From positions 62,001 through 126,000 of the forward strand of contig BEHV01000003.1 of NCBI GenBank assembly GCA_002898315.1: a stretch of DNA of 64,000 nucleotides, read 5' to 3'. The DNA is from a bacterium HR19 (GTDB lineage: Bacteria; Calescibacteriota; Calescibacteriia; Calescibacteriales; Calescibacteriaceae). Numbering within the stretch: the stretch's first letter is position 1; each line of letters opens with the position of its first letter. Shown here one piece after another: positions 1 to 64,000 of the stretch. Both the position numbers and the translations under genes were made by a program. The notes under the pieces were generated by a model, which was given only the letters and a program-made list of their open reading frames with translations, did not search any database and had not been told where the DNA came from.

Positions 1-3000
1 ACATAAATTGGCTTACCTTCTATGATATTATTTACAGTTCTCTCTCTTCCTGTCATATCGTCTGATTTTACGGTTAGCATTTCTTGCAGAGTGTATGCCG
101 CACCGTATGCTTCAAGCGCCCACACCTCCATTTCACCAAACCTTTGTCCTCCGCCTCTTGATTTACCACCAAGGGGTTGCTGGGTTATCAGAGAATAGGG
201 TCCCGTAGCTCTCGCGTGAATTTTATCCTCAACCATATGAACAAGTTTCATAATGTACATATACCCAACGGCAACAGGCTGATCAAACTCCTCTCCTGTT
301 CTGCCATCGCGTAATCTTACTGAGAAAGATTCTGGAATTCCCAATCTCCTCGCAAGTTCCTTTATTTCTTCTTCTTTCACTCCACAAAACGGGGGAACTG
401 CAAACCTGACTCCTAATCTTTCTGCCTCACGAACAAATTTTAGCAGCTCATCTGCTGAAAGAGAATCAACATACTCAAAAAATCGCGAGATTATTCCCGT
501 CCTATCTTCACCATCAGCAAGAATTTCTTTTATCTTCTTCTTCACACTTTCCGAAACATTCCTTATATATTCATCTTGGAGACCTTGAAATGTTTCCGCT
601 ATTCTTTTGCCGAGCTCTTTTGCCACCCATCCGAGCTGGAGCTCAAGGAGCTGTCCTATATTCATTCTTGAAGGTATCCCAAGTGGGCTCAAAATTATAT
701 CTACCGGGGTACCATCTGGCAAAAACGGCATATCTTCCTGTGGTAAGATAACCGATACGACTCCCTTGTTCCCGTGCCTTCCGGAAAGTTTATCTCCAAC
801 CTGTATCTTCCTCTTTGACGTTACCATTATTCTTATCCTTTTGAGAACTCCCGGAGGAAGTTCTTCACCTTTCCTAACCTCAGATATCTTTTCCTCAAAA
901 ATCTTTTTGATCAGCTCTTCCTCTTTTTCAAAATCAGCTATTACTCTGTTTATATTCTCAAGAGATTCATCATCTATAATTCCTCTGAGGGATTCAAAGA
1001 ACTTTCTCATGCTTGAGACCTCTTTATATTCTTTCAGCTTTGAAATAAGAGCTTCTATGAACCGAGGAGAGTTTTCAGAAAACTCGTCTTTACCTATCTT
1101 TACAGGAGAGAGTATTTTTATTTTAGAAAGGTGAGGGGAAAGATTGCTCCAGAGTTTTCCTCTCAAAATCTCAACAGCATCTTGCATATCTTTTTTTATC
1201 TTGTTTATCCTCTCTTCTTCTTGTCTTTTTATTCTCTCATCTTTGACAACTCCTTTTTTGTAGTGTACTGAGACAGAAAGGACTATTCCTTTTATATCTG
1301 GCGGGCAACGCAGAGAAGAATCTCTGACATTCTCAACTGTCTTTGCGAAGATAGATTTTATCAATCTCTCCTCGGGAGTGAGTATGACTTCCGGAACGGG
1401 GGTAAGTTTGCCGACGAGAATGTCTCCCGGATTGACGAACGCGCCGACTCTGACCACTCCATCTTCATCAAGGTTTGCCACAAGTTCGGGAGAAACACCG
1501 GGAATATCTCTTGAAAGTTCTTCCGGACCGTACCTTGTTTCTCTGACATCAACAGAGAGTTCTTCTATATGAACTGATGTATATACATCATCGTAGACAA
1601 GTCGTTCTGATATGACTATTGAATCCTCAAAGTTGTATCCTCGCCAGCTCATTATAGCAACAAGGACATTTTTTCCAAGAGAGAGTTCTCCTCCCGCGGT
1701 AGAATGTCCATCTGCAATGACTTCGCCTTTTTTCACTCTCTGCCCGAGACGGACGAGCGGTCTTTGATTTACCGCAGTAGATTGATTTGTTCTTGACCAC
1801 TTTGTCAGAGTATATATATCTGCCATTCCTTTCAGTTCCGGATGTTCAGGGTCATCAATTTCAACAACTATTCTTTCTGAGTCAACGTACTTTACTATAC
1901 CCGAGTGGCGAGCGACAACAACGGCAAGAGCGTTTTTAGCGACCTCTTTCTCATGACCCACTCCCACAAGCGGAGGTTCTGTAAAAAGAAGTGGAACCGC
2001 CTGCCTCTGCATGTTAGAACCCATAAGAGCTCTGTTGGAATCATCATGTTCAAAGAAAGGTATCAACGAAGCAGAGACACCAAGTATCTGGAAAGGAACA
2101 GCATCAATATACCTCACTTCTTCTCTTCTCACAAGGCGTATTTCTGAACCAACTCTACAAGGAACCATATCTGGAACTATTCTGCCACTACTATCAACTT
2201 CTGTACCGTATGGAGCAATAGGATATTTCTCTTCATCAAGAGCAGAAAGATACTCAACTTTATCTGTCACATATCCATTCTCAACTTTACGGAACGGAGA
2301 TTGAATCAATCCCAGTTCATCTATCTTTGAAAATATCGCAAGAGAAGTTATGAGTCCAACATTCTGTCCCTCAGGCGTTTCAACCGGGCATATCTTCCCG
2401 TAATGAGAAGAGTGGACATCTCTCACCTCTATTCCTGCGGTTTCTCTTTTGAGACCTCCCGTTCCAAGAGCCGAAAGCCTTCTTTTGTGTGTGAGCTCAC
2501 TGAGCGGATTTGTATTATCAAGGAACTGAACGAGCTGTCCCATCGCGAAGAACTCTTTTATAGCCGATGCAGCTGGCTTGAAATTCACTATATCTTTCAG
2601 AGTCGTCCTTTCCGGGTCTGCTTGCTGAAGCTTTTCTATTATTGATTTCCTTATCCTTTCAATACCTCTCAAAAGCTCTATCTCAACAAGCTCTCCAACA
2701 GGTCTCACTCTCCTATTTGAAAGGTTATCAACATCGTCAAGAGTCCTGCCGGGTTTGCCCATCCTGAGTTCAAAAAGATATTTTATCGTCTCAAATATAT
2801 CAAGGTATGTTAGACCTTCTGGATACCAATAAGCAGAAAATCTTATACCTCCTTTTTGTCTGGCAATATCTTTGAGTTTCTGAAGGGCTATCTTGCTTAT
2901 ATTTCTTCTTGCGGGAACAACTATCTCTCCGTCATAAGATATATCCTCAACGGGAGCATATTCCAAAAGTTCAAGGTCTGATATAGGAATAAAATCTATA

Positions 3001-4496
3001 CCCTTTTGTTTGAGCTTTTGAATGTGGTGTTCTCTTATTCTTTCTCTTGGATTTATCTTTTCTCCATCACCCAAATCTATCTCTTCCGTTGCGATCTGGA
3101 ACTTCGTTATTCCATCAACTACCTTTTTCTTTATCTTTCCATGCTCGTCTATAATTATTTCAATAGGAATTTCATCAAAACCGAACCTTTTAGCTATTCT
3201 TATTCTCCCAACTCTTGAAAGGTTATATCTTGCAGGGGAAAGGAACATAGCTTTGACATACTCTTGAACAACTTTCGGGTCTGTCGGTTCGCCCGGTCTT
3301 GTTCTTCTGAAAAACTCAACAGCAGCTTCTTCCGCAGTTCTGACTTTAAACCTCCTTTCCCTCTCTTTATATGTTCTCACTATTGAACCTGATATGAACA
3401 CATCATCATACCAAACCGTCTCTACTCTCTCTATCCCGCTTTCAGCAAGTTCTCTTATTACTTCTGGCGTCATCTCCTGTCCAACTTTGAAAACCTTACC
3501 ATCTTTTCCTGTATATGTTCTCGCAAGAACGCGAGTTCCGAAAATATCTCTTTTAGATTCTGAAAATTCTTCTTCTGAAACCGGCAGAAAATACTTACCA
3601 TCTATATTCTCAACAACTTCGCTTGACAGAAGATTTTTTATAGAAGAAGGAACAAATCTTGTGTATTTTTGAATCTTTAACTCCGGGTAATCTTGGGATG
3701 CCTTCTGGTATTTCAGGACATCTTGTTTTATCTCTTTGAGAATTTTTATTTTTCCGTCCTGTGGTTTTATAATCAGTTCTTCTTTATCGTATATTTCAAG
3801 CAGGTCTTCAAGTTCAAAACCGATCGCTCTTAAAAATATCCATGCGTTCAATCTCTTTTTCTTCTGTAATCTCACATATAGTATGTCTTTGAGGTCAAAA
3901 TCAAAGTCAATCCACTGTCCTCTTGCGGGAATTATTCTACCTATGGGAACGAACTTTGAAGTTGTTCTTATCTTATATTTATCGTATTCAAAGTAGACAC
4001 CGGGAGATTTATGGAGCTGGCTAACTACAACCTTTTCTGTTCCGTTTATGATGAAAGAGCATTTTTCGGTCATACGAGGTATCTCTCCGAAGTAGACCCA
4101 CTCTTCCTTGATATCTTTTATTTTCTTGTTCTCCTCATCTTCGTAGGTGATAAGTCGCATCTTTACTCTCATTATTGAGGAGTATGTCATTTCTCTTGCC
4201 TTCGCTTCTTCGGGGGTGTACTTCGGCGGAGAAATTTCATAATCAACATACTCTAATCTTTTTCCTTTCACCTCAAACTGCAAAGTTGAAAGGACTCTGT
4301 GAATACCAACATTTTCTCTCTTCTCCGGTGGAACTGACTCTTGCAGGAATCTCTCATAAGATGCTTTCTGAACTCTGAGAAGTTCAGGTATTGAGATAGA
4401 AAAATCTAATTTTCTCGGGAAAAACCTTTCTGTAAGTTCTGTGACAAAATAAGGATATTCCTTTAATGATGTGATAGAAAAGTTATCTTTCTCCAT
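1..4496 (-). CDS. rpoB: DNA-directed RNA polymerase subunit beta (3' end outside window)
   Basis: Beta subunit of RNA polymerase, forming the catalytic cleft with beta'. The ATG at 4494-4496 follows an AAGGAG site, and one open frame runs to the window edge. The last visible residues, EGKPIY, lie near the usual C-terminus, so only a few dozen residues are missing. The rifampicin-binding region on the complement of about 2460-2560 reads NPLSELTHKRRLSALG, with the Asp, His and Ser normally seen in sensitive enzymes. The fork region and the SSHYGKICPVETPEG segment are also clear. It lies 116 bp downstream of rplL on the same strand, the usual rplL-rpoB order. rpoC would be expected beyond position 1. 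Confidence 0.98.
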   Translation of the reverse strand, partial: MEKDNFSITSLKEYPYFVTELTERFFPRKLDFSISIPELLRVQKASYERFLQESVPPEKRENVGIHRVLSTLQFEVKGKRLEYVDYEISPPKYTPEEAKAREMTYSSIMRVKMRLITYEDEENKKIKDIKEEWVYFGEIPRMTEKCSFIINGTEKVVVSQLHKSPGVYFEYDKYKIRTTSKFVPIGRIIPARGQWIDFDFDLKDILYVRLQKKKRLNAWIFLRAIGFELEDLLEIYDKEELIIKPQDGKIKILKEIKQDVLKYQKASQDYPELKIQKYTRFVPSSIKNLLSSEVVENIDGKYFLPVSEEEFSESKRDIFGTRVLARTYTGKDGKVFKVGQEMTPEVIRELAESGIERVETVWYDDVFISGSIVRTYKERERRFKVRTAEEAAVEFFRRTRPGEPTDPKVVQEYVKAMFLSPARYNLSRVGRIRIAKRFGFDEIPIEIIIDEHGKIKKKVVDGITKFQIATEEIDLGDGEKINPRERIREHHIQKLKQKGIDFIPISDLELLEYAPVEDISYDGEIVVPARRNISKIALQKLKDIARQKGGIRFSAYWYPEGLTYLDIFETIKYLFELRMGKPGRTLDDVDNLSNRRVRPVGELVEIELLRGIERIRKSIIEKLQQADPERTTLKDIVNFKPAASAIKEFFAMGQLVQFLDNTNPLSELTHKRRLSALGTGGLKRETAGIEVRDVHSSHYGKICPVETPEGQNVGLITSLAIFSKIDELGLIQSPFRKVENGYVTDKVEYLSALDEEKYPIAPYGTEVDSSGRIVPDMVPCRVGSEIRLVRREEVRYIDAVPFQILGVSASLIPFFEHDDSNRALMGSNMQRQAVPLLFTEPPLVGVGHEKEVAKNALAVVVARHSGIVKYVDSERIVVEIDDPEHPELKGMADIYTLTKWSRTNQSTAVNQRPLVRLGQRVKKGEVIADGHSTAGGELSLGKNVLVAIMSWRGYNFEDSIVISERLVYDDVYTSVHIEELSVDVRETRYGPEELSRDIPGVSPELVANLDEDGVVRVGAFVNPGDILVGKLTPVPEVILTPEERLIKSIFAKTVENVRDSSLRCPPDIKGIVLSVSVHYKKGVVKDERIKRQEEERINKIKKDMQDAVEILRGKLWSNLSPHLSKIKILSPVKIGKDEFSENSPRFIEALISKLKEYKEVSSMRKFFESLRGIIDDESLENINRVIADFEKEEELIKKIFEEKISEVRKGEELPPGVLKRIRIMVTSKRKIQVGDKLSGRHGNKGVVSVILPQEDMPFLPDGTPVDIILSPLGIPSRMNIGQLLELQLGWVAKELGKRIAETFQGLQDEYIRNVSESVKKKIKEILADGEDRTGIISRFFEYVDSLSADELLKFVREAERLGVRFAVPPFCGVKEEEIKELARRLGIPESFSVRLRDGRTGEEFDQPVAVGYMYIMKLVHMVEDKIHARATGPYSLITQQPLGGKSRGGGQRFGEMEVWALEAYGAAYTLQEMLTVKSDDMTGRERTVNNIIEGKPIY

Positions 4497-4612
4497 AACT
4501 TTCTCCTTCAAATGCAATAAATCAAATTAAATGAAGTAAAACAAGGGTTTAAAATATTAATTTTTTCAGAAAAATTTTACCAAAAAACAGAAAAAAGTTA
4601 GATTTTATGTTT

Positions 4613-5062
4613 TCAGACAGCGGTAATTTCAACTTTCGCTCCCACCTTCTCAAACCTCTCTTTTATTTCTTTTGCTTCCGCTTCTGTCGCATCTTCTTTA
4701 ATCGTTTTCGGAAGCGACTCAACAAAATCTTTCGCTTCTTTTATGTTCAGATTAGGTAAAATAGCCCTTACCTCTTTTATAACCTGCAGTTTGTTCGGAC
4801 CTGCGTCTTTGAGTACCACCTTGAATTTTGCTTCTTTCTTCGCTTGCTCCTCAGCTCCTTGTGCCTGTGCGGGTGCCGGACCAGCTCCTGCTGCTGTAAC
4901 GGGAGCGGCAATAGGAACCCCTGAAATTCCGAAAACCTTCTCCAGCGCCTTGACAAGCTGAACAAGCTCAATAACGCTCAACGATTTTATCCCCTCAATG
5001 ATTGACTTGACTTTTTCTGAAAGCTCTGCTTCAACTTCTGCCAAACTCTTTTCCTCAGCCAT
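4613..5062 (-). CDS. rplL: 50S ribosomal protein L7/L12
   Basis: Stalk protein that recruits translation GTPases to the ribosome. It has 149 residues, longer than the usual 120-130. The extra length is mainly about 10-15 residues before the N-terminal dimerisation helices (SLSVIELVQLVKALEKVFG). An Ala/Pro/Gly hinge follows at about 52-72, then the C-terminal domain (KFKVVLKDAGPNKLQVIKEV). The usual GLGLKEAK factor-binding segment reads PNLNIKEAK. A strong AAGGAGG lies just before the ATG. The upstream neighbour is a binding-protein gene, not the normally inseparable rplJ. Confidence 0.97.
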   Translation of the reverse strand: MAEEKSLAEVEAELSEKVKSIIEGIKSLSVIELVQLVKALEKVFGISGVPIAAPVTAAGAGPAPAQAQGAEEQAKKEAKFKVVLKDAGPNKLQVIKEVRAILPNLNIKEAKDFVESLPKTIKEDATEAEAKEIKERFEKVGAKVEITAV

Positions 5063-5169
5063 AATTTCTCCCTCCTTTCAAAAACGTTCTTCAATTTTTA
5101 TGATAAATTCTGCAATTTTCACAAAAAACAAAAAAATTCACTTTGATTTGTAAAACAAAGCGAGCGGGT

Positions 5170-6387
5170 TCAAAAGAGCGGTTCAAGAAACTTGACCGGT
5201 TTTATCTCTTCGTATTTTCCGTCTTTACTTACTTTCCATATCGCAAGAACATTCGCTCCGTGTCTCCTATCTTTACCGAAAGTGATAGGAAAACCAACAG
5301 GTGTCTCAAAATTTTTCATTCCCTCAAGCGCTTGAATGAGTTTTTCTCTTGTCGGCTCTTTTCCTGTCCTCAAAAGCGCTTCCTCAACAACCATACCCAT
5401 CAAAATCCCATAAAGCGTAAGAAAAGGTGTCTTTGAAAGGTCGGGATTATATTTCACAACCTCATCAAATATTTTTTTAGATTCAGGATAAAGCTGAGGA
5501 AGTTTTATAACTCCTCCCACATAAGCTCCATCCCAGAGGTCTCCGCCAAGCTGAATCATAACAGGGTCAGCAAGAGGGAAAGAAGCGATGATTTTCGGTT
5601 TTACTCCTATTTCAGCGAGCTTTTTCACAAAAGAGCCAGCTTGACGCGGGTTTGAGTATATTATAACGGTATCGGCACCTGAATCCTTCACCTTCTGAGC
5701 ATGAACAGAAAAATCGGTATCTTGTAGCTCGTGAGAGATTTCAGCCACCACCTTATCTTTTGCAACTTCTTTGACACCTTTCAAACCGTTCTCTCCGTAG
5801 TCATCGTTCTGATAAAAAACCGCTATCTTCTGACTTTTCAAATCGTTCAGAGCAAAGTTGGCATACTCCTTACCTTCAAGATAGTAATCTGTATAAACAA
5901 CAAAAAAGTATCTCAGTTTTTCCTTGGGGTAACCCACCCACATTCTCACATTTCCAAGTGGCATTATGGTTGGGACTTTCTTTTCAGCGACGAGGTCTCT
6001 ATTGGCAGAAACATTTGCGGTTCCCAAAAGCCCAGCGAAGGCAAAGACCTTGTTGTGCAGTTCTTCTATGTTTGCTCTCATACGAGCAGGAACATAACCA
6101 TCATCACGAGCGAGCAGTTCTATCTTTCTTCCGTGAACTCCGCCTTTTTTTTCATTGACATACTTGAAGTATGTTTCCATAGCTTTTGCTACAATTCCCC
6201 AAGAAGCAGCGGGACCAGAAAACGGCATACTTGTTCCAATATATATCTTATCTTTCTCAACCCCAACCTCAGCTGATGCAGAAGTGGGAATTTGAACGAA
6301 AACCAAAGATAAAGCGAGAAAGAAAGAAAGCAAAAACGATGAAAACCCTCTTACTTTGTTCTGCCTTACTATGCCTACTTTCATCAT
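5170..6387 (-). CDS. Periplasmic binding protein of branched-chain amino acid ABC type
   Basis: Type-I periplasmic ligand-binding protein (Peripla_BP_6/LivK family), about 405 residues. It opens with a basic n-region and a hydrophobic stretch ending near TSASA, a plausible Sec signal cleavage site. The mature protein begins KDKIYIGTSMPFSGPAA, typical of the family, with two lobes and FYQNDDYGENGLKG mid-protein. I chose the ATG at 6387 because GGAGG lies 8 nt before it; an in-frame GTG at 6408 would sit before that site. No permease or ATPase genes are adjacent, so the ligand is unknown and it may serve a distant transporter. Confidence 0.85.
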   Translation of the reverse strand: MMKVGIVRQNKVRGFSSFLLSFFLALSLVFVQIPTSASAEVGVEKDKIYIGTSMPFSGPAASWGIVAKAMETYFKYVNEKKGGVHGRKIELLARDDGYVPARMRANIEELHNKVFAFAGLLGTANVSANRDLVAEKKVPTIMPLGNVRMWVGYPKEKLRYFFVVYTDYYLEGKEYANFALNDLKSQKIAVFYQNDDYGENGLKGVKEVAKDKVVAEISHELQDTDFSVHAQKVKDSGADTVIIYSNPRQAGSFVKKLAEIGVKPKIIASFPLADPVMIQLGGDLWDGAYVGGVIKLPQLYPESKKIFDEVVKYNPDLSKTPFLTLYGILMGMVVEEALLRTGKEPTREKLIQALEGMKNFETPVGFPITFGKDRRHGANVLAIWKVSKDGKYEEIKPVKFLEPLF

Positions 6388-6471
6388 CTTTTTCACCTCC
6401 TTTTTCACGAGTTCTTTCAGTTCATAATATTAATAATTTTGGGGAAATTTTTGTTGTTGCTCTGACGCTTT

Positions 6472-7710
6472 TTATGTTATCCACAAACTCAAAATAAAGA
6501 CAGCTGTTTTTGACTCAAACTTTTCAAGGTTTTCAGCAAAACTTTTGAGAGAGAGGATGTCAAGAAAAATCACCTCTGGCTTAAAATTTTTTTGTTCAAG
6601 GAAATTCTTTGCTCTTATAAAGTGTGAAGGTACAACGAAAGTCGCAACAATACTTCTCAAACTTTTTCTTCCCAAACACTCCTGTAAAATCTCCTCTATT
6701 TTTTCTCCTCCACCGCCTATGAAGACCGCCGTTGGGTCGGGTAGCTCTTTTAGTATTTGGGGAGCGGTGCCAAAAACGACTTCAAGGTTATAAGCTCTAA
6801 ACTTTCTCGCATTCTCTTTTATTATCGGGATGAGTTCTTGCCTTTTTTCTATTGAGAAAACCTTTCCTTTTCTTGCGAGCAGAGCACATTCTACCGAAAC
6901 CGAACCAGAACCACCACCTATATCCCACACAAGAGAGTTTTCTGTCAATCTCATTTTAGAGATAGCTATGGCTCTGATTTCTGAGCGAGTTATCAATCCG
7001 CTCTTTATACCCTCTCCTCTGTACCGCAAGAAAGCTTCATCTTTTATGCCTATGAAAAACTCTCTTTCTTTCTTCTCTTTTATTATTATCACGACATTAA
7101 GAGGAGAGAAATCGTACTTTTGAGCTTCTTCGGGAGCAATATCTAAAATTCTTTCATTCTCTCCACCTATATTTTCAAGCACATAAAATTTTTTCACTTT
7201 TATATCATTTTTTGTGAGAAATTCAGCTATAATTTTTGGGTCATCTTTCCCAGAAGTGAGAAAAAATATCTTTTCGTTCTCCAAAATATCCCATATAAAA
7301 TCCTCAATTTTATTTGCTTTTGAGTGTATGCTGAGGAGTTTTGCATCCTCCCAGCTCTCTTTTATCTTCGCAAATGCGAGTTGCAGAGAAGAAAGGTTAG
7401 GAAAAATCTCACATTTATCTTTCCCGAACCTATCAATTATCCTTTTTGCAAGTCCATAAAAAAGAGGGTCCCCAGAGTTAAGAACTACAACGCGCTTTCC
7501 GGCTTTGAATAACTCTTCAATATCTTTCAGAACCGAATCTAAATCCGCACCTATGATTATTTTCTCTTTGTTTTGTATAGCATTTTCAAGGAGTTTGAGA
7601 TGTCTTTTTCCTCCTGCTATTACATCTGCTTTCAGTATTTCATCAATGACCTTGCGAGAAAGCCCCTCAGCTCCGTCTTCATTTATTCCAGCTATGAGAA
7701 TTTTGTTCAT
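6472..7710 (-). CDS. cobL: Precorrin-6Y C5,15-methyltransferase (decarboxylating), CbiE-CbiT fusion
   Basis: Corrin-ring enzyme of cobalamin synthesis that methylates C5 and C15 and decarboxylates the C12 acetate. The N-terminal half is a CbiE-type tetrapyrrole methylase (VLNSGDPLFYGLAKRI). The C-terminal half, from about residue 235, is a CbiT-type SAM methyltransferase with WDIGGGSGSVSVE as the SAM loop. About 412 residues matches fused CobL. I prefer the ATG at 7710 over an upstream in-frame TTG at 7719. No other corrin-ring genes are nearby, so the rest of the pathway would be elsewhere. The only other cobalamin gene here is the adenosyltransferase at 54222-54866. Confidence 0.9.
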   Translation of the reverse strand: MNKILIAGINEDGAEGLSRKVIDEILKADVIAGGKRHLKLLENAIQNKEKIIIGADLDSVLKDIEELFKAGKRVVVLNSGDPLFYGLAKRIIDRFGKDKCEIFPNLSSLQLAFAKIKESWEDAKLLSIHSKANKIEDFIWDILENEKIFFLTSGKDDPKIIAEFLTKNDIKVKKFYVLENIGGENERILDIAPEEAQKYDFSPLNVVIIIKEKKEREFFIGIKDEAFLRYRGEGIKSGLITRSEIRAIAISKMRLTENSLVWDIGGGSGSVSVECALLARKGKVFSIEKRQELIPIIKENARKFRAYNLEVVFGTAPQILKELPDPTAVFIGGGGEKIEEILQECLGRKSLRSIVATFVVPSHFIRAKNFLEQKNFKPEVIFLDILSLKSFAENLEKFESKTAVFILSLWIT

Positions 7711-7784
7711 CTTGCACAACCTAAAATCAATAAATTAAGAGTTAGCATCAACTTGAAATTTAAATAAAAATCCCCGGTCTGTTT

Positions 7785-8237
7785 TCAAAATATTCTTTTT
7801 GAGTCAATAAGAATCGTGACGGGACCGTAGTTCACAAGATAGACATCCATCATAGCTCCGAACACACCTTTTTTTATTTCTTTTCCGAGTTCAGATGAGA
7901 GAGCTTCGCAGAATTTCAAATAAAATTTTTCAGCAACGCTTTTTGGAGCGGAATCTTCAAAAGATGGTCTATTTCCCCATCTCACATCACCGTAAAGTGT
8001 AAATTGAGATACAACGAGAGCGTCTCCTCCAATATCTTTTAGAGATAGATTCATTTTGCCCGAGGTATCTTCAAAAACGCGCAGATTTGCAACTCTTTTC
8101 ACAATGTATAAAACATCTTGCTCGGTATCGTCTTTTGATATTCCAAGAAGTATCAGGAGACCTAGCCCAATCTTTGATACCTCGTTCCCATCTACAAGCA
8201 CCTTTGCTTCTTTAACTCTCTGTACAACCGCTCTCAC
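7785..8237 (-). CDS. dtd: D-aminoacyl-tRNA deacylase
   Basis: Hydrolyses D-amino acids and glycine mis-attached to tRNA. The full-length 150-residue protein has both signature motifs: SQFTLYGD at about residues 78-85 and NYGPVTILIDS near the C-terminus, the region that carries the cross-subunit Gly-Pro. The start is GTG. Its upstream sequence lacks a Shine-Dalgarno site, but a perfect TATAAT on the same strand (8246-8251) ends 8 nt before the GTG, so the mRNA is probably leaderless. Confidence 0.95.
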   Translation of the reverse strand: MRAVVQRVKEAKVLVDGNEVSKIGLGLLILLGISKDDTEQDVLYIVKRVANLRVFEDTSGKMNLSLKDIGGDALVVSQFTLYGDVRWGNRPSFEDSAPKSVAEKFYLKFCEALSSELGKEIKKGVFGAMMDVYLVNYGPVTILIDSKRIF

Positions 8238-8245
8238 TGAATTAA

Positions 8246-8251
8246 ATTATA
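8246..8251 (-). promoter_or_regulatory. Consensus -10 box directly upstream of dtd
   Basis: The minus strand reads TATAAT with 8 nt between its last base and the GTG start of dtd. Transcription would therefore begin at or next to the start codon. No convincing -35 element is visible. Confidence 0.55.
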
Positions 8252-8316
8252 AAAACAAAAAAATCAAAAATTTTGTGTTCTGATTCAACCTATACAGATA
8301 TGAAAGTCGTCTTCCA

Positions 8317-9921
8317 TCAGAACTTTTCAGAAGACGGTTGAGTTCTATATTTACCCGGGAAAACCTCATAAACTACCGCAGATATGAAAGAGAGCATAAT
8401 TCCCAAGATGAATATGACGGGAGCGAAAGGTATCGGAGGGTCAAGATAAGGTTTTGTTCCAACCCTTGCGGAAGCCAAAAATCCAACTATCATAAGGATA
8501 AATCCCAAAAGTAAAGTTAAAACAAAAGCAAACCTCCTCAAAAGCAAAGTTGTTCCGTATTCCGTTCTCTCAAGATTTTCTTCTTCTGGCTCTTCCCTTA
8601 TTCCCGCAGTATCAAGAGGAATAATAGGAAAAATCTTAGCAAAGATAATGTAAAGAAGGATTCCAAAACCAACCAACCCCAAAATAATGCCAATCTCCAC
8701 GGGTGAGATATGATATGAACCTTCTGGGTAAGCAAGATAAAATCCGTGAGTTTGGGAAGGAACAACAATAATGAATCTTTTGGAAACCGCAGCGACATTC
8801 ACCAGCAATGAGCTCAGTAAATTTATCCATATAAAAGTTTTTCCACTGACAAACTGATAGAATAACATAACGAAGGAAACAAGAAGGCATACAACGGTAG
8901 TCCAGAAAGGAATAGCATAAGGACCAAAAGCGATCGCGTGAGCTACTTCTCTCTCTTTACGGGGGGCTGCGTAGTTTGCAGTAAGTTCTTCAACTATCAT
9001 AAAGTATATATATGTTATTGTGAGTATCATAAGCATAGTGCCAAGTGTTCTGAAAGCTTTTTCTGTTATAACATCTTCAAGTTTGTAAATTTTTCTTCTG
9101 AGGAGATATGCTATTATTACGAGCATACCTGTTCCGGAAATTCCCGCCATTATAACAAATCCCGGCGCCTGAAGCGCAGAAAACCAACCCGGTCTCCCTG
9201 CCTGAATACCAAATATAAAACCAAGCGTTGAATGAGCAGTAACAAGCAAGGGAAGAATGAATATAGCTAACCAGAAGCTTGAGTAGGAATGTCTGAGATA
9301 ATCATCTGTTTTCCCCGAAAATCCAAGAGCCAAGATTTTGTAGAAAATCCTCAAAAACCCACGCGATCTTGAAGCCATAAACCATGCATCAGCTCTCGCC
9401 GAAAGATAAAAATAGACCAAACTGGCAAAAAGATAACCAGCAATAACCATCGTAAATGTTCCAAACATAGGAGACATAACCCTTGCGTAGCGAGGCAGGT
9501 TAAGGAGAGCATAAAGCACCCTTCCCTGATCAGCAAGGACACTCATCGCTCCAAGAATAAGAGAAATTATCGTAAGAAGCTCAGCAGGGCGTGTAAGCGG
9601 TCTTAATTCCTTCATCCCAAAAATTCTCGTAAGAGCAGAAATAGTTATTCCAGCAAAACTAATACCAATGAAATAAATAATAAAAACAACATAAAGTCCC
9701 CATGAAACACCACCATACCCCGGGGTCCGCAATCCAGTAACTATATCTCCATACTTTTCCTGTTGTGCAAAAGAGATAACACCTATAAGAATGAGAATCA
9801 GAGAGAAGATAACTGCAAGAATCCATCCTATTTTTAATTTCCCTATACTGAAAAAATCAAAAACATCAGAGACCTTATTTTCGCGGTCTTTCCTTATTTT
9901 TTCTCCTTCTCCCACTGCCAT
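8317..9921 (-). CDS. NrfD-family integral membrane quinone-interacting subunit
   Basis: NrfD/PsrC-type membrane protein of about 534 residues with roughly ten hydrophobic segments, the family that exchanges electrons with quinone at the membrane. A charged cytoplasmic N-terminus precedes the first helix (IGWILAVIFSLILILIGVI). Conserved-looking features include YGGVSWGLYVVF and internal charged pairs between helices. It is the last gene of the respiratory operon. Its ATG overlaps the stop of the iron-sulfur gene (TGATG), and an AAGGAGG sits just before, so the two are probably translationally coupled. In Qrc and alternative complex III this subunit follows the iron-sulfur protein in the same way. 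Confidence 0.9.
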   Translation of the reverse strand: MAVGEGEKIRKDRENKVSDVFDFFSIGKLKIGWILAVIFSLILILIGVISFAQQEKYGDIVTGLRTPGYGGVSWGLYVVFIIYFIGISFAGITISALTRIFGMKELRPLTRPAELLTIISLILGAMSVLADQGRVLYALLNLPRYARVMSPMFGTFTMVIAGYLFASLVYFYLSARADAWFMASRSRGFLRIFYKILALGFSGKTDDYLRHSYSSFWLAIFILPLLVTAHSTLGFIFGIQAGRPGWFSALQAPGFVIMAGISGTGMLVIIAYLLRRKIYKLEDVITEKAFRTLGTMLMILTITYIYFMIVEELTANYAAPRKEREVAHAIAFGPYAIPFWTTVVCLLVSFVMLFYQFVSGKTFIWINLLSSLLVNVAAVSKRFIIVVPSQTHGFYLAYPEGSYHISPVEIGIILGLVGFGILLYIIFAKIFPIIPLDTAGIREEPEEENLERTEYGTTLLLRRFAFVLTLLLGFILMIVGFLASARVGTKPYLDPPIPFAPVIFILGIMLSFISAVVYEVFPGKYRTQPSSEKF

Positions 9922-10796
9922 CACACCTCCTTACTTATAAATTTTCTTTTTTCTTTCGCAAGGTAAATCACCTTCGGCTCAGTCCCAAGGTGTTCTCCGA
10001 GGCGGAAAGCTCTTGGGGATTTTGCAAGTTGAGAGACGGTGCTTTCTGGGTCCGCAAGGTTGCCGAAAGTTATAGCACCTGTTGGACACACCTCCGCACA
10101 CGCGGGAAGACGGACAAGTTCTTTATCTTCTATCTCTCTATCTTCATCTCTCGCTCTCTCTTTCAATTTCCTTATTCTGTGAGAACAAAACGTGCATTTT
10201 TCAACAACACCTTTCGGACGCGTTGGAACATCGGGATTAAGCCACTGCAAGTAAGTTTCTGGCCACTCAGGTTTTTTCCAGGTGAAAAATTTTCTCTCAT
10301 ACGGACAGGAAACCTGACAGTATCTACAACCTATGCACCTATCCCATATCTGAACGACAAGTCCCTCATCGTTAATATATGTTGCTCCAACCGGGCATAC
10401 TTTGGTACAGGGTGGGTTATCACAGTGCAGGCAAGGAATGGGAATCATGTAATCCTTATCCTCCCCCGCCGGAATAAGAGACATCCACTCTATTTCTGTT
10501 CCCCTATCTCTTTCAGTGTATCCCGTTGGAGGTATATTATTTTCTATTTTGCATGCGATAACACACGCTCCGCATCCCGTGCAAAGGTCAAGGTCTATCA
10601 CCATACCCCACCTATATTTCTCGCCTGATTTACCTTCGGGTTCTTCCCCGTTTTCATTATCATTTTTACTCACAAGAGCAAAAAACTTTGAAACAAAAGA
10701 GGGAACTCCAGCAAAAATTCCCGCAATGGCAAATAGTTTGAGAAAATTTCTTTTTTCCTTTTTATTTTTTGTTTCTCTCTTTTTCTCCTCTTCCAT
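9921..10796 (-). CDS. Four-cluster ferredoxin-like electron-transfer subunit
   Basis: DmsB/PsrB/QrcC-type iron-sulfur protein, 291 residues. It has exactly 16 motif cysteines in four groups (72/75/78/82, 122/125/130/134, 154/157/160/164, 201/204/233/237), enough for four [4Fe-4S] clusters. The N-terminus carries a Tat-like signal with Lys-Arg instead of twin Arg (KRNFLK), then a hydrophobic stretch at about 20-42, suggesting export or anchoring on the periplasmic face. AAGGAGG lies 9 nt before the ATG. It sits between the MopB-like gene and the NrfD gene and should wire them together. Confidence 0.92.
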   Translation of the reverse strand: MEEEKKRETKNKKEKRNFLKLFAIAGIFAGVPSFVSKFFALVSKNDNENGEEPEGKSGEKYRWGMVIDLDLCTGCGACVIACKIENNIPPTGYTERDRGTEIEWMSLIPAGEDKDYMIPIPCLHCDNPPCTKVCPVGATYINDEGLVVQIWDRCIGCRYCQVSCPYERKFFTWKKPEWPETYLQWLNPDVPTRPKGVVEKCTFCSHRIRKLKERARDEDREIEDKELVRLPACAEVCPTGAITFGNLADPESTVSQLAKSPRAFRLGEHLGTEPKVIYLAKEKRKFISKEV

Positions 10797-10819
10797 TTTT
10801 ATCTTCCTCCTTCTTTTTC

Positions 10820-12946
10820 TTATGCTTTTTCAATCTTCACACGAGTTGTCCAGAGAGCAAGATTTCCCACAATACTTTTCAGAGGAACGATGATTTCTCG
10901 TGGGTTCGCTCCTCTGCCTTTTGCAAACCTTCCAAATGCTTTATGACCTCTGCCAAGCTCAACAAGAACAACATCAGGAGGTACCCCCTCCTTTATAAGA
11001 ACTTTTGCTTTTATTTTCCCTGTATCAGACACAACATAAACACGCTCAAAATTTGAGAGTTTGAGTTTTTCGGCAAGTTCTGGGGATATTTCAACAAAAG
11101 TTTCGTAGCTCATATAAGCAGGAAGCATTTTTATTCTTGCAGAAAGTTCCATAAGATATGGTATATTCGCACCAGAACCCTCTCCGTATGTTGTTGATTT
11201 ATAGGGTAGAAGATAGAGTCCGTCGCCCTTCCACTCGGGTTCATGCGGGGGGAGATGTGAGCAGAATCTAAATTTATCAAAGTCAGCCCATTTCTTTTCA
11301 GGGTCTTCCCACCAACCTTTCTCTTCCACCTCATCAATATCAAAGTTTTTCAGACGTTCCTTCACCGCTTCCTCAAAATCTTCCCAGTAAAATTCATCTT
11401 CAAATCCCATCTCCTTTGCTATCAGAATAATCGTGTCTCCCGTATTTTTAGTATCGTAAAGAGGATAAACAACTGGTTTCCTTATGCCGAAACCGGCAAA
11501 CGGAATTGAAGAGAAGGATTGAGCATCTTCAAATCTTTCAAGATATGTGTGGTCTGGGAGTATAATATCTGCGAAAAGAGATGTCTCGTCTTCAAATGGT
11601 GAGAAACTCACAACAAAATCAGCTTTTTCAAGTAGTTTTGCCCATCTTTCCCCCGCAGGTTCAGAATATACAGGGTTCATGTAATAGAACAAAAATGTAT
11701 CAACATCGCTGTCGGGTAAGTCAGCGAAGGGAATTTTTCTTTCCTTCGTTTTTCTTTTCACATCTTTCCAGTTTGAAAATTTAATCGGAGGCCGTAGAAC
11801 AAGTCCGCCGGGTGAATTTATACTTCCCAAAAGTGCGTTCAGACATAAAGAAAGGCAGGCAATATGAAGACCATTCGTTGTTGAAGTTGAGCGTTCATCT
11901 ACAAGAGAAATTGAGGGACGCGAATTCCACATTTCCCTTGCGATGCGAACTATATCGTGCGCAGGCACTCCTGTCTCTTTCTCAACCCTCTCCGGTGTAT
12001 ACTCCCTTGCAATTTCCCCGAACCTTTCAAATCCTTCTGTTTTTTTCTCAACGAAATCTCTGTCATACATATTTTCGGAGATCAGAACGTTTGCGATACC
12101 GAGAGCGAAAACATCATATTTTCCGGGTTTTATGGGTATCCATTCATCTGCTTGCGAGCCGGTTGCAGAAAGGAAGGGGTCAACCTGAACGATTTTCCCT
12201 CTTCTTGCAGGGTATCTATACCTTATTTCATATACCGCTCGCGCAAAGCGTATTCCATGACAAGTAGATTCAAACATAGCACTACCTAAACTTAAAATAT
12301 ACTGTGTTTTTTGAGAGTCAAATCCGGGCAGGTCCCACACTCCAAATGCTTCACGCATCGCCTCCAATATAGGTCTTGGAGAGTAAGATTTCTCAAAAAA
12401 GTCGTAGAAATTCGGAGTTCCGAGAACATCTGCGAATCTTTCAAAAAGTTCTCTTGTAAAACCTTTTGGTCTCCCGCATAAAATCGCTATTTTTCTTGAC
12501 TCCCCCTTTTCAACTTTTTCTTTCAGTTTTTGTGCTACGATTTTTATGGCTTCATCCCAGCTTATTTTTTCCCACTTTCCCTCTCCCCTTTTTCCGACTC
12601 TTTTTAGAGGGTGTTTTATTCTGTCAGGGTCGTAAAGCGTCATAATACCTGAGTTGCCCTTTGGTCCAAGAACTCCTCTATTTGGAGATGCTGCAGGATT
12701 TCCCATTATTTTAACAGCTCTTCCTTCAACAACTCTGACAATGATCCCACAATTCACAGGACACTGACCGCATACTGATTTTATGTATTTTTCTTCTCCC
12801 TCATACCATTTTTCTGCTCCGGGAACGGGAGGTTTTTTTTCAGGGAGAGAATATACATCGGCTTCGCATGATGTGAGCAGTGATAGTACAGAAATTCCCC
12901 CAACTGCCTTGAAAAATTCTCTTTTCTTTATATCTACTTCCTTCAT
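10820..12946 (-). CDS. Molybdopterin-oxidoreductase-family subunit (QrcB/ActB-like)
   Basis: MopB-family protein of 708 residues. A Tat-like signal with Lys-Arg (KKREFFK) ends in a good lipobox (LLTSC, lipidated Cys27), so it is probably a periplasmic lipoprotein. The N-terminal cluster motif keeps C59, C62 and C66, but the fourth cysteine, normally before PKG, is Gly94 (GVLGPKG). The usual Cys/Ser/Asp molybdenum-ligand region near 180-192 reads NFYDFFEKSYSP, with no clear ligand. In Qrc and alternative complex III the homologous subunit carries no molybdenum; the same is likely here, by inference. It lies between a pentaheme cytochrome and an iron-sulfur subunit, the Qrc-like order. Confidence 0.85.
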   Translation of the reverse strand: MKEVDIKKREFFKAVGGISVLSLLTSCEADVYSLPEKKPPVPGAEKWYEGEEKYIKSVCGQCPVNCGIIVRVVEGRAVKIMGNPAASPNRGVLGPKGNSGIMTLYDPDRIKHPLKRVGKRGEGKWEKISWDEAIKIVAQKLKEKVEKGESRKIAILCGRPKGFTRELFERFADVLGTPNFYDFFEKSYSPRPILEAMREAFGVWDLPGFDSQKTQYILSLGSAMFESTCHGIRFARAVYEIRYRYPARRGKIVQVDPFLSATGSQADEWIPIKPGKYDVFALGIANVLISENMYDRDFVEKKTEGFERFGEIAREYTPERVEKETGVPAHDIVRIAREMWNSRPSISLVDERSTSTTNGLHIACLSLCLNALLGSINSPGGLVLRPPIKFSNWKDVKRKTKERKIPFADLPDSDVDTFLFYYMNPVYSEPAGERWAKLLEKADFVVSFSPFEDETSLFADIILPDHTYLERFEDAQSFSSIPFAGFGIRKPVVYPLYDTKNTGDTIILIAKEMGFEDEFYWEDFEEAVKERLKNFDIDEVEEKGWWEDPEKKWADFDKFRFCSHLPPHEPEWKGDGLYLLPYKSTTYGEGSGANIPYLMELSARIKMLPAYMSYETFVEISPELAEKLKLSNFERVYVVSDTGKIKAKVLIKEGVPPDVVLVELGRGHKAFGRFAKGRGANPREIIVPLKSIVGNLALWTTRVKIEKA

Positions 12947-12964
12947 TTTTTCACCATCCCCATT

Positions 12965-13531
12965 TCATTTGTGGCACGCAATACAATCTACAACTGCACC
13001 CTTTCTCTCGTGACAACTTATGCATTTTCCCATAGTAATATGAGCAATATCAGGTTTTGAGTAGGGTTCAAGTTTTTCTTCCGCCTTGGCATGGCACTCA
13101 CCACACTCCATCTCTCCCCACACAACATGGGCTTTATGATTGAAGTAAACGTGACCGGGAAGCTTATTTACTTTTATCCATGGGACTTCTTTTCCGGCAT
13201 CAACGTATTGTGTTCGGAATTTTTCCTCCTCATCTTTGAACTCCGGGAACTGAAATTTATCAGGGGGTTCAGTATGACAATCTGAACAAACAGAAAGTTT
13301 TGGTAGCGTGGCGTGTTTTCCTTCTTTGACATATTGATGACAATCAGTACACTCAAGTTCTTCAACTTCTATGTGTACTTTGTGGCTGAAAAATATGGGT
13401 TGTTTTGCACCTTTTGCGAACTTTAAAGTTATTTTTTGAATATCTCCAAAGGTAAAGCCAAGAAAAAATGAGAATATAAAGAAAAATGCAATGAGTTTTA
13501 ATTTCTCTTTCTTTGTTCTTATCATTTTCAT
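12965..13531 (-). CDS. Pentaheme c-type cytochrome (ActA/QrcA-like position)
   Basis: Periplasmic multiheme cytochrome, 188 residues, with five CxxCH sites at 61-65, 82-86, 143-147, 170-174 and 183-187. Additional histidines (FSHKVH, FNHKAH, DIAH) are placed to act as distal ligands, as in class III/c7-type cytochromes. An N-terminal hydrophobic segment (about 11-28) serves as signal or anchor. Its ATG overlaps the stop of the preceding monoheme gene by ATGA. The gene after it is the MopB-like subunit. Alternative complex III has a pentaheme ActA and Qrc a hexaheme QrcA in the equivalent place. Confidence 0.92.
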   Translation of the reverse strand: MKMIRTKKEKLKLIAFFFIFSFFLGFTFGDIQKITLKFAKGAKQPIFFSHKVHIEVEELECTDCHQYVKEGKHATLPKLSVCSDCHTEPPDKFQFPEFKDEEEKFRTQYVDAGKEVPWIKVNKLPGHVYFNHKAHVVWGEMECGECHAKAEEKLEPYSKPDIAHITMGKCISCHERKGAVVDCIACHK

Positions 13532-13956
13532 TTGACCTTTTTCTTCAGTTCTTCAAGCCATTTTTTAATTTCCTCTTTGCTTATTTCGGTTTTTTGTTTT
13601 GCGAGCCAGTTTGCAAGAGTATCAAGGTCCTCATCGCTTCCTTTCCACTTTTCCTTATGCTTTTTCCCTTCTTCATTTGCTACCTCTTTTTTGAGCCACT
13701 TTTTTATCCAGTCAGCATCTCTTTTAACTCCAACACCAGATAAGTCATGTATCTCTTTATCTTCTTTCAGAGATTTCGGGAGAGGTTCTATTTCTTGCGC
13801 CTTTACAGAATGACACTTATTGCACTTATTTTCAATGAAGATTTCCTTTTCTGTTTTAGCGTATGCAGGAAAAGTCAAAAAACCAAAAGCAAGAGAGACC
13901 AAAAAATGAACTTTCCAACCGCCAATACTTATTCCATTCCGTTTTTTTTTATTCAT
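13528..13956 (-). CDS. Monoheme cytochrome c without a methionine ligand
   Basis: Small exported cytochrome of 142 residues with a signal peptide ending near PAYA and one heme site, CNKCH (C45, C48, H49). A class-I-like pattern follows (DLSGVGVKRDADWIKKWL). The protein has no methionine after the start codon, so the second axial ligand cannot be Met; H70 and H100 are candidates. The last third is very Lys/Glu-rich. The start follows AAGGAGGTG, and the stop overlaps the pentaheme gene start. It is probably a mobile electron carrier for the neighbouring complex. Confidence 0.85.
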   Translation of the reverse strand: MNKKKRNGISIGGWKVHFLVSLAFGFLTFPAYAKTEKEIFIENKCNKCHSVKAQEIEPLPKSLKEDKEIHDLSGVGVKRDADWIKKWLKKEVANEEGKKHKEKWKGSDEDLDTLANWLAKQKTEISKEEIKKWLEELKKKVK

Positions 13957-14048
13957 CTTATTTCACCTCCTTTTAATTTTAAATTTTCTCCGACCTTTCT
14001 CAAAGTTTCACATCTTGCGATTTCAGGCATTCATTTTTACAGAAGTTT

Positions 14049-14483
14049 TTAGTTATTAGGAGCTCCTGCTTCAATCCAGCATTTGAGTTTTGTATATTCT
14101 TCAGAACCTTCGGGTATTACCGCACCTCCACCATGCTGAACCTTCCCGCTTGCTTTTTGAAGTAGCTTGCTTTCTTCTCCTTCTTTCTCCTCAGCGCGAG
14201 CTTTTATTTTATTGTAATCGTTTGAGGCATTACCTGAAATGAAAGAAGGACCCGGTCCCGAGGTATGACAACCAGAACATTTTTGATTGAGCATAGGATA
14301 TACATCTTTTGAATATGAGACATCGGGACACTGGGTTGGCTGGATACCTCCACCACCTCCACTTCCAACCTCTTCACCTCTTTCAATAGGACCACAGCTT
14401 TGAGTGAGAGAAAGAGCAACCGCCGACAAACCCACCAGAAAAACTCCCATCAATAAACTCTTTTTGTTTAATTTCTTTTTCAT
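14049..14483 (-). CDS. Monoheme c-type cytochrome, probable lipoprotein
   Basis: 144 residues. A hydrophobic signal ends at SLTQSC (Cys30), which resembles a lipobox though Gln at -2 is unusual. A Gly-rich linker (40-46) follows, then a domain with heme site CSGCH (C69, C72, H73) preceded by SYSKDVYPML and ending LKCWIEAGAPNN. That arrangement is typical of a family of small extracytoplasmic cytochrome domains. Extra cysteines at 52 and near 132 could form a disulfide. The start follows AAGGGGTG. It lies between the outer-membrane barrel gene and the second monoheme cytochrome gene. Confidence 0.85.
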   Translation of the reverse strand: MKKKLNKKSLLMGVFLVGLSAVALSLTQSCGPIERGEEVGSGGGGGIQPTQCPDVSYSKDVYPMLNQKCSGCHTSGPGPSFISGNASNDYNKIKARAEEKEGEESKLLQKASGKVQHGGGAVIPEGSEEYTKLKCWIEAGAPNN

Positions 14484-14498
14484 GCTATTTCACCCCTT

Positions 14499-15593
14499 TT
14501 AAAATTCAAAGCCAACCATAATTCTTGCAAAATCGTCTTTCTGCTCTTTCGCCTCAACTTTCACAACATATTGGAACTGTGTAAAAAACCCTCCACGCCT
14601 ATATATGAGAGCGAAGTTATATGCGGTCTCGTCGTTCTGGTCAGCAGTATCTTTATCATAAAATGGATACTTGTAGTTCAACATCGTTTTTGTTCCGACA
14701 AGGAATCTGAAAGTCAGGTTAAGAGGAAGTTTGTAATCAATACGCAAATAATCAGAAAAGTGGAAGTAGTTTCCCATTTTCTTTGGGTCTCCTTCAACAT
14801 TTTCGTAGGCAAAACCTGCTTTAAGTGAGAGATTTTTCAGGAAAGAATAAGGTAAAAAACCGTAAGCCAAAGATACATCTCCACCCCACATAAAAAAGTT
14901 GTATCCCTTAGCGTACTGGGTCCAGTATAAAGAACCGTAAATTATAAGATGGGAGTATCCGAATTTTACCCTATCTCCTACTGCGAACCTTGAAGGGTCT
15001 GCTTTACCCAAAGAGAACTCCTTTGCAGGGTCTCCACCGGGCGCATTCACGAGAAAAAAGTCGTTTGAGAGAATTAATTTTTTATCGGGTTTTTTGAGTA
15101 TATGAGATGTGAAGACACCGCCATGCTCTGACCAAACGAAAGGCACAAACTTCTGGTCAAAACCGGTCAGTCCCCCATAGTTGTGGTGGAAAAGCGGGTC
15201 TGCACCGAAAGGTACAAGAACTTTTCCGAACTTGATCTCAACCTTTTCAAACCTCGCTCCAAATTCGTAAAAATATCTTTCAATAACCTCTGCTGTGAAG
15301 AAAAATTTATCTTCTGCTTTTCTGCGAGATATGAATATAAATTTGTGGTAATTGGTAAGAGATGGTTTCCCCTGAAATGGGTCTCCGTAAAATTCTCTCA
15401 GTTCAAAGCTGACATCAAATTTTCCGTTGATAAGAAGTCCGAACGCTTCAAAACCTTTTGACTCCTCTGATAGTGCAGAAGATACGCCTCCCGAAAATGC
15501 TAATGCTACTACCAGAGTCAATAGTACAAAAAACCTTCTTCCTCCCACCTTACTCATAATCTTTTCCTCCACTCCTTTTTCTAATCCCCCCAT
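14499..15593 (-). CDS. Outer-membrane beta-barrel (porin-like) protein
   Basis: About 364 residues. After a signal segment (RRFFVLLTLVVALAFSGG) the chain is made of alternating amphipathic strands rich in Tyr/Phe and ends in Phe (MVGFEF), the usual C-terminal signature for barrel insertion. I chose the ATG at 15593: GGGAGG sits 8 nt before it, and it follows the triheme gene stop by 19 nt. The ATG at 15557 also has a GGAGG and would give a more classical signal peptide. Its location within a cytochrome/molybdoenzyme operon suggests substrate or product passage across the outer membrane, or a role holding cytochromes at that membrane. Sequence alone does not decide. Confidence 0.7.
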   Translation of the reverse strand: MGGLEKGVEEKIMSKVGGRRFFVLLTLVVALAFSGGVSSALSEESKGFEAFGLLINGKFDVSFELREFYGDPFQGKPSLTNYHKFIFISRRKAEDKFFFTAEVIERYFYEFGARFEKVEIKFGKVLVPFGADPLFHHNYGGLTGFDQKFVPFVWSEHGGVFTSHILKKPDKKLILSNDFFLVNAPGGDPAKEFSLGKADPSRFAVGDRVKFGYSHLIIYGSLYWTQYAKGYNFFMWGGDVSLAYGFLPYSFLKNLSLKAGFAYENVEGDPKKMGNYFHFSDYLRIDYKLPLNLTFRFLVGTKTMLNYKYPFYDKDTADQNDETAYNFALIYRRGGFFTQFQYVVKVEAKEQKDDFARIMVGFEF

Positions 15594-15612
15594 TTCTACT
15601 CCTCCCTTTAAT

Positions 15613-16002
15613 TTATTTGTGGCAAATTTCACAGTCCTCTGCATCATCAACATGCCATGTTATCGTTCCATTATGACACGTCCCACAAAATTTTCCTTTA
15701 TCAAAGTCATCGTGAACCATCTTATTGCCCCCCATTTTAAAAACAGAAGGATGGCACACATAGCAATAGAACATCTCTTGATGAACAAGATGAGAAAATG
15801 TAGCAGGTCGTTCATCCGATTCCTTATCTGCTCTTTCCCAATCTCTTTCAAGAGTTATATAAGCAGGTGTCTCGTAAGTTTTAGCACTCATAACATAAAA
15901 TGCAAAAGCTGACACAATAAATAAAACAACAAAAATAGTTCTGCTTATCAAAACAAACCTCTTTCTCTTTTTTTCTGTCTCCGTTCTTTTAACTATTGCC
16001 AT
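15613..16002 (-). CDS. Membrane-anchored triheme cytochrome c (c7-like)
   Basis: 129 residues: a basic cytoplasmic N-terminus, one transmembrane anchor (about 16-38) and a periplasmic domain with three CxxCH sites at 80-84, 106-110 and 124-128. Histidines in FSHLVHQEM, KMVHDDF and TWHVDD could supply the second axial ligands, as in c7/class III cytochromes. The ATG at 16002 is preferred over one at 16050 because it begins 4 nt after the chaperone stop with a purine-rich site before it. It could relay electrons between the first-half enzyme and a membrane partner. Confidence 0.87.
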   Translation of the reverse strand: MAIVKRTETEKKRKRFVLISRTIFVVLFIVSAFAFYVMSAKTYETPAYITLERDWERADKESDERPATFSHLVHQEMFYCYVCHPSVFKMGGNKMVHDDFDKGKFCGTCHNGTITWHVDDAEDCEICHK

Positions 16003-16006
16003 TTCC

Positions 16007-16588
16007 TTATCCCCCTCTTTCTTTGTTTCCCAATTTCTCCACCTCCTCAATAATTTCCCGTGTAAATCTTTTGATTGACTTTACCAATTTTCCGTAGAGC
16101 TTGTGTTCTGGTTCTTTCATCTTTTCTATGTATTTGAGAAACTTTCCTATTGCCTTTATCTTTTCGTATTTTCTCCGCGAGAAAAGAAGGGAAATGAATT
16201 CAAAAACGCAAGAGAGATTATCTGGCATTTCATTCTGCGGAACATAGGCACATTCGGATGCGTATATTCTGTCAAGCACAGGAAGTAGAGCGGGATTTTT
16301 CTCCGGAACCCATGCCAAAAGGTAAGGGGGAATTGATGTCTCAAACATATCAATCCAATCTGCTTGTAGTTCTTCGGAAAATTGCGTCCCGATAACTTCT
16401 TCGCATAGCTCATTCAGGTAATCGGGTATAATATCGGACTCAACAAGAAGTTGGGCTATTTTCTTCGCTTTCTCAAACTTATCAAGGGTAGGATAATCAA
16501 TAAGGAGTGATAAAAATTTACATATCGCCTGATTTTTCACAACTTCTATATCTTCTGAGTGGTTCATATTTATTTTTCCGTCAACCAT
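16007..16588 (-). CDS. NarJ/TorD-family molybdoenzyme assembly chaperone
   Basis: Cytoplasmic all-helical protein of 193 residues. The pattern DWIDMFETSIPPYLLAW followed by ECAYVPQNEMPDNLSCVFEF matches the DmsD/TorD/NarJ chaperone fold. These proteins bind the Tat signal or N-terminus of a molybdoenzyme and hold it for cofactor insertion. It lies directly downstream of the Mo-enzyme and iron-sulfur genes, its expected clients. Of the two molybdopterin-family proteins in the operon, the 948-residue one with a true RR signal is the more likely client. Confidence 0.85.
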   Translation of the reverse strand: MVDGKINMNHSEDIEVVKNQAICKFLSLLIDYPTLDKFEKAKKIAQLLVESDIIPDYLNELCEEVIGTQFSEELQADWIDMFETSIPPYLLAWVPEKNPALLPVLDRIYASECAYVPQNEMPDNLSCVFEFISLLFSRRKYEKIKAIGKFLKYIEKMKEPEHKLYGKLVKSIKRFTREIIEEVEKLGNKERGG

Positions 16589-16607
16589 CTCATTTTTACC
16601 TCTTTAT

Positions 16608-17528
16608 TTATTTTTGTTCTTGCTCTATCTTTTGGTCTTTGAGTGGCTGTCCGAATGGAATATCAAGGTTTCCCCATCTTGCTACACCTTTTGCCTGCAC
16701 TCCTTTTTTCACTGGAACTATTTCAATAGGACGCGCATCTTCATCTGGTGGTTCCCCTATGTAAAAAACCTTAGGATATGTTCCTGCTTCTGGTCTCAGA
16801 ACAAAGACACCGGAATTTTCTTTTGGAACAACGACCTCCTCCTCTTTCTCTACTTTCCCGGGTCCTATCACTTTTACTTTTTTCCTTTCTATTTTTCCTT
16901 CAAGTATTTTGGATATTTCTGAATTGGGGTCATCAAGGTCTCCGAATATTATTGCGCGGGTAGGACATACCTGCCGGCAAGCGGTCACATTTATACCTTT
17001 ATCAAGTCGGTGAATGCAGAAAGTACACTTTGCAACTGTTTCTGCTCTGTGAGTTCCACCAGCAAGTCGCCTTTCTTTTTTGTTCGGGTCTCCATCCCAC
17101 TTTGATGGTTTGAGAATGTCAGGGTTAAACCACCCTACTATTCCCTCGGTATACTGTTTCACTTCTGGGTCTTCCCAATCAATATAAAGGTCTGGGTCTT
17201 CTTTTGTGTACCAGTTGACACCGTATGGGCATGCATATTCAAGAGAGCGGTCTCCTTTGAAGTTGTCGTAGTCGGTCTGAACCGTCCAGTCACGCCACAT
17301 TATTCTTGCATCATCTTTATCTGCTCTGACACAAGGAGGGTTCTGGCAGTGCATACAAGGACGAGGAAGAAATCTTACCCTTGTGTTCGGATACTCACCT
17401 TCTTCAAATCTGAAAACATACATAAAGTACACATCGCGGGGTGTAGCATTTTCTATTTTGCATGCGACCATACACGCTCTGCAACCAACACACCTTGAAA
17501 GGTCTATCGCCATTGCATATCTCGCCAT
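16608..17528 (-). CDS. Iron-sulfur subunit with three [4Fe-4S] sites
   Basis: 306-residue DmsB/PsrB-type electron-transfer subunit. It has exactly 12 cysteines: 13/16/19/23, 58/61/66, 100 and 168/171/184/188. Compared with four-cluster relatives it lacks the last cysteine of motif II and the first three of motif III. Those four bind one cluster together, so one complete cluster is gone and three intact sites remain. It has no signal peptide, so it is presumably exported by hitch-hiking on the Tat signal of its catalytic partner. The C-terminal 100 residues are basic and Val/Pro-rich. AAGGAGG precedes the ATG. Confidence 0.9.
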   Translation of the reverse strand: MARYAMAIDLSRCVGCRACMVACKIENATPRDVYFMYVFRFEEGEYPNTRVRFLPRPCMHCQNPPCVRADKDDARIMWRDWTVQTDYDNFKGDRSLEYACPYGVNWYTKEDPDLYIDWEDPEVKQYTEGIVGWFNPDILKPSKWDGDPNKKERRLAGGTHRAETVAKCTFCIHRLDKGINVTACRQVCPTRAIIFGDLDDPNSEISKILEGKIERKKVKVIGPGKVEKEEEVVVPKENSGVFVLRPEAGTYPKVFYIGEPPDEDARPIEIVPVKKGVQAKGVARWGNLDIPFGQPLKDQKIEQEQK

Positions 17529-17548
17529 AGTTTACTCTACCTCCTTTT

Positions 17549-20395
17549 TTATGCTTTATAAATTTTTACCTTAACCTGAAACGATGAATCCTGAGTCATC
17601 GCCACAAAACCTTCGGAAGCATAGAATATTTCATTGGGAGATGGCCCTCTTGGTTTCATATCCGCCCACGCACCAAGATGGTGAAAAGAAATAACAACAT
17701 CAGGTCTTATATATTCCACAAGGTTTGCTCTCATTTTCACCCATCTTCTCTCTCCAGTCATGGGGTTATAAGATTCAACATAGACCTCGTCTCCCGTGTT
17801 TATACCGAGTTCTTTCGCAACCTTACTGTTTATAAGAATAACCTGCCCCGTGGTTGGATTTTCCGGGTCTCCCTGCCACGGAGCAATATCACCAAAAATA
17901 GGAATCCACGCAGTTCTTGTCTGCTTATACTCAATCTTTTTAGCGTTAACAAAGTAGAAATTATATTCCCCCGGTGCCTTTTCCATTGTAGGTTCTCTCC
18001 ACAGCGGTACAGGGAAGTAATCTTTCACATAAATCCATTTATTCTCGTCAAGTCCGAGCTCTTTCATTTTGTCTTGCGCCTTTTTGAGCGATTCTCCCCA
18101 GAACCTCATTCTCTCACCTTTCCAGAACGACCACGCAATAGGATATACTTTTTCCGGTGGCAATTTATCAACTTCTGTCACACCGTATTTTTTGAAGTAA
18201 TCAATTCCGCTTTTACCAATTGATTTAGCCCATCTATCAAATATCTCTTCAGATGTTGGTTTTCTGCTTGTGTCAAGAGCATAACTGCCGAGATTCAAAG
18301 CAGTATTTATCTCCTCAATGTATTCTTTGAGGAATCCCCCCGCTTCTGCTATATCAAGATATATATCTATCTCACCTTTTGACTCCCAAAGGGGTGGAAC
18401 TGGGGGGATACGAAGTGTTTTTCCGGTCTCATAAACTGTCATCTCACTTAAAGGACCTTCGTATTTTTCTATTGTTGCAACGGGCAAAATTATATCTGCA
18501 AGAAGCTGAGCTCCTTCACCTAACCATGGGGTGAGAAAAACTATAAAATCAACTTTGGAGTACCCCTTGATAACCGTTGGAATATCCGGGGTTGCTCTGC
18601 CATGATGGAACATGTGGACAAACATAACCTTCGGAAGTTTTGATTCGTCAACTTCATATCTTGCGGGGTCAATAAGAACCCTTGCAAGAAAAGAGGGGTT
18701 TGGAGTTGTTATTGGGAAGTACTTTGATGAGCTCAGAGTAAAGTCATAAGGAGGTGTTTTTATATCCATTTTTCCGAAGCTTTCAAAGTTGGGGTGAGGT
18801 TTATCTTTTCCGGGTTCCGAGAGAACTCCTCCCGGAACTCCCACAGCACCAAGGAGCATATACACAAGCAAAATCGCTCGCGTCAGTTGAAATCCGTGTT
18901 CAACCTGCGCTGTGTGATAAAACATACAGCTTACAGGTCTCAAAGGAAATGTCTTATCACCTATTGTCACAGTTCTCCCCTCTTTTATTCCTGAGTGTTC
19001 CCAGAGCTCCCTCGCTATTCTTGCAGTTGTAAGAGCGGGAATATCGCATGTTTTATCTGCCCAATCAGCTGTCCACCCCTTTTCCTTAAGAATATCGTAG
19101 AATACCTCAATAGCGGGTTTTACTTCAACTTCTTCACCGGTAGCATCAAGAACTCCGCCTGAATTTACTTTAACTTTTCTATTCCACGAGACCTCATCGG
19201 TGAAAAGAAGCGGGTCTATACCATCTTGGTCAAACGGAACAATCTGACCTGTGTTTTTATCATAAACTTGAGCTTTTCCATTTGCATCCTTCACAAAGTA
19301 GTATTGTTTTTTATGATTTCTTTCGGTTATCACGAGAAAAGGAGCATTTGTGTATTTTTTGAGGTATTCTCTATCTATGAGGCGGTTTTTGAGGAGGTAG
19401 TGAGCAATTCCGAGGAAAAACGCAAGGTCTGTTCCGGGTTTTATAGGTATCCATTCATCTGAGTATGGTCCGTCGTTTCTGCGTTGCGGGTCAAGAGTCA
19501 CAAGTTTCTTGATTTGCCCTCTTGCTCTTGCGTCAATAAACATCTGGGGCCACGTGATAAAACAAAGTCTGTTCCCTCCTGAATTTGAGACAAAACCGGT
19601 TCCTACATTTATGATGTATTCGGTGTATTTGAAATCAGGATTTACAACCGCACTCTGACCGATAGTATATTCAGTTGCCCTGTACCCAGCATCTGAACAG
19701 AAAGCTCCGTGTCCAATTTTATATACTTTGTGTCCCACTTTTTTGAGAGCATTTGGAAATGCTGTATCGTATAGCTCTCCCGATTTGCTTCTCCCTTTTT
19801 GCCAGAGTACATATTCCCCTTTTGCTTTTGCTTCATTTAGCCTATCTGCTATCGTCTTGAGAGCTTCGTCCCAAGATATTCTGACAAATCTTCCTTTCTG
19901 CCCCTTTGCATTTATTCTTTTGAGAGGGTATTTGATTCTGTTTGGAGCGTAAAGTGCGGTAATATTTGCTCCCACACCTTTTGGACACAAAGTTCCTCTG
20001 TTTCTTGGATTATAAAGAAGGTTTGGATCCCCTTTCCAGATTTTATCTGGCAAAAATTCAATCTCACCTGTTTGCTTGTTTATAACAAGTCCATCTGCTT
20101 TTACGACTCTTTTTATCTCCTTACCATTTACCTTCTGAGTAACAACCCTGTAGAAAAGAGAGCAATCTTGCTTACCTATCCAGCAAGTTGATGAAATAAA
20201 TTCCTCGGTATAGTCAGTGGGGTACCAGTCATGATATGTCGGCGAAGGGGTCGGAGGAATTTCCTCCCCTCCCGTGGGTTTTTTGGGGGGAGCACAGGCG
20301 ATTTTTTCAAGAGCAAGAAGCCCTGTCAGAGCTCCCACACTCTGCAGAAACCTTCTTCTCGCAGAATCAACATTCTGGTGTTTATCCTTACCCAT
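17549..20395 (-). CDS. Tat-exported molybdopterin oxidoreductase, catalytic subunit
   Basis: Large 948-residue bis-MGD enzyme of the DMSO-reductase superfamily. It has a genuine Tat signal (SARRRFLQ, Arg13-15). The N-terminal cluster ligands are C71, C78 and C137 (GTLCPKG). The position of the second cysteine is Gly74, so C-x2-G-x3-C replaces C-x2-C-x3-C, and a [3Fe-4S] or absent cluster is possible. A Cys in GHGAFCSDAG fits the molybdenum-ligand position used by polysulfide/arsenate/tetrathionate-type enzymes. The C-terminal dinucleotide-binding domain is present. Its substrate is unknown. It is the first gene of the operon, with GAGGAGG before the ATG. Confidence 0.88.
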   Translation of the reverse strand: MGKDKHQNVDSARRRFLQSVGALTGLLALEKIACAPPKKPTGGEEIPPTPSPTYHDWYPTDYTEEFISSTCWIGKQDCSLFYRVVTQKVNGKEIKRVVKADGLVINKQTGEIEFLPDKIWKGDPNLLYNPRNRGTLCPKGVGANITALYAPNRIKYPLKRINAKGQKGRFVRISWDEALKTIADRLNEAKAKGEYVLWQKGRSKSGELYDTAFPNALKKVGHKVYKIGHGAFCSDAGYRATEYTIGQSAVVNPDFKYTEYIINVGTGFVSNSGGNRLCFITWPQMFIDARARGQIKKLVTLDPQRRNDGPYSDEWIPIKPGTDLAFFLGIAHYLLKNRLIDREYLKKYTNAPFLVITERNHKKQYYFVKDANGKAQVYDKNTGQIVPFDQDGIDPLLFTDEVSWNRKVKVNSGGVLDATGEEVEVKPAIEVFYDILKEKGWTADWADKTCDIPALTTARIARELWEHSGIKEGRTVTIGDKTFPLRPVSCMFYHTAQVEHGFQLTRAILLVYMLLGAVGVPGGVLSEPGKDKPHPNFESFGKMDIKTPPYDFTLSSSKYFPITTPNPSFLARVLIDPARYEVDESKLPKVMFVHMFHHGRATPDIPTVIKGYSKVDFIVFLTPWLGEGAQLLADIILPVATIEKYEGPLSEMTVYETGKTLRIPPVPPLWESKGEIDIYLDIAEAGGFLKEYIEEINTALNLGSYALDTSRKPTSEEIFDRWAKSIGKSGIDYFKKYGVTEVDKLPPEKVYPIAWSFWKGERMRFWGESLKKAQDKMKELGLDENKWIYVKDYFPVPLWREPTMEKAPGEYNFYFVNAKKIEYKQTRTAWIPIFGDIAPWQGDPENPTTGQVILINSKVAKELGINTGDEVYVESYNPMTGERRWVKMRANLVEYIRPDVVISFHHLGAWADMKPRGPSPNEIFYASEGFVAMTQDSSFQVKVKIYKA

Positions 20396-20565
20396 CCTCT
20401 CAACCTCCTCTTATTATATATAATGCAAAATTTGTTCCACCATCACCACAAATTTACAAGTATGTCTTACACAAATCACTCCCAAAAATAACCATGAGAA
20501 ATGACCGAGAAAAGCACAGAAAGAAAATAGAAAACAAAAATAATAACAAAAATAGCGTAAATCTT
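20396..20565. other. Divergent intergenic region, operon-proximal part
   Basis: This holds the start region of the leftward respiratory operon. On the minus strand GAGGAGG (20404-20410) precedes the ATG, and an AT-rich TATATATAAT segment (about 20413-20422) is the only -10 candidate. No good -35 is visible, which would fit an activator-dependent promoter. The rest is A-rich with no open frame I trust. Confidence 0.4.
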
Positions 20566-20607
20566 TCTCAAAGATAAGACAAAATGTCTCAAAGATGAGA
20601 CAAAATG
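20566..20607. repeat. Two abutting 21-bp direct repeats with an internal palindrome, probable operator
   Basis: Two copies of a 21-bp unit (20566-20586 and 20587-20607) sit head to tail and differ at one base (A at 20576, G at 20597). The unit opens with TCTCAAAGAT and ends with AGACAAAATG. At 20585-20602 there is a perfect inverted repeat, TGTCTC - 6 bp - GAGACA; the upstream copy of it is imperfect. The 21-bp spacing is two helical turns, so two dimers would bind the same DNA face. It lies between moeA and the respiratory operon, which points to a shared regulator. Confidence 0.6.
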
Positions 20608-20666
20608 TATACCTAAATTTCATACAATCGTCTAATCGTATTTTCTCAAAATGTTAAAACTCAAAT

Positions 20667-20672
20667 TAAATT
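20667..20672 (+). promoter_or_regulatory. -10-like box before moeA
   Basis: TAAATT ends 7 nt before the moeA ATG, with a weak -35 (TTCTCA) 18 bp upstream. The repeat operator lies upstream of that -35, where an activator would bind. Confidence 0.35.
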
Positions 20673-20679
20673 GATTGAT

Positions 20680-21900
20680 ATGCACAGCAGGGAACCAAAA
20701 GAAAAGAAATTTGAGGCATATTACATCACTTTTGAAGAAGCAAGAGAACTACTGAGAAAGAATGTCCCCTTACTTGAAAAAATCACAATAGATGTTTCAG
20801 AATCAGCAGGATATGTTCTTGGAGAAGACATAAAAGCCCCCATAAGTATTCCGCCATTTCCAAACTCATCTATGGATGGCTATGCAATAAAAGGAATAGA
20901 CAGAGAGGTATTCAGGATTGTTGGTGAAGTAAAACCGGGTTATTTTCCAAAACTGAAACTCAGAGACGGTGAGGCGGTAAAAGTTTTCACTGGCTCGCCA
21001 ATACCACAAAACGCAGATGCAGTAGTTATGATAGAAAACACAGCAGAAGAAAACGGATACATAAAGGTCTTGAGAAAACCTCAAAATAGAGAAAATATAA
21101 GAGAAAAAGGAGAGGAGATAAAAAAAGGAGAGATTGTACTGAGAAAAAACTCCATTATAACCCCTCCTATTGCGGGACTTATAAGCGAGCTTGGACTCGC
21201 AAAAGTGAAAGTATTCAGAAAACCAAAAGTTTTCGCTCTTGTCTCAGGAGATGAAGTAATAAAACCCGGGAAAAAACTCAAACCGGGAAAAATCTATGAT
21301 GCCAACTTCGCTATCTTGGAAAATTCGCTCAGAGAGCTCGGAATAGAAGAATTCAGAATAAAGATGGTAAAAGACAATCCAGAAGAAATTGAAAAACAAA
21401 TCAGAGAAGGCGTAAGATGGGCAGACATAATAATAACTTCTGGTGGTATATCTGTGGGAGATAGGGACTTTATAAGAGATGTTGTGATGGGAATTGCCAC
21501 CCCTATTTTTTACAAAGTGAAGCAGAAACCCGGAAAACCGCTGTTTTTTGGCAAAATCGGGAAAAAACTTATATTTTGTCTTCCGGGCAATCCTGCCTCC
21601 GCATATATTCTATTTTTTGAGTATGTCGCACCCGCAATAAGAATGATGATGGGAACACGCAACCCATTCCCGCCCGAAGCAGAAAAAATATTAGCAGAAA
21701 GTATACAGAGAAAAAAAGCAGAACGAATGCTGTTTATGAGAGGAAAAATTTCTGGCGATTATGTCGTTCCGCTTGAAAAACAGGAATCGTATATGCTTTC
21801 ATCTTTTGCAGAAGCAGATTGCCTTATAATAGTCCCCGAAGGCGCAAACTCAATTGAAAAAGGCGAGAAAGTAAAAGTCCATCTCCTTCACCACTGCTAA
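20680..21900 (+). CDS. moeA: Molybdopterin molybdenumtransferase
   Basis: Inserts molybdate into adenylylated molybdopterin to give molybdenum cofactor. Full length (about 406 residues) with the MoeA domains in order: an N-terminal region ending in the PPFPNSSMDGYAIKG segment; the MoeA_N core (VFTGSPIPQNADAVVMIE); the MPT-binding fold with ITSGGISVGDRDF and KPGKPLFFGK, then FCLPGNPASA; and a C-terminal barrel. I prefer the ATG at 20680 to an in-frame TTG at 20671. No Shine-Dalgarno is visible. It is divergent from the molybdoenzyme operon and convergent with the rest of the molybdenum-cofactor cluster. Confidence 0.96.
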   Translation: MHSREPKEKKFEAYYITFEEARELLRKNVPLLEKITIDVSESAGYVLGEDIKAPISIPPFPNSSMDGYAIKGIDREVFRIVGEVKPGYFPKLKLRDGEAVKVFTGSPIPQNADAVVMIENTAEENGYIKVLRKPQNRENIREKGEEIKKGEIVLRKNSIITPPIAGLISELGLAKVKVFRKPKVFALVSGDEVIKPGKKLKPGKIYDANFAILENSLRELGIEEFRIKMVKDNPEEIEKQIREGVRWADIIITSGGISVGDRDFIRDVVMGIATPIFYKVKQKPGKPLFFGKIGKKLIFCLPGNPASAYILFFEYVAPAIRMMMGTRNPFPPEAEKILAESIQRKKAERMLFMRGKISGDYVVPLEKQESYMLSSFAEADCLIIVPEGANSIEKGEKVKVHLLHHC

Positions 21901-21931
21901 TTCCATCTCCCCAACCTGTCTTGTATCCCAC

Positions 21932-22897
21932 TTATATTTTTCTCTCTTTTTTCTCATTCGCTTTTTTTACTCTTCCCTTTTTATCATCATGTCTCCCACC
22001 CCTGAGCATGGGGTATATGTGGAAAATATAAGGGAAGAGGGCATCCATAGATTCTTTTGCTCCGCGAGATGAACCCGGCAGAGTCAAGATAAGCGTTTTT
22101 CTGTTCGCATGAACTCCCGCAATACCACGCGAAAGCATGGAGTAAGGAGTTCTCTCCTGCCCATAAGCCCTTGCTGATTCCATTATTGCCGGGATTTCCT
22201 TTTCAATAAGAGGTTCTACCGCCTCGGGAGTGGTGTCACGAGGAGAAAGACCTGTCCCCCCCGTGGTTATAACAAGGTCATAACCATCATCACACCACTT
22301 TTTCACTTCATTATAAATCATATCTTTTTCATCTGGAACTATTTTGTAATCAATTTTTTTGACGCCAAATTCTTTGAGTTTTTCAACGATGATTTTTCCT
22401 GATTTATCTTCTTTTTTGCCTGCCGCCACCGAATCTGAAACAACAAGAACCCCTACCCTGAAATCGTCAGAAACTTTCTCAATAAAATCTGATTTACCTC
22501 CTTTTTTCTCAACAAGTTTGACCTCCTCAATTTTCAGGTTTTTATCAACAGGTTTGAGCATATCATATATGTTCAGGGCAGACACCATTGCAGCAAAAAG
22601 TGCTTCCATCTCACAACCCGTTCTCGCTATTGATTTTACGGTAACAGAAACATTTATTCTGTTTCCCTCTATTGAGAAATTCACATCAACATGTTCAACA
22701 GGTATGTTGTGGCAGAAAGGAAGAATTTCTGCAACTTTTTTCGCAGAAAGACAAGCAATCGCTCTGCTCACCTCAAAAATATCACCTTTCGGACTTTTAC
22801 CGCTTTCCACTAACTCCTTTGAAGAATCTGAAAAAGAAATAACCGCTTCTGCTGTTGCAACTCTCAATGTTTTTATCTTTGAAGATACATCTATCAT
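21932..22897 (-). CDS. MoaC-MoaB/MogA fusion, bifunctional molybdenum cofactor enzyme
   Basis: The N-terminal half (about 1-150) is MoaC, cyclic pyranopterin monophosphate synthase, with GKSPKGDIFEVSR, LPFCHNIPVEH and CEMEALFAA. The C-terminal half (about 165-310) is a MogA/MoaB-type molybdopterin adenylyltransferase with VLVVSDSVAAG and TTGGTGLSPRDTTPEA. A Lys-rich tail follows. One polypeptide therefore covers an early and a late step of the pathway. GGAGG lies 12 nt before the ATG. It is the last gene of the minus-strand molybdenum-cofactor cluster. MoaC-MoaB fusions are known in other bacteria. Confidence 0.95.
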   Translation of the reverse strand: MIDVSSKIKTLRVATAEAVISFSDSSKELVESGKSPKGDIFEVSRAIACLSAKKVAEILPFCHNIPVEHVDVNFSIEGNRINVSVTVKSIARTGCEMEALFAAMVSALNIYDMLKPVDKNLKIEEVKLVEKKGGKSDFIEKVSDDFRVGVLVVSDSVAAGKKEDKSGKIIVEKLKEFGVKKIDYKIVPDEKDMIYNEVKKWCDDGYDLVITTGGTGLSPRDTTPEAVEPLIEKEIPAIMESARAYGQERTPYSMLSRGIAGVHANRKTLILTLPGSSRGAKESMDALFPYIFHIYPMLRGGRHDDKKGRVKKANEKKERKI

Positions 22898-23039
22898 AAC
22901 ACTTCTTCACCTCCTTTCTCAACTTCAAATCTGTGAAACAATAAATAATCTGCAAATGATAAAATCAAATTAAGAGAAAATCGGTAGAAAAATGCAAAAA
23001 AATCTCTCTATCACCTATGAATTTTATCCTATGAGCGTC

Positions 23040-23780
23040 TCAAAAAATTAGAAGTTTTGTTCCAGCTATTATCAGAACCACGGCGAGAAGTTTTTTTACT
23101 GTATCTTGTGAGAACTTATTCAAAGTCATATAATTTCCCAGATATCCCCCCACAAGAACTATAAGGGCAAAAATTAAGATGTTTTTCACATCTCCGATAT
23201 TTAATTTTCCGACACGCGGGATGATTCCTACAATTGAATTCAAGAGTATGAAAGCACTACTCAGCGCCGCAGTCCTTATAGGCTCCATTATCCTGAAAAT
23301 AATAAGAACAGGACTTAGAAAAATTCCCCCTCCAACTCCTGTCATTCCGCTCAAAAAACCTATGGAAGAGCCAAGCAAAAATCCATAAGGTAAATCAATT
23401 TTATTTTTGAAACTTTGATTTTTACCATCATTACCAACTTTCATAAAAAGGCGAAAAGCGGAGAAGATGAGAACAAGTCCTATAACTTTTGACAAAATCT
23501 CTCGCTCAACTTTTAAAGACGCTCCCAAAAACGCAGATGGCATTGAAAAAACAATAATTCTGAGAAGTGATGGGACGTCAAGCAATCTGCGGGAATAAAA
23601 TCGCAAAGCACCTATACCCGAAACAATTATATTCAAACCTAAGGAGAACGCCGGGATTTTCTCAACGGGAAAATTTACAAGAGAAAAAACAGCAATATAT
23701 CCTGATCCTCCACCGTGTCCCACAGTCGCGTATAAAAACGCAACCACAAAAAGCCCCACATAAAGAAAGAAATCCGCCAT
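23040..23780 (-). CDS. TauE/SafE family anion permease
   Basis: Integral membrane protein, 246 residues, about eight hydrophobic segments. The two Gly-rich repeats typical of the family are visible: ATVGHGGGSGYIAVFSL near the N-terminus and GMTGVGGGIFLSPVLI near the middle. Characterised members export sulfite, sulfoacetate or other sulfur oxyanions. It sits between moaE and moaC-moaB on the same strand, 14 bp after moaE, so it is probably co-transcribed with cofactor genes. A link to sulfur metabolism of the neighbouring molybdoenzyme is possible but unproven. Confidence 0.88.
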   Translation of the reverse strand: MADFFLYVGLFVVAFLYATVGHGGGSGYIAVFSLVNFPVEKIPAFSLGLNIIVSGIGALRFYSRRLLDVPSLLRIIVFSMPSAFLGASLKVEREILSKVIGLVLIFSAFRLFMKVGNDGKNQSFKNKIDLPYGFLLGSSIGFLSGMTGVGGGIFLSPVLIIFRIMEPIRTAALSSAFILLNSIVGIIPRVGKLNIGDVKNILIFALIVLVGGYLGNYMTLNKFSQDTVKKLLAVVLIIAGTKLLIF

Positions 23781-23794
23781 AGCAAAAACCTATT

Positions 23795-24241
23795 TTATTT
23801 CCATATCTTACCTTTATCTGTCACCTCTTTCTTCCAAATTGGAACTCTCTTTTTCACTTCATCTGTGATGTATTTTGCAGCAGCAAAGCCCTCTTTTCTG
23901 TGTTCTGAACTCACGACAACCAAAAAAGATGGCTCTCCCACCCTTACTTTTCCAACTCTATGCTTAACATCAATTTCTTCGACGCGGAACTTCTCTTTTG
24001 CTTCTTTTATTATTTTTTCTATTTCTTTTTCCGCCATCTCCTCGTATGCAGAGTATTCTATGTATTTCACCTTTCCAACGGGAGTTTTATCTGCTCTTAC
24101 AACGCCGAGAAAAACAACAAACGACCCGCACTTTTCATCTCCCCTTGAAAACCGAAAGGAAATCTTACCTTTTACTATGTATTTTCTTTTTCTCATATCC
24201 TCTGCCCTTCCCTTCTTTTTTTTCTCTTTACCGTCAAACAC
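23795..24241 (-). CDS. moaE: Molybdopterin synthase catalytic subunit
   Basis: Adds two sulfurs, carried on MoaD, to cyclic pyranopterin monophosphate. Core motifs: GSFVVFLGVVRADKTP, EYSAYEEMAEKEI, VKHRVGKVRVGEPSFLVVV, SSEHRKEGFAAAKYI and the C-terminal PIWKKE carrying the catalytic lysine region. The start is uncertain. GTG 24241 lies 11 nt after the GGGAGGA formed by the moaD terminal Gly-Gly codons. ATG 24196 gives a length closer to typical MoaE. ATG 24292 would overlap moaD by 44 nt. Confidence 0.92.
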   Translation of the reverse strand: MFDGKEKKKKGRAEDMRKRKYIVKGKISFRFSRGDEKCGSFVVFLGVVRADKTPVGKVKYIEYSAYEEMAEKEIEKIIKEAKEKFRVEEIDVKHRVGKVRVGEPSFLVVVSSEHRKEGFAAAKYITDEVKKRVPIWKKEVTDKGKIWK

Positions 24242-24248
24242 TTTTGTT

Positions 24249-24524
24249 TTATCCTCCCGAGAATGGAGGAAGAAGAGCGATTTCATCTCCATCTTTTACT
24301 TTGCACAGTTTATAATCTTCCTTTCTTATCACTTCTCTGTTCAGCGCAATTTCAAATTTTTTTTCTTTCAAAGATGGAAACATATCAATCAAAACTTTCA
24401 TTATGTCAGATACAGTTTTGTTTTCAAGACCCGAAACATCAAAGAGAATTTGCTTTTTTCCCATAATATCTCTCAGCACTCCGTAAAAAAGAATTTTCAC
24501 ATTCTCGCTTTTTGATTTTCTCAT
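24249..24524 (-). CDS. moaD: Molybdopterin synthase sulfur carrier subunit
   Basis: Ubiquitin-like small protein, 91 residues, ending in PPFSGG. The terminal Gly-Gly is thiocarboxylated and donates sulfur to MoaE. The beta-grasp pattern (VKILFYGVLRDIMG then DGDEIALLPPFSGG) is clear. It lies between moaA and moaE on the same strand with short gaps. The Gly-Gly-stop codons read GGAGGATAA and may double as the ribosome site for moaE. Confidence 0.95.
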   Translation of the reverse strand: MRKSKSENVKILFYGVLRDIMGKKQILFDVSGLENKTVSDIMKVLIDMFPSLKEKKFEIALNREVIRKEDYKLCKVKDGDEIALLPPFSGG

Positions 24525-24562
24525 TTTCTTTCCTATCTCTTTATTTTGATGTGGAATTATAT

Positions 24563-25639
24563 TTACCCTCCAAGTTTTATCATGGGAATGTATGCTTTTT
24601 CATTTTTGTTTTCTTTTAGTTCAATAAAACCTTTTGGTTTTCTCAGCACAATACTTCTTATGAATTTTTCAAGTTCTTCTTCTTTTATCTCAGGTCTCAA
24701 AAACTTTTTTATGTCATAAGAAAATCTGTCAAACATGCAGAGGACGATTTTGCCGTTTGATGTTATGCGAATTCGCGAGCACATATTGCAAAACGGCTCA
24801 GATACAGTTGAGATAAACCCCACCCTCACTCCATTAGAAAGTTCATACAACTTTGCTATTTTCTCTCTCTTTATTTCCCGCATCTCATATTTTTCGTGCA
24901 TTATTTTTTTGATTTCTTTTTCGGGGACGAAGTATTCTTTCCAGAGAGGTGAAAAAGGCATAAACTCTATGAACCTTATTTCAACTCCTCTATCCCGAGC
25001 AAAATCAATAAGTTTGTGAATCTCATCTGTGTTTATATTTCTGAGAACTACGGTATTTATTTTCAAAGAAAGTCCAAGAGATAAAGATTTATCTATTCCC
25101 TTCAAAATTTTTTTCAGAGGGAAAGACAAACCGATTATTTTTTGAAATTTCGATTCATCAAGAGTATCAAGGCTCACATTAACCTTCACGTTATAGTGTT
25201 TGAGGATTTCAGAATATTCTGAAAGAAGCGTTCCGTTTGTTGTTATGCATTTTTCAACATCAATCTCGCTCAGCTTTTCAAAAAGCTTTTCAATACCTCT
25301 TCTCATAAATGGTTCTCCACCCGTAATCCTTATCTTTTTTATTCCGAACCTCTCAACAAAAAACCTTGAGAGAAATGTTATCTCTTCAAACGTGAGAATC
25401 TCATCTCTCGGGAAAAGAGGGATCCTATATGGACGACAGTAGAAGCACTGAAAATTACATTTATCTGTAAGTGATATTCTGAGGTAGTCAAATTTTCTTC
25501 CGTATCCGTCTTCAAGAGGTTTTTGGTTTTGATCTTTATTTTCTGTTTCTGTCTCTCTTTTTTCTCTGGAATTCAAATTCACCCAAGAAGTTTTTCTTTC
25601 TTCCATCTCTATCATTAAGTTTAAGTTCTCTGCATCCAT
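24563..25639 (-). CDS. moaA: GTP 3',8-cyclase
   Basis: Radical SAM enzyme for the first step of molybdopterin synthesis. The SAM cluster motif is C61-x3-C65-x2-C68 (TDKCNFQCFYC). The C-terminal substrate cluster is C284-x2-C287-x13-C301. The chain ends in Gly-Gly, which MoaA needs for activity. 358 residues, longer than usual because of about 45 hydrophilic residues before GYGRKFDYLRISL. No Shine-Dalgarno site distinguishes the Met codons at 1, 9 and 12, so the true start could be slightly internal. Confidence 0.95.
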   Translation of the reverse strand: MDAENLNLMIEMEERKTSWVNLNSREKRETETENKDQNQKPLEDGYGRKFDYLRISLTDKCNFQCFYCRPYRIPLFPRDEILTFEEITFLSRFFVERFGIKKIRITGGEPFMRRGIEKLFEKLSEIDVEKCITTNGTLLSEYSEILKHYNVKVNVSLDTLDESKFQKIIGLSFPLKKILKGIDKSLSLGLSLKINTVVLRNINTDEIHKLIDFARDRGVEIRFIEFMPFSPLWKEYFVPEKEIKKIMHEKYEMREIKREKIAKLYELSNGVRVGFISTVSEPFCNMCSRIRITSNGKIVLCMFDRFSYDIKKFLRPEIKEEELEKFIRSIVLRKPKGFIELKENKNEKAYIPMIKLGG

Positions 25640-25713
25640 TTTAGCCCAAAGCAGTTTTTTTTAAATTCGGGAACAGCTTATGAAAATCAACACTATACAA
25701 CTTATCTTTTCGT

Positions 25714-26403
25714 CTAACCCGATTCAATTCCGAAAAACCTTTTTATATTCTCATAATCTTCGTATGTATTTATGTTCATAAAAATTATTTGTGGCTCTCC
25801 GAATTTTTCAATATCTTTTTCACCAAGGAAAATTTTTCTTTTTGAGTTTTCAATTATAGATTTCAAAGATAATTCTTTTTTCTCTATTGATTTTTCTATA
25901 TCTTCAATCTCGCTTTTTGGTACATAGCACGGGAGCGGATAAATTATCCTCCCGATCCGAGTTGCAACGAACGAGGTCCGCAACTTATAACCTACTTTTA
26001 CAAGGAAATCTACAAAATGAGGTGGAACAAGGGGCATATCAACTGCGACAAAGACAATTCCATCAAATTGAGTGATTTTAAGAGCAGAATATATACCGAC
26101 AGCAGGACCCATATAATCTAAAACATCTCGCACAACCTGCACTCCCTCTGATCTGAGCTTTTCAATTTTTTCATCGGTCAGATGTCTATCAACGACTATG
26201 ACTTTGTTTTTGAAATTTTTTATTTTCTCAAACGATATTTCAAGTAATGTTTTCCCTCCAATTTTCAAAAATCTTTTATCATTTCCGAAGCGTTTTGACC
26301 GACCGCCCGCAAGAACCGCACCTGCCACACTATCATTTATCAAATTCTCTTCATTCTCTTCCTTTCTCAAACCCACCTGAAATCCGCTTTTTATACCCGA
26401 CAT
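25714..26403 (-). CDS. mobA: Molybdenum cofactor guanylyltransferase
   Basis: Attaches GMP to molybdenum cofactor to form the MGD form needed by DMSO-reductase-family enzymes. The nucleotide-binding signature is AGAVLAGGRSKRFGNDKRFL at residues 27-46, followed by VVDRHLTDEKIEKL and VAVDMPLVPPHFVDFL (metal-binding Asp). 229 residues. Its presence fits the two MGD-type proteins encoded by the adjacent operon. It follows the acyl-CoA synthetase gene by 18 nt on the same strand. Confidence 0.9.
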   Translation of the reverse strand: MSGIKSGFQVGLRKEENEENLINDSVAGAVLAGGRSKRFGNDKRFLKIGGKTLLEISFEKIKNFKNKVIVVDRHLTDEKIEKLRSEGVQVVRDVLDYMGPAVGIYSALKITQFDGIVFVAVDMPLVPPHFVDFLVKVGYKLRTSFVATRIGRIIYPLPCYVPKSEIEDIEKSIEKKELSLKSIIENSKRKIFLGEKDIEKFGEPQIIFMNINTYEDYENIKRFFGIESG

Positions 26404-26421
26404 TTTTTCAAATCATCAAAA

Positions 26422-27975
26422 TCAATTCGTTTCAGCAAGCTTTTTGAGTTCAGCCCTATTTATCTTACCGGTAGGAGTAAGAGGAATATGATGGACAACC
26501 TCAACATCTTTTATCCTTATGTGAGGTCCGATGAGCTTTGAAACCCTATCAGAAATAATCTTCTGTAAATTATTTTCTGTAAAACTGAAACCGCCTTTTA
26601 ACTTTATAAATATCTTTATAACATTGCCTCTTATGTCATCTTTTTTCGGAAACGCAGCGCAACCCTCAACAAAATTAAGAGATAAAACCGCTCTCTCAAC
26701 CTCTTCAAGAGATATTCTATATCCCGAAACCTTTATGATATTATCTTTCCTCCCAAGATAGAAAAAGTATCCGTCTTCATCTCTTCTCGCAAAGTCCCCC
26801 GTTCTATATAAACCATTATAGAGTTTATCTCCAAAACCTTCATCAAGATAGCCAAGCATAAGAATAGGAGAGAAAACAGTTATACATATTTCTCCTTCTT
26901 TGCCCGGTTCTTGTAATTCGTGCAAATTATCATCGAGCAGAACAACTTTCAGTCCCGGGGGTGGCTTTCCAACAGAGCCATCTTTAACTGGGAAAAAACT
27001 CGGAGCATTAACCAGAATGGGTCCCGCTTCGGTTTGACTGTAAAACTCAATCAGAGGAATTTTCAAAACCTCTTTCACCCACTCGTGGAGGTCTTTGCCG
27101 GCACTCTCACCAGCGCTCAGAAGTTTTTTTATTGGCAGACCGTAAAGCTCTTTCTCGGGAACACTCGCTCTTATCTGCCTCAAAGCAGACGGAGGGAAAA
27201 AAGCGGTGGTAACTCCCATATCTTTTATTACTCTCACCACAATATCAGGATCAAATTTTTTTGGTCTGAAAAGCAGAAAAGGTATTTTCAATCTCATTGC
27301 AGGATAAGGTCCATAGAACATTCCAGCCATCCATCCCCAATCGGCGATATCCCATATAAAATCTCTTTCTGAAAGAGGGAAGCACATATACGAGAATATT
27401 TCTGTTCTTGCGATAAGGATTCTGTGAGCGTGTAGAACTCCTTTTGCGGTCCCTTCTGACCCAGAAGTGAAAAGAAGTATTGCAGGATCGTCAAAAAAAG
27501 TTCTTTCTCCCGAGAAAGATTTAGATTGTTTCACGATTTCCTCAACTCTGAAAATATTTACGACCTCAGCAGGAATACCGAGGTCTTTCAACACCTCTCT
27601 TACTTTTTCCTCGTTTTCATCGTCAGCAAAAATGATTTTTGGGAGACCTTTTTTTATTCTTGATTTTAAAAGTTCTGTTCCGAGGAGGTGTGATATGGGC
27701 ATAACGACTCCGCCGACAAGATATGTTGCGATATGTATAAAGACGACCTCTGGAACAACTCGCGATACAATAGCCACTCTATCTTTCGGTTTTATTTTAC
27801 TCTTCAAAAAACCTGCGAGCTTTTGCGAAAACTCACGAAGTTGAGAATATTTTACCTCAAGCTTCTTTTCGGAGTCAAGAAAAACGAAAGCGAGTTTATT
27901 ATCGTCTTTGCAGGAAAGCATATCTCTACCCATATTGTAAAAATAAGGAATCTTCAACATCTGACTTCCCGCCAT
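26422..27975 (-). CDS. AMP-forming acyl-CoA synthetase
   Basis: Adenylate-forming enzyme (ANL superfamily), 517 residues. Motifs in order: P-loop-like LLFTSGSEGTAKGVLHAHR at about 168-186; YSQTEAGP near 317-324; hinge and AMP-binding YRTGDFARRDEDGYFFYLGR then KDNIIKVSGYRIS; and the catalytic lysine in LTPTGKINR near the C-terminus. It probably activates an acetate-like or medium-chain carboxylate to the CoA thioester, but specificity is not readable. It lies at the head of the run that leads into mobA-moaA and may share its transcript. Confidence 0.88.
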   Translation of the reverse strand: MAGSQMLKIPYFYNMGRDMLSCKDDNKLAFVFLDSEKKLEVKYSQLREFSQKLAGFLKSKIKPKDRVAIVSRVVPEVVFIHIATYLVGGVVMPISHLLGTELLKSRIKKGLPKIIFADDENEEKVREVLKDLGIPAEVVNIFRVEEIVKQSKSFSGERTFFDDPAILLFTSGSEGTAKGVLHAHRILIARTEIFSYMCFPLSERDFIWDIADWGWMAGMFYGPYPAMRLKIPFLLFRPKKFDPDIVVRVIKDMGVTTAFFPPSALRQIRASVPEKELYGLPIKKLLSAGESAGKDLHEWVKEVLKIPLIEFYSQTEAGPILVNAPSFFPVKDGSVGKPPPGLKVVLLDDNLHELQEPGKEGEICITVFSPILMLGYLDEGFGDKLYNGLYRTGDFARRDEDGYFFYLGRKDNIIKVSGYRISLEEVERAVLSLNFVEGCAAFPKKDDIRGNVIKIFIKLKGGFSFTENNLQKIISDRVSKLIGPHIRIKDVEVVHHIPLTPTGKINRAELKKLAETN

Positions 27976-28087
27976 AAATTCCTATATAATTTGTAGATTT
28001 TCCGAGTATGAAGTTGAAATTTTTAGCTTAATCAGAGTTTTTGATTTGGATTTTTTCAGCAAAGAAAAGCGAGCAGTTCTTTCATTA

Positions 28088-28822
28088 TTAATCTGGAAAT
28101 TTCAGCTCTTTGAGAAATTGTGAGAGAACTTCTTTCTCCACAGAAAAGACATAGCGTGATGCCCTGATACCCATATCAACGAGTTCGTCAAACACCTCTC
28201 TTGTCATAAAACCGCCGTTTTCTACTCCACCCTGAACCTCTATTATTTCTCCCCTACCTGTTGAAACAACGGTTATATCGCACTCGGCTTCTGAGTCCTC
28301 AGCGTATGTGAGGTCAACCATCTTCTCTCCTTTTACTATACCGCAGGACACAGCAGAGACCATTCTTCTTATCGGAAATTTGACAAAAATACCATCTTCC
28401 CAGAGCTTATAAAGAGCGATAAACAAAGAGATGTATCCACCTATTATAGATGCACATCTTGTACTACCGTCTGCTTGAATCACATCGCAATCTATCGCCA
28501 CTGTTCTTTCACCTAAAAGTGTCAGGTCGCAGACAGACCTCAAAGCTCTGCCTATTATTCTTTGCAGCTCGTAGCTCCTTCCCGACTGAGTTCTTGATGT
28601 CCTCGTATCAACGGACCTCGGAAGCATAGAGTACTCAGCAAATATCCAACCCATTCCCTTTTCTCTTGCGAAAGGAGGGACTGAGTTCAGTATAGAGGCA
28701 GTGCATATAACTCTTGTGTCGCCAAGAGAGATAAGGCATGAACCTTCTGCCCACTTTATGTAGTTTATTTCAACAGAAATTTTTCTTATCTCATCTGGTT
28801 TCCGCCCGTCTCCCCTTACCAT
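28088..28822 (-). CDS. rph: Ribonuclease PH
   Basis: Phosphorolytic 3'-5' exoribonuclease that trims tRNA 3' ends. 244 residues. The opening MVRGDGRKPDEIR, then GSCLISLGDTRVICTA, RSYELQRIIGRALRS (phosphate-binding Arg), TVAIDCDVIQADGSTRCASI and VDLTYAEDSEAECDI are all family signatures. A -10-like TAATTT lies 8 nt before the ATG. It is divergent from ccmE with a 134-bp gap. Confidence 0.97.
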   Translation of the reverse strand: MVRGDGRKPDEIRKISVEINYIKWAEGSCLISLGDTRVICTASILNSVPPFAREKGMGWIFAEYSMLPRSVDTRTSRTQSGRSYELQRIIGRALRSVCDLTLLGERTVAIDCDVIQADGSTRCASIIGGYISLFIALYKLWEDGIFVKFPIRRMVSAVSCGIVKGEKMVDLTYAEDSEAECDITVVSTGRGEIIEVQGGVENGGFMTREVFDELVDMGIRASRYVFSVEKEVLSQFLKELKFPD

Positions 28823-28956
28823 AAATTCTTAAATTAGAAAAAAATAATGAGCAGGAATAAAAAGTGGCAAAAAATTGAAAAATTGGACTCCGAAGAAGAA
28901 TAAGTTTCAGAAAATCTGAGCAAGATAGTAAATTCCATAATAATATTTTTTAAAGA

Positions 28957-29349
28957 ATGAATAAGAGCTTTGCACTTGCATTTTTAGTCGTTTCTGTTGT
29001 ATCAGCATATCTTATAATAAGCGGAGTGAAAGAAAGCGTTGAGTTCTACATCACCCCGAAAGAGCTTTTTTCAAATCCCAAAAAATACGAGGAAAAAAGA
29101 TTAAGAGTCGGAGGTTATGTCTCTTCTCTTACGGCAGATGGGCTTGATTATTTCTTCGTCCTGACAGATGGAGAGTTCTCAATAAGCGTCACTTTCACAG
29201 GAGTCCCCCCAGACCTATTTGGAAAAGCCAAAGGAGCAATTGTTGAGGGATTTTGGGATAAAGAAAAAAAGATTTTTGTCGCAAAAAAAATAATGGCAAA
29301 GCACAGCGAAGAATACCACCCACCAGAAATAAAAATTGAGAGAAGGTAA
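28957..29349 (+). CDS. ccmE: Cytochrome c maturation heme chaperone CcmE
   Basis: Periplasmic heme chaperone of System I cytochrome c maturation. 130 residues: a single N-terminal membrane anchor (about 5-23), an OB-fold domain, and the heme-binding motif AKHSEEYHPPE with His116 as the covalent heme attachment residue and Tyr120 behind it. No other ccm genes are adjacent, so the remaining System I genes must lie elsewhere. It is consistent with the several c-type cytochromes at 12965-16002. Upstream there is TAATAT 10 nt before the ATG and no Shine-Dalgarno. Confidence 0.93.
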   Translation: MNKSFALAFLVVSVVSAYLIISGVKESVEFYITPKELFSNPKKYEEKRLRVGGYVSSLTADGLDYFFVLTDGEFSISVTFTGVPPDLFGKAKGAIVEGFWDKEKKIFVAKKIMAKHSEEYHPPEIKIERR

Positions 29350-29459
29350 AAATCAAATATTACCGTTCTTTATCGTGTCAAATATTTTCTCGCAAGCTTT
29401 CTTTTAATTGAAAAATGATTAACTTTCTATGTTGAAAATAATTCCAAAGTCCAAATGAA

Positions 29460-30539
29460 ATGTCGCTTGGAATATACAAAGAGGAGTTTCCTATAAAAGA
29501 CACAGGAGATAAAGAGGCAAAGTACTACATAAAACGAGAAGACGGGCTCACCGTAAAGTGTTTTCTATGTCCGCAGGGATGCGAAATAAAAGACGGAGAA
29601 GAAGGAAAATGTCTTGTGAGAGTGAATAAGGGCGGGAAACTCTGGGCTACCTCCTACGGTAAAATTGGAGCAATAAACCTTGACCCAATAGAGAAAAAAC
29701 CACTCTTCCACTACTTCCCAACGTATAAGATTCTTTCTGTGGGAGGAGTCGGATGCAATTTTTCGTGCAAATTCTGTCAGAACTGGGAGCTTGTTGAAGG
29801 AGTTGTTCCCGTAAGAGAACTTCCTCCAGACAAACTCGCTTACCTTGCAGTAAAACTCAAAGAGAAAAGGAATTTAGGAGTTGCCTTCACCTATAATGAA
29901 CCCACAATATGGTTTGAGTACATAATAGATACCGCAAAAATACTGAAAGAATTAGAACCCGAGATGAAAGTTGTTATGATAACAAACGGATACATAAGTG
30001 CAAAACCTCTTGAAGAACTCTGCGAGTACGTTTCCGCTATGAATATAGATTTCAAGTTCGCAAAAGAAGAATACTACAAGGAAATAAGCGATGCACACTT
30101 TAAACCTGTTCTCTCCACAATAAAAAGAACATGGGAAATATTCAAATCAACAGGTAAACCATTCATTGAGCTAACATACCTTGTCATAACAGGCGTGAAT
30201 GATACCGAAGCAGATTTTGAAAAGATAACAGATTTCGTGGCTGAGATAAGTCCATATATACCATTTCACATATCAAGATTTTTCCCTCACTTTTTGATGA
30301 GTGATAGACCTCCGACCCCTATCAGAACTCTGGAAAAAGCATACGAGATAGCGAAGAAAAAGTTAAAGTATGTTTATGTTGGTAATGTGTGGGGAAATGA
30401 AGGAGAGCATACTTATTGCCCCAGCTGTGGGAAAATACTCATAAAAAGATATAGCTTCACTTCTCAGATAGTCGGAATAAAAGATGGAAAATGCGCAAAC
30501 TGCGGTGAAAAATTCTTCGGTGTCTTAGAATTAAATTAA
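29460..30539 (+). CDS. AmmeMemoRadiSam-system radical SAM enzyme
   Basis: Radical SAM protein, 359 residues, of the PflA-like group found with AMMECR1 and Memo homologues. An N-terminal cysteine box (C34, C37, C41, C51) precedes a conserved linker (IGAINLDPIEKKPLFHYFP). The SAM cluster motif is C99-x3-C103-x2-C106 (GCNFSCKFCQNW). A C-terminal zinc ribbon has CPSCG and CANCG pairs. AMMECR1 and Memo genes are not visible nearby. The biochemical substrate of this group is not established to my knowledge. Confidence 0.9.
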   Translation: MSLGIYKEEFPIKDTGDKEAKYYIKREDGLTVKCFLCPQGCEIKDGEEGKCLVRVNKGGKLWATSYGKIGAINLDPIEKKPLFHYFPTYKILSVGGVGCNFSCKFCQNWELVEGVVPVRELPPDKLAYLAVKLKEKRNLGVAFTYNEPTIWFEYIIDTAKILKELEPEMKVVMITNGYISAKPLEELCEYVSAMNIDFKFAKEEYYKEISDAHFKPVLSTIKRTWEIFKSTGKPFIELTYLVITGVNDTEADFEKITDFVAEISPYIPFHISRFFPHFLMSDRPPTPIRTLEKAYEIAKKKLKYVYVGNVWGNEGEHTYCPSCGKILIKRYSFTSQIVGIKDGKCANCGEKFFGVLELN

Positions 30540-30597
30540 TAAAAATGGTGGAGAAAAATGAAAGACACGGATTCATCTTCGCTTACACTAAAAATTG

Positions 30598-30603
30598 TAA
30601 AAT
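30598..30603 (+). promoter_or_regulatory. -10-like box before the methyltransferase gene
   Basis: TAAAAT ends 6 nt before the ATG at 30610, with no Shine-Dalgarno between, suggesting a leaderless restriction-modification transcript. The -35 is weak. Confidence 0.4.
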
Positions 30604-30609
30604 GTTAGG

Positions 30610-31524
30610 ATGAATCATGGGGTATTCGCTGTGAATGAGATGGAAGCAAAAGATATAAAGATAAAAACAAATACAAATATAAGTAATATAGAGCCGTTGA
30701 AAAACAAAGAAGAGAAAATATTCTTTTCTGCAATAGAAGGAAGGCTTAAGATAATCCACGACGATTTTTTAACAACAAATCTGATTGAGGAAAACTCAAT
30801 TGATTTAATAGTGACTTCCCCACCATATAATGTAGATATTCACTATAATTCGTTTAAGGATGATATTCCATATGAAAAATATCTTGAATTTACAGAAAAA
30901 TGGTTAACAAAGGCATATCTACTAATGAAGCCAGATGGAAGAATATGTCTCAATATACCTTTGGATAAAAGTAAAGGAAGGAAAGAAGCAGGTTTTCAAA
31001 GTGTTTATGTTGATATTGTAAATATTGCTAAAAAAGTTGGTTGGAAATATTTCTCAACAATAATATGGAACGAGCAAAATATTTCAAGACGAACTGCTTG
31101 GGGTTCCTGGCTCTCCGCATCTGCACCTTATGTCATTGCTCCTGTTGAGATGATCGTAGTCCTATACAAAAAAAGATGGAAAAAACTCAGTGGTAGCAAA
31201 AAGTCAGACATATCAAAAGAGGAGTTTATGGAGTGGACTAACGGTGTTTGGACATTTATGGGGGAAAGTAAAAAGAGAGTTGGACATCCTGCACCCTTCC
31301 CCGTAGAACTTCCAAGAAGATGTATTAAGCTCTTCTCTTTTGTAGACGATACTGTCCTTGACCCTTTTTTGGGAAGTGGAACTACTTTAATAGCGTGTGC
31401 ACTTACAGGAAGAAAGGGAATAGGTATAGAAATTGACAAAAATTATTGTGAAATAGCAAAACAAAGATTGATAAATGAAGCAAAAATCAACCAACTCAGG
31501 CTTGATGTTATCCAAAAGAGGTAA
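30610..31524 (+). CDS. Site-specific DNA methyltransferase, beta class
   Basis: Amino-methyltransferase (N4-cytosine or N6-adenine), 304 residues. The catalytic motif TSPPYN (69-74) comes before the SAM-binding motif (DPFLGSGTTLIACALTGRKG, then GIEIDKNYCEIA), the order that defines the beta class. SPPY is commoner among N4-cytosine enzymes. It is followed after 4 nt by an HNH nuclease gene, making a two-gene restriction-modification unit. The recognition site cannot be read. Confidence 0.9.
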   Translation: MNHGVFAVNEMEAKDIKIKTNTNISNIEPLKNKEEKIFFSAIEGRLKIIHDDFLTTNLIEENSIDLIVTSPPYNVDIHYNSFKDDIPYEKYLEFTEKWLTKAYLLMKPDGRICLNIPLDKSKGRKEAGFQSVYVDIVNIAKKVGWKYFSTIIWNEQNISRRTAWGSWLSASAPYVIAPVEMIVVLYKKRWKKLSGSKKSDISKEEFMEWTNGVWTFMGESKKRVGHPAPFPVELPRRCIKLFSFVDDTVLDPFLGSGTTLIACALTGRKGIGIEIDKNYCEIAKQRLINEAKINQLRLDVIQKR

Positions 31525-31528
31525 AAAT

Positions 31529-32122
31529 ATGACCAAAGAAAAAATCACAATTGCGGACTTGATTATGGAGTATTTTAAAAAGCACCCTAAGAAAGATTTA
31601 CCCCACGGACCGGTAGTGGATTATGTGGAGAAAAAATATCTTAAACTTTATGGTAAAAAGCCAAGAGATACATGGAGACAAATACGCAGATTACATCAAG
31701 AAGGAATATTAATAAAAGTTAGGAAAGGCGTATATAGATACGATCCAGATTATGTTCAACATAAGGAACTGTATGAATTTCCACCCGAGGTAAAAGAGGA
31801 AATTTTCAAAAGAGACGGTTATAGATGCGTGGTTTGTGGAAGAGGCAGAGAGGATGGAGTTGAAATTCATGCTGACCATAAAATACCCATTGATAAAGGT
31901 GGCACAAACACCGTAGATAACGGACAAACTCTCTGCTCTGAACATAACCTCCTTAAAAAAACATACTCTCAAACAGAGTTTGGAAAAAGATTTCTAATCA
32001 AGCTCTATAAAGATGCAGTAAAGAAAGGCGATGAGAAAATGATAAAATTCTGCAAGGAAATTTTTGATGTCTACAACAAATATGATATTAACAGCCATAT
32101 AAAAAGACCTGATAAAGAATAA
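31529..32122 (+). CDS. HNH endonuclease, probable restriction enzyme
   Basis: About 197 residues. The N-terminal half (about 5-80) resembles a winged-helix specificity domain (DTWRQIRRLHQEGILIKVRKG). The C-terminal half has an HNH zinc-type core: RCVVCGRG, EIHADHKIPIDKGG, NTVDNGQTLC and SEHN. I chose the ATG at 31529 because AGAGGT precedes it and it starts just after the methyltransferase stop; an in-frame ATG at 31475 would overlap. Pairing with the methyltransferase suggests a type II restriction partner. Confidence 0.85.
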   Translation: MTKEKITIADLIMEYFKKHPKKDLPHGPVVDYVEKKYLKLYGKKPRDTWRQIRRLHQEGILIKVRKGVYRYDPDYVQHKELYEFPPEVKEEIFKRDGYRCVVCGRGREDGVEIHADHKIPIDKGGTNTVDNGQTLCSEHNLLKKTYSQTEFGKRFLIKLYKDAVKKGDEKMIKFCKEIFDVYNKYDINSHIKRPDKE

Positions 32123-32189
32123 TATGGAGCCTCTGCTTAACATCAAACATACCTCCATGCTTCACCCCGTCCAAATCAAACAAAGCTGA

Positions 32190-32411
32190 ATTCTTATCTT
32201 ATTCATCTATGACCCAAGTGAATGCAGACCAATTGCTATAATATCATCAAAAGCAACCCTACGAGAAAGAATCGCTCAAACAGGTTATTGGAACTTAAAA
32301 CTAAAAAGCAGTGATGTAACAAAAAAGCGAAAAAGTAAAACTGATAGACGACTTCATCAACGATTTGAAAAAATTAACCTCACAATAGATCTTTCTAATC
32401 TAATAATCTAA
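32190..32411 (+). pseudogene. Remnant of a restriction-endonuclease-like gene
   Basis: An open frame without a start codon encodes about 73 residues, including YDPSECRPIAIISSKATL, RERIAQTGYWNLKL and a basic tail. A Ser-Lys-(Ala/Thr)-(Ser/Thr)-Leu-Arg-Glu-Arg block followed by a Tyr-Trp-x-Leu-Lys-Leu block resembles the C-terminal catalytic part of some type II restriction enzymes. That assignment is from memory of family patterns. The frame is closed by TGA at 32187, so the 5' part is lost. It lies just after an intact methyltransferase/HNH pair. Confidence 0.4.
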
Positions 32412-32472
32412 AAAATACAAAAAACAAGTTAATAACAAAATGAAAATTCATCAATTATAAATTTTCAACTTA

Positions 32473-34881
32473 ATGGAGAAAATCTGCAAATCTCAAATAA
32501 AAAAGCTCGCAATAGCTTTACTCATAACTTCTCTCATAAACACATATTATATTTTCTCTCCATATCTTATTCAGAAATCAGAAGCAAAAGAAACAAAAGA
32601 TGATAAAGAAAAAGAACAAGCACAGAAAACAATCAAACAGGTGAAAATAGAAGGTTTAGAGAGAGCAAGCGAAGAATATGTTAGGTCTGTTATTTTAAGC
32701 AGAGAAGGAAAAGAGTTTGACCCCATAACTTTAAGACAAGATATAGAAAGAATCTACAACCTTGAACTTTTTGACGAAGTAAAAGCTGAATTTAAAGAAG
32801 GAACTCTCGTGTTCAAACTCAAAGAAAAGCCCATAATATCTGACATACAAGTTGAAGGCAGAAAAGAACTCAGCGAAGAAAAATTCAAAGAAGTGATGAA
32901 AATGAAAAAAGGCGACTTCCTTGACAGAAGAAAACTCAAAAAACAAATTGACGATATAATAAATGCTTACAAGAAAGAAGGATTCATATTCACAAAAGTC
33001 ACCCCACAGATTGAACTCTTACCACAAAACAGAGCAAATGTTAAACTGAAAATAAAAGAAGGAGAAAAGTATTATGTAAAAAAAATAGTTTTCTCCGGCT
33101 CACAAAAAGTTGAAGAAGAACAAAATCTAAAATACCTCCAAACCAAAGAAACCTCAACACTCAAAAGAATTATAGGAGAAGGAAAATTAGACCTGACTTC
33201 ACTTGAAGTAGATAAAGATAACCTCAGAAACTCTTATCTTGATTCAGGATTTATAGACGCTGAAATAAAAAGTCCAACTGTGATTTTCAACCCGGCAAGA
33301 GAAGAAACTCTCATATTTTTCAGAGTATCAGAAGGTCCAAGATACAAAATAAAATCAGTTGATGTAGAAGGAGATATGCTCTTTAAAAAAAGTCAGATAA
33401 AAGAAAATCTCAAAACAGAAGAAGGAGAATACTTTTCAAGAAAAAAAGTTGTTGAAGATATAGATTGGCTATCAAGCTTATATCAAGATATAGGATTCGC
33501 ACAGGTGAGAGTAAATCCGCTAATATCAAAAAACATTGAAGAAGGAAAAGAAGAAGGTGAAGTATCTTTGACATATCAGATAAACAAAGGAAACATATTC
33601 TACATAAGAAGGATAAACATAACAGGCAACACGAGAACGAGGGACTTTGTTATAAGAAGATACTTCTCTCTCCTTGAAGGGCAGATATTCTCACGAACAT
33701 CTATAATGAAAAGCTACATAGAACTTATGAGAACGGGATTTTTTGAAAAGGTAGATATAAACCCCGTATTTTTGCAAGATGGAAAAGTAGATCTAGACAT
33801 TGAAGTGAAAGAAGGAAGAGTAGGAGCAGTATCTCTGGGAGGCGGATTTTCTCCTCAATTTGGCAACTTTTTCCAATCGCTATTTCTTCTCTTTCAGGGG
33901 CAAATATCAAATTTTAGGGGATTGGGACAAAACCTCGGTATATACCTCGCAATAGGCGGTGGATTTGCTTTCTTCAACTTCTTCTTCCAAGATGACCACG
34001 CTTTTGACACCGACTACATAATGGGAGTCAATCTTTTCAGATACCAGAGTTTCTTCCTCCCTTTCCTCAAAATATCAACCGGAGGAAAATTCAACACGGG
34101 ACTTTTCTTAACAGAAAGAACAAAATTCATACTCTCTCCGGGAATGGAAATACTTGATGTATATGACAGAAGAACAGGAGGAAGAATTCCTTTCTATCAA
34201 GATGATATAGGAGCTGGATTTTTCAGAAGCAATTCAAGGTTTCTGCGAGCAGAAATAAGAAACGACACAAGAGATAACATATTTGCACCAACACGAGGCA
34301 AAAACATAATCTTGTGGAGCAAAATAGGCGGAGTTTTCGGTGGAGACCTATACTTTGTGAAAGCCGGAATCGCCTCTTCTTTCTTCTTCCCACTAAAATG
34401 GGGATTGGTCTTCTCTCAGAACATAAGAATAGGATTAGGTGGGGGACTAACATCTTCAAGGTTTCTGCCATACCCTGAAAGGTTCTTCGCCGGCGGAATT
34501 TACTCAATCCGCGGATTTGACTACTTCTCGCTCGGTCCAAAAAGACAGTACATATCTCCCTCCGGAGTAGTATCACAAATAGTTCTCGGAGGCAATAAAT
34601 CTGTTATCTCAAACTTTGAACTCGTACTCCCCGTTTCAAAGCAAATAGGATTATTTATCGTTCTCTTTTCAGATGTCGGACAGGTCTTCGCAGAATATCA
34701 GAACATAAACCCAGCAGATTTCAGGGCTTCTTACGGAGTTGAGATAAGATGGATTTCTCCTTTCGGACCAATAAGGTTATCGTTCGGACTCCCTCTTATA
34801 AAGAAAAAGGGAGATACTTTGAGGTTGTTTGACTTTTCTCTCGGGCTATTTACTTTCTACCCTGAACTTGAAGAATATTAA
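32473..34881 (+). CDS. bamA: Outer membrane assembly factor BamA (Omp85)
   Basis: 802 residues. After an N-terminal hydrophobic segment (about 12-32) come tandem POTRA domains. Signs of these are VKIEGLERASEEYVRSVI, IQVEGRKELSEEKFKEV, FSGSQKVEEEQNL, DVEGDMLFKKSQIKENL and INITGNTRTRDFVIRR. Then follows the 16-stranded barrel (surface-antigen domain) with RFFAGGIYSIRGF, the conserved lid-lock Arg-Gly-Phe motif, and the terminal strand. It folds barrel proteins into the outer membrane and proves a diderm envelope. The adjacent gene is an SDR rather than skp or lpxD. Confidence 0.96.
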   Translation: MEKICKSQIKKLAIALLITSLINTYYIFSPYLIQKSEAKETKDDKEKEQAQKTIKQVKIEGLERASEEYVRSVILSREGKEFDPITLRQDIERIYNLELFDEVKAEFKEGTLVFKLKEKPIISDIQVEGRKELSEEKFKEVMKMKKGDFLDRRKLKKQIDDIINAYKKEGFIFTKVTPQIELLPQNRANVKLKIKEGEKYYVKKIVFSGSQKVEEEQNLKYLQTKETSTLKRIIGEGKLDLTSLEVDKDNLRNSYLDSGFIDAEIKSPTVIFNPAREETLIFFRVSEGPRYKIKSVDVEGDMLFKKSQIKENLKTEEGEYFSRKKVVEDIDWLSSLYQDIGFAQVRVNPLISKNIEEGKEEGEVSLTYQINKGNIFYIRRINITGNTRTRDFVIRRYFSLLEGQIFSRTSIMKSYIELMRTGFFEKVDINPVFLQDGKVDLDIEVKEGRVGAVSLGGGFSPQFGNFFQSLFLLFQGQISNFRGLGQNLGIYLAIGGGFAFFNFFFQDDHAFDTDYIMGVNLFRYQSFFLPFLKISTGGKFNTGLFLTERTKFILSPGMEILDVYDRRTGGRIPFYQDDIGAGFFRSNSRFLRAEIRNDTRDNIFAPTRGKNIILWSKIGGVFGGDLYFVKAGIASSFFFPLKWGLVFSQNIRIGLGGGLTSSRFLPYPERFFAGGIYSIRGFDYFSLGPKRQYISPSGVVSQIVLGGNKSVISNFELVLPVSKQIGLFIVLFSDVGQVFAEYQNINPADFRASYGVEIRWISPFGPIRLSFGLPLIKKKGDTLRLFDFSLGLFTFYPELEEY

Positions 34882-34926
34882 ACAACACAAATTTAATGGC
34901 TAACTTTTTTATGAAAGCAGGCAAAC

Positions 34927-35640
34927 ATGGAACTTGAAGGGAAAAATGTCCTAATAACAGGCGGAGCAAAAAGGATAGGAAAGGAAATTTCTCTCTGGTT
35001 TGCCAAAAATAAAGCAAATGTATTTATTCATTTTTCCTCATCAGAATCAGAAGCAAAGGAGCTCAAAAAACACTGCGAAAAACTCGGAGCGAAAGCAGAA
35101 ATTATAAAATGCGATTTCTCAAAAGAAAATGCCGATTTTTCTAAAGTTCTTGAAATATCAAGAGAAATTGATATAGCAGTTTGTAACGCAAGCTTGTTTT
35201 ACCCAGTAAACCCCGAAGAAATAAAATACGAAGATATTGAAAAAAATATAAATGTGAATTTCACCTTCCATTTCCTCATCGTAAAGGAGATGTGGAAATC
35301 CATGAGAGAGAAAAAGAAAACAGGAAAAGTGATAACAGTTCTTGATGCAGAAAAATCAAGAAAAAACTTTATATCCTATCATCTCGGGAAGCATCTTTTA
35401 GAATATATGACAACACAGCTTTTTCAACTATTCGCTCCACATATACTAATAAATGGCATAGCTCTCGGTCCAATTCTACCTCCCGAAGGAAAAGACGAAA
35501 ACTACATAAAAAAAATATCAGAAAATCTCCCTCTGAAAAAGCAAGGAAGTATAGCAGACGTGCTTTTAGCAATTGAATTTATAATAAAAAACGATTTTAT
35601 AACAGGTAATATAATCTATGTTTCAGGAGGACTGAAATGA
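34927..35640 (+). CDS. Short-chain dehydrogenase, pteridine-reductase/FolM-like
   Basis: 237-residue SDR with the NAD(P)-binding ITGGAKRIGKEI at 10-21. Instead of the usual catalytic Ser it has Asp140 (VITVLDAEKS), then Y151-x3-K155. Together with NASLFYPVNP and LGPILPPEG this is the pattern of pteridine reductase and dihydromonapterin reductase (FolM). A role in reducing dihydropterins or dihydrofolate is inferred; a generic FabG-like enzyme is the alternative. The stop overlaps the next ATG (ATGA). Confidence 0.65.
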   Translation: MELEGKNVLITGGAKRIGKEISLWFAKNKANVFIHFSSSESEAKELKKHCEKLGAKAEIIKCDFSKENADFSKVLEISREIDIAVCNASLFYPVNPEEIKYEDIEKNINVNFTFHFLIVKEMWKSMREKKKTGKVITVLDAEKSRKNFISYHLGKHLLEYMTTQLFQLFAPHILINGIALGPILPPEGKDENYIKKISENLPLKKQGSIADVLLAIEFIIKNDFITGNIIYVSGGLK

Positions 35641-36659
35641 AGTGTGCTATATCAGTATCGGGCGGTCTCGGAGAAATGATAATGCTCCTCCCAATATTTC
35701 AAAAATTCAAAGGAAAACTCATACTCTCATCTCACTACAAAGAACTATTCTCTCTCTATGATTTTGATATTATATGGTGGAATGAAAAAGAAAGCGATGC
35801 CAAAAACATAATCAGAATAACAAAAGAACTATGGAAAATCAACCCAGAAATCGTCTATGGAACATATCCTAACGGGAGAAGAATTAATCTGCTCCTTTTT
35901 CTTTCTCCCGGCAGAAAAATTTTCTGCGATGACGGAAACTACAACTTAAAAAGGTTCATCTCAATACTGAAATTAACTCCCAAATCATACCCAATAAAGA
36001 TACCATTTCACAAGAAAAAAAGCTATATTGAAAGAAACTCGCAGATACTCGCAATAAACCCAAATATACCTTTTGATTTCAGAGAAAAAGAAGAGTTCAG
36101 AGAAGAATCAGAGAGATTTTCAGAAAAAGGACCGTTTGCAGTAATCCATCCGACATCAAAATACAAAATAAAAAGATGGGATATTCAAAAATTCATATCA
36201 GTGTCAAAAAAGATACTCAAAGAAGGAATAAGAATAGTTTTTGTTCTCGGGAGAGAAGATGGGGAAGAGTTTGAATATCTGAAATCATATTTTTCAAAAG
36301 ATACAGAAGGCGATGAAGTCAAAATAATCTTTGGTTCCGATATAAACAGAGTCATATCTTTTACAAAAAGATGTTTTTTCTTTTTGGGAAACGACTCCGC
36401 AGTAGCTCACATAGCGGGTATATCGGGCAGAAAAACATTCGTGATATATGGATTTACAAGGCACTACCACACTGCTCCACCAAATTCAGAGGTGATAAGT
36501 TTGTTTCTTCCATGCTCTCCCTGCTACAATTTTGCGAAGGGAGAGCTGGCAGTTGCGAGAGAATGCAAAATAGGCATAGCATGTCTCAAAAACATCACAG
36601 AAGAGATGGTATGGAGCAGAGTGAAAAACTTTATTTCGGGAGCAAATCAAAGACCTTAA
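35637..36659 (+). CDS. Glycosyltransferase family 9 (heptosyltransferase-like)
   Basis: 340 residues. The N-terminal segment (SVSGGLGEMIMLLPIF) and C-terminal donor-binding region (AVIHPTSKYKIKRWD, FFFLGNDSAVAHIAG, IYGFTRHYHTAPP) match the ADP-heptose:LPS heptosyltransferase family (WaaC/RfaF). The central GNDS-AVAHIAG is its hallmark. The substrate may be a surface polysaccharide or lipooligosaccharide core. It is translationally coupled to the SDR by ATGA overlap and convergent with nth, 6 bp apart. Confidence 0.8.
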   Translation: MKCAISVSGGLGEMIMLLPIFQKFKGKLILSSHYKELFSLYDFDIIWWNEKESDAKNIIRITKELWKINPEIVYGTYPNGRRINLLLFLSPGRKIFCDDGNYNLKRFISILKLTPKSYPIKIPFHKKKSYIERNSQILAINPNIPFDFREKEEFREESERFSEKGPFAVIHPTSKYKIKRWDIQKFISVSKKILKEGIRIVFVLGREDGEEFEYLKSYFSKDTEGDEVKIIFGSDINRVISFTKRCFFFLGNDSAVAHIAGISGRKTFVIYGFTRHYHTAPPNSEVISLFLPCSPCYNFAKGELAVARECKIGIACLKNITEEMVWSRVKNFISGANQRP

Positions 36660-36665
36660 AGACCT

Positions 36666-37358
36666 TCACCTTTGTCTCCGAGTATAGTAATCACAATACC
36701 TTTTGAAAACACATAAGTTGCACAGAGGATTTCTTGCCTTGCATATCTTCCTTCCGTGATGAATGAGAAAAACATGAGACAAAATTTTGTTTTTGAAGTG
36801 AGGAGAGACAAGATGGTATATTTTTTCGCGCGAGCCATCGGCAATTCCCAACCTTCTTATTATACGCGAAACATGCGTGTCAACCGGGAATGTGTCAAAA
36901 CCACATCCAAAAGCCAAAATCACCTCTGCGCTTTTCGGACCTATCCCGTCTATTGATGTGAGAAAAGAAAATGCGGAATCTTTTGCGAGTTTGCATAGCT
37001 CTTCGGGATTTTCAAACCTCTGAGTTATTTTTTCAATTGCCGATTTTATTCTTTTCAGTTTCACACGCGGTAGCCCGCACACTCTTATAAGCTCTACAAC
37101 CTCAGCTTCATCAGCATGCAAAATCTCCCTCATATCTTTAAACCTCCTTTTGAGATTCTCAAAAGCTATATCCCTCAGATTATCAGATGTGTTTTGTGAT
37201 AAAATTGTTTTTACAACAACATCTAAAATATCACCGCTTTTTTTCTTGCTCAAAAACTCCTCAACAGGATACATATCTTTTTTTGCAAGTATTATTCTTT
37301 CTATCTTCTGAATCTTTTTTATTTTATCTCTATCCAAAACGTCTTGCTTTTTAGCCAT
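36666..37358 (-). CDS. nth: Endonuclease III
   Basis: Base-excision glycosylase/AP lyase for oxidised pyrimidines. 230 residues. The helix-hairpin-helix reads SIDGIGPKSAEVIL with catalytic Lys142. The catalytic Asp160 lies in FPVDTHVSRIIRRLG. The C-terminal [4Fe-4S] loop is C206-x6-C213-x2-C216-x5-C222. The two catalytic residues are about 18 apart, as in the E. coli enzyme. No Shine-Dalgarno is evident. Confidence 0.94.
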   Translation of the reverse strand: MAKKQDVLDRDKIKKIQKIERIILAKKDMYPVEEFLSKKKSGDILDVVVKTILSQNTSDNLRDIAFENLKRRFKDMREILHADEAEVVELIRVCGLPRVKLKRIKSAIEKITQRFENPEELCKLAKDSAFSFLTSIDGIGPKSAEVILAFGCGFDTFPVDTHVSRIIRRLGIADGSREKIYHLVSPHFKNKILSHVFLIHHGRKICKARNPLCNLCVFKRYCDYYTRRQR

Positions 37359-37456
37359 AGGGGAAAATCACGGGCTTTTTGGTTCCTTCAAAAAATCAAA
37401 ATAAATTAGAAAATTCAAAGGCACATAAAGTAAATTGTATAAATCTTCATTATTCT

Positions 37457-38155
37457 ATGAAAAAGATAAGGGGAATAAAGATTGATGGAGATTTTGTCTT
37501 CCTCAATCCCCACCACTTTGATGTCCTGAGAATAAAAGAGGGAGAGAAAGTAAAGGTCCTTCTTCCTGATGGAAACTTCGCCGTGGGAGAAGTCATAGAC
37601 GAAAAAAGCAAAAAGGCAAAAATATTAGAGATAATAAAACCGATAGAAAAAAAAGTGAAAATAACCTGTGCAATACCGCTCCTTAAAAAAGAAAAAACAG
37701 AAAAAACCGTTGAATTCCTATCTCTTATAGGAGTAGAAGAAATAATAATACTTATATCACAAAGAGGAGAGGTAAAACCACCGAAAGATAAACAAGAAAA
37801 AATTAAAGAAAGATTAAAAAGAATATCTCTTGAAAACTCAAGAATATCTGGAGTAAAGACCCCGAAAATAGAAAAATTTATGAAGCTGGAAGATTTAGCA
37901 CAACTTGACTTTCAAGAAAAAATAGTTTTCTGGGAGAACTCCTCACAAAAAATAACAAAAGAAATCATAGAAAAAATATTTTCAAAATCAGAAAATCTGA
38001 TTTTCGCAGTTGGACCAGAAGGAGGATTTGCAGAAGAAGAAATAGAACTTCTCAGAAAATTCAGCTGGAAGGACTTCACCATAGGAGAAAAAATTCTCAC
38101 ATCAGAACTATTCCCCGTTTATATAGCATCTATATTTGACTTTTTCGCTCCTTAA
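37457..38155 (+). CDS. rsmE: 16S rRNA (uracil-1498-N3)-methyltransferase
   Basis: SPOUT-class methyltransferase, about 232 residues. The N-terminal PUA-like domain (VFLNPHHFDVLRIKEGEKV) is followed by the knotted SAM domain with SLENSRISGVKTPKI, FAVGPEGGFAEEEIELL and GEKILTSELFPVYI, all RsmE signatures. I prefer the ATG at 37457; the in-frame TTG/GTG-type extension back to 37379 adds 26 residues that do not resemble the family N-terminus. Confidence 0.9.
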   Translation: MKKIRGIKIDGDFVFLNPHHFDVLRIKEGEKVKVLLPDGNFAVGEVIDEKSKKAKILEIIKPIEKKVKITCAIPLLKKEKTEKTVEFLSLIGVEEIIILISQRGEVKPPKDKQEKIKERLKRISLENSRISGVKTPKIEKFMKLEDLAQLDFQEKIVFWENSSQKITKEIIEKIFSKSENLIFAVGPEGGFAEEEIELLRKFSWKDFTIGEKILTSELFPVYIASIFDFFAP

Positions 38156-38261
38156 CTCTCAATATTTCATTCACAGGAGATAATTCCGTCAAAATTTCAG
38201 ATTTGCAGATGAAAAATATAAAACACTGAAATTTTTTAAATTCTACTGATATATTGATGGT

Positions 38262-38891
38262 ATGAAAAGCGAACTCAAGATAGCAATAGCCAAAGGGAAA
38301 TCGTTTGAAGAAGAGTTAGCTCTGCTTGAAAAGTGCGGATATAAAATTGAATTCAGAGAAAGAGAGTTATCATCAAAACTAAATGATATAGTGGTCTGGT
38401 TTGTGAAACCAAAAGATGTTCCTGTATGGGTGGAAAGCGGAGTGGCAGACCTCGGAATAGTAGGAGAAGATATAATAAGAGAAAAAGAATACGATGTACT
38501 TGAACTTATTGACCTAAAAATAGGGAGATGCAGATTCTCATTTGCTGCACCTGAAAATTCAGAAATACCAAAGTCAAAAGTAATAATAGCGACAAAATTT
38601 CCAAATCTCACAAGAAAACACGCCGAAAGATTTTTTCCCGAATACGAAATAGTAGAACTACAAGGTTCAGTAGAAATAGCCCCTCTTGTTGGATTATCTC
38701 ATATCATAGCAGACCTCGTATCAACAGGAAGAACTCTCAAAGAAAACAAACTCGTAGAAATAAAGGTTTTGGAGGAGTTCTCAACATACCTTATAGCAAA
38801 CAGAGAATCCTTCAACACGAAATATAGGCAAATAAAAGAGTTCCTTCAAAAAATATCAAAAGCGATAGACGAGGAGCTAACTTTTCTCTGA
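38262..38891 (+). CDS. hisG: ATP phosphoribosyltransferase, short form
   Basis: First enzyme of histidine synthesis. At 209 residues it is the short form, which needs a HisZ partner. Motifs: KIAIAKGKSFEEELALL, ESGVADLGIVGEDII and the PRPP-binding ADLVSTGRTLKENKLVEI. No other his gene or hisZ is nearby. A -10-like TATATT lies 6 nt before the ATG with CTGAAA 18 bp upstream of it. The last 15 bp overlap the 3' end of the convergent glycosyltransferase gene. Confidence 0.93.
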   Translation: MKSELKIAIAKGKSFEEELALLEKCGYKIEFRERELSSKLNDIVVWFVKPKDVPVWVESGVADLGIVGEDIIREKEYDVLELIDLKIGRCRFSFAAPENSEIPKSKVIIATKFPNLTRKHAERFFPEYEIVELQGSVEIAPLVGLSHIIADLVSTGRTLKENKLVEIKVLEEFSTYLIANRESFNTKYRQIKEFLQKISKAIDEELTFL

Positions 38892-39731
38892 ATAAGGGGA
38901 ATACTTTTTGTTCTCCCCCAAAATTCCAAAAAGACCATGAAAAAGCGCTTCTAAAATAACGCTTCTTTTATCTGGAAGGTAAAAAAGCATAAGTGTTGTT
39001 CTCCTTACGACTTTTGGAATTCTGCTATGGTCAATGTGAAAAGCAAGAAAAACCTCGTTTCTCAAAGAATAATAATTTCTGAAATCGTCCTCGTAAAAAG
39101 ATATATACCTGCCAAAAAGTTTTCTTTTTATCTTATGCTCCTGCGGTCTTCTCTTATATTTTGCATCCTTGACCATGAAAAACTTGAAGCCAGATTTCGT
39201 CATCCTTCTGAAAAACTCGTCGTCATCTGCGTAGAGAAAAAATTCTCTTTTCGGAAATCCAACCACATTAAAAACCCGAGAGCTTATAAGAACGCCCGTC
39301 CATACAGAAGAAAAAACTTCATAAAATCTCTCTCCCTCAAAATTTTCCCACGCACATCTCACAGCTCCAACATTAAAACTTTCTGAAAGTTCAAAAAAAG
39401 CATCATAGAGCTTTTCAATTGAATCTTTTTCATATAAAGTATCGTCATCTGATGTGAAGACGAAGTCGGCAAACCTTGACGCAAGAGATATTCCAAAGTA
39501 ATATCCACCAGCTGAACCGAGATTTCTCGGCAACCTCTTCAAAATCACAAAATCGCCCTTATCTTCAAATGAAAGCTTTGAGTTCCCGTTATCTATAATC
39601 AAAACCTTGCTTGGTCGGAGCGTCTGTTCGGAAAAATTGTGAATAAGCTCTTTCAACAAATCATCTCTCCCAAAAGTTACAACTACTGCCCAAATTCTCT
39701 CTCTAAAATATTCACCTGAAAAGCTTCTCAT
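38877..39731 (-). CDS. Family 2 glycosyltransferase, galactofuranosyltransferase-like
   Basis: 284-residue GT-A glycosyltransferase. It opens with [17 protein letters not shown] and [11 protein letters not shown], then has a metal-binding acidic motif ([10 protein letters not shown]) and the acceptor-site acidic motif [15 protein letters not shown] Leu/Phe-rich C-terminus follows. The spacing resembles rhamnosyl/galactofuranosyltransferases (GlfT type). It starts inside the end of msrAB (20-bp overlap), so the two are co-transcribed. Likely role: a cell-surface polysaccharide. Confidence 0.75.
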
Positions 39732-40695
39732 ACTCCTCGTATCCTTCTTCTTTCAACTTATGGACTGGAATAAACCTCAAAGCGGCAGAATTTATGCAGT
39801 ATCTCAAACCGCTCGGCTCTGGACCATCGTCAAAAAGATGCCCGAGATGACTATCTGCCCATCTGCTCCTCACCTCAATCCTTATCATTCCAAAAGATGT
39901 ATCTACTTTATACACGATGTTATCTGGTTCAAGTGGTTTTGTAAAAGATGGCCAGCCCGTACCAGAGTCAAATTTATCTTTTGAACAAAAGAGCGGTTCC
40001 CCGGAAACGACATCAACATGTATCCCTTCTTCCTTATTATTCCAGTATTCGTTCTCAAACGGTTTTTCTGTTCCGTTCTGCTGTGTCACATAAAACTGCA
40101 GAGGAGTTAATTTCTTTCTGAGCGTCTCAATATCTGGTTTTTTATATCTCGGATGTGTTTTTAACTTGAAATTCAGATTATTTCCCCAAGTACTCCTTAT
40201 AAAACTTTCCCTGCCAGAAAAGAATTTATAAAGGCAATATCTTATCGGTTGCTTCTTGTAGTAATCTTGATGGTATTCTTCGGCTGGATAGAAATTTTTG
40301 AATGGTATTATCTGAGTATGAACCTCTCCGAAAATCTTTCTGATAAACTCCCTTGTCTCTTCTGCGATTTTCTTCTGATAATCGTTGTGGTAAAATATCG
40401 CTGTTTTGTATTGAGGACCTCTATCGGCGAACTGACCGTCTGGGTCTCGTGGGTCAATCATAGTCCAGAAAATAAGCAGAATCTCCTTATATGATATTAC
40501 TGATGGGTCAAATTCAACTTGAATCGCCTCTAAATGACCCGTTTTCCCAGAACAGACCTCTTCATATGTTGGATTCTCTTTATGCCCCCCTGCATATCCC
40601 ACCGTTGTTCTTATAACTCCATCTATTTTGTCAAAGGTTTCATCAAGACACCAGAAACATCCACCTGCAAGTGTTGCGATTTCTAACCCTCTCAT
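39712..40695 (-). CDS. Peptide methionine sulfoxide reductase, MsrA-MsrB fusion
   Basis: 327 residues. The N-terminal MsrA domain has GGCFWC (catalytic Cys13) and [15 protein letters not shown]. The C-terminal MsrB domain from about 193 has [33 protein letters not shown] and catalytic Cys300 in [11 protein letters not shown]. The MsrB part lacks the CxxC pairs of zinc-binding MsrB. It repairs both S and R methionine sulfoxide. No signal peptide is seen, so it is probably cytoplasmic. Confidence 0.96.
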
Positions 40696-40748
40696 TTCAG
40701 AAAATTTTAATACAAAACCAGCAAAATCTTTTATTTTTTCATTTTTCG

Positions 40749-40776
40749 TTGAAATAATTTACCGTTTCATTAAAAT
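40749..40776 (+). promoter_or_regulatory. Promoter of the receiver/coiled-coil gene, leaderless
   Basis: A TTGAAA -35 (40749-40754), 16-bp spacer and TAAAAT -10 (40771-40776) end 8 nt before the ATG at 40785. The transcript should start at or next to the start codon. No ribosome site is present. Confidence 0.6.
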
Positions 40777-40784
40777 TTTTTCTG

Positions 40785-42068
40785 ATGGAAATCCTCGTAG
40801 CAGATAACAATAAAAATGTGACCAAAATAATAAAGATGGCTCTTGAAGAAGAAGGTTATAGTGTCGCAACAGCAAACTCAATAGATGAAACTCTGAAAAT
40901 CACCTCTGAAAAAAAATTTGATGTCTTCATAATAGACACAAAATTTGAAAGAGAAAAAGATGGCTACGAACTTGCAAAAAAAATAAGAAAAAACAATAAG
41001 GATTCAAAAATCGTTATGCTCATAAATGCCCTTGAAAAACCAGAAAGAGAAATATCGGAGGAGATAGGAATATACTCCTTCCTCACAAAACCTGTTGATT
41101 CAAGAAAACTCTTCCAGATAATATCAGAGATAGAAGGTGAAATAAAACCTAAAAAAAGCAAAAAAGAAGTTGAAAGAAAAGAAGTTGAGGAGGAAGTAGT
41201 GGTTCAAGAAACCATAAGCGAAAGCGAGTATGAAGAAGAAAAAGAGAAAACAATAAAGAAAGCAAAAGATAAAAAAGAGGTATCGGAAGAGGATTCTGAA
41301 CTTCCAGAGGAAGGGGCTGATGAAGAAAAAAAAGATATATCTTTCAGATGGATGGAGCAAAAAACCCTCTCCGTCGCAGATGAACTTTCAGCTCTGCTTG
41401 GAGTGGTAAAAGAAATATTCGGAGAGATAAAAAATATAAAAGATGAAGCTGAAAAATATGTGAAAGAAATACAAATATCTTCAACAGAGTTCAGAAAAAA
41501 AATAGAAGAAATACCCCCAATAGAGAAAATAATTTCAAAGATAGCGTCAGATGTCTCTTTTCAGATGAGAACAAAAATAGAATCTGAGATAAATGAGATG
41601 GCAAAAAATAAACTCAAAGACATTGAAGAGAAAATAAAAAGCAACTTTGAAAATCTCGTAGCAGAAGCAATAGAATCAATATATGAAAGCAAAAAAACAG
41701 AAATGCTAAATAACCTTGAAAAAATATTATACGAAAAGATTGAGAACGAAATTGAAAAAAAATCAAATAAGATAAAAGAAGAGATTTTGGCTGATGTAAA
41801 AAACATAATCAGGTTAGCAACACAACGAGAAGAAAACGAAGTGAAGAGAAGTTTCTCTTTTCCTGCCGAATTTGCGGAAGATATAGCAGAAAAGTTTGAA
41901 GAGGAAGAATCAATAAGAGAAGAAAGCCAATCTTATGCAGAAGTTCTTACCAATCAAACACAAGAAGATTTTACAACCCTAGATGAAATTGAAAACGAAA
42001 AAGTTTCGGAAGGAAAAACCGAAAAATCACAAAAAGAAATTGATTTCTTATCATTAGACGAAATATAA
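40785..42068 (+). CDS. Receiver-domain protein with long coiled-coil tail
   Basis: 427 residues. Residues 1-118 are a response-regulator receiver domain: MEILVADNNK with acidic pocket, phospho-acceptor Asp51 (FIIDTKF) and the switch lysine in LTKPVDSRK. A highly charged Glu/Lys linker (120-190) follows, then a predicted coiled coil (about 195-365), and an acidic tail. The tail holds two copies of a DFxxLDEI motif, the second at the very C-terminus (DFLSLDEI). There is no DNA-binding or enzymatic output domain. Inference: phosphorylation-controlled scaffold or localisation factor. Confidence 0.75.
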   Translation: MEILVADNNKNVTKIIKMALEEEGYSVATANSIDETLKITSEKKFDVFIIDTKFEREKDGYELAKKIRKNNKDSKIVMLINALEKPEREISEEIGIYSFLTKPVDSRKLFQIISEIEGEIKPKKSKKEVERKEVEEEVVVQETISESEYEEEKEKTIKKAKDKKEVSEEDSELPEEGADEEKKDISFRWMEQKTLSVADELSALLGVVKEIFGEIKNIKDEAEKYVKEIQISSTEFRKKIEEIPPIEKIISKIASDVSFQMRTKIESEINEMAKNKLKDIEEKIKSNFENLVAEAIESIYESKKTEMLNNLEKILYEKIENEIEKKSNKIKEEILADVKNIIRLATQREENEVKRSFSFPAEFAEDIAEKFEEEESIREESQSYAEVLTNQTQEDFTTLDEIENEKVSEGKTEKSQKEIDFLSLDEI

Positions 42069-42128
42069 AACTATAAGAAGCTGAAAATTGCAAAGAATTT
42101 TCTATTGAAAAAAGCTTAATATAAAATA

Positions 42129-43151
42129 GTGGATAGAAAAGTAAAAGAAGAGATAAGAGAGATTCTATCTTATGAGTTCTCTCATCTGCATTATCAAGAT
42201 AGGTTTTTACCGCTCTTTGAAGATTTTTTTAAAAAGAGATATGGCAACTCCCTCATAGCGGTAATATTCTACGGTTCAAAACTCTTTGAACCAGAAAACA
42301 AAGATTCTCTCTACGATTTTTATGTGATCGTTGATAGCTATGAGAAAGTTCATCGCTCACCCCTTCACATAATATTAAATAGAATCCTTCCCCCATCTGT
42401 TTACCTTGCTGAAGTTGAGATGAACGGAGAAAAAAGATATGCCAAGTCAAACATAATATCTTTTGAAGACCTGAAAAAATCAATCCTTGAACCTACCGAA
42501 ATATACATAATAGGAAGGTTTGCAAAAAAAATTCACATCTTGTTCGCTAAAAATGAAAAGGCGAGGAGAGAAATTGAGTCCCTCTGCGTAGAATCACAGT
42601 ATTTCTGCTTGACCTACACAATCCCTCTCATGAAAGATAGAGAAAAGTTCAAATTTGAGGAGCTTGTTAAAGAAATTCTTTCCCTATCTTATAAGGGAGA
42701 AGTGAGAATTGAAGACCCCCAGAAAATTGAGAAGCTATACGAACCATTTAAAGATTTCTACCTGAAAGTTTACTCAAAGCACTTTGAATATTATCTCTCT
42801 GAAAATGAGGGAGTGGTAATAGACATAAATCTTTCAGAAGACATCATGCAGAAGGAATGGGCAGTCATAGGAGACACAATTCCAACGTACGAAGAAGTTG
42901 TAAAATTCTTGAAATCATCAGCAAAAAAAGGAGTTCTCAGATGGCCAAAAGGTCTCATAACTTTCAAGGGATACAGAGAATATCTTGAAAGAAAAGCAAA
43001 AAAATCTCGTGAAGAAATAAACATAACAGAATTAGACAGAAAAATGCCTCTTATATTCGGATGGAGACACGTAATAAAACTCATCAGACAAGGCAAACTT
43101 AAATCGGGAATACAGAAAGAAATTGAGATGAAAAAGTCCAAACAAATGTGA
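42129..43151 (+). CDS. Tam41-like nucleotidyltransferase, possible CDP-diacylglycerol synthase
   Basis: 340 residues, GTG start. The region AVIFYGSKLFEPENKDSLYD then FYVIVDSYEKVHRSP matches the nucleotidyltransferase core (Gly-Ser then spaced acidic residues) of the mitochondrial Tam41/Mmp37 phosphatidate cytidylyltransferase. Further along, AKSNIISFEDLKKSI and IYIIGRFAKKIHIL parallel its conserved second block. The resemblance is by eye. If correct, the protein would make CDP-diacylglycerol in place of or beside CdsA. A TAATAT 6 nt before the GTG suggests leaderless expression. A generic nucleotidyltransferase is the fallback. Confidence 0.6.
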   Translation: MDRKVKEEIREILSYEFSHLHYQDRFLPLFEDFFKKRYGNSLIAVIFYGSKLFEPENKDSLYDFYVIVDSYEKVHRSPLHIILNRILPPSVYLAEVEMNGEKRYAKSNIISFEDLKKSILEPTEIYIIGRFAKKIHILFAKNEKARREIESLCVESQYFCLTYTIPLMKDREKFKFEELVKEILSLSYKGEVRIEDPQKIEKLYEPFKDFYLKVYSKHFEYYLSENEGVVIDINLSEDIMQKEWAVIGDTIPTYEEVVKFLKSSAKKGVLRWPKGLITFKGYREYLERKAKKSREEINITELDRKMPLIFGWRHVIKLIRQGKLKSGIQKEIEMKKSKQM

Positions 43152-43228
43152 AAAAAATCAAAAAAGCAAAGAGAAAAACAAAGTTGAAAAAGTAAAAACC
43201 GCAGAAGAAGAATAAAAAGTAGTTCATT

Positions 43229-43474
43229 ATGGGAATGAAAGTGAAAATCATAAGCCCGTCTAAAAAGATATTTGAAGGTGAAGCGGTTTCTCTCCTTATC
43301 AATACAGAAATCGGAGAAACAGAGATACTTGAAAAGCACGCAAAACTTATGGCTATAATAAAGGGGAAAATAAAAATCAAGGAACAAGACGGAAAGGAGA
43401 GCGAATTTGAACTCAAAGATAAAAAGAGCTTGATTCACGTAGATAATCAAGAAATAACAATATTCATATTATAA
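43229..43474 (+). CDS. atpC: F-type ATP synthase epsilon subunit, N-terminal domain only
   Basis: 81 residues that match the beta-sandwich of the epsilon subunit (MKVKIISPSKKIFEGEAVSL, then TEIGETEILEKHAKLMAIIKG). The C-terminal inhibitory helix-turn-helix is missing; such short forms exist in some bacteria. No other atp genes adjoin, whereas epsilon normally follows atpD. It could be the true subunit encoded apart from the operon or a stand-alone paralogue. Confidence 0.75.
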   Translation: MGMKVKIISPSKKIFEGEAVSLLINTEIGETEILEKHAKLMAIIKGKIKIKEQDGKESEFELKDKKSLIHVDNQEITIFIL

Positions 43475-43516
43475 ACCTTTTTTCAATAGCTCTTGAACGA
43501 TATACCTGAAACAGAC

Positions 43517-43828
43517 CTATTTCAGAAAATCTCCCTCAGTGGTCTCAATTATTGATTCTGAGAAATTCTGTGATGTTACTATATCAGACCTTATTTTAGA
43601 TTGCTGGCTTTTTGTAAGTATAAACATCGCCTGTGGTTTTATAACTCTCTGCTTTATGACAAGTTCTTTGAGCTGTATTACTTTCTTCTGACCTCCTGCT
43701 TTACCTCCCTTTTTCTGCGCAAATGCATATGGACTTAAAAAAAGAAAGGAAACCAAAATAACAAAAAACACTCTCTTTGAAAATTTTTTTATACCCAAAA
43801 CCATAAACAAAATCACAAAACTTTTCAA
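43517..43828 (-). CDS. Small secreted protein of unknown function
   Basis: 103 residues. An N-terminal signal (RVFFVILVSFLFLSPYAFA) precedes a Gly/Lys stretch (KKGGKAGGQKK) and a compact domain, IQLKELVIKQRVIKPQAMF. The mature part is only about 65 residues and has no cysteine, so it is probably a soluble or envelope-associated periplasmic protein. I do not recognise the family. It is convergent with the epsilon gene. Confidence 0.6.
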   Translation of the reverse strand: MKSFVILFMVLGIKKFSKRVFFVILVSFLFLSPYAFAQKKGGKAGGQKKVIQLKELVIKQRVIKPQAMFILTKSQQSKIRSDIVTSQNFSESIIETTEGDFLK

Positions 43829-43901
43829 AAATGATTATATATTTAATAAATCCAATTCCTTAATTAAAAATTAGCAATTTTTAGAAGATTTTTCAACAAA
43901 A

Positions 43902-44408
43902 ATGAAAAAGATACCTCTAAAAAACATTTTGAGATATGCGATAAATTATTGTGGGAAGGATGAAAGAAAACTGAAACTAGTTCTCAACTTCATAGAAAAT
44001 CTCATAGAGCGAAAAATTGAAAGCGCATATATAGACCAAGAAGATGAATTGTATTTCGGAGAACAAAAAAAGATAGAGCTGAAAATAGATGAAGATGTTA
44101 TAAGATTCACAAGATTAGCAGAAGAGATAGGAAAATCAGCAAGCGGGCTTTTATGCGAACTGATATGTGAAAAATTTGGAATAAGCGCAAAAATAAACAC
44201 AAGAAAACCAAAAGAAAAAAAGTTAAACGGAACAATTTCACTCAAAATCCCCATGCATATATGCAGAAAAATAGAAAAAATCACAAGAGGTGTGAAAATA
44301 TCTGAAATAGCAAGAGAAATAATAAAAGAAGCAAATGAGAGCATTCTCAAAACTGATAAAAGCGAGAAATTAAGCTTTAACATATTCAAAAATAGCGCGA
44401 TTAACTAA
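43902..44408 (+). CDS. Protein with two ribbon-helix-helix-like segments
   Basis: 168 residues, no named family recognised. Two segments each read like a beta strand followed by two helices. One is about 56-91 (KIELKIDEDVIRFTRLAEEI, ending SGLLCELICEKFG). The other is about 109-145 (GTISLKIPMHICRKIEKI, then SEIAREIIKEANE). This pattern fits a tandem ribbon-helix-helix DNA-binding protein folding as an intramolecular pair. The next gene encodes a small helix-turn-helix protein, so the two may form a regulatory pair. Function is unknown. Confidence 0.55.
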   Translation: MKKIPLKNILRYAINYCGKDERKLKLVLNFIENLIERKIESAYIDQEDELYFGEQKKIELKIDEDVIRFTRLAEEIGKSASGLLCELICEKFGISAKINTRKPKEKKLNGTISLKIPMHICRKIEKITRGVKISEIAREIIKEANESILKTDKSEKLSFNIFKNSAIN

Positions 44409-44455
44409 ATCAATACTCTTGACTATGGTGAAGTAAAAAAGGAAGGAGAAAAATT

Positions 44456-44761
44456 ATGAGAGCAAAACAAGAAGGAATTTCATCATCAAAAAAAATCACA
44501 GGGAAGGAAAGAAAAATAGAAAAGTACAAAGAGAAGATAAGAAGGGAAATATCAAGAAACGGGTATATATATGGCACAATAAGAGAACTTTCCGAATGCC
44601 TCAGAATACCCCTATCAACTCTATATAAAATAATGAAATCCGAAGAATTCAAGACAGAAAAAATAAAGAACGCAAAGAACCGTTATTATTTCCTGACAGA
44701 TCAGAAAAGCAGATCAAAACCTGCTGAAAAAAAATCTCCAGACAGAAAAACTAAATCGTAA
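44456..44761 (+). CDS. Small helix-turn-helix protein
   Basis: 101 very basic residues. The core (about 33-62) GYIYGTIRELSECLRIPLST then LYKIMKSEEF has the spacing of a helix-turn-helix or winged-helix domain. Lys/Arg-rich tails flank it. A clear GGAAGGAG precedes the ATG, unlike most first genes here, consistent with co-expression with the upstream tandem ribbon-helix-helix gene (47-bp gap). Probable DNA-binding protein; target unknown. Confidence 0.6.
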   Translation: MRAKQEGISSSKKITGKERKIEKYKEKIRREISRNGYIYGTIRELSECLRIPLSTLYKIMKSEEFKTEKIKNAKNRYYFLTDQKSRSKPAEKKSPDRKTKS

Positions 44762-44799
44762 AACCTTTCGGAGAAAAATAAAGCATCTCCTTCTTATCT

Positions 44800-44805
44800 T
44801 AAAAT
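44800..44805 (+). promoter_or_regulatory. -10-like box before rdgB
   Basis: TAAAAT ends 7 nt before the ATG at 44813; no Shine-Dalgarno intervenes. The -35 is not clear. Confidence 0.4.
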
Positions 44806-44812
44806 TTTGGGT

Positions 44813-45418
44813 ATGTTAGAGGTATTTGTAGCAACTCAAAATCAGGGAAAACAGAGAGAAATAAAAGAAATATTGAAGATGATTTCAAGGGAAATAAAAA
44901 AAGACATCATCCCGATTTTTCCATCAGAAAAAGAAACAGTTCCAGAAAACGGGAAAACATATCTTGAGAACGCTTTGTCAAAAGCTCTTTGGTGGAGAGA
45001 AAAGAGAAATATGAAAAAAATACCAATAATATCAGAAGATTCGGGAATTGAAATATTTGCTCTTGATAAGTTCCCCGGTGTTATGTCTTCTCTTGTTCCC
45101 CACAGAGATTCAACCGATATAGATAGATGCCTTTTTATTCTTCACAAGATGAAAGGCATATCAAACAGAGAAGCAAGATATGTATCTTATGTCGTAATAC
45201 TTTTACCAGAAGAAGATATATGGTTTTCAGATTTTGGCGAAACATACGGAATAATTGCAGATGAAATTAAAGGAAACGGAGGGTTTGGATACGACCCAAT
45301 ATTTTACTTACCTGAAATTGGCAAGACATTCGGAGAAGCACATCTTGAAGAAAAAATAATACATTCTCACAGATGGAAAGCTTTCAAAAAACTCACCAAG
45401 GTTTTTGAAAAACTATGA
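44813..45418 (+). CDS. rdgB: Non-canonical purine NTP pyrophosphatase (RdgB/HAM1)
   Basis: Removes ITP, dITP and XTP from the nucleotide pool. About 201 residues with FVATQNQGKQREI, SEDSGIEIFALDKFPGVMSS (catalytic Asp), NGGFGYDPIFYLP and the C-terminal HSHRWKAF. I chose the ATG at 44813; an in-frame TTG at 44807 is less likely. It overlaps the next gene by ATGA. Confidence 0.94.
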   Translation: MLEVFVATQNQGKQREIKEILKMISREIKKDIIPIFPSEKETVPENGKTYLENALSKALWWREKRNMKKIPIISEDSGIEIFALDKFPGVMSSLVPHRDSTDIDRCLFILHKMKGISNREARYVSYVVILLPEEDIWFSDFGETYGIIADEIKGNGGFGYDPIFYLPEIGKTFGEAHLEEKIIHSHRWKAFKKLTKVFEKL

Positions 45419-45972
45419 TAAGAGCTTTCATAGGAATAAAAATACCAGAAGAAATAACAGAAAAAATTGATAGCTTCTCAAAAGAAAAACTCAAAAACAT
45501 CAAAAACATAAAAAGAGTTGAAAAAGAGAATCTTCACATAACTCTAAAATTTCTCGGAGAAATAAGGGAAGAAGAAGTGGAAAGAATAAAAGAAGAGCTG
45601 AAAAAAATCTCGTTCAGAAAATTTGAGATAAAAATAAAAGGCTTAGGAGTTTTCCCGAGCATAAGTAATCCGAAAGTGATATGGATAGGAGGGGAATCAG
45701 AAAAAATACAGATGCTCAAAAGAGAAATAGATCTACACATAAAAAACTCGCAAATAAACATCAAAAAAGAAGATGATAGACCTTTCATAATACACATAAC
45801 AATGGGGAGAATAAAAAAAGAGGGAGAGAAAGAAAGTGAAAAAATAAAGCGGTTAGTCAAGGAAAATCCCGATTTTGGGCATTTTTATGCAGAAGAATTT
45901 ATTCTGTTCCAGAGCATACTGACCCCTAATGGACCAATATACAAAGTTTTAGAAAAATTTCTGCTCCTATAA
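45415..45972 (+). CDS. thpR: RNA 2',3'-cyclic phosphodiesterase (2H family)
   Basis: 185 residues with the two HxTx motifs that define the 2H/LigT family: HITL near residue 41 and HITM near residue 122. They are spaced as in ThpR. It opens with RAFIGIKIPEEI, the usual N-terminus. It acts on 2'-5' or 2',3'-cyclic phosphate ends of RNA. Translationally coupled to rdgB. Confidence 0.9.
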   Translation: MIRAFIGIKIPEEITEKIDSFSKEKLKNIKNIKRVEKENLHITLKFLGEIREEEVERIKEELKKISFRKFEIKIKGLGVFPSISNPKVIWIGGESEKIQMLKREIDLHIKNSQINIKKEDDRPFIIHITMGRIKKEGEKESEKIKRLVKENPDFGHFYAEEFILFQSILTPNGPIYKVLEKFLLL

Positions 45973-46023
45973 ATAAAACTCCGAACCCATAAAGAAAAAG
46001 AGAATTAAGAAAAGTCAAAAATC

Positions 46024-46683
46024 TCAAAGAAGGTTATCAGGAGAAGAGTAAATCGCAGTTATTATAGGAGTATCTCTCAAAGTGTATCGTCTTGCTTCTG
46101 TTTCTCTGAGCTCCATAACGAGGTCTTGAAAAGCAATAAGGTCATCGGTTTCGTATGCGACTATGAATTCCTGATCATCTATACCAAAAGAATAAGCGAG
46201 AAGTTGTTTGACAGAAGGATATTTCCGCCCGACTTTTATGTGTTCCAACATCATCTCTGCCCTCTTTTTGAAGTCGGTAAGATACCAATCAGATGTTTTC
46301 ACGAAAGGATAAACAATAAGATATTTTCCTCTTTTTGAGTTTCCAACGATGGCATAATCGTCAAGAGGAACTTTCGTTCCGTACTTTGACTTCCTTATTA
46401 TGCCAGAGAAAATATATGGTATTTCGCTTCTTTTACCAAGAGCGGTTCTCATCATATTTCTGACTCTTTCAGCTAACTTTGAAAAATCATTATGCATATG
46501 GAAAATCAAAATACTGCTTTCTTTTCTTATACCTTCTGTGATGTAAGTTGATGTGAAGAACTCTTCCGAAACGATATGACTTAAAAACTCGTTTTTTTCT
46601 GCGTCAGAATAATGAGAAGGAAGTTTCATCCCGACAAACTGAACAAACATTCCTTCTATATCATCTATCGTCTTAAAATGCAT
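46024..46683 (-). CDS. hemQ: Chlorite-dismutase-family heme protein, HemQ-like
   Basis: 219 residues. It matches coproheme decarboxylase (HemQ): YPFVKTSDWY carries the catalytic Tyr125 and Lys129, and EHIKVGRKYP gives heme ligand His148. FGIDDQEFIVAYETDD and RRYTLRDTPI complete the signature. HemQ turns coproheme III into heme b in the coproporphyrin pathway. The distal Arg of true chlorite dismutase was not recognised. No other heme genes are adjacent. Confidence 0.85.
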   Translation of the reverse strand: MHFKTIDDIEGMFVQFVGMKLPSHYSDAEKNEFLSHIVSEEFFTSTYITEGIRKESSILIFHMHNDFSKLAERVRNMMRTALGKRSEIPYIFSGIIRKSKYGTKVPLDDYAIVGNSKRGKYLIVYPFVKTSDWYLTDFKKRAEMMLEHIKVGRKYPSVKQLLAYSFGIDDQEFIVAYETDDLIAFQDLVMELRETEARRYTLRDTPIITAIYSSPDNLL

Positions 46684-46691
46684 ATCAGATA

Positions 46692-46720
46692 ATCTTAAAA
46701 AGAAAAAATAGAAAGGTCAA
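46692..46720 (-). promoter_or_regulatory. Promoter of hemQ, leaderless
   Basis: The minus strand reads TTGACC (complement of 46715-46720), a 17-bp spacer and TAAGAT (complement of 46692-46697), ending 8 nt before the ATG. This is the best-formed promoter in the window and puts transcription at the start codon. Confidence 0.65.
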
Positions 46721-46849
46721 AAATAAAATAAAATTTATCAAAAATAAACTCCTTGAAAAAATTAAAAAAGTTTGTGAAATCTCAAATTTTTCTTCAAAAA
46801 AATTTTCTGCATTCAAAAAAACCGTATTGGAAGAACTTTAAGATATTCT

Positions 46850-47955
46850 ATGCTGACAACAATCTCTGTGTTTATCTTTTTCGTTCTTTCACTCATCGGT
46901 TTTTTTAGAATAATAAACTTCTACTATTTTCAGAAAAACCCTAAATACAATAAGATAAAACCAAAATCTATTTCACTGATTATTCCTGCAAGAAACGAAG
47001 AAAAAAGAATAGAAAAGTTACTCAAATCAATACCAAAAGAAGAAATTTTATCAGAAGTATTAGTTGTTGATGATAACTCTACTGATAAAACAGAAGAAAT
47101 TTCGAGAAAATACGGAGCAAGAGTTCTGAAAATCAAGGATTTTTACCCTGAAAAAGAAGGGAAAAGCATTGCCTGCTATGTTGGTGCTATAAACTCAAAA
47201 GGTGAATTTCTTCTCTTCGTTGATGCAGATGTTTTTTTGAGAAATCGGCTTTCAGCTACATTCTTGAAAATATACCAGCAGAAGGAACCCTTACTATAAT
47301 GCCATACCATCAAACTGAAAAGTTATACGAACAATTTTCTCTATATTCAAACCTCATCGCATTACTCGGTGTTAAGATAGGTAAATTTTCAGACCCGATA
47401 AGTTTAGAAAATGGATATTTCGGTCCATTTTTCCTGATAAAAAGAGAAGATTATTTCAAAGCGGGCGGACATAAGAGTGTAGAAGACAGTATAATAGAGG
47501 ATTTAATGCTGGGGAAAAAGATAGTGCGTGCTGGAATAAAAATCTACTCTATACCTCACAAAAAGATGATAAAGTTCAGAATGTATCCAGAAGGTATAAA
47601 GAGCTTGTTTATTGGCTGGGTGAAAAATATGGCATCAGGAGCTATAAATACATCTCTTTTTGTCATAGTGATAGTTTCTAGTATTCTTGCTCTGTCATTT
47701 ATAATACCCTCAAAGCTGATAGAAGGAATTAAAAACACAGATATTTTAAGCGTATCAATCTACTCTTTACTATATATCATATACTCTGTCATGCTTTATA
47801 TTTGCGCAAGGAGTATAGGAAGCTTTGGTTTTCTAACCTGTTTGCTCTTCCCGATTTTCTCAAGCTTTTATTCAGCTGTATTCTTTACCTCAATATTCAT
47901 CAAATTGTTCAAACTCCAAGTAAATTGGAGAGGAAGAATAGTTCAGGTGAAATAA
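46850..47955 (+). pseudogene. Membrane family 2 glycosyltransferase, split by a frameshift in a T7 run
   Basis: Two abutting frames, 46850-47299 and 47299-47955, make one glycosyltransferase resembling the 4,4'-diaponeurosporenoate type (CrtQ). The first has an N-terminal membrane helix, SLIIPARNEEKRIEKLL and VVDDNSTDKTEEI. The second has QTEKLYEQFSLYSNL, the ISLENGYFGPFFLIKR region and C-terminal membrane helices. Restoring one T in the run at 47232-47238 joins them, giving VDADVFFEKSAFSYI followed by IPAEGTLTIMPYH, the normal family sequence. It could be a sequencing error, phase variation or recent decay. Confidence 0.75.
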
Positions 47956-47981
47956 AATCAATTTCATAGAGAAAACTTTGA

Positions 47982-48350
47982 AAGACCTTTCCGGAGAAGC
48001 AGAAGAAAAATCCCCCCTCTCTACTCTACGGGATAGAAGATATAAGTATTGAAAAATTTGAGAACGTTGAGTTTCCGCATGAGAGACAAAAAAGAGTTGA
48101 TAAGCTGTTTTTAGAGAAACTTGGTAGGAAAAGAAAAGGAATGTGTTTGAAAGAAGCGATAGATTTGGTTCTGCTGACAAAGTTTGGTAAAAAGTCAAAA
48201 GGAGTAATAAAGAAGATAAATCAGATTGACAACCTAAAAAAGTTCAAAATCTTGAAGAAACAGGTTATCAAAGTCAAAAATCTCAAAGAACTTGAAAGAA
48301 AGTTGAACTTCAAAAACACACACAGCAAAAAAATGAAAATCACTCACTGA
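47982..48350 (+). pseudogene. Decayed gene fragment, possibly Rpn/PD-(D/E)XK-like
   Basis: An open frame of about 120 codons without an early start codon. It reads EKFENVEFPHERQKRVDKLF, then directly KGMCLKEAIDLVLLTKFGKK and a Lys-rich tail. The first block resembles the beginning, and the later one the end, of Rpn-type putative nucleases, with the middle missing. An ATG at 48141 would give a 69-residue protein. It probably represents a gene with an internal deletion; family assignment is weak. Confidence 0.35.
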
Positions 48351-49158
48351 AATATTCTCTGAAATCTTGAACAAAATCTCTGATATTTGTGAGAACACTT
48401 ATTATCTGCTCTTGGGTATGTGCTATTGGACCTATTTCAAAGGTAAAATTTCTGCTATAACCTACTGACTTGAAAGCAGAAAGAAGGTTTTTCCAATCAA
48501 TAGTCCCTGTGCGTGGTGGATAATGAAGATCGCTCACTCCATCGTTATCTGAAATATGAGTTGCAAATATATTTGAAGAGAGGAGCTCTACAATTTTCTC
48601 TGGTGGTTTTTCCCATATATTAGCGTGTCCAACATCAAGACAAATACCCAACCTTTTATCTCCGTCTTTGAGATTTTTTCTCAGATGTGGAAGAAGGGAT
48701 ACGAGGTCTTTTGCGAGCGGAAATCCCATAGGGTCATTTTCAAGCGCAAAAACACAATCTGTTTTTGAATAAATAACTTCAAAGTTTTTCAAAAATATCT
48801 CAATGTCATCTCCAACATGCAGAACAAAAGTTTCAACACCAATATAAGATAAAGCATCTATACAATTTAAAATCTCGTCTTTTGACTTCTGAGCTGAATC
48901 TTTATCTGAAAGAGAGACCTTGAAGGTATTGCCAGAAGAATCTTCTGCGTAAAGGGGGAGATGTGCGGTCTGGATTTTTATTGAGTATTTTTCTGACCAA
49001 TCTTTGACTCTTTTTATAAATTCACTTGATTTATAATTGAAGTGCTTTCCCATAGCCCAAAGCTCACACCTTGAAAAACCAAAATCGCTGAGAATACTGA
49101 AAACCTCTTCACTTATTTCAGATCTCAGAAAAAGTTGTGTTGAAATGCTGACTTTCAT
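48340..49158 (-). CDS. Sugar phosphate isomerase/epimerase-like TIM-barrel protein
   Basis: 272 residues of the xylose-isomerase-like/AP-endonuclease-2 barrel family. Metal-binding residues are visible along the strands: TAHLPLYA, FVLHVGDD, ALENDPMG, GICLDVGHANIW, ATHISDNDG and FTFEIGPI. These are the usual Glu, Asp, His and His ligands. The substrate is unknown. TAATCT 8 nt before the ATG suggests leaderless expression. The last 11 bp overlap the decayed gene's end. Confidence 0.82.
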   Translation of the reverse strand: MKVSISTQLFLRSEISEEVFSILSDFGFSRCELWAMGKHFNYKSSEFIKRVKDWSEKYSIKIQTAHLPLYAEDSSGNTFKVSLSDKDSAQKSKDEILNCIDALSYIGVETFVLHVGDDIEIFLKNFEVIYSKTDCVFALENDPMGFPLAKDLVSLLPHLRKNLKDGDKRLGICLDVGHANIWEKPPEKIVELLSSNIFATHISDNDGVSDLHYPPRTGTIDWKNLLSAFKSVGYSRNFTFEIGPIAHTQEQIISVLTNIRDFVQDFREYFSE

Positions 49159-49255
49159 AACCTATAAGATTAATAAGATAGCAAAACATATCATAATCTT
49201 TCTGTTTTCTTGTATCCACAATTGACCAATTGAATTATTAAATTATCGGTAAAAT

Positions 49256-50083
49256 CTAAAAAACAAATGCGAAGTTCAGAGATGGAACATATGGGTGAAG
49301 GTCTGGCTCAAATAAAAGAAAAGTAGACAAAGGCAATACCAATCCCGCATAACCTATAACCTTGTTATCTATCATAGTCCAGTTAAATCCTAACGATGGT
49401 ATGAAAAGAAGCCCGAATATACTTTTCCTCACTTTTATATTCTTATCAGATTTGATTAGCTCCTGCGATATATCTTGTATTACAGGAGATTCAAGAAAAA
49501 ATCCTCCCAACCTGAAATTGAAGAAGAATCCGAAATTTGAATCGGGAATTTTTGTTGATATGTACATTTGCCCGTAGATATGAGCTTCTCCGAGATAAGT
49601 GCGTTTACCTTCTCGTGAAAAATTGTAGTCGGTCGCATAAGCTCCTCCCAATCCGATACCAAAAGCAAGAAGGGAACTCTTCCCAGAAATCCATCTTTTG
49701 ATGTAAGACAAATCAGCAGTACCGACATTATATTCTTTGCTCAGACCTGAAAAAATTATTCCTCCAACTCCAAGTCCAACCAATGAGTCGGAAAATTTAT
49801 AAGAAAAAATAAGGTATGGTCTTAAATTTGCAGCCCCCAGACCAAACCTGAAATTTCTATCTTCCTCTGCCTTCCCTTCGGCTACGGACTGATAATCGTA
49901 AAGAAGAAGTGGGACTATTTCGTTGGTTGATGGAGCAACCGACGCGCTACCAGCACCCTCCGCCTTTTTAGCGCAAGACGAAAGGAATAAAGATGAAATA
50001 AAAACAGCAGAAATCAGGATGAACCCAAAGAACTTTTCGCTATCACTGAAAAAACTGGGAGCCGAAAAATAAAAACCTCGCAT
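49256..50083 (-). CDS. Lipobox-containing outer-membrane beta-barrel protein, unknown function
   Basis: About 275 residues. The N-terminal signal ends in LFLSSC, a good lipobox with Cys near residue 37. After a Ser/Ala/Gly-rich linker the rest alternates Gly/aromatic strands and ends PSLNFAFVF with a terminal Phe, as outer-membrane barrels do. A lipidated barrel is unusual. The ATG at 50083 is preferred over an in-frame TTG at 50089. Family not recognised. Confidence 0.6.
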   Translation of the reverse strand: MRGFYFSAPSFFSDSEKFFGFILISAVFISSLFLSSCAKKAEGAGSASVAPSTNEIVPLLLYDYQSVAEGKAEEDRNFRFGLGAANLRPYLIFSYKFSDSLVGLGVGGIIFSGLSKEYNVGTADLSYIKRWISGKSSLLAFGIGLGGAYATDYNFSREGKRTYLGEAHIYGQMYISTKIPDSNFGFFFNFRLGGFFLESPVIQDISQELIKSDKNIKVRKSIFGLLFIPSLGFNWTMIDNKVIGYAGLVLPLSTFLLFEPDLHPYVPSLNFAFVF

Positions 50084-50141
50084 ACACAATAAATCTTAAC
50101 AACAATAACAGAAAAATTCAATTTGTATATTGGAGCAACAT

Positions 50142-50147
50142 TACTAT
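50142..50147 (+). promoter_or_regulatory. -10-like box before gltX
   Basis: TACTAT ends 8 nt before the ATG at 50156, with no Shine-Dalgarno between. It supports this ATG over the in-frame TTG at 50123, which lies upstream of the box. Confidence 0.4.
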
Positions 50148-50155
50148 TTTTTCTT

Positions 50156-51562
50156 ATGGTGATAACGAGGTTTGCTCCTTCACCTACTGGCAGATTTCAT
50201 GTTGGAGTGGCAAGAACTGCACTGTTTTCATACCTCTGGGCTAAAAAAAACTCCGGAAAATTCATACTCAGAATAGATGACACAGATAAAGAACGCTCTA
50301 AAAAAGAATATGAAGACGAAATAAAAGAAGGGCTCAAATTTTTGGGGATTGAATGGGATTTTGAGTTCAGGCAATCTGAAAGGATTAAGATATACCAGAA
50401 AATCGCCTTTCAGCTTATCAAAGATGGATACGCTTACAAATGCTACTGCACACCAGAAGAACTTGAAAGATATAGAGAAGAAGCTCTGAGGAAAAAAATC
50501 TCTCCGAAATATCCCGGAATATGCAGGAACAAAAAGCAGGAAGACAACGAAGGGAAACCATTTGCCATAAGGTTCAGAGTTCCAGAAGAAGAATTTGAAG
50601 TTGAATTTGAAGATATAGTCCTGGGGAAAATAAAAGTGAAAACAACAGATATAGAAGATTTCGCTCTTTTGAGGTCAGACGGAACACCAACATATAATCT
50701 CGCATCATGTGTAGATGATGCGGATTTCAAGATAACTCATATAATAAGGGGAGCAGACCATATTTCAAACACTCCGAAACAAATTTTGCTCTTTAAGGTT
50801 TTGGGGCACATCCCACAGTTCGCCCACATACCCCTTGTCCTACCCGATGAAGGAAAAGGAAAAATTTCAAAAAGAGCAGAAAAAGAGATAAGCGAAATAT
50901 ATATATCTGAACTCAAAAAAGACGGATTTCTAAAAGAAGCAATAGTAAATCACCTAGCAAGGTTAGGATGGTCATACGGAGATAAAGAGATTTTTTCAAT
51001 AGATGAACTCATAAAACTCTTTGACATAAAAGATATAAACAGAAGTCCCGCAAGATACAACTTTGATAAATTGTACTGGCTGAACTCTGAATGGATGAGA
51101 ATTCTTGACGACACCGAGCTTGTTCAGAGATTAAAAGATTTTATGGATATAAAAGATGAAAACAAAGTTCTCTCAATAATACCGCAAGTAAAAGTGAGAG
51201 TCAAAACCCTAAAAGAGATGGCAGAGATGATTCAACCAATTTTTGAAATAACAAAATACGACGACGAAGGGAAGGAAAAATTTCTCAGAAACGAAAAAGC
51301 GAAAAAAATACTTGAGGAAGTAATTCAAGAGTTAGAAAATATAAAGATTGAAAGCGAGAACGCAAAAGCAGAGTTTGATAAAATGATGAAAAGCATAGCA
51401 GAAAAATATGGAGAGAAAGTTGTTTTTGTGGCTCAGGTTATGAGAATGGCAATATACGGAAAACTCGTAAGCCCACCTCTTTTTGACGTAATTAAAGTTA
51501 TAGGAAAAGAAAAAGCTATTGAGAGAATAAACTCGGCAATAAAGTTAATAGAGTGCCAATAG
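50156..51562 (+). CDS. gltX: Glutamyl-tRNA synthetase
   Basis: 468 residues. The class I HIGH motif is FAPSPTGRFHVGVAR (His15), and the KMSKS-type loop is KISKR at 236-240. A zinc-type site C96-x-C98 with C123 is present (KCYCTPEE, PGICRNK). The order of domains and RIDDTDKERS match GluRS. The extra residues from the upstream TTG (50123) are hydrophobic and unlike the family. Confidence 0.96.
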   Translation: MVITRFAPSPTGRFHVGVARTALFSYLWAKKNSGKFILRIDDTDKERSKKEYEDEIKEGLKFLGIEWDFEFRQSERIKIYQKIAFQLIKDGYAYKCYCTPEELERYREEALRKKISPKYPGICRNKKQEDNEGKPFAIRFRVPEEEFEVEFEDIVLGKIKVKTTDIEDFALLRSDGTPTYNLASCVDDADFKITHIIRGADHISNTPKQILLFKVLGHIPQFAHIPLVLPDEGKGKISKRAEKEISEIYISELKKDGFLKEAIVNHLARLGWSYGDKEIFSIDELIKLFDIKDINRSPARYNFDKLYWLNSEWMRILDDTELVQRLKDFMDIKDENKVLSIIPQVKVRVKTLKEMAEMIQPIFEITKYDDEGKEKFLRNEKAKKILEEVIQELENIKIESENAKAEFDKMMKSIAEKYGEKVVFVAQVMRMAIYGKLVSPPLFDVIKVIGKEKAIERINSAIKLIECQ

Positions 51563-51590
51563 AACAAGTTTGAACCAGAGGAAATTCAGT

Positions 51591-52580
51591 TCAAGATGAA
51601 ATCAGCCCGAAAAGAAAATCAACAACATCTCTTAAAATCTGATTTTTCGCCAGCTTACCCTCTATAAGGTCAAGATGTCCTGCCTCATACTCTTTGTAAA
51701 GCTTGACCTGCGATGATACAATATCTAAAATAGGTTTCACACTTTCAGGAGGGGCAAGCTTATCTAAAACACCAGCTATAATGAAAACAGGTTGAGTTAT
51801 TTTTCTGAACTCATCAGTAAAATTTATCTTTCCATCGTATGAGGTAATTTTTTCTTCGTATATCCATTTGAGTATTTGGAATAGGAGTTTAGGTGAAGTT
51901 GTGTCAAAACCCTTGACTAGTTTTTCCCAAAAATCATACGGCGATTCAAAGTTTCTCGTATATGAGGGATACAAAGGAGAGATTTTCAAAATGCTCTTAT
52001 TCAGCATCAGTGGAACTCCGAAAAGTCCGAAAAATCCCAACAGCTTCATAAAGTTCTCTCTATACCATATAAGAGGTATTACCTTTGAAACAGGTAGCTT
52101 ACTGATAGCACCGTATAAATTTCCAAAAAACTTCATGACAGGAACACCTCTGCCGAAGTAGATAGGGCTACCAAAAGTTATGATTGCGAAGACATTTTCA
52201 GGTTTCTGAGATGCATAAGCCAGAGACACTATGCCTCCGAGAGAGTGCCCTGCAAGGACAACTTTTTGGGAACGAGTCTTAGCCTTCAAAAACTGAACCG
52301 CCTCATCTACATCTTTAAAAACAAAATTATCAAATGTGTAATCATATCTTAACTTATTGAGTTTGGAATAGCCGGAACCTCTGAGGTCTATTGCGAATGT
52401 ATGAAATCCATTTTGAGAAAGTGAAGGAGCGATTCCCGAATTTCTTCCATGCCAGCTCAGATTATTTTGAGCGTAACCATGAACCAAAAGCACAGGATAT
52501 GGAAATCTTTTATCTTTCGGAATCCATTCAAGAACTCCCACCTTCACACCATCTGATGTTATGAGAGAGTGGATTTGCAT
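51591..52580 (-). CDS. Alpha/beta hydrolase
   Basis: 329 residues. The oxyanion region VLLVHGYAQNNLSWHG, nucleophile Ser113 in LAGHSLGG, an acidic residue in IIAGVLDKLAPP and His in EAGHLDLIEG form the catalytic triad of the fold. No signal peptide. The substrate is unknown (esterase, lipase or haloperoxidase-like). It starts 3 nt after the stop of the HAD-family gene, so the two are co-transcribed. Confidence 0.85.
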   Translation of the reverse strand: MQIHSLITSDGVKVGVLEWIPKDKRFPYPVLLVHGYAQNNLSWHGRNSGIAPSLSQNGFHTFAIDLRGSGYSKLNKLRYDYTFDNFVFKDVDEAVQFLKAKTRSQKVVLAGHSLGGIVSLAYASQKPENVFAIITFGSPIYFGRGVPVMKFFGNLYGAISKLPVSKVIPLIWYRENFMKLLGFFGLFGVPLMLNKSILKISPLYPSYTRNFESPYDFWEKLVKGFDTTSPKLLFQILKWIYEEKITSYDGKINFTDEFRKITQPVFIIAGVLDKLAPPESVKPILDIVSSQVKLYKEYEAGHLDLIEGKLAKNQILRDVVDFLFGLISS

Positions 52581-52583
52581 ATT

Positions 52584-53252
52584 TTATAGAGTATTGATTA
52601 TATTCCATCCAAGAGATTTTGCAAATTTTTTGAGTTTTGGGTCTGGATTGACCGCAACAGGAATACCGACACTTAGCAGTGTATCAATATCGTAGAAACT
52701 ATCTGTGTAGAAGTAGCTTTGAGTGAGGTCAATTTTGTTCTCTCTGGCGAACTTTTTCATCCAGTAAGTTTTTCCTCTTCCTATGCATATTGGCTCAACG
52801 ACTCTGCCTGTAAAATATCCATCTTTTGTCTCAAGATCAACAGCAATGACATTTTTTACGCCAATATGTTGAGCAATTGGTTCTATTAGTATTCTGAAAT
52901 TCCCCGAAAGTATAGCTACTATAAATCCATCTTTTTCGTGCTGTCTTATCAGCTCAACCGCTTTTGAAGAAATATATTTTTTCGCCCTATCAAAAACATA
53001 AAGAGAAATATCTAAAAAATCTTTCTCCCTCAGCCCCTTTATGTCTTTGACATTTTCTCTCAAAATATCTTCACCTTTCAGAGTATTTAACCTGTACCTC
53101 AAAAGCCATACGTACCAGAGGAAAATCTTCAATCTTGAAACTTTTCCTAATCTTATCAGCTCTTCTCCCAGCAATCTGTAAAGATCTTTTTTGACTATCA
53201 CATAGTCAAGGTCAAAAAAAGCTCCTTTCTTATAATCTGAGCTTGACATCAT
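52584..53252 (-). CDS. HAD-superfamily hydrolase, SerB/IB type
   Basis: 222 residues with HAD motif I AFFDLDYVIV (Asp14, Asp16), motif II ILSGN, and motif IV YTDSFYDIDTLL followed by VNPDPKLKKFAKSLGW. These are typical of subfamily IB phosphatases related to phosphoserine phosphatase and of acyltransferase-linked HAD proteins. The neighbouring hydrolase does not clarify the substrate. Confidence 0.85.
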   Translation of the reverse strand: MMSSSDYKKGAFFDLDYVIVKKDLYRLLGEELIRLGKVSRLKIFLWYVWLLRYRLNTLKGEDILRENVKDIKGLREKDFLDISLYVFDRAKKYISSKAVELIRQHEKDGFIVAILSGNFRILIEPIAQHIGVKNVIAVDLETKDGYFTGRVVEPICIGRGKTYWMKKFARENKIDLTQSYFYTDSFYDIDTLLSVGIPVAVNPDPKLKKFAKSLGWNIINTL

Positions 53253-53363
53253 CTAAACTCTAAAAATTTTTTTCATCTCACACAAAAATTTCTCCAAACT
53301 TTCAGAAAAAAAGAACAGAGAAATCTCAGAAGATAAAATTGAATTCTCATAGGAGGAGGAAAA

Positions 53364-54215
53364 ATGATAGGAATAATAGGAGGTACAGGACTATACAATA
53401 TAGAAGGTCTCAAAATAAAAAAAGAAGTAGATATAGATACTCCTTTCGGGAAACCATCAGATAAAATAGCCGTGGGAGAGCTTGAAGGAGTAGAAGTAGC
53501 ATTCTTGCCAAGGCACGGCAGAAAACACACAATCCCTCCTCACAAAATAAATTTCAGAGCAAATATTTACGCTTTAAAAGTCATCGGAGTAGAAAGAATA
53601 GTAAGCGTGTCGGCAGTCGGAAGCATGAAAGAACACATAAGACCCGGAGATGCGGTAATCGTATCACAGTTTATAGATATGACCCAATCAAGACCAAGAA
53701 CATTTTTTGAAGAAGGAATAGTAGCGCATGTAGGTTTTTCAGACCCGGTTTGTCCAGAGGTATTTACAGCTTTGTATGAATCTTCAAAAGAAGCAGGAGT
53801 AATAACTCACAAAGGGGGAACATATATATGTATTGAGGGACCACAGTTCTCTTCAAGAGCGATGAGCAATCTATGGAGACAGTTCGGGGTTGATGTGATA
53901 GGAATGACAAATATTCCCGAAGCATATCTCGCAAGAGAAGCAGAAATATGTTATGGAACTTTGGCTTTTCCCACAGATTATGATTGCTGGTATGAAGGAG
54001 AAGAAATAGTCACAGCACAGATGGTAGTTGAAAACCTGAAAAAAAATGTAGAGAAAGCAAAAAAAATAATAAAGTTGTTTCTGAAAAAAATTCCAAAGGA
54101 AAGAAGTTGCAAATGTAAAGATGCGCTAAAAGATGCCATAGTTACCTCCCCAGAAAATATTCCTACACAAGTAAAAGAAAAGCTCAAACCCCTGATAGGA
54201 AGGTATGTGAAATGA
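53364..54215 (+). CDS. mtnP: S-methyl-5'-thioadenosine phosphorylase
   Basis: Phosphorolysis of methylthioadenosine to adenine and methylthioribose-1-phosphate. 283 residues with GIIGGTGLYNIEGL, PRHGRKHTIPPHKINFRANI, VSAVGSMKEHIRPGD and EGPQFSSRAMSNLWRQFG, followed by GMTNIPEAYLAREAEICY. A strong AGGAGGAGG precedes the ATG. C-terminal CKCKDAL is a cysteine pair also seen in related thermostable enzymes. Convergent with the adenosyltransferase gene. Confidence 0.95.
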   Translation: MIGIIGGTGLYNIEGLKIKKEVDIDTPFGKPSDKIAVGELEGVEVAFLPRHGRKHTIPPHKINFRANIYALKVIGVERIVSVSAVGSMKEHIRPGDAVIVSQFIDMTQSRPRTFFEEGIVAHVGFSDPVCPEVFTALYESSKEAGVITHKGGTYICIEGPQFSSRAMSNLWRQFGVDVIGMTNIPEAYLAREAEICYGTLAFPTDYDCWYEGEEIVTAQMVVENLKKNVEKAKKIIKLFLKKIPKERSCKCKDALKDAIVTSPENIPTQVKEKLKPLIGRYVK

Positions 54216-54221
54216 AATTTT

Positions 54222-54866
54222 TTATGGCTCCCAGCTCACAATTTCCTCTTTAATTCCTTTTCTTTTATTTATCACTCTTGCCATGATGAAAAGGAGGTCT
54301 GAAAGACGGTTGAGATATATAAGACAATTTTCATTTATCTTCTCATAAGACATAAGTTCGCTGACTTCTCTTTCCGCTCTCCTTGCAACCACCCTTGCTA
54401 TGTGAAGCAGTGATGCTTCCTCACTTCCTCCCGGGAGTATAAAATCTTCAAGAGGTTCAAGGTCTTTGAGATATGATCTCTCAACATCTTCAAGCCAATC
54501 TATCATCTTTTTTATGACCCTCTTTTTTTCTTTATCAATTGAGTCGGAGGGTTTGATGTATCTTGCAAGGTCTCCGGCAAGAATAAAAAGGTGGTTCTGA
54601 ACACGCTTCAAAACCTCAACTATATCTGAAAAATTACTATCTTTTGAAATAACCGATATGGCATATCCCAAAAAACTTGCGAGTTCATCTACAGAACCGT
54701 ATGCTTCCACTCTTGGGTGATGTTTTGAAAGAACAAATCCCCCGACAATATATGTCTGTCCCTTATCTCCAAACTTAGTGGTTATGACAGAAAGCCTCAC
54801 CCCTTTTCTTTCTTTCTTCTCCTCCTTTCCCCTCCGTATTTCTTCTTCTTTCTTCTCCTCTGACAT
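54222..54866 (-). CDS. Cob(I)alamin adenosyltransferase, PduO type
   Basis: Transfers adenosyl from ATP to cob(I)alamin. 214 residues with the N-terminal ATP-binding segment TTKFGDKGQTYIVGG, RVEAYGSVDELASFLGYA and the C-terminal ARRAEREVSEL and YLNRLSDLLFIMAR. A charged N-terminal extension of about 25 residues precedes the core. TAATCA 8 nt before the ATG suggests leaderless expression. It is far from cobL. Confidence 0.93.
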   Translation of the reverse strand: MSEEKKEEEIRRGKEEKKERKGVRLSVITTKFGDKGQTYIVGGFVLSKHHPRVEAYGSVDELASFLGYAISVISKDSNFSDIVEVLKRVQNHLFILAGDLARYIKPSDSIDKEKKRVIKKMIDWLEDVERSYLKDLEPLEDFILPGGSEEASLLHIARVVARRAEREVSELMSYEKINENCLIYLNRLSDLLFIMARVINKRKGIKEEIVSWEP

Positions 54867-54897
54867 AGTTAAAATGATTACTCAAAAGAACAAGATT

Positions 54898-56274
54898 TTA
54901 CTTTTTCCCAAGAGAATTGATGTAAGGGATTATATCTTTTACATATGGCAAAGATATAAATTTCTCTTCAAGGTCAAATTTCTTTTTCATTTTTCCTGTT
55001 ATGATAGCTTCTGGATTTATCCTTTTTGCTTCTTTTACTCTCTGTTCAAAAAAAGATGGAGTTCTTATCTCACCGAGCAAGCCGATCTCTCCGAAAGCCA
55101 CCCTTTTTCCAATAGGTATTCCAAGGTATGAGCTGGTTATAGATAGAGCAACTGCAAGGTCCATAGATACATCTGAGATTTTAAGTCCCCCAGCAACATT
55201 CAGAAAAACATCTTTATCCCACAGAGTAATTCCGGCAAATTTTTCAAGAACCGCTATAATTGTGTTCAACCTGACAACATCGTATCCTTGAGAAGTTCTG
55301 CGAGGGACGCCGAAAGGAGTCCTTGATACAAGTGCCTGAATCTCAATTATATAAACTCGCGTTCCCTCAACGACAGCAGAAATAGACGCTCCCGGAAAGT
55401 TCATAACATCTTCGTCTAAAAAGGCAGTAGAAGGATCAGAAACTTCTTCTAAACCCTTTCCTGTCATTACAAATATACCGAGCTCTCCCGTTGAACCGAA
55501 TCTGTTCTTCGTCGCTCTCACAACCCTTGTCATTCCTTCTGCTTCAACATATATCACTACATCTACCATGTGTTCAAGCATTTTCGGTCCCGCTACAACT
55601 CCTTCTTTTGTCACGTGCCCCACAAGTATAACGGGAATCCTATATCTTCTCGCAAAATCAACAGATTGTTGAGTTATCTCTCTCACTTGTGTTATAGTTC
55701 CGGGAGAAGAATCAACAAATTCGGAGTAAAAACTCTGAATAGCATCAAGTATAAGCAAACCATCTTTTCTAAATATTTTCTTTGCGTGTGAAAAAACTTT
55801 CTCTATATTGTTCTCAAAAAGGAGGTATAGCTTTGACGATCTGAAGTTTTCTTCGTTTGATATTCTTTTCACTCTGCTAGCAATTTGCATCACTGATTCC
55901 TCTGATGAGACATAGAGAACATCTGTATCTTTTGAAACATTGAGAGCAGATTGCAAAAGAAGGGTTGATTTACCAACTCCCGGCTCACCTCCGATGAGAA
56001 TGACAGAACCCGGAACTATACCTCCACCGAGAACCCTATCAAACTCTCCTACTGATGTTTTTATTCTGTAATCTATTTCGTTTTTTTGCGCGATGAAATA
56101 AATCGGTTCTGGCTCGCTTTCTAATTTTCTACTTTCGTCTTTTTCCAGCTCCTCTTTCTTTCTTCCTTTCTTCTTCTTTTCTTCTTCATATATCAGGGTA
56201 TTCCACTGCTCGCAAGATGGGCATCTTCCAAACCACTTCGGAGTTGAAAATCCGCAGTTCTGACAGATATACAT
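54898..56274 (-). CDS. radA: DNA repair protein RadA
   Basis: 458 residues. N-terminal zinc finger C4, C7, C18, C21 (CQNCG and CPSCEQW). RecA-like core with Walker A GGEPGVGKST at 95-104 and the RadA-specific KNRFGSTGE at 256-264. A Lon-protease-like C-terminal domain follows (AGGLKISDVSMDLAVALSI, then KRVAFGEIGLLGEIR). It drives branch migration in recombination. A charged Lys/Glu insert (31-56) separates finger and core. Confidence 0.96.
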   Translation of the reverse strand: MYICQNCGFSTPKWFGRCPSCEQWNTLIYEEEKKKKGRKKEELEKDESRKLESEPEPIYFIAQKNEIDYRIKTSVGEFDRVLGGGIVPGSVILIGGEPGVGKSTLLLQSALNVSKDTDVLYVSSEESVMQIASRVKRISNEENFRSSKLYLLFENNIEKVFSHAKKIFRKDGLLILDAIQSFYSEFVDSSPGTITQVREITQQSVDFARRYRIPVILVGHVTKEGVVAGPKMLEHMVDVVIYVEAEGMTRVVRATKNRFGSTGELGIFVMTGKGLEEVSDPSTAFLDEDVMNFPGASISAVVEGTRVYIIEIQALVSRTPFGVPRRTSQGYDVVRLNTIIAVLEKFAGITLWDKDVFLNVAGGLKISDVSMDLAVALSITSSYLGIPIGKRVAFGEIGLLGEIRTPSFFEQRVKEAKRINPEAIITGKMKKKFDLEEKFISLPYVKDIIPYINSLGKK

Positions 56275-56366
56275 AAGATTTATTTAGTCATCTTTCAGAA
56301 TAAAATTGGTCAAAAATTCGTCTTCCCATCAAAAACTTCTGCTTCATATTTATTAACTTCAATATC

Positions 56367-57077
56367 TTACTTTTCGCCCTCTTCACCCTGAATATAATCT
56401 TTCATTTTCTTTCTGAGCTCTTCTTCTGGATTTACATTATGCAATGCTGAAACGAAGGCAAGAGTAAAAAGTATCTCACGAACTGAGTTTTTTATCTTCT
56501 CTTTATCTTCATCTTGAAGCAAATCATCAATCATCTTCTTTAACTTGACAGAAATATCAGATTTATCAACACTATTTTTTATATCTCCCGCGTTGATTTT
56601 CTTTTCAAAGAACCTGTAAGCGAAATATAGCGACGGCATAGAGATTTTCAAATCTTTCCCGCTCCCCTTCCCGGCTGATTCGCTTCTTTTCATTCTCTCC
56701 CAGTTTCTGAGAACCTCTTCGGGAGTGCTTAGCTTCTTATCTCCAAAAATATGAGGATGCCTTGATATAAGTTTTGATATGAGAGATAAAAAGACATCTT
56801 TCAAAGAAAGCTCACCTTCCTGTTCCAATATTTTTATGATAAAGAGAGATACAAGAATAACATCTCCAAGCTCATTTTTCAGGGCGGAAAAATCACCGCT
56901 ATCTATACATTCTAAAACCTCGTATGCTTCTTCAACTATCTTGAACTTCACACTTTCAACGGTTTGAGTTCTATCCCACGGACACTCTGCTCGGAGTATA
57001 TTTATAATAGACCAGAGTTCCTCAAAACTTCCTTCTACTTCACCTGTGATAAAATGATTTTTATCAAGAAGTTTCAC
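56367..57077 (-). CDS. mazG: Nucleoside triphosphate pyrophosphohydrolase
   Basis: 236 residues, GTG start. The MazG motif is clear: ILRAECPWDRTQTVESVKF, then EEAYEVLECID and ELGDVILVSLFI (metal-binding EExxE and ExxD). The second half (HPHIFGDKKLSTPEEVLRNW) fits full-length two-domain MazG, slightly short. It acts on abnormal nucleotides. Confidence 0.93.
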   Translation of the reverse strand: MKLLDKNHFITGEVEGSFEELWSIINILRAECPWDRTQTVESVKFKIVEEAYEVLECIDSGDFSALKNELGDVILVSLFIIKILEQEGELSLKDVFLSLISKLISRHPHIFGDKKLSTPEEVLRNWERMKRSESAGKGSGKDLKISMPSLYFAYRFFEKKINAGDIKNSVDKSDISVKLKKMIDDLLQDEDKEKIKNSVREILFTLAFVSALHNVNPEEELRKKMKDYIQGEEGEK

Positions 57078-57171
57078 TTTATCTTAAAAGTAATTACAAA
57101 TGGTCAGATATTGATTTTCACACAAAAACAGACCTTCGGAGGAACTTGAACAAAAGAAAAAACAAATAAAA

Positions 57172-58431
57172 TCACAAGTAAATGTACTCTTGAAGCTCTT
57201 CTTCTGAAATCCTGTATCTTCTTATCTCCTGATCAACTTTTTCTTCTTTTTTCTTCTCATCAACTGCCTGCTCCTTCTTCTGTTCTTCAAGAGATTTTTT
57301 CGTAAGGTACATCTGATATGCAAGTTCAACGGCTGCCTTCATAGATGACGGGTCTGCTATTCCCTTACCAGCTATATTATAAGCGGTCCCGTGGTCTGGG
57401 GATGTTCTTATTATAGGTATTCCTATTGTAAGATTCACAGCGTTATCAAAATCAACGAGCTTGACAGGTATAAGCCCTTGGTCGTGATACATAGCTATTA
57501 TTGCATCAAACTGCTTATTGTATGCTTTCCAGAAAGCGGTATCAGGAGAAAGAGGTCCTTCAGCATCTATACCTATGCTTCTCATTGAAACAATGGCAGG
57601 GTATATCATATCTTTCTCTTCATCTCCGAATATTCCACCTTCTCCCGCGTGCGGATTCAAACCACAAACTCCTATTTTCGGATTTTTCAGTCCAAAATAC
57701 TGCCTCAACGTCTTCCAAGTCAGAAGTCCAACTTTATATATCCTCTGGGGAGTTATTCTCATAGATACATCTTTGAGTGGGACATGAATCGTGACGAGAG
57801 AGACCTTAAAGTGTTTTGAGACGAACATCATTGTGAATTCTTTTGTTCCGGTAAGTTCTGCTATCATTTCGGTATGTCCTCCGTATCTAAATCCCGCTTC
57901 GTTTATTATCTCTTTGTTTATAGGTGCGGTAACTATTGCGTGAACATATCCGTCTAAGCAAGCTTTTACAGCTTCTTTCACATAGTTCACCATAGCTCTC
58001 CCACAGTTTCTATCAGGACGACCGTATCTCAACCTTGTCATCTTGAGATTTGAAATGCTTTTGACAAGCAGTTCTTTTTCTCCAAGAGCTATACTTTTGA
58101 GATTATCAAGAGTAGATATTTCTCTGAATCTGACTTTCAAACCTATGTCTTCAGCTAATTTTGTAAGGACTCCTTTATCTCCAAATATGATGGGGAAAAT
58201 CTTTTTTCTGATGGATTTATCTAAAAGGGCTTTTACCGTAACTTCGGGACCTATTCCTGTAGGGTCCCCCATAGATACTCCTATTATAACTTTACCTTCT
58301 GCGGTCTCTCCTGATTCGGTTATTTGTATTTTTGGGAGCCGTCCTCTTCTGCCTCTCTTTTCCTTTTTGTCTAATTTAATTTCTTGTTTTTTATCTCTAT
58401 AAACATTTTTTGCTTTTGGGCGTCTACCCAT
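57172..58431 (-). CDS. pdxA: 4-hydroxythreonine-4-phosphate dehydrogenase
   Basis: Pyridoxal phosphate synthesis, DXP-dependent route. 419 residues against about 330 normally. The core begins IGVSMGDPTGIGPEV near residue 50 and has GGHTEMIAELTG and GLNPHAGEGGIFGDEE, then AMYHDQGLIPVKL and IIRTSPDHGTAYNIAGKG. There is a basic N-terminal extension (about 45 residues) and a charged C-terminal tail (about 50). The ATG is backed by AAGGAGGTG located inside surA; the first 61 nt overlap the surA end in another frame. Confidence 0.94.
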   Translation of the reverse strand: MGRRPKAKNVYRDKKQEIKLDKKEKRGRRGRLPKIQITESGETAEGKVIIGVSMGDPTGIGPEVTVKALLDKSIRKKIFPIIFGDKGVLTKLAEDIGLKVRFREISTLDNLKSIALGEKELLVKSISNLKMTRLRYGRPDRNCGRAMVNYVKEAVKACLDGYVHAIVTAPINKEIINEAGFRYGGHTEMIAELTGTKEFTMMFVSKHFKVSLVTIHVPLKDVSMRITPQRIYKVGLLTWKTLRQYFGLKNPKIGVCGLNPHAGEGGIFGDEEKDMIYPAIVSMRSIGIDAEGPLSPDTAFWKAYNKQFDAIIAMYHDQGLIPVKLVDFDNAVNLTIGIPIIRTSPDHGTAYNIAGKGIADPSSMKAAVELAYQMYLTKKSLEEQKKEQAVDEKKKEEKVDQEIRRYRISEEELQEYIYL

Positions 58432-59225
58432 CTTTCAAACACCTCCTTATACTTTTGTTTGATGTAAAAATCCCTGAACGCCGGGTCATCTTTTAAATTA
58501 GAAAAATCTGGCTTGAATATATCTTTTATAAAGAAAATAATCTTTTTTCCGTCATCTGTGTTAATGACAGAAAAACCTGTTGAAGGTAGGGAGAATATTG
58601 CATCATCAAACTGCTTCATCAGTTCTCCTCTTCTAACCCACCCAAGAGAAGAAAACTCATTTACATCATAGAACCGTTTTTCTGTATCAGATTTTTCTCC
58701 GGAGCTCTTTATCTCTTTATAAAGAACATATCTTTTTTCAAAGTCCTTTTCTATCTTATCTTTGTTTTTGTTGTAGAACTTCAAGATTTCTTCATCAGAT
58801 ATGAAATTCACTCCAACAACATAAAAGAAAAGTTCATCTGAAATTTTTTTGGCTTTTATAAGGTTTCTGTATTCATCTAAGGTGATCCCTTTTTTCAAGA
58901 GTTCGTACTCTACCTCTTTTATACTTGCTTTGTGAATTTTTTCAATGAGTGAATCTATTTCATCTCTTGATAAAGAGATGCCAGATTTACTTGCGAATTC
59001 AAGTATGACATATGAATTGACTATAAAATCAAGGGCGTCATCATAGCTTTCAAAACCGAAGACATCTTTTACTGACTCAACAAAACTTTTCGTTATAACT
59101 CTTTTTTCTACAACTCCAATAACTTCGTCGTCATAAGTGTTTGCTGATAGGATATTTGGAAAAGCAAAACAGAGAATGACAAGCATTGCACAAAGCGCCG
59201 ATAAAAGATTTGATGCAGAACTCAT
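58371..59225 (-). CDS. surA: SurA-like periplasmic chaperone/peptidyl-prolyl isomerase
   Basis: 284 residues with a signal peptide ending near ILSANT, an N-terminal SurA-type helical domain (IVNSYVILEFASKSGISLS) and a C-terminal parvulin-like segment (VNEFSSLGWVRRGELMKQF, then DDAIFSLPSTGFS). It is upstream of pdxA as in the E. coli surA-pdxA operon. It probably escorts outer-membrane proteins to BamA. The parvulin domain looks incomplete, so isomerase activity is uncertain. Confidence 0.82.
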   Translation of the reverse strand: MSSASNLLSALCAMLVILCFAFPNILSANTYDDEVIGVVEKRVITKSFVESVKDVFGFESYDDALDFIVNSYVILEFASKSGISLSRDEIDSLIEKIHKASIKEVEYELLKKGITLDEYRNLIKAKKISDELFFYVVGVNFISDEEILKFYNKNKDKIEKDFEKRYVLYKEIKSSGEKSDTEKRFYDVNEFSSLGWVRRGELMKQFDDAIFSLPSTGFSVINTDDGKKIIFFIKDIFKPDFSNLKDDPAFRDFYIKQKYKEVFERWVDAQKQKMFIEIKNKKLN

Positions 59226-59241
59226 AGTTTTCTTTAATTTT

Positions 59242-59856
59242 TTACTTTCCTGTTTTCAGCTTCTGTTTATTAATTTTCTGAGATGAAATAATTTTATCTA
59301 TTATTCCGTATTCAAGTGCTTCTTGCGGAGACATGAAGAAATCTCGCTGAGTATCCTGTTCAATTTTAGAAATGGGTTGCTTCGTATGATTAGATAATAT
59401 TTCATTGACAATAGCTTTCAGTCGCAGAATCTCTTTTGCGTGGATTTCTATATCTTGTGCTGTTCCTTCAATTCCTCCCCACGGTTGATGTAGCATTATT
59501 CTTGAATGGGGAAGAGCAAACCTTTTGCCGGGAGTTCCACCCGCAAGTAGAACAGTAGCCATAGAAGCGCACTGACCTATACATATTGTGTTTATATCAG
59601 CCGAAACATATTGCATAGTATCGTATATAGCAAGTCCAGCGGTTATACTTCCGCCAGGCGAGTTTATATAAAGAAATATATCTTTCTCTTGGTCTTCTGC
59701 ATCAAGGTAGAGGAGCTGAGCTATAATGAGGTTTGCGACCTGATCTGTTATAGGAGAGCCGAGAAAAATTATTCGCTCGCTCAAAAGCCTTGACCAAATA
59801 TCGTAAGCTCTCTCTCCCCTTGCGGTCTGCTCTATTACAAAAGGAATATACAACAT
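59242..59856 (-). CDS. clpP: ATP-dependent Clp protease proteolytic subunit
   Basis: 204 residues from the ATG at 59856. Catalytic triad: Ser98 ([14 protein letters not shown]), His123 (MLHQPWGG) and Asp172. Further motifs are [12 protein letters not shown] and [15 protein letters not shown]. The common Ala before Ser98's partner is Cys96-Ala97. An upstream in-frame ATG at 59931 would add 25 hydrophobic residues unlike the family. It is followed by surA. Confidence 0.95.
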
Positions 59857-59920
59857 ATCAAAAAATGTTAATAAAAAAAATTTAAAAAGTTCAAAGTTAA
59901 AAACAAATGAAACCGAAAAG

Positions 59921-60688
59921 TCAAAGTTCAAGAAGTTTTTCCATCATCTTTGCGTTTATTACTGCCTGAACCCTTGGGTGATTATTGAAATAAATGAAAA
60001 TCTTTTCAAACTCTCCCGCAGAGTTTATCTTCTCTTTCCATTCCGACAGCTCATCAGAAGAGTAAAGATAATCGTACCTTTCCTCGGGTTTTTCGTGATT
60101 GTACCACTTTTCAGCATTTCTGCCGTGAAATCTTATATATGCAAACTTTTTGGTAGTGACAACAAAAACAGGAGGAATAAGCCCATGTATCCTCGGCTCA
60201 TCAACACAGACAAAACAAGAATCAAGCTTTTCAAGAAGATAAAATGTGTCATCTGAGATCCACTCCACAGACCTGAATTCAAAAGCCAAATCGTAATCAT
60301 AAAAAATATCACGAAGTTTTTTAACATAGTCCTTCGCCCGCTCGCTTTTGTGAAACGAGTGAGGGAACTGAAAAAGCAAAACACCAAGAGTATCTCCAAA
60401 CGCCTTTAAAACATCTTTCATAGCTTCAACATCTTTCTCACCGAAATCCCTCACATGAGTAAAAACCTGATTTGCTTTCACCGAAAAAACAAAATTCCCC
60501 TTCACTTTTTTTCTCATTCCCTCAACAACTTTTGGAGAAGGTATCCTGTAATATGTTGAATTTACTTCGGTGGTTCTGAAATGCTTTGAGTAAAAACTCA
60601 AAAATTCGCTCTTCCTGATGCTCTTTGGATAAAAGTATCCGTACCAATCCTCGTAGCTGAAACCAGATGTTCCAATAAGTTTTTCCAT
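59921..60688 (-). CDS. DUF72 family protein
   Basis: 255 residues from the ATG at 60688, giving the standard N-terminus [18 protein letters not shown]. Other DUF72 features: [46 protein letters not shown] and [12 protein letters not shown]-barrel-like fold of unknown activity, related to YecE. Its 3' end lies 64 bp upstream of the clpP start on the same strand. Confidence 0.9.
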
Positions 60689-60743
60689 CCAAACTAAAAA
60701 ATATAAAAAGTCGTAGCAAATAGACAAAATAATAAAAATCAAA

Positions 60744-61643
60744 GTGAATATCAGAGAATATGAATTCGTACTCAGGCCCGTATTAGATGAGGCGAGGGAT
60801 AAGAACATAAGAGTATGTCCCGTCGGTGGTTTTGTGAGAGATATACTGCTGAATATAAAAACAGATGATTTTGACTTCGTAGTTGAAGGAGAGACAAAAG
60901 ATATAGCAAAAGAAGTTTTCATAAAACTGAAAGGGAAAAATTTCAAGTATTTTCCTAAGTTTGGGACTGCGAGTTTTGAATTTTCAGGCGGAAGGGTTGA
61001 TTTCGCAAGAGCAAGAGAAGAGTTTTACCCCGTACCCGGAAAGCATCCTGATATAAAATTCATAGATAAAATTGAACTTGACCTGAAAAGAAGAGATTTT
61101 TCAATAAACGCAATGGCGCTTGAAATAGATGATAGTATGAACACAAAAATAATTGACCTTTTTGATGGATTAAAAGATACGAGAGAAAAAAAAATAAGAG
61201 TTCTTCATCTTGGAAGTATATCAGATGACCCGACAAGAATTCTGCGGGCTATCAGATTGAAACTGAAACTCAAATTTGAAATCTCAAAAGAAACTCTTGA
61301 ATCTCTTGAAATAGCAAAAGAAAATCAGGCGTTCAAAAATGTTTCAGGAGATAGATATTGGAGCGAAATAAAAATAGCCAGCAGGGAAAACCTGCTATAT
61401 GAATTCATCATAGAACTTGACAAGCTATCGGTTCTCTTTTCAATAAATCCCGAGCTGTCTTTATCTCAAAAAGAGAAGGAAAAACTCGCAAAAATAAAGA
61501 AAATCCCCTCAGGAGATGAAAAGTTAGCGGAATTTCTGACGATATACTTTGAACGCTCTCCATATACAGGATATGAGATAATGAAGTTCTTCAAGGTATC
61601 AAAAACATTAGAAAAACTTGTGCTTGAAAAAATAAAATCCTAA
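60744..61643 (+). CDS. cca: tRNA nucleotidyltransferase/poly(A) polymerase (class II)
   Basis: 299 residues, GTG start. PVGGFVRDILLN, TDDFDFVVEG (catalytic acidic pair), ELDLKRRDFSINAMAL and DDPTRILRAIRLKLKL are class II signatures. It lacks the C-terminal tail of full CCA enzymes, so it could be a half-activity A- or CC-adding enzyme or poly(A) polymerase. Divergent from the DUF72 gene; TAATAA 8 nt before the GTG. Confidence 0.88.
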   Translation: MNIREYEFVLRPVLDEARDKNIRVCPVGGFVRDILLNIKTDDFDFVVEGETKDIAKEVFIKLKGKNFKYFPKFGTASFEFSGGRVDFARAREEFYPVPGKHPDIKFIDKIELDLKRRDFSINAMALEIDDSMNTKIIDLFDGLKDTREKKIRVLHLGSISDDPTRILRAIRLKLKLKFEISKETLESLEIAKENQAFKNVSGDRYWSEIKIASRENLLYEFIIELDKLSVLFSINPELSLSQKEKEKLAKIKKIPSGDEKLAEFLTIYFERSPYTGYEIMKFFKVSKTLEKLVLEKIKS

Positions 61644-61741
61644 CCCCTTCAAAAATACCGTTAGTATAAAAGATTGGTTCTCTTCTGATTGACATAAGTT
61701 CAGAAAAGACCGCTCATTTAAGGCCAGCCCTAAAGCTTTTT

Positions 61742-62977
61742 CTAATCCTTTTTCCTTAAAATATGACCCTTCAAAATAAGAAGAAAGAGAAAAATAAGCG
61801 AGTGAAATATGCCGAGGACCAAAAATATACCAGATACACCGAATTTTGTTGAAATCAAACCCATAAAAGTCGGTCCAATAATATTTCCGAGAGAAAAAGC
61901 CCAGTCCATAAAACCTATTGTTCCACCTATCCTTTCTTTCTCTTTTGCTTCGCTTCCAACCTCAGCCATCAAAAATGGATAAGAAAGAGCCGAAAAAGAG
62001 CCAGAAAACAAAAATATCACAAAGAAAAAAATCTTTGATTTAAATCCATAAGAGAGAAGAATGATTGGGAGAGAAGATAAAAGGGCAAAGATCAAAGCGA
62101 AATAAGACTTGTCTTTTGCCGAATCTACAAAACGAGCGGAAGAGTACTGCAAAACAGAAGATAAAACAGCATAAAGAGTTATCGCCAATCCAACATCAAA
62201 TTTATCAAATCCGAAATTTTCAAGAAGCAAAGGAGAGTAAGAAATCACAACACCTCTCTGCCAGATCACGAAAAACCAGATCAAAAAAGCCATAAGAAAA
62301 ACTCGGGACCCCAAAATATCCTTTATATCGCTCAAAACATCTTTCTTATGATCAACTCCAACCTCTCTATCTTTATCTTTTAAAAATACCAAAGATACAA
62401 AAAGGGCAATAAGTCCCATAACTCCCATAGAATAGAAAGCAACAAACTCACCGAAGAACTTTCCGATAAATCCCCCGATAACAGGACCTACTCCAAATCC
62501 AAGCAGGAGCGAACCACCCAGAATCGCAGCAACCTTACCCTCATTACCTCTTGGCACATTATCTAACGCATACGCAAAAGCCACGGGCAAAATCATAGAT
62601 GACGCAACCCCGTGTACCACCCTCACCAAAAACAGAGATAAAAAGTTGTTAGCATGAGAATATAAAAAAGAAGTAATTGAATATAACACAAGACCTATTG
62701 CAATAAACAGTTTTCTACCATACTTATCTGACATGATAGAAGATAAAGGAACAGCAAACAACCTCGCAAATGCAAATCCAGAATAAATCAAACCAACAAA
62801 CTCCTCCCCAACTATTCTCTTTGAAAAATCGGCAAGAAAAGGAATTATAAAACCTATACCCAAAATTGAAATGAAAATTAAGATAGCAGAGTGAAAAACA
62901 GGAACTAAAACCTCTCCACTACTTTTTGTTTCAGTTTCAGTATAATCTTCTGATTCAGAATTGATGTATGACTTCAT
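61742..62977 (-). CDS. MFS transporter
   Basis: 411 residues, about twelve membrane segments. The major-facilitator motif A appears as SSIMSDKYGRKLFIAIG and a second-half copy is less clear. GGFIGKFFGEFVAFYSMG and PVIGGF fit the drug-efflux-like set. Substrate unknown. The gap to the upstream cca end is 98 bp with no feature seen. Confidence 0.85.
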   Translation of the reverse strand: MKSYINSESEDYTETETKSSGEVLVPVFHSAILIFISILGIGFIIPFLADFSKRIVGEEFVGLIYSGFAFARLFAVPLSSIMSDKYGRKLFIAIGLVLYSITSFLYSHANNFLSLFLVRVVHGVASSMILPVAFAYALDNVPRGNEGKVAAILGGSLLLGFGVGPVIGGFIGKFFGEFVAFYSMGVMGLIALFVSLVFLKDKDREVGVDHKKDVLSDIKDILGSRVFLMAFLIWFFVIWQRGVVISYSPLLLENFGFDKFDVGLAITLYAVLSSVLQYSSARFVDSAKDKSYFALIFALLSSLPIILLSYGFKSKIFFFVIFLFSGSFSALSYPFLMAEVGSEAKEKERIGGTIGFMDWAFSLGNIIGPTFMGLISTKFGVSGIFLVLGIFHSLIFLFLLILKGHILRKKD

Positions 62978-63050
62978 CTTTCAAAATTGTTATTGAAGCA
63001 AAAGCAGATTTCTCATTATCAAAAATTTATCAAAAACGGTGAAGAAAATT

Positions 63051-63056
63051 TAAAAT
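63051..63056 (+). promoter_or_regulatory. -10-like box before tolQ
   Basis: TAAAAT ends 8 nt before the ATG at 63065, with TTATCA 18 bp upstream as a weak -35. It supports the ATG at 63065 over an in-frame TTG at 62987. Confidence 0.4.
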
Positions 63057-63064
63057 TCATTTCA

Positions 63065-63745
63065 ATGATACTTGAAGGTATAATGAAAGCAACACTTATA
63101 GTAAAAATTGTGGTCTTTATTCTGATCTCATCTTCTATAATATCATGGGCTTTGATAATTTACAACCTGATAAACTTCAAGAAAATTGAAGATAAAGATG
63201 CGGAGTTTATTGATTTTTTCATGAGTGCGGAAGCAAAAGATATACTCCGCTCCTACTCAAAATACGACTCGTTTCTACCTTCTCCGATAGCTAAAATGAC
63301 GCAGGAAGTTGCAGCAGCAATATCGTCAAAAAAAGAAATCTTCAAAGAAAGAATTTCAAGAATAATAGAGCAGGAAGCAAAAAATGTCATCAACGAAATT
63401 TCAAAGTTTCAGTTCATATACGCAACTGTTGCCTCGTCTGCTCCTTTTATAGGGCTTTTCGGAACAGTATGGGGAATAATGCACTCCTTCCATCAGATAG
63501 GCAAGTTAGGCAAAGTCGGATTAGAAGTTGTAGCGCCGGGAATATCAGAAGCACTATTCACAACAGCAATGGGACTCCTCGCAGCAATACCAGCTGTCAT
63601 TGCCTACAACTTCTTCCAGAACAAAATAAAAAAAATCTCTGCACGGATTGAATTTTTCTCAAACGAACTTGAAAACCTTCTTATCAATTCCCTTGAATCA
63701 TCAAAAAATCCAGACCAACAAAAAACTGTATCAGACAGAAAATGA
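63065..63745 (+). CDS. tolQ: TolQ/ExbB-family proton channel protein
   Basis: 226 residues. The N-terminus (ILEGIMKATLIVKIVVFILI) aligns well with the TolQ first helix. The C-terminal pair of helices carries the hallmark PFIGLFGTVWGIMHSF and APGISEALFTTAMGLLAAIP with the conserved Thr residues. It works with TolR or ExbD to use the proton gradient at the cell envelope. No tolR follows; the next gene is convergent aroC. Confidence 0.88.
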   Translation: MILEGIMKATLIVKIVVFILISSSIISWALIIYNLINFKKIEDKDAEFIDFFMSAEAKDILRSYSKYDSFLPSPIAKMTQEVAAAISSKKEIFKERISRIIEQEAKNVINEISKFQFIYATVASSAPFIGLFGTVWGIMHSFHQIGKLGKVGLEVVAPGISEALFTTAMGLLAAIPAVIAYNFFQNKIKKISARIEFFSNELENLLINSLESSKNPDQQKTVSDRK

Positions 63746-63748
63746 TAC

Positions 63749-64000
63749 TTATTCCAACCATGAAGATGGTTCTTCTATCTGTCTCAAAAAAGATTCATAG
63801 TTTGATTTTATTTCGTTGAGAGAATCCCCGCCGAATTTTTCTAAAAACGCTTTCGCTATCTCAATAGCAACAGCAGACCTACCGACAACAGATGCAGCAG
63901 GAACAGCACATATATCTGACCTATCAACAAGAGCCGGCTCCTCCCTCATCTCCCTCAAATTAACAGACCTTAATGGAGAGTAAAGAGTGGAAATCGGTTT
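63749..64000 (-). CDS. aroC: Chorismate synthase (5' end outside window)
   Basis: C-terminal 83 residues are visible: KPISTLYSPLRSVNL, then DRSDICAVPAASVVGRSAVA and FLEKFGGDSLNEI. These match the end of chorismate synthase, the last shared step of aromatic amino acid synthesis. The frame is open to the window edge and the start lies beyond 64000. It ends 4 bp from the tolQ stop. Confidence 0.88.
   Translation of the reverse strand, partial: KPISTLYSPLRSVNLREMREEPALVDRSDICAVPAASVVGRSAVAIEIAKAFLEKFGGDSLNEIKSNYESFLRQIEEPSSWLE

Follow-up and report, generated by a model that had tools for sequence, protein, structure and literature searches.

The pairing of a MopB enzyme with an NrfD-type quinone complex is of a known kind. 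In the extracellular DMSO reductase system DmsEFAB of Shewanella, a molybdenum enzyme, an iron-sulfur (FeS) subunit, a chaperone, a multiheme cytochrome and a barrel are encoded in one run. By established redox potentials, electron transfer from arsenite to menaquinone is uphill, and that from menaquinol to arsenate is downhill. The Qrc complex runs from cytochrome c to menaquinone, and its reversible operation is on record (PMC6303296). A C-x2-C-x3-C FS0 motif has been described for Arr, Unk and Psr (PMC2500031), and the ArrA set of a cold-seep arsenic study clusters with known ArrA (PMC10060404).

Here, we describe eleven genes (g1 to g11) in a 64-kb stretch of bacterial DNA (hereafter the window, meaning the whole stretch analyzed). 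These neighboring genes appear to encode an undescribed molybdenum enzyme, probably one that handles arsenic, together with the cytochromes through which, by way of a mosaic membrane complex, it would be connected to the respiratory quinones of the cell.

Results

All eleven ORFs lie on the minus strand at positions 8317-20395, and the ORF check left these limits as first stated. The intergenic distances from g1 to g11 are 20, 19, −44, −41, 15, 92, −4, 18, 23 and −4 bp, in agreement with the one-strand run of short gaps and overlaps proposed in an earlier sequence-only reading; the widest gap (92 bp) separates g6 from g7, and every other junction is at most 23 bp or overlapping. CxxCH motifs number three in g4, one each in g6 and g7, five in g8 and zero in the remaining seven ORFs, which bears out the predicted triheme, two monoheme and pentaheme cytochromes. 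Pfam and NCBIfam matches comprised two MopB proteins, two Fe-S proteins, a triheme c7 domain, a class I cytochrome c (g7), a QrcA-like pentaheme protein (g8) and NrfD (g11). Beyond g11, the same-strand run goes on toward 7785-8237 after a gap of 79 bp, so the downstream end of the predicted operon is not fixed. Promoter-like sites in a sequence scan were not above shuffle expectation; one, which was weak, falls in the g6/g7 gap (13976-14003, minus strand), and no terminator-like site was seen at that border. Neither Rfam elements within the window nor a compositional signal of foreign DNA in the gene run were found.

The window genome (1.88 Mb, 82% complete) belongs to a phylum of only five genomes, all of one family. 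Its assembly contains three MopB proteins, namely g1, g9 and the ActB of an alternative complex III (ACIII) operon on another contig, and g1 alone has the Cys Mo ligand. Divergent from g1 lies moeA (Moco synthesis; 20671-21900, plus strand), and beyond it a Moco cluster (21932-26403, minus strand) of a moaC-mog fusion, a TauE/SafE-type permease, moaE, moaA and mobA, all by Pfam and NCBIfam. Because only g1 has the Mo ligand, these adjoining genes probably serve g1 above all among DMSO-reductase-type enzymes. The permease (23040-23780, minus strand) is placed within the synthesis cluster itself and might export sulfite, sulfonate or another anion. The ACIII operon of this genome is a true one (L045, G000:C1:18000-28000), with a pentaheme ActA, a fused ActB of 1038 aa, ActC, and ActD-like, monoheme ActE-like and ActF-like proteins; the operon also occurs in three other genomes of the family (L046-L048) and partially in a second member of the genus (G001).

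The catalytic subunit g1 (17549-20395), characterized by profiles, alignment, tree and model, belongs to a Mo/W-bisPGD family with the signature CWIGKQ[DE]C. It is a full-length enzyme-type MopB protein of the DMSO reductase superfamily, with the molybdopterin fold, the dinucleotide-binding domain, a Tat signal and a Cys metal ligand (C233), and its FS0 motif is C-x2-G-x3-C. Scores against NCBIfam models were highest for PhsA (125.1 bits; cut-off, 694), followed by the type II DMSO reductase model TIGR03479 (103.5; 984.75), ArrA (83.2; 1600) and TtrA (50.1; 1750). In the MopB tree, the g1 family formed a separate clade (support 100) that has an uncharacterized sister group and lies outside the ArrA-like, TtrA-like and Psr/Phs-like sequences and the type II clade. 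Identity with ArrA or ArxA was ruled out by score, FS0 motif and a tree position outside the ArrA clade, and identity with PhsA or PsrA by a score far under the cut-off and a separate tree position. Score, tree and gene order (A-B here vs BCA in TtrA systems) ruled out TtrA, and the Cys rather than Asp ligand together with the score ruled out a type II DMSO reductase. With the AlphaFold2 model of g1 (pLDDT 83), the top Foldseek match was ArrA (6cz7, E = 1.5e-39), and in VIA-align PsrA (Z = 28.9) tied with ArrA (28.4) and others. Judged by its sequences, the g1 clade is an undescribed Mo/W-bisPGD family: no description of it was found in the literature searched (open-licence papers), and the main text of the SAR202 culture paper does not mention sulfite, molybdo-, reductase, thiosulfate, tetrathionate or DMSO.

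Next to g1, g2 (16608-17528) encodes a multi-cluster [4Fe-4S] electron-transfer subunit (Pfam/NCBIfam), which has no signal of its own and is presumably exported together with g1. The product of g3 (16007-16588) has no Pfam match, and hhalign relates it to the TorD/NarJ-type chaperones of relatives (probability 87%, E = 4e-6); the molybdenum enzyme, iron-sulfur subunit and chaperone predicted for the front half are thus recovered. By heme motifs and further evidence, g4 (15613-16050) is a membrane-anchored triheme c7-type cytochrome (Pfam/NCBIfam), g6 (14049-14483) a monoheme cytochrome and possible lipoprotein, and g7 (13528-13956) a class I monoheme cytochrome c (Pfam). For g5 (14499-15653), the prediction of an outer-membrane beta-barrel stood in part, as the protein has a signal-like N-terminus, no Cys and a C-terminal Phe, which are the features that the prediction rests on, but it has no family match. 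In the loci searched it had no relative, its similarity to a porin-like protein of L061 was not significant, and its AlphaFold2 model reached a pLDDT of 31.

The rear module consists of g8 (12965-13531), a QrcA-like pentaheme cytochrome (NCBIfam, heme motifs); g9 (10820-12946), a QrcB-like MopB protein with a Tat-like/lipobox N-terminus and no Cys Mo ligand (NCBIfam, alignment, tree); g10 (9921-10796), a QrcC-like multi-cluster Fe-S subunit (NCBIfam); and g11 (8317-9924), an NrfD-type quinone-reacting membrane subunit (identity, tree). The FS0 motif of g9 is C-x2-C-x3-C, and the protein falls in the ArrA/QrcB/ActB clade of the MopB tree. The two MopB proteins therefore differ in ancestry, as had been proposed, and the tree does not place both modules inside one known complex. 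Although g8 to g10 group with Qrc-like proteins (for g10, identity is about 55% to QrcC-like proteins in most of the stand-alone Qrc-like operons found), their scores against the QrcA, QrcB and QrcC models (111.6, 348.6 and 264.1 bits) did not reach the cut-offs (180, 440 and 400). Compared with g11, the NrfDs of g1-family loci were mostly 35-54% identical, the NrfDs of Qrc-like operons about 33% and the ActC encoded in the window genome 28%. In the NrfD tree, g11 was inside the g1-family clade (support 99/99), and forcing it together with Qrc-like NrfDs, which were taken from genomes and not from Desulfovibrio vulgaris itself, was 330 log units worse (AU test, p-AU = 7e-66). Because g8 to g10 are Qrc-like and g11 belongs to the g1-family NrfD clade, the rear complex looks like a mosaic. 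Hence, the Qrc/ACIII-like reading of the rear half held for the Qrc-like gene order and not for identity: the missed cut-offs and the NrfD ancestry ruled out Qrc, and the unfused B and C genes, the lack of ActD/E/F and the NrfD ancestry ruled out ACIII, of which the genome has a separate, true copy.

In G001, a second species of the genus, g8 to g11 are present at 56-67% identity on a contig that ends inside g8, and g1 and g2 were not detected in that genome; the other three genomes of the family contain neither module. In other genomes, Qrc-like modules are found by themselves. One Qrc-like operon (L150 5261-10422, G367:C37) has a MopB protein that retains the Cys metal ligand and scores 450 bits against the ArrA model, with a probable chaperone gene behind NrfD; some QrcB-like proteins, as in L150, may thus be catalytic.

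We investigated the distribution of the g1 family among genomes. A search of 386 genomes returned proteins 43-57% identical to g1 in five other genomes, and the only full-length relative in a plasmid collection was 28% identical. Scanning the family alignment against named genomes gave 85 loci (on about 85 named contigs), of which 80 were retained. The loci belong to Chloroflexota (including SAR202), Acidimicrobiia, Rokubacteria, Methylomirabilota, Nitrospinota, Tectomicrobia and archaea. The signature CWIGKQ[DE]C represents an FS0 motif with the second Cys changed to Gly, and the C-x2-G-x3-C pattern was present in 66 of 69 family proteins; the Cys at the Mo/W ligand position was invariant across a 32-sequence alignment. 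Among the 65 loci with enough flank, 60 have the order MopB-FeS-NrfD; a TorD-like chaperone and a ferredoxin-type protein commonly come next, and a sensor-kinase-regulator set is often present as well. NrfD is missing in the other five, two of which (L072 and L082) bear a diheme cytochrome instead. The nearest relative of g1 is that of genome G154 (locus L058; support 99), where no NrfD is behind FeS and the locus adjoins cytochromes of 9, 11 and 16 hemes. The window g1-g2 belong to the same cytochrome-linked style as G154. A QrcABC-like module beside a g1-family MopB gene was found in none of the 80 loci, so that the genome search for the same gene order, suggested at the outset, found the joined layout only in the window. 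Because g1 and g11 have their nearest relatives in different organisms, the run probably came together from separate sources and not through the move of one intact NrfD.

Two neighborhoods may be recorded here. In Thermomicrobium (L091 516-3790), genes that resemble those for subunits of the aerobic CO-dehydrogenase/xanthine-oxidase type, as judged by eye from the sequence, lie upstream of a g1-family operon. In a sister-family genome (G003:C8:9087-11612, L204), a TtrA-like MopB gene (418 bits) takes the place of g1, and an FeS partner is on the same contig.

The sequence-only reading had left the substrate blank, a point that no longer stands, as arsenic sensors of the ArrX type and ars genes are encoded in operons of g1 relatives. 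Of the g1-family loci, 23 encode ArrX/AioX-type periplasmic binding proteins. Against PDB, the sensor of L115 matched ArrX best (221 bits; AioX, 158; the phosphite binder PtxB, 85), as did that of L058 (ArrX, 181 bits; AioX, 113), and phosphite or phosphonate binders scored 85 bits or less for both sensors compared. At the six AioX pocket positions compared, Tyr88, Cys106, Ser161, Ser/Thr163, His192 and Asp210 were kept in all aligned sensors of relatives; the residue list is from a published account, according to which pocket residues by themselves do not determine the sensor ligand (PMC5908839). Furthermore, 5 of the 85 loci, G154 included, have ACR3 arsenite-efflux genes in the flanks that were fetched, and several of these loci also have ArsC and ArsM-like neighbors, judged by motif. 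Given a background of roughly 0.12 ACR3 genes per Mb (about 52 genes over the cut-off in 145 genomes), 0.14 would be expected in 1.21 Mb (P ~ 4e-7); even on a generous density, the expectation is 0.4 (P ~ 6e-5). In L058, an ORF with ACR3 and ArsC-type motifs (537-2261, minus strand), apparently a fusion, lies beside the multiheme cytochromes and the G154 g1 homologue. Taken together, these sequence comparisons make an arsenic oxyanion the most likely substrate. Since neither an ArrX-like sensor nor ACR3 was found in the window genome (82% complete), arsenic is assigned to the window enzyme by kinship. In L152 (2456-10695), genes for an ArrX-like sensor, a kinase and a regulator immediately precede a Qrc-like QrcABCD operon, and the stretch fetched contains no g1; this would be arsenic-type sensing for a complex like Qrc, and therefore the ArrX-like sensor may not track g1 alone.

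Discussion

From gene content, families, ancestry and the layout in relatives, we infer how the complex is assembled, its electron route, its substrate and its direction. The g1-g2 enzyme, matured by g3 and exported by the Tat pathway, would be a periplasmic Mo/W oxyanion oxidoreductase without a dedicated membrane anchor. The c-type cytochromes g4, g6 and g7 would carry electrons between it and the pentaheme g8, and the g8-g9-g10-g11 complex would exchange electrons with menaquinone at g11. In this complex, g9 would be a Mo-less structural or electron-relay protein, as in Qrc and ACIII, and g11 a g1-family NrfD seated under QrcA/B/C-like subunits; the predicted barrel g5 might allow substrate entry or provide an outer-membrane link. 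Quinone docking, as found in the usual MopB-FeS-NrfD enzyme, has probably passed to the mosaic complex. The two halves do share one run, as the sequence-only reading held, but their joining would replace the direct NrfD quinone link usual in relatives instead of adding a link. Electron flow from menaquinol to arsenate is favored because it is downhill and because the family as a rule has a direct NrfD link. That all this forms one respiratory path, with menaquinol to arsenate as the most likely direction and substrate, has in our judgment about an even chance.

The same wiring could also run in reverse, with g1-g2 oxidizing arsenite or a similar reduced oxyanion and the cytochromes delivering the electrons to an oxidase or the quinone pool, in the manner of Arx/Aio-like lithotrophy. 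Qrc itself operates from cytochrome c to menaquinone (PMC6303296), many g1-family members come from marine groups (SAR202 and Acidimicrobiia, for example), an FS0 site minus one Cys recalls high-potential [3Fe-4S] enzymes, and the family genomes share a separate, conserved ACIII operon. However, electron transfer from arsenite to menaquinone is uphill, the sensors of relatives are closer to ArrX (arsenate) than to AioX (arsenite), and the NrfD partner in 60 of 65 loci suggests coupling to quinone, so we regard reversal as unlikely.

It is rather improbable that two independent units happen to adjoin, with g1-g6 as an enzyme that has cytochromes and a barrel to itself and may connect to the outer membrane, and g7-g11 as a general cytochrome c:quinone complex that works for other enzymes. 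The 92-bp gap and the promoter-like site do coincide with the g6/g7 border, g8-g11 occur in G001, where neither g1 nor g2 was detected, and Qrc-like modules stand alone elsewhere; against this, all the spacing is tight, the border shows no terminator-like site, g11 comes from an NrfD clade whose usual partners are g1-type enzymes, and the window g1-g2 are without their customary NrfD.

A sulfur oxyanion substrate (thiosulfate, tetrathionate or sulfite), with g1 functionally a distant Phs/Ttr/Soe-like enzyme, seems doubtful: PhsA is the top NCBIfam match of g1 (125 bits), a TauE/SafE permease occurs among the Moco genes and, in G350 (L059/L203), a TtrA-like gene (L059 1-2514; TtrA model, 428 bits) is immediately upstream of the g1 homologue, but g1 is far under the PhsA and TtrA cut-offs, its clade is apart from the TtrA-like and PhsA/Psr-like rows, and the sensors and resistance genes of relatives indicate arsenic.

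We tentatively suggest, as a possibility short of an even chance, that the g1 family is a widespread, undescribed clade of respiratory Mo enzymes for arsenic oxyanions, and that a quinone anchor of the type found in this clade moved into a Qrc-like cytochrome complex in the window lineage and so gave a new type of cytochrome-bridged chain. If so, an unassigned MopB clade of ocean, groundwater and hot-spring lineages would gain a testable substrate, namely arsenic oxyanions, and arsenic respiration would extend to groups not known for it. NrfD quinone modules would also be exchangeable between Mo enzymes and Qrc/ACIII-type cytochrome complexes, and the mosaic rear complex would be a concrete evolutionary step in the rebuilding of respiratory complexes. 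In keeping with the initial impression that the combination was undescribed, the literature searched contained no account of the g1 clade, of the mosaic complex or of a run that unites them.

Among known systems, DmsEFAB differs from the window in that g4 is a triheme c7 cytochrome rather than an MtrA-like decaheme, g5 does not match MtrB-type barrels and g1 is of another Mo family. Like the rear module, ACIII (ActABCDEF) combines a pentaheme cytochrome, a Mo-less MopB protein, an Fe-S protein and NrfD, and g9 is in the wider ActB clade; however, ACIII has a fused ActB and ActD/E/F, whereas g9 and g10 are separate genes and ActD/E/F are lacking. QrcABCD of Desulfovibrio vulgaris (PMC6303296) shares with g8-g11 the order multiheme-MopB-like-FeS-NrfD, a B subunit without the Cys Mo ligand and periplasmic subunits above an NrfD-type membrane protein, but it has six hemes against the five heme motifs of g8, and its NrfD clade differs. 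ArrAB(C) and ArxAB resemble g1-g2 as Tat-exported, Cys-ligand MopB enzymes with a multi-cluster FeS subunit, and they resemble the relatives of g1 in the NrfD-like anchor of most and in the ArrX/AioX-type sensor-kinase-regulator set, whereas the FS0 motif is C-x2-C-x3-C in Arr and C-x2-G-x3-C in g1. Finally, PsrABC/PhsABC and TtrABC have the same MopB-FeS-NrfD composition as the g1 family, and Psr and Phs also share the ABC gene order of g1 relatives.
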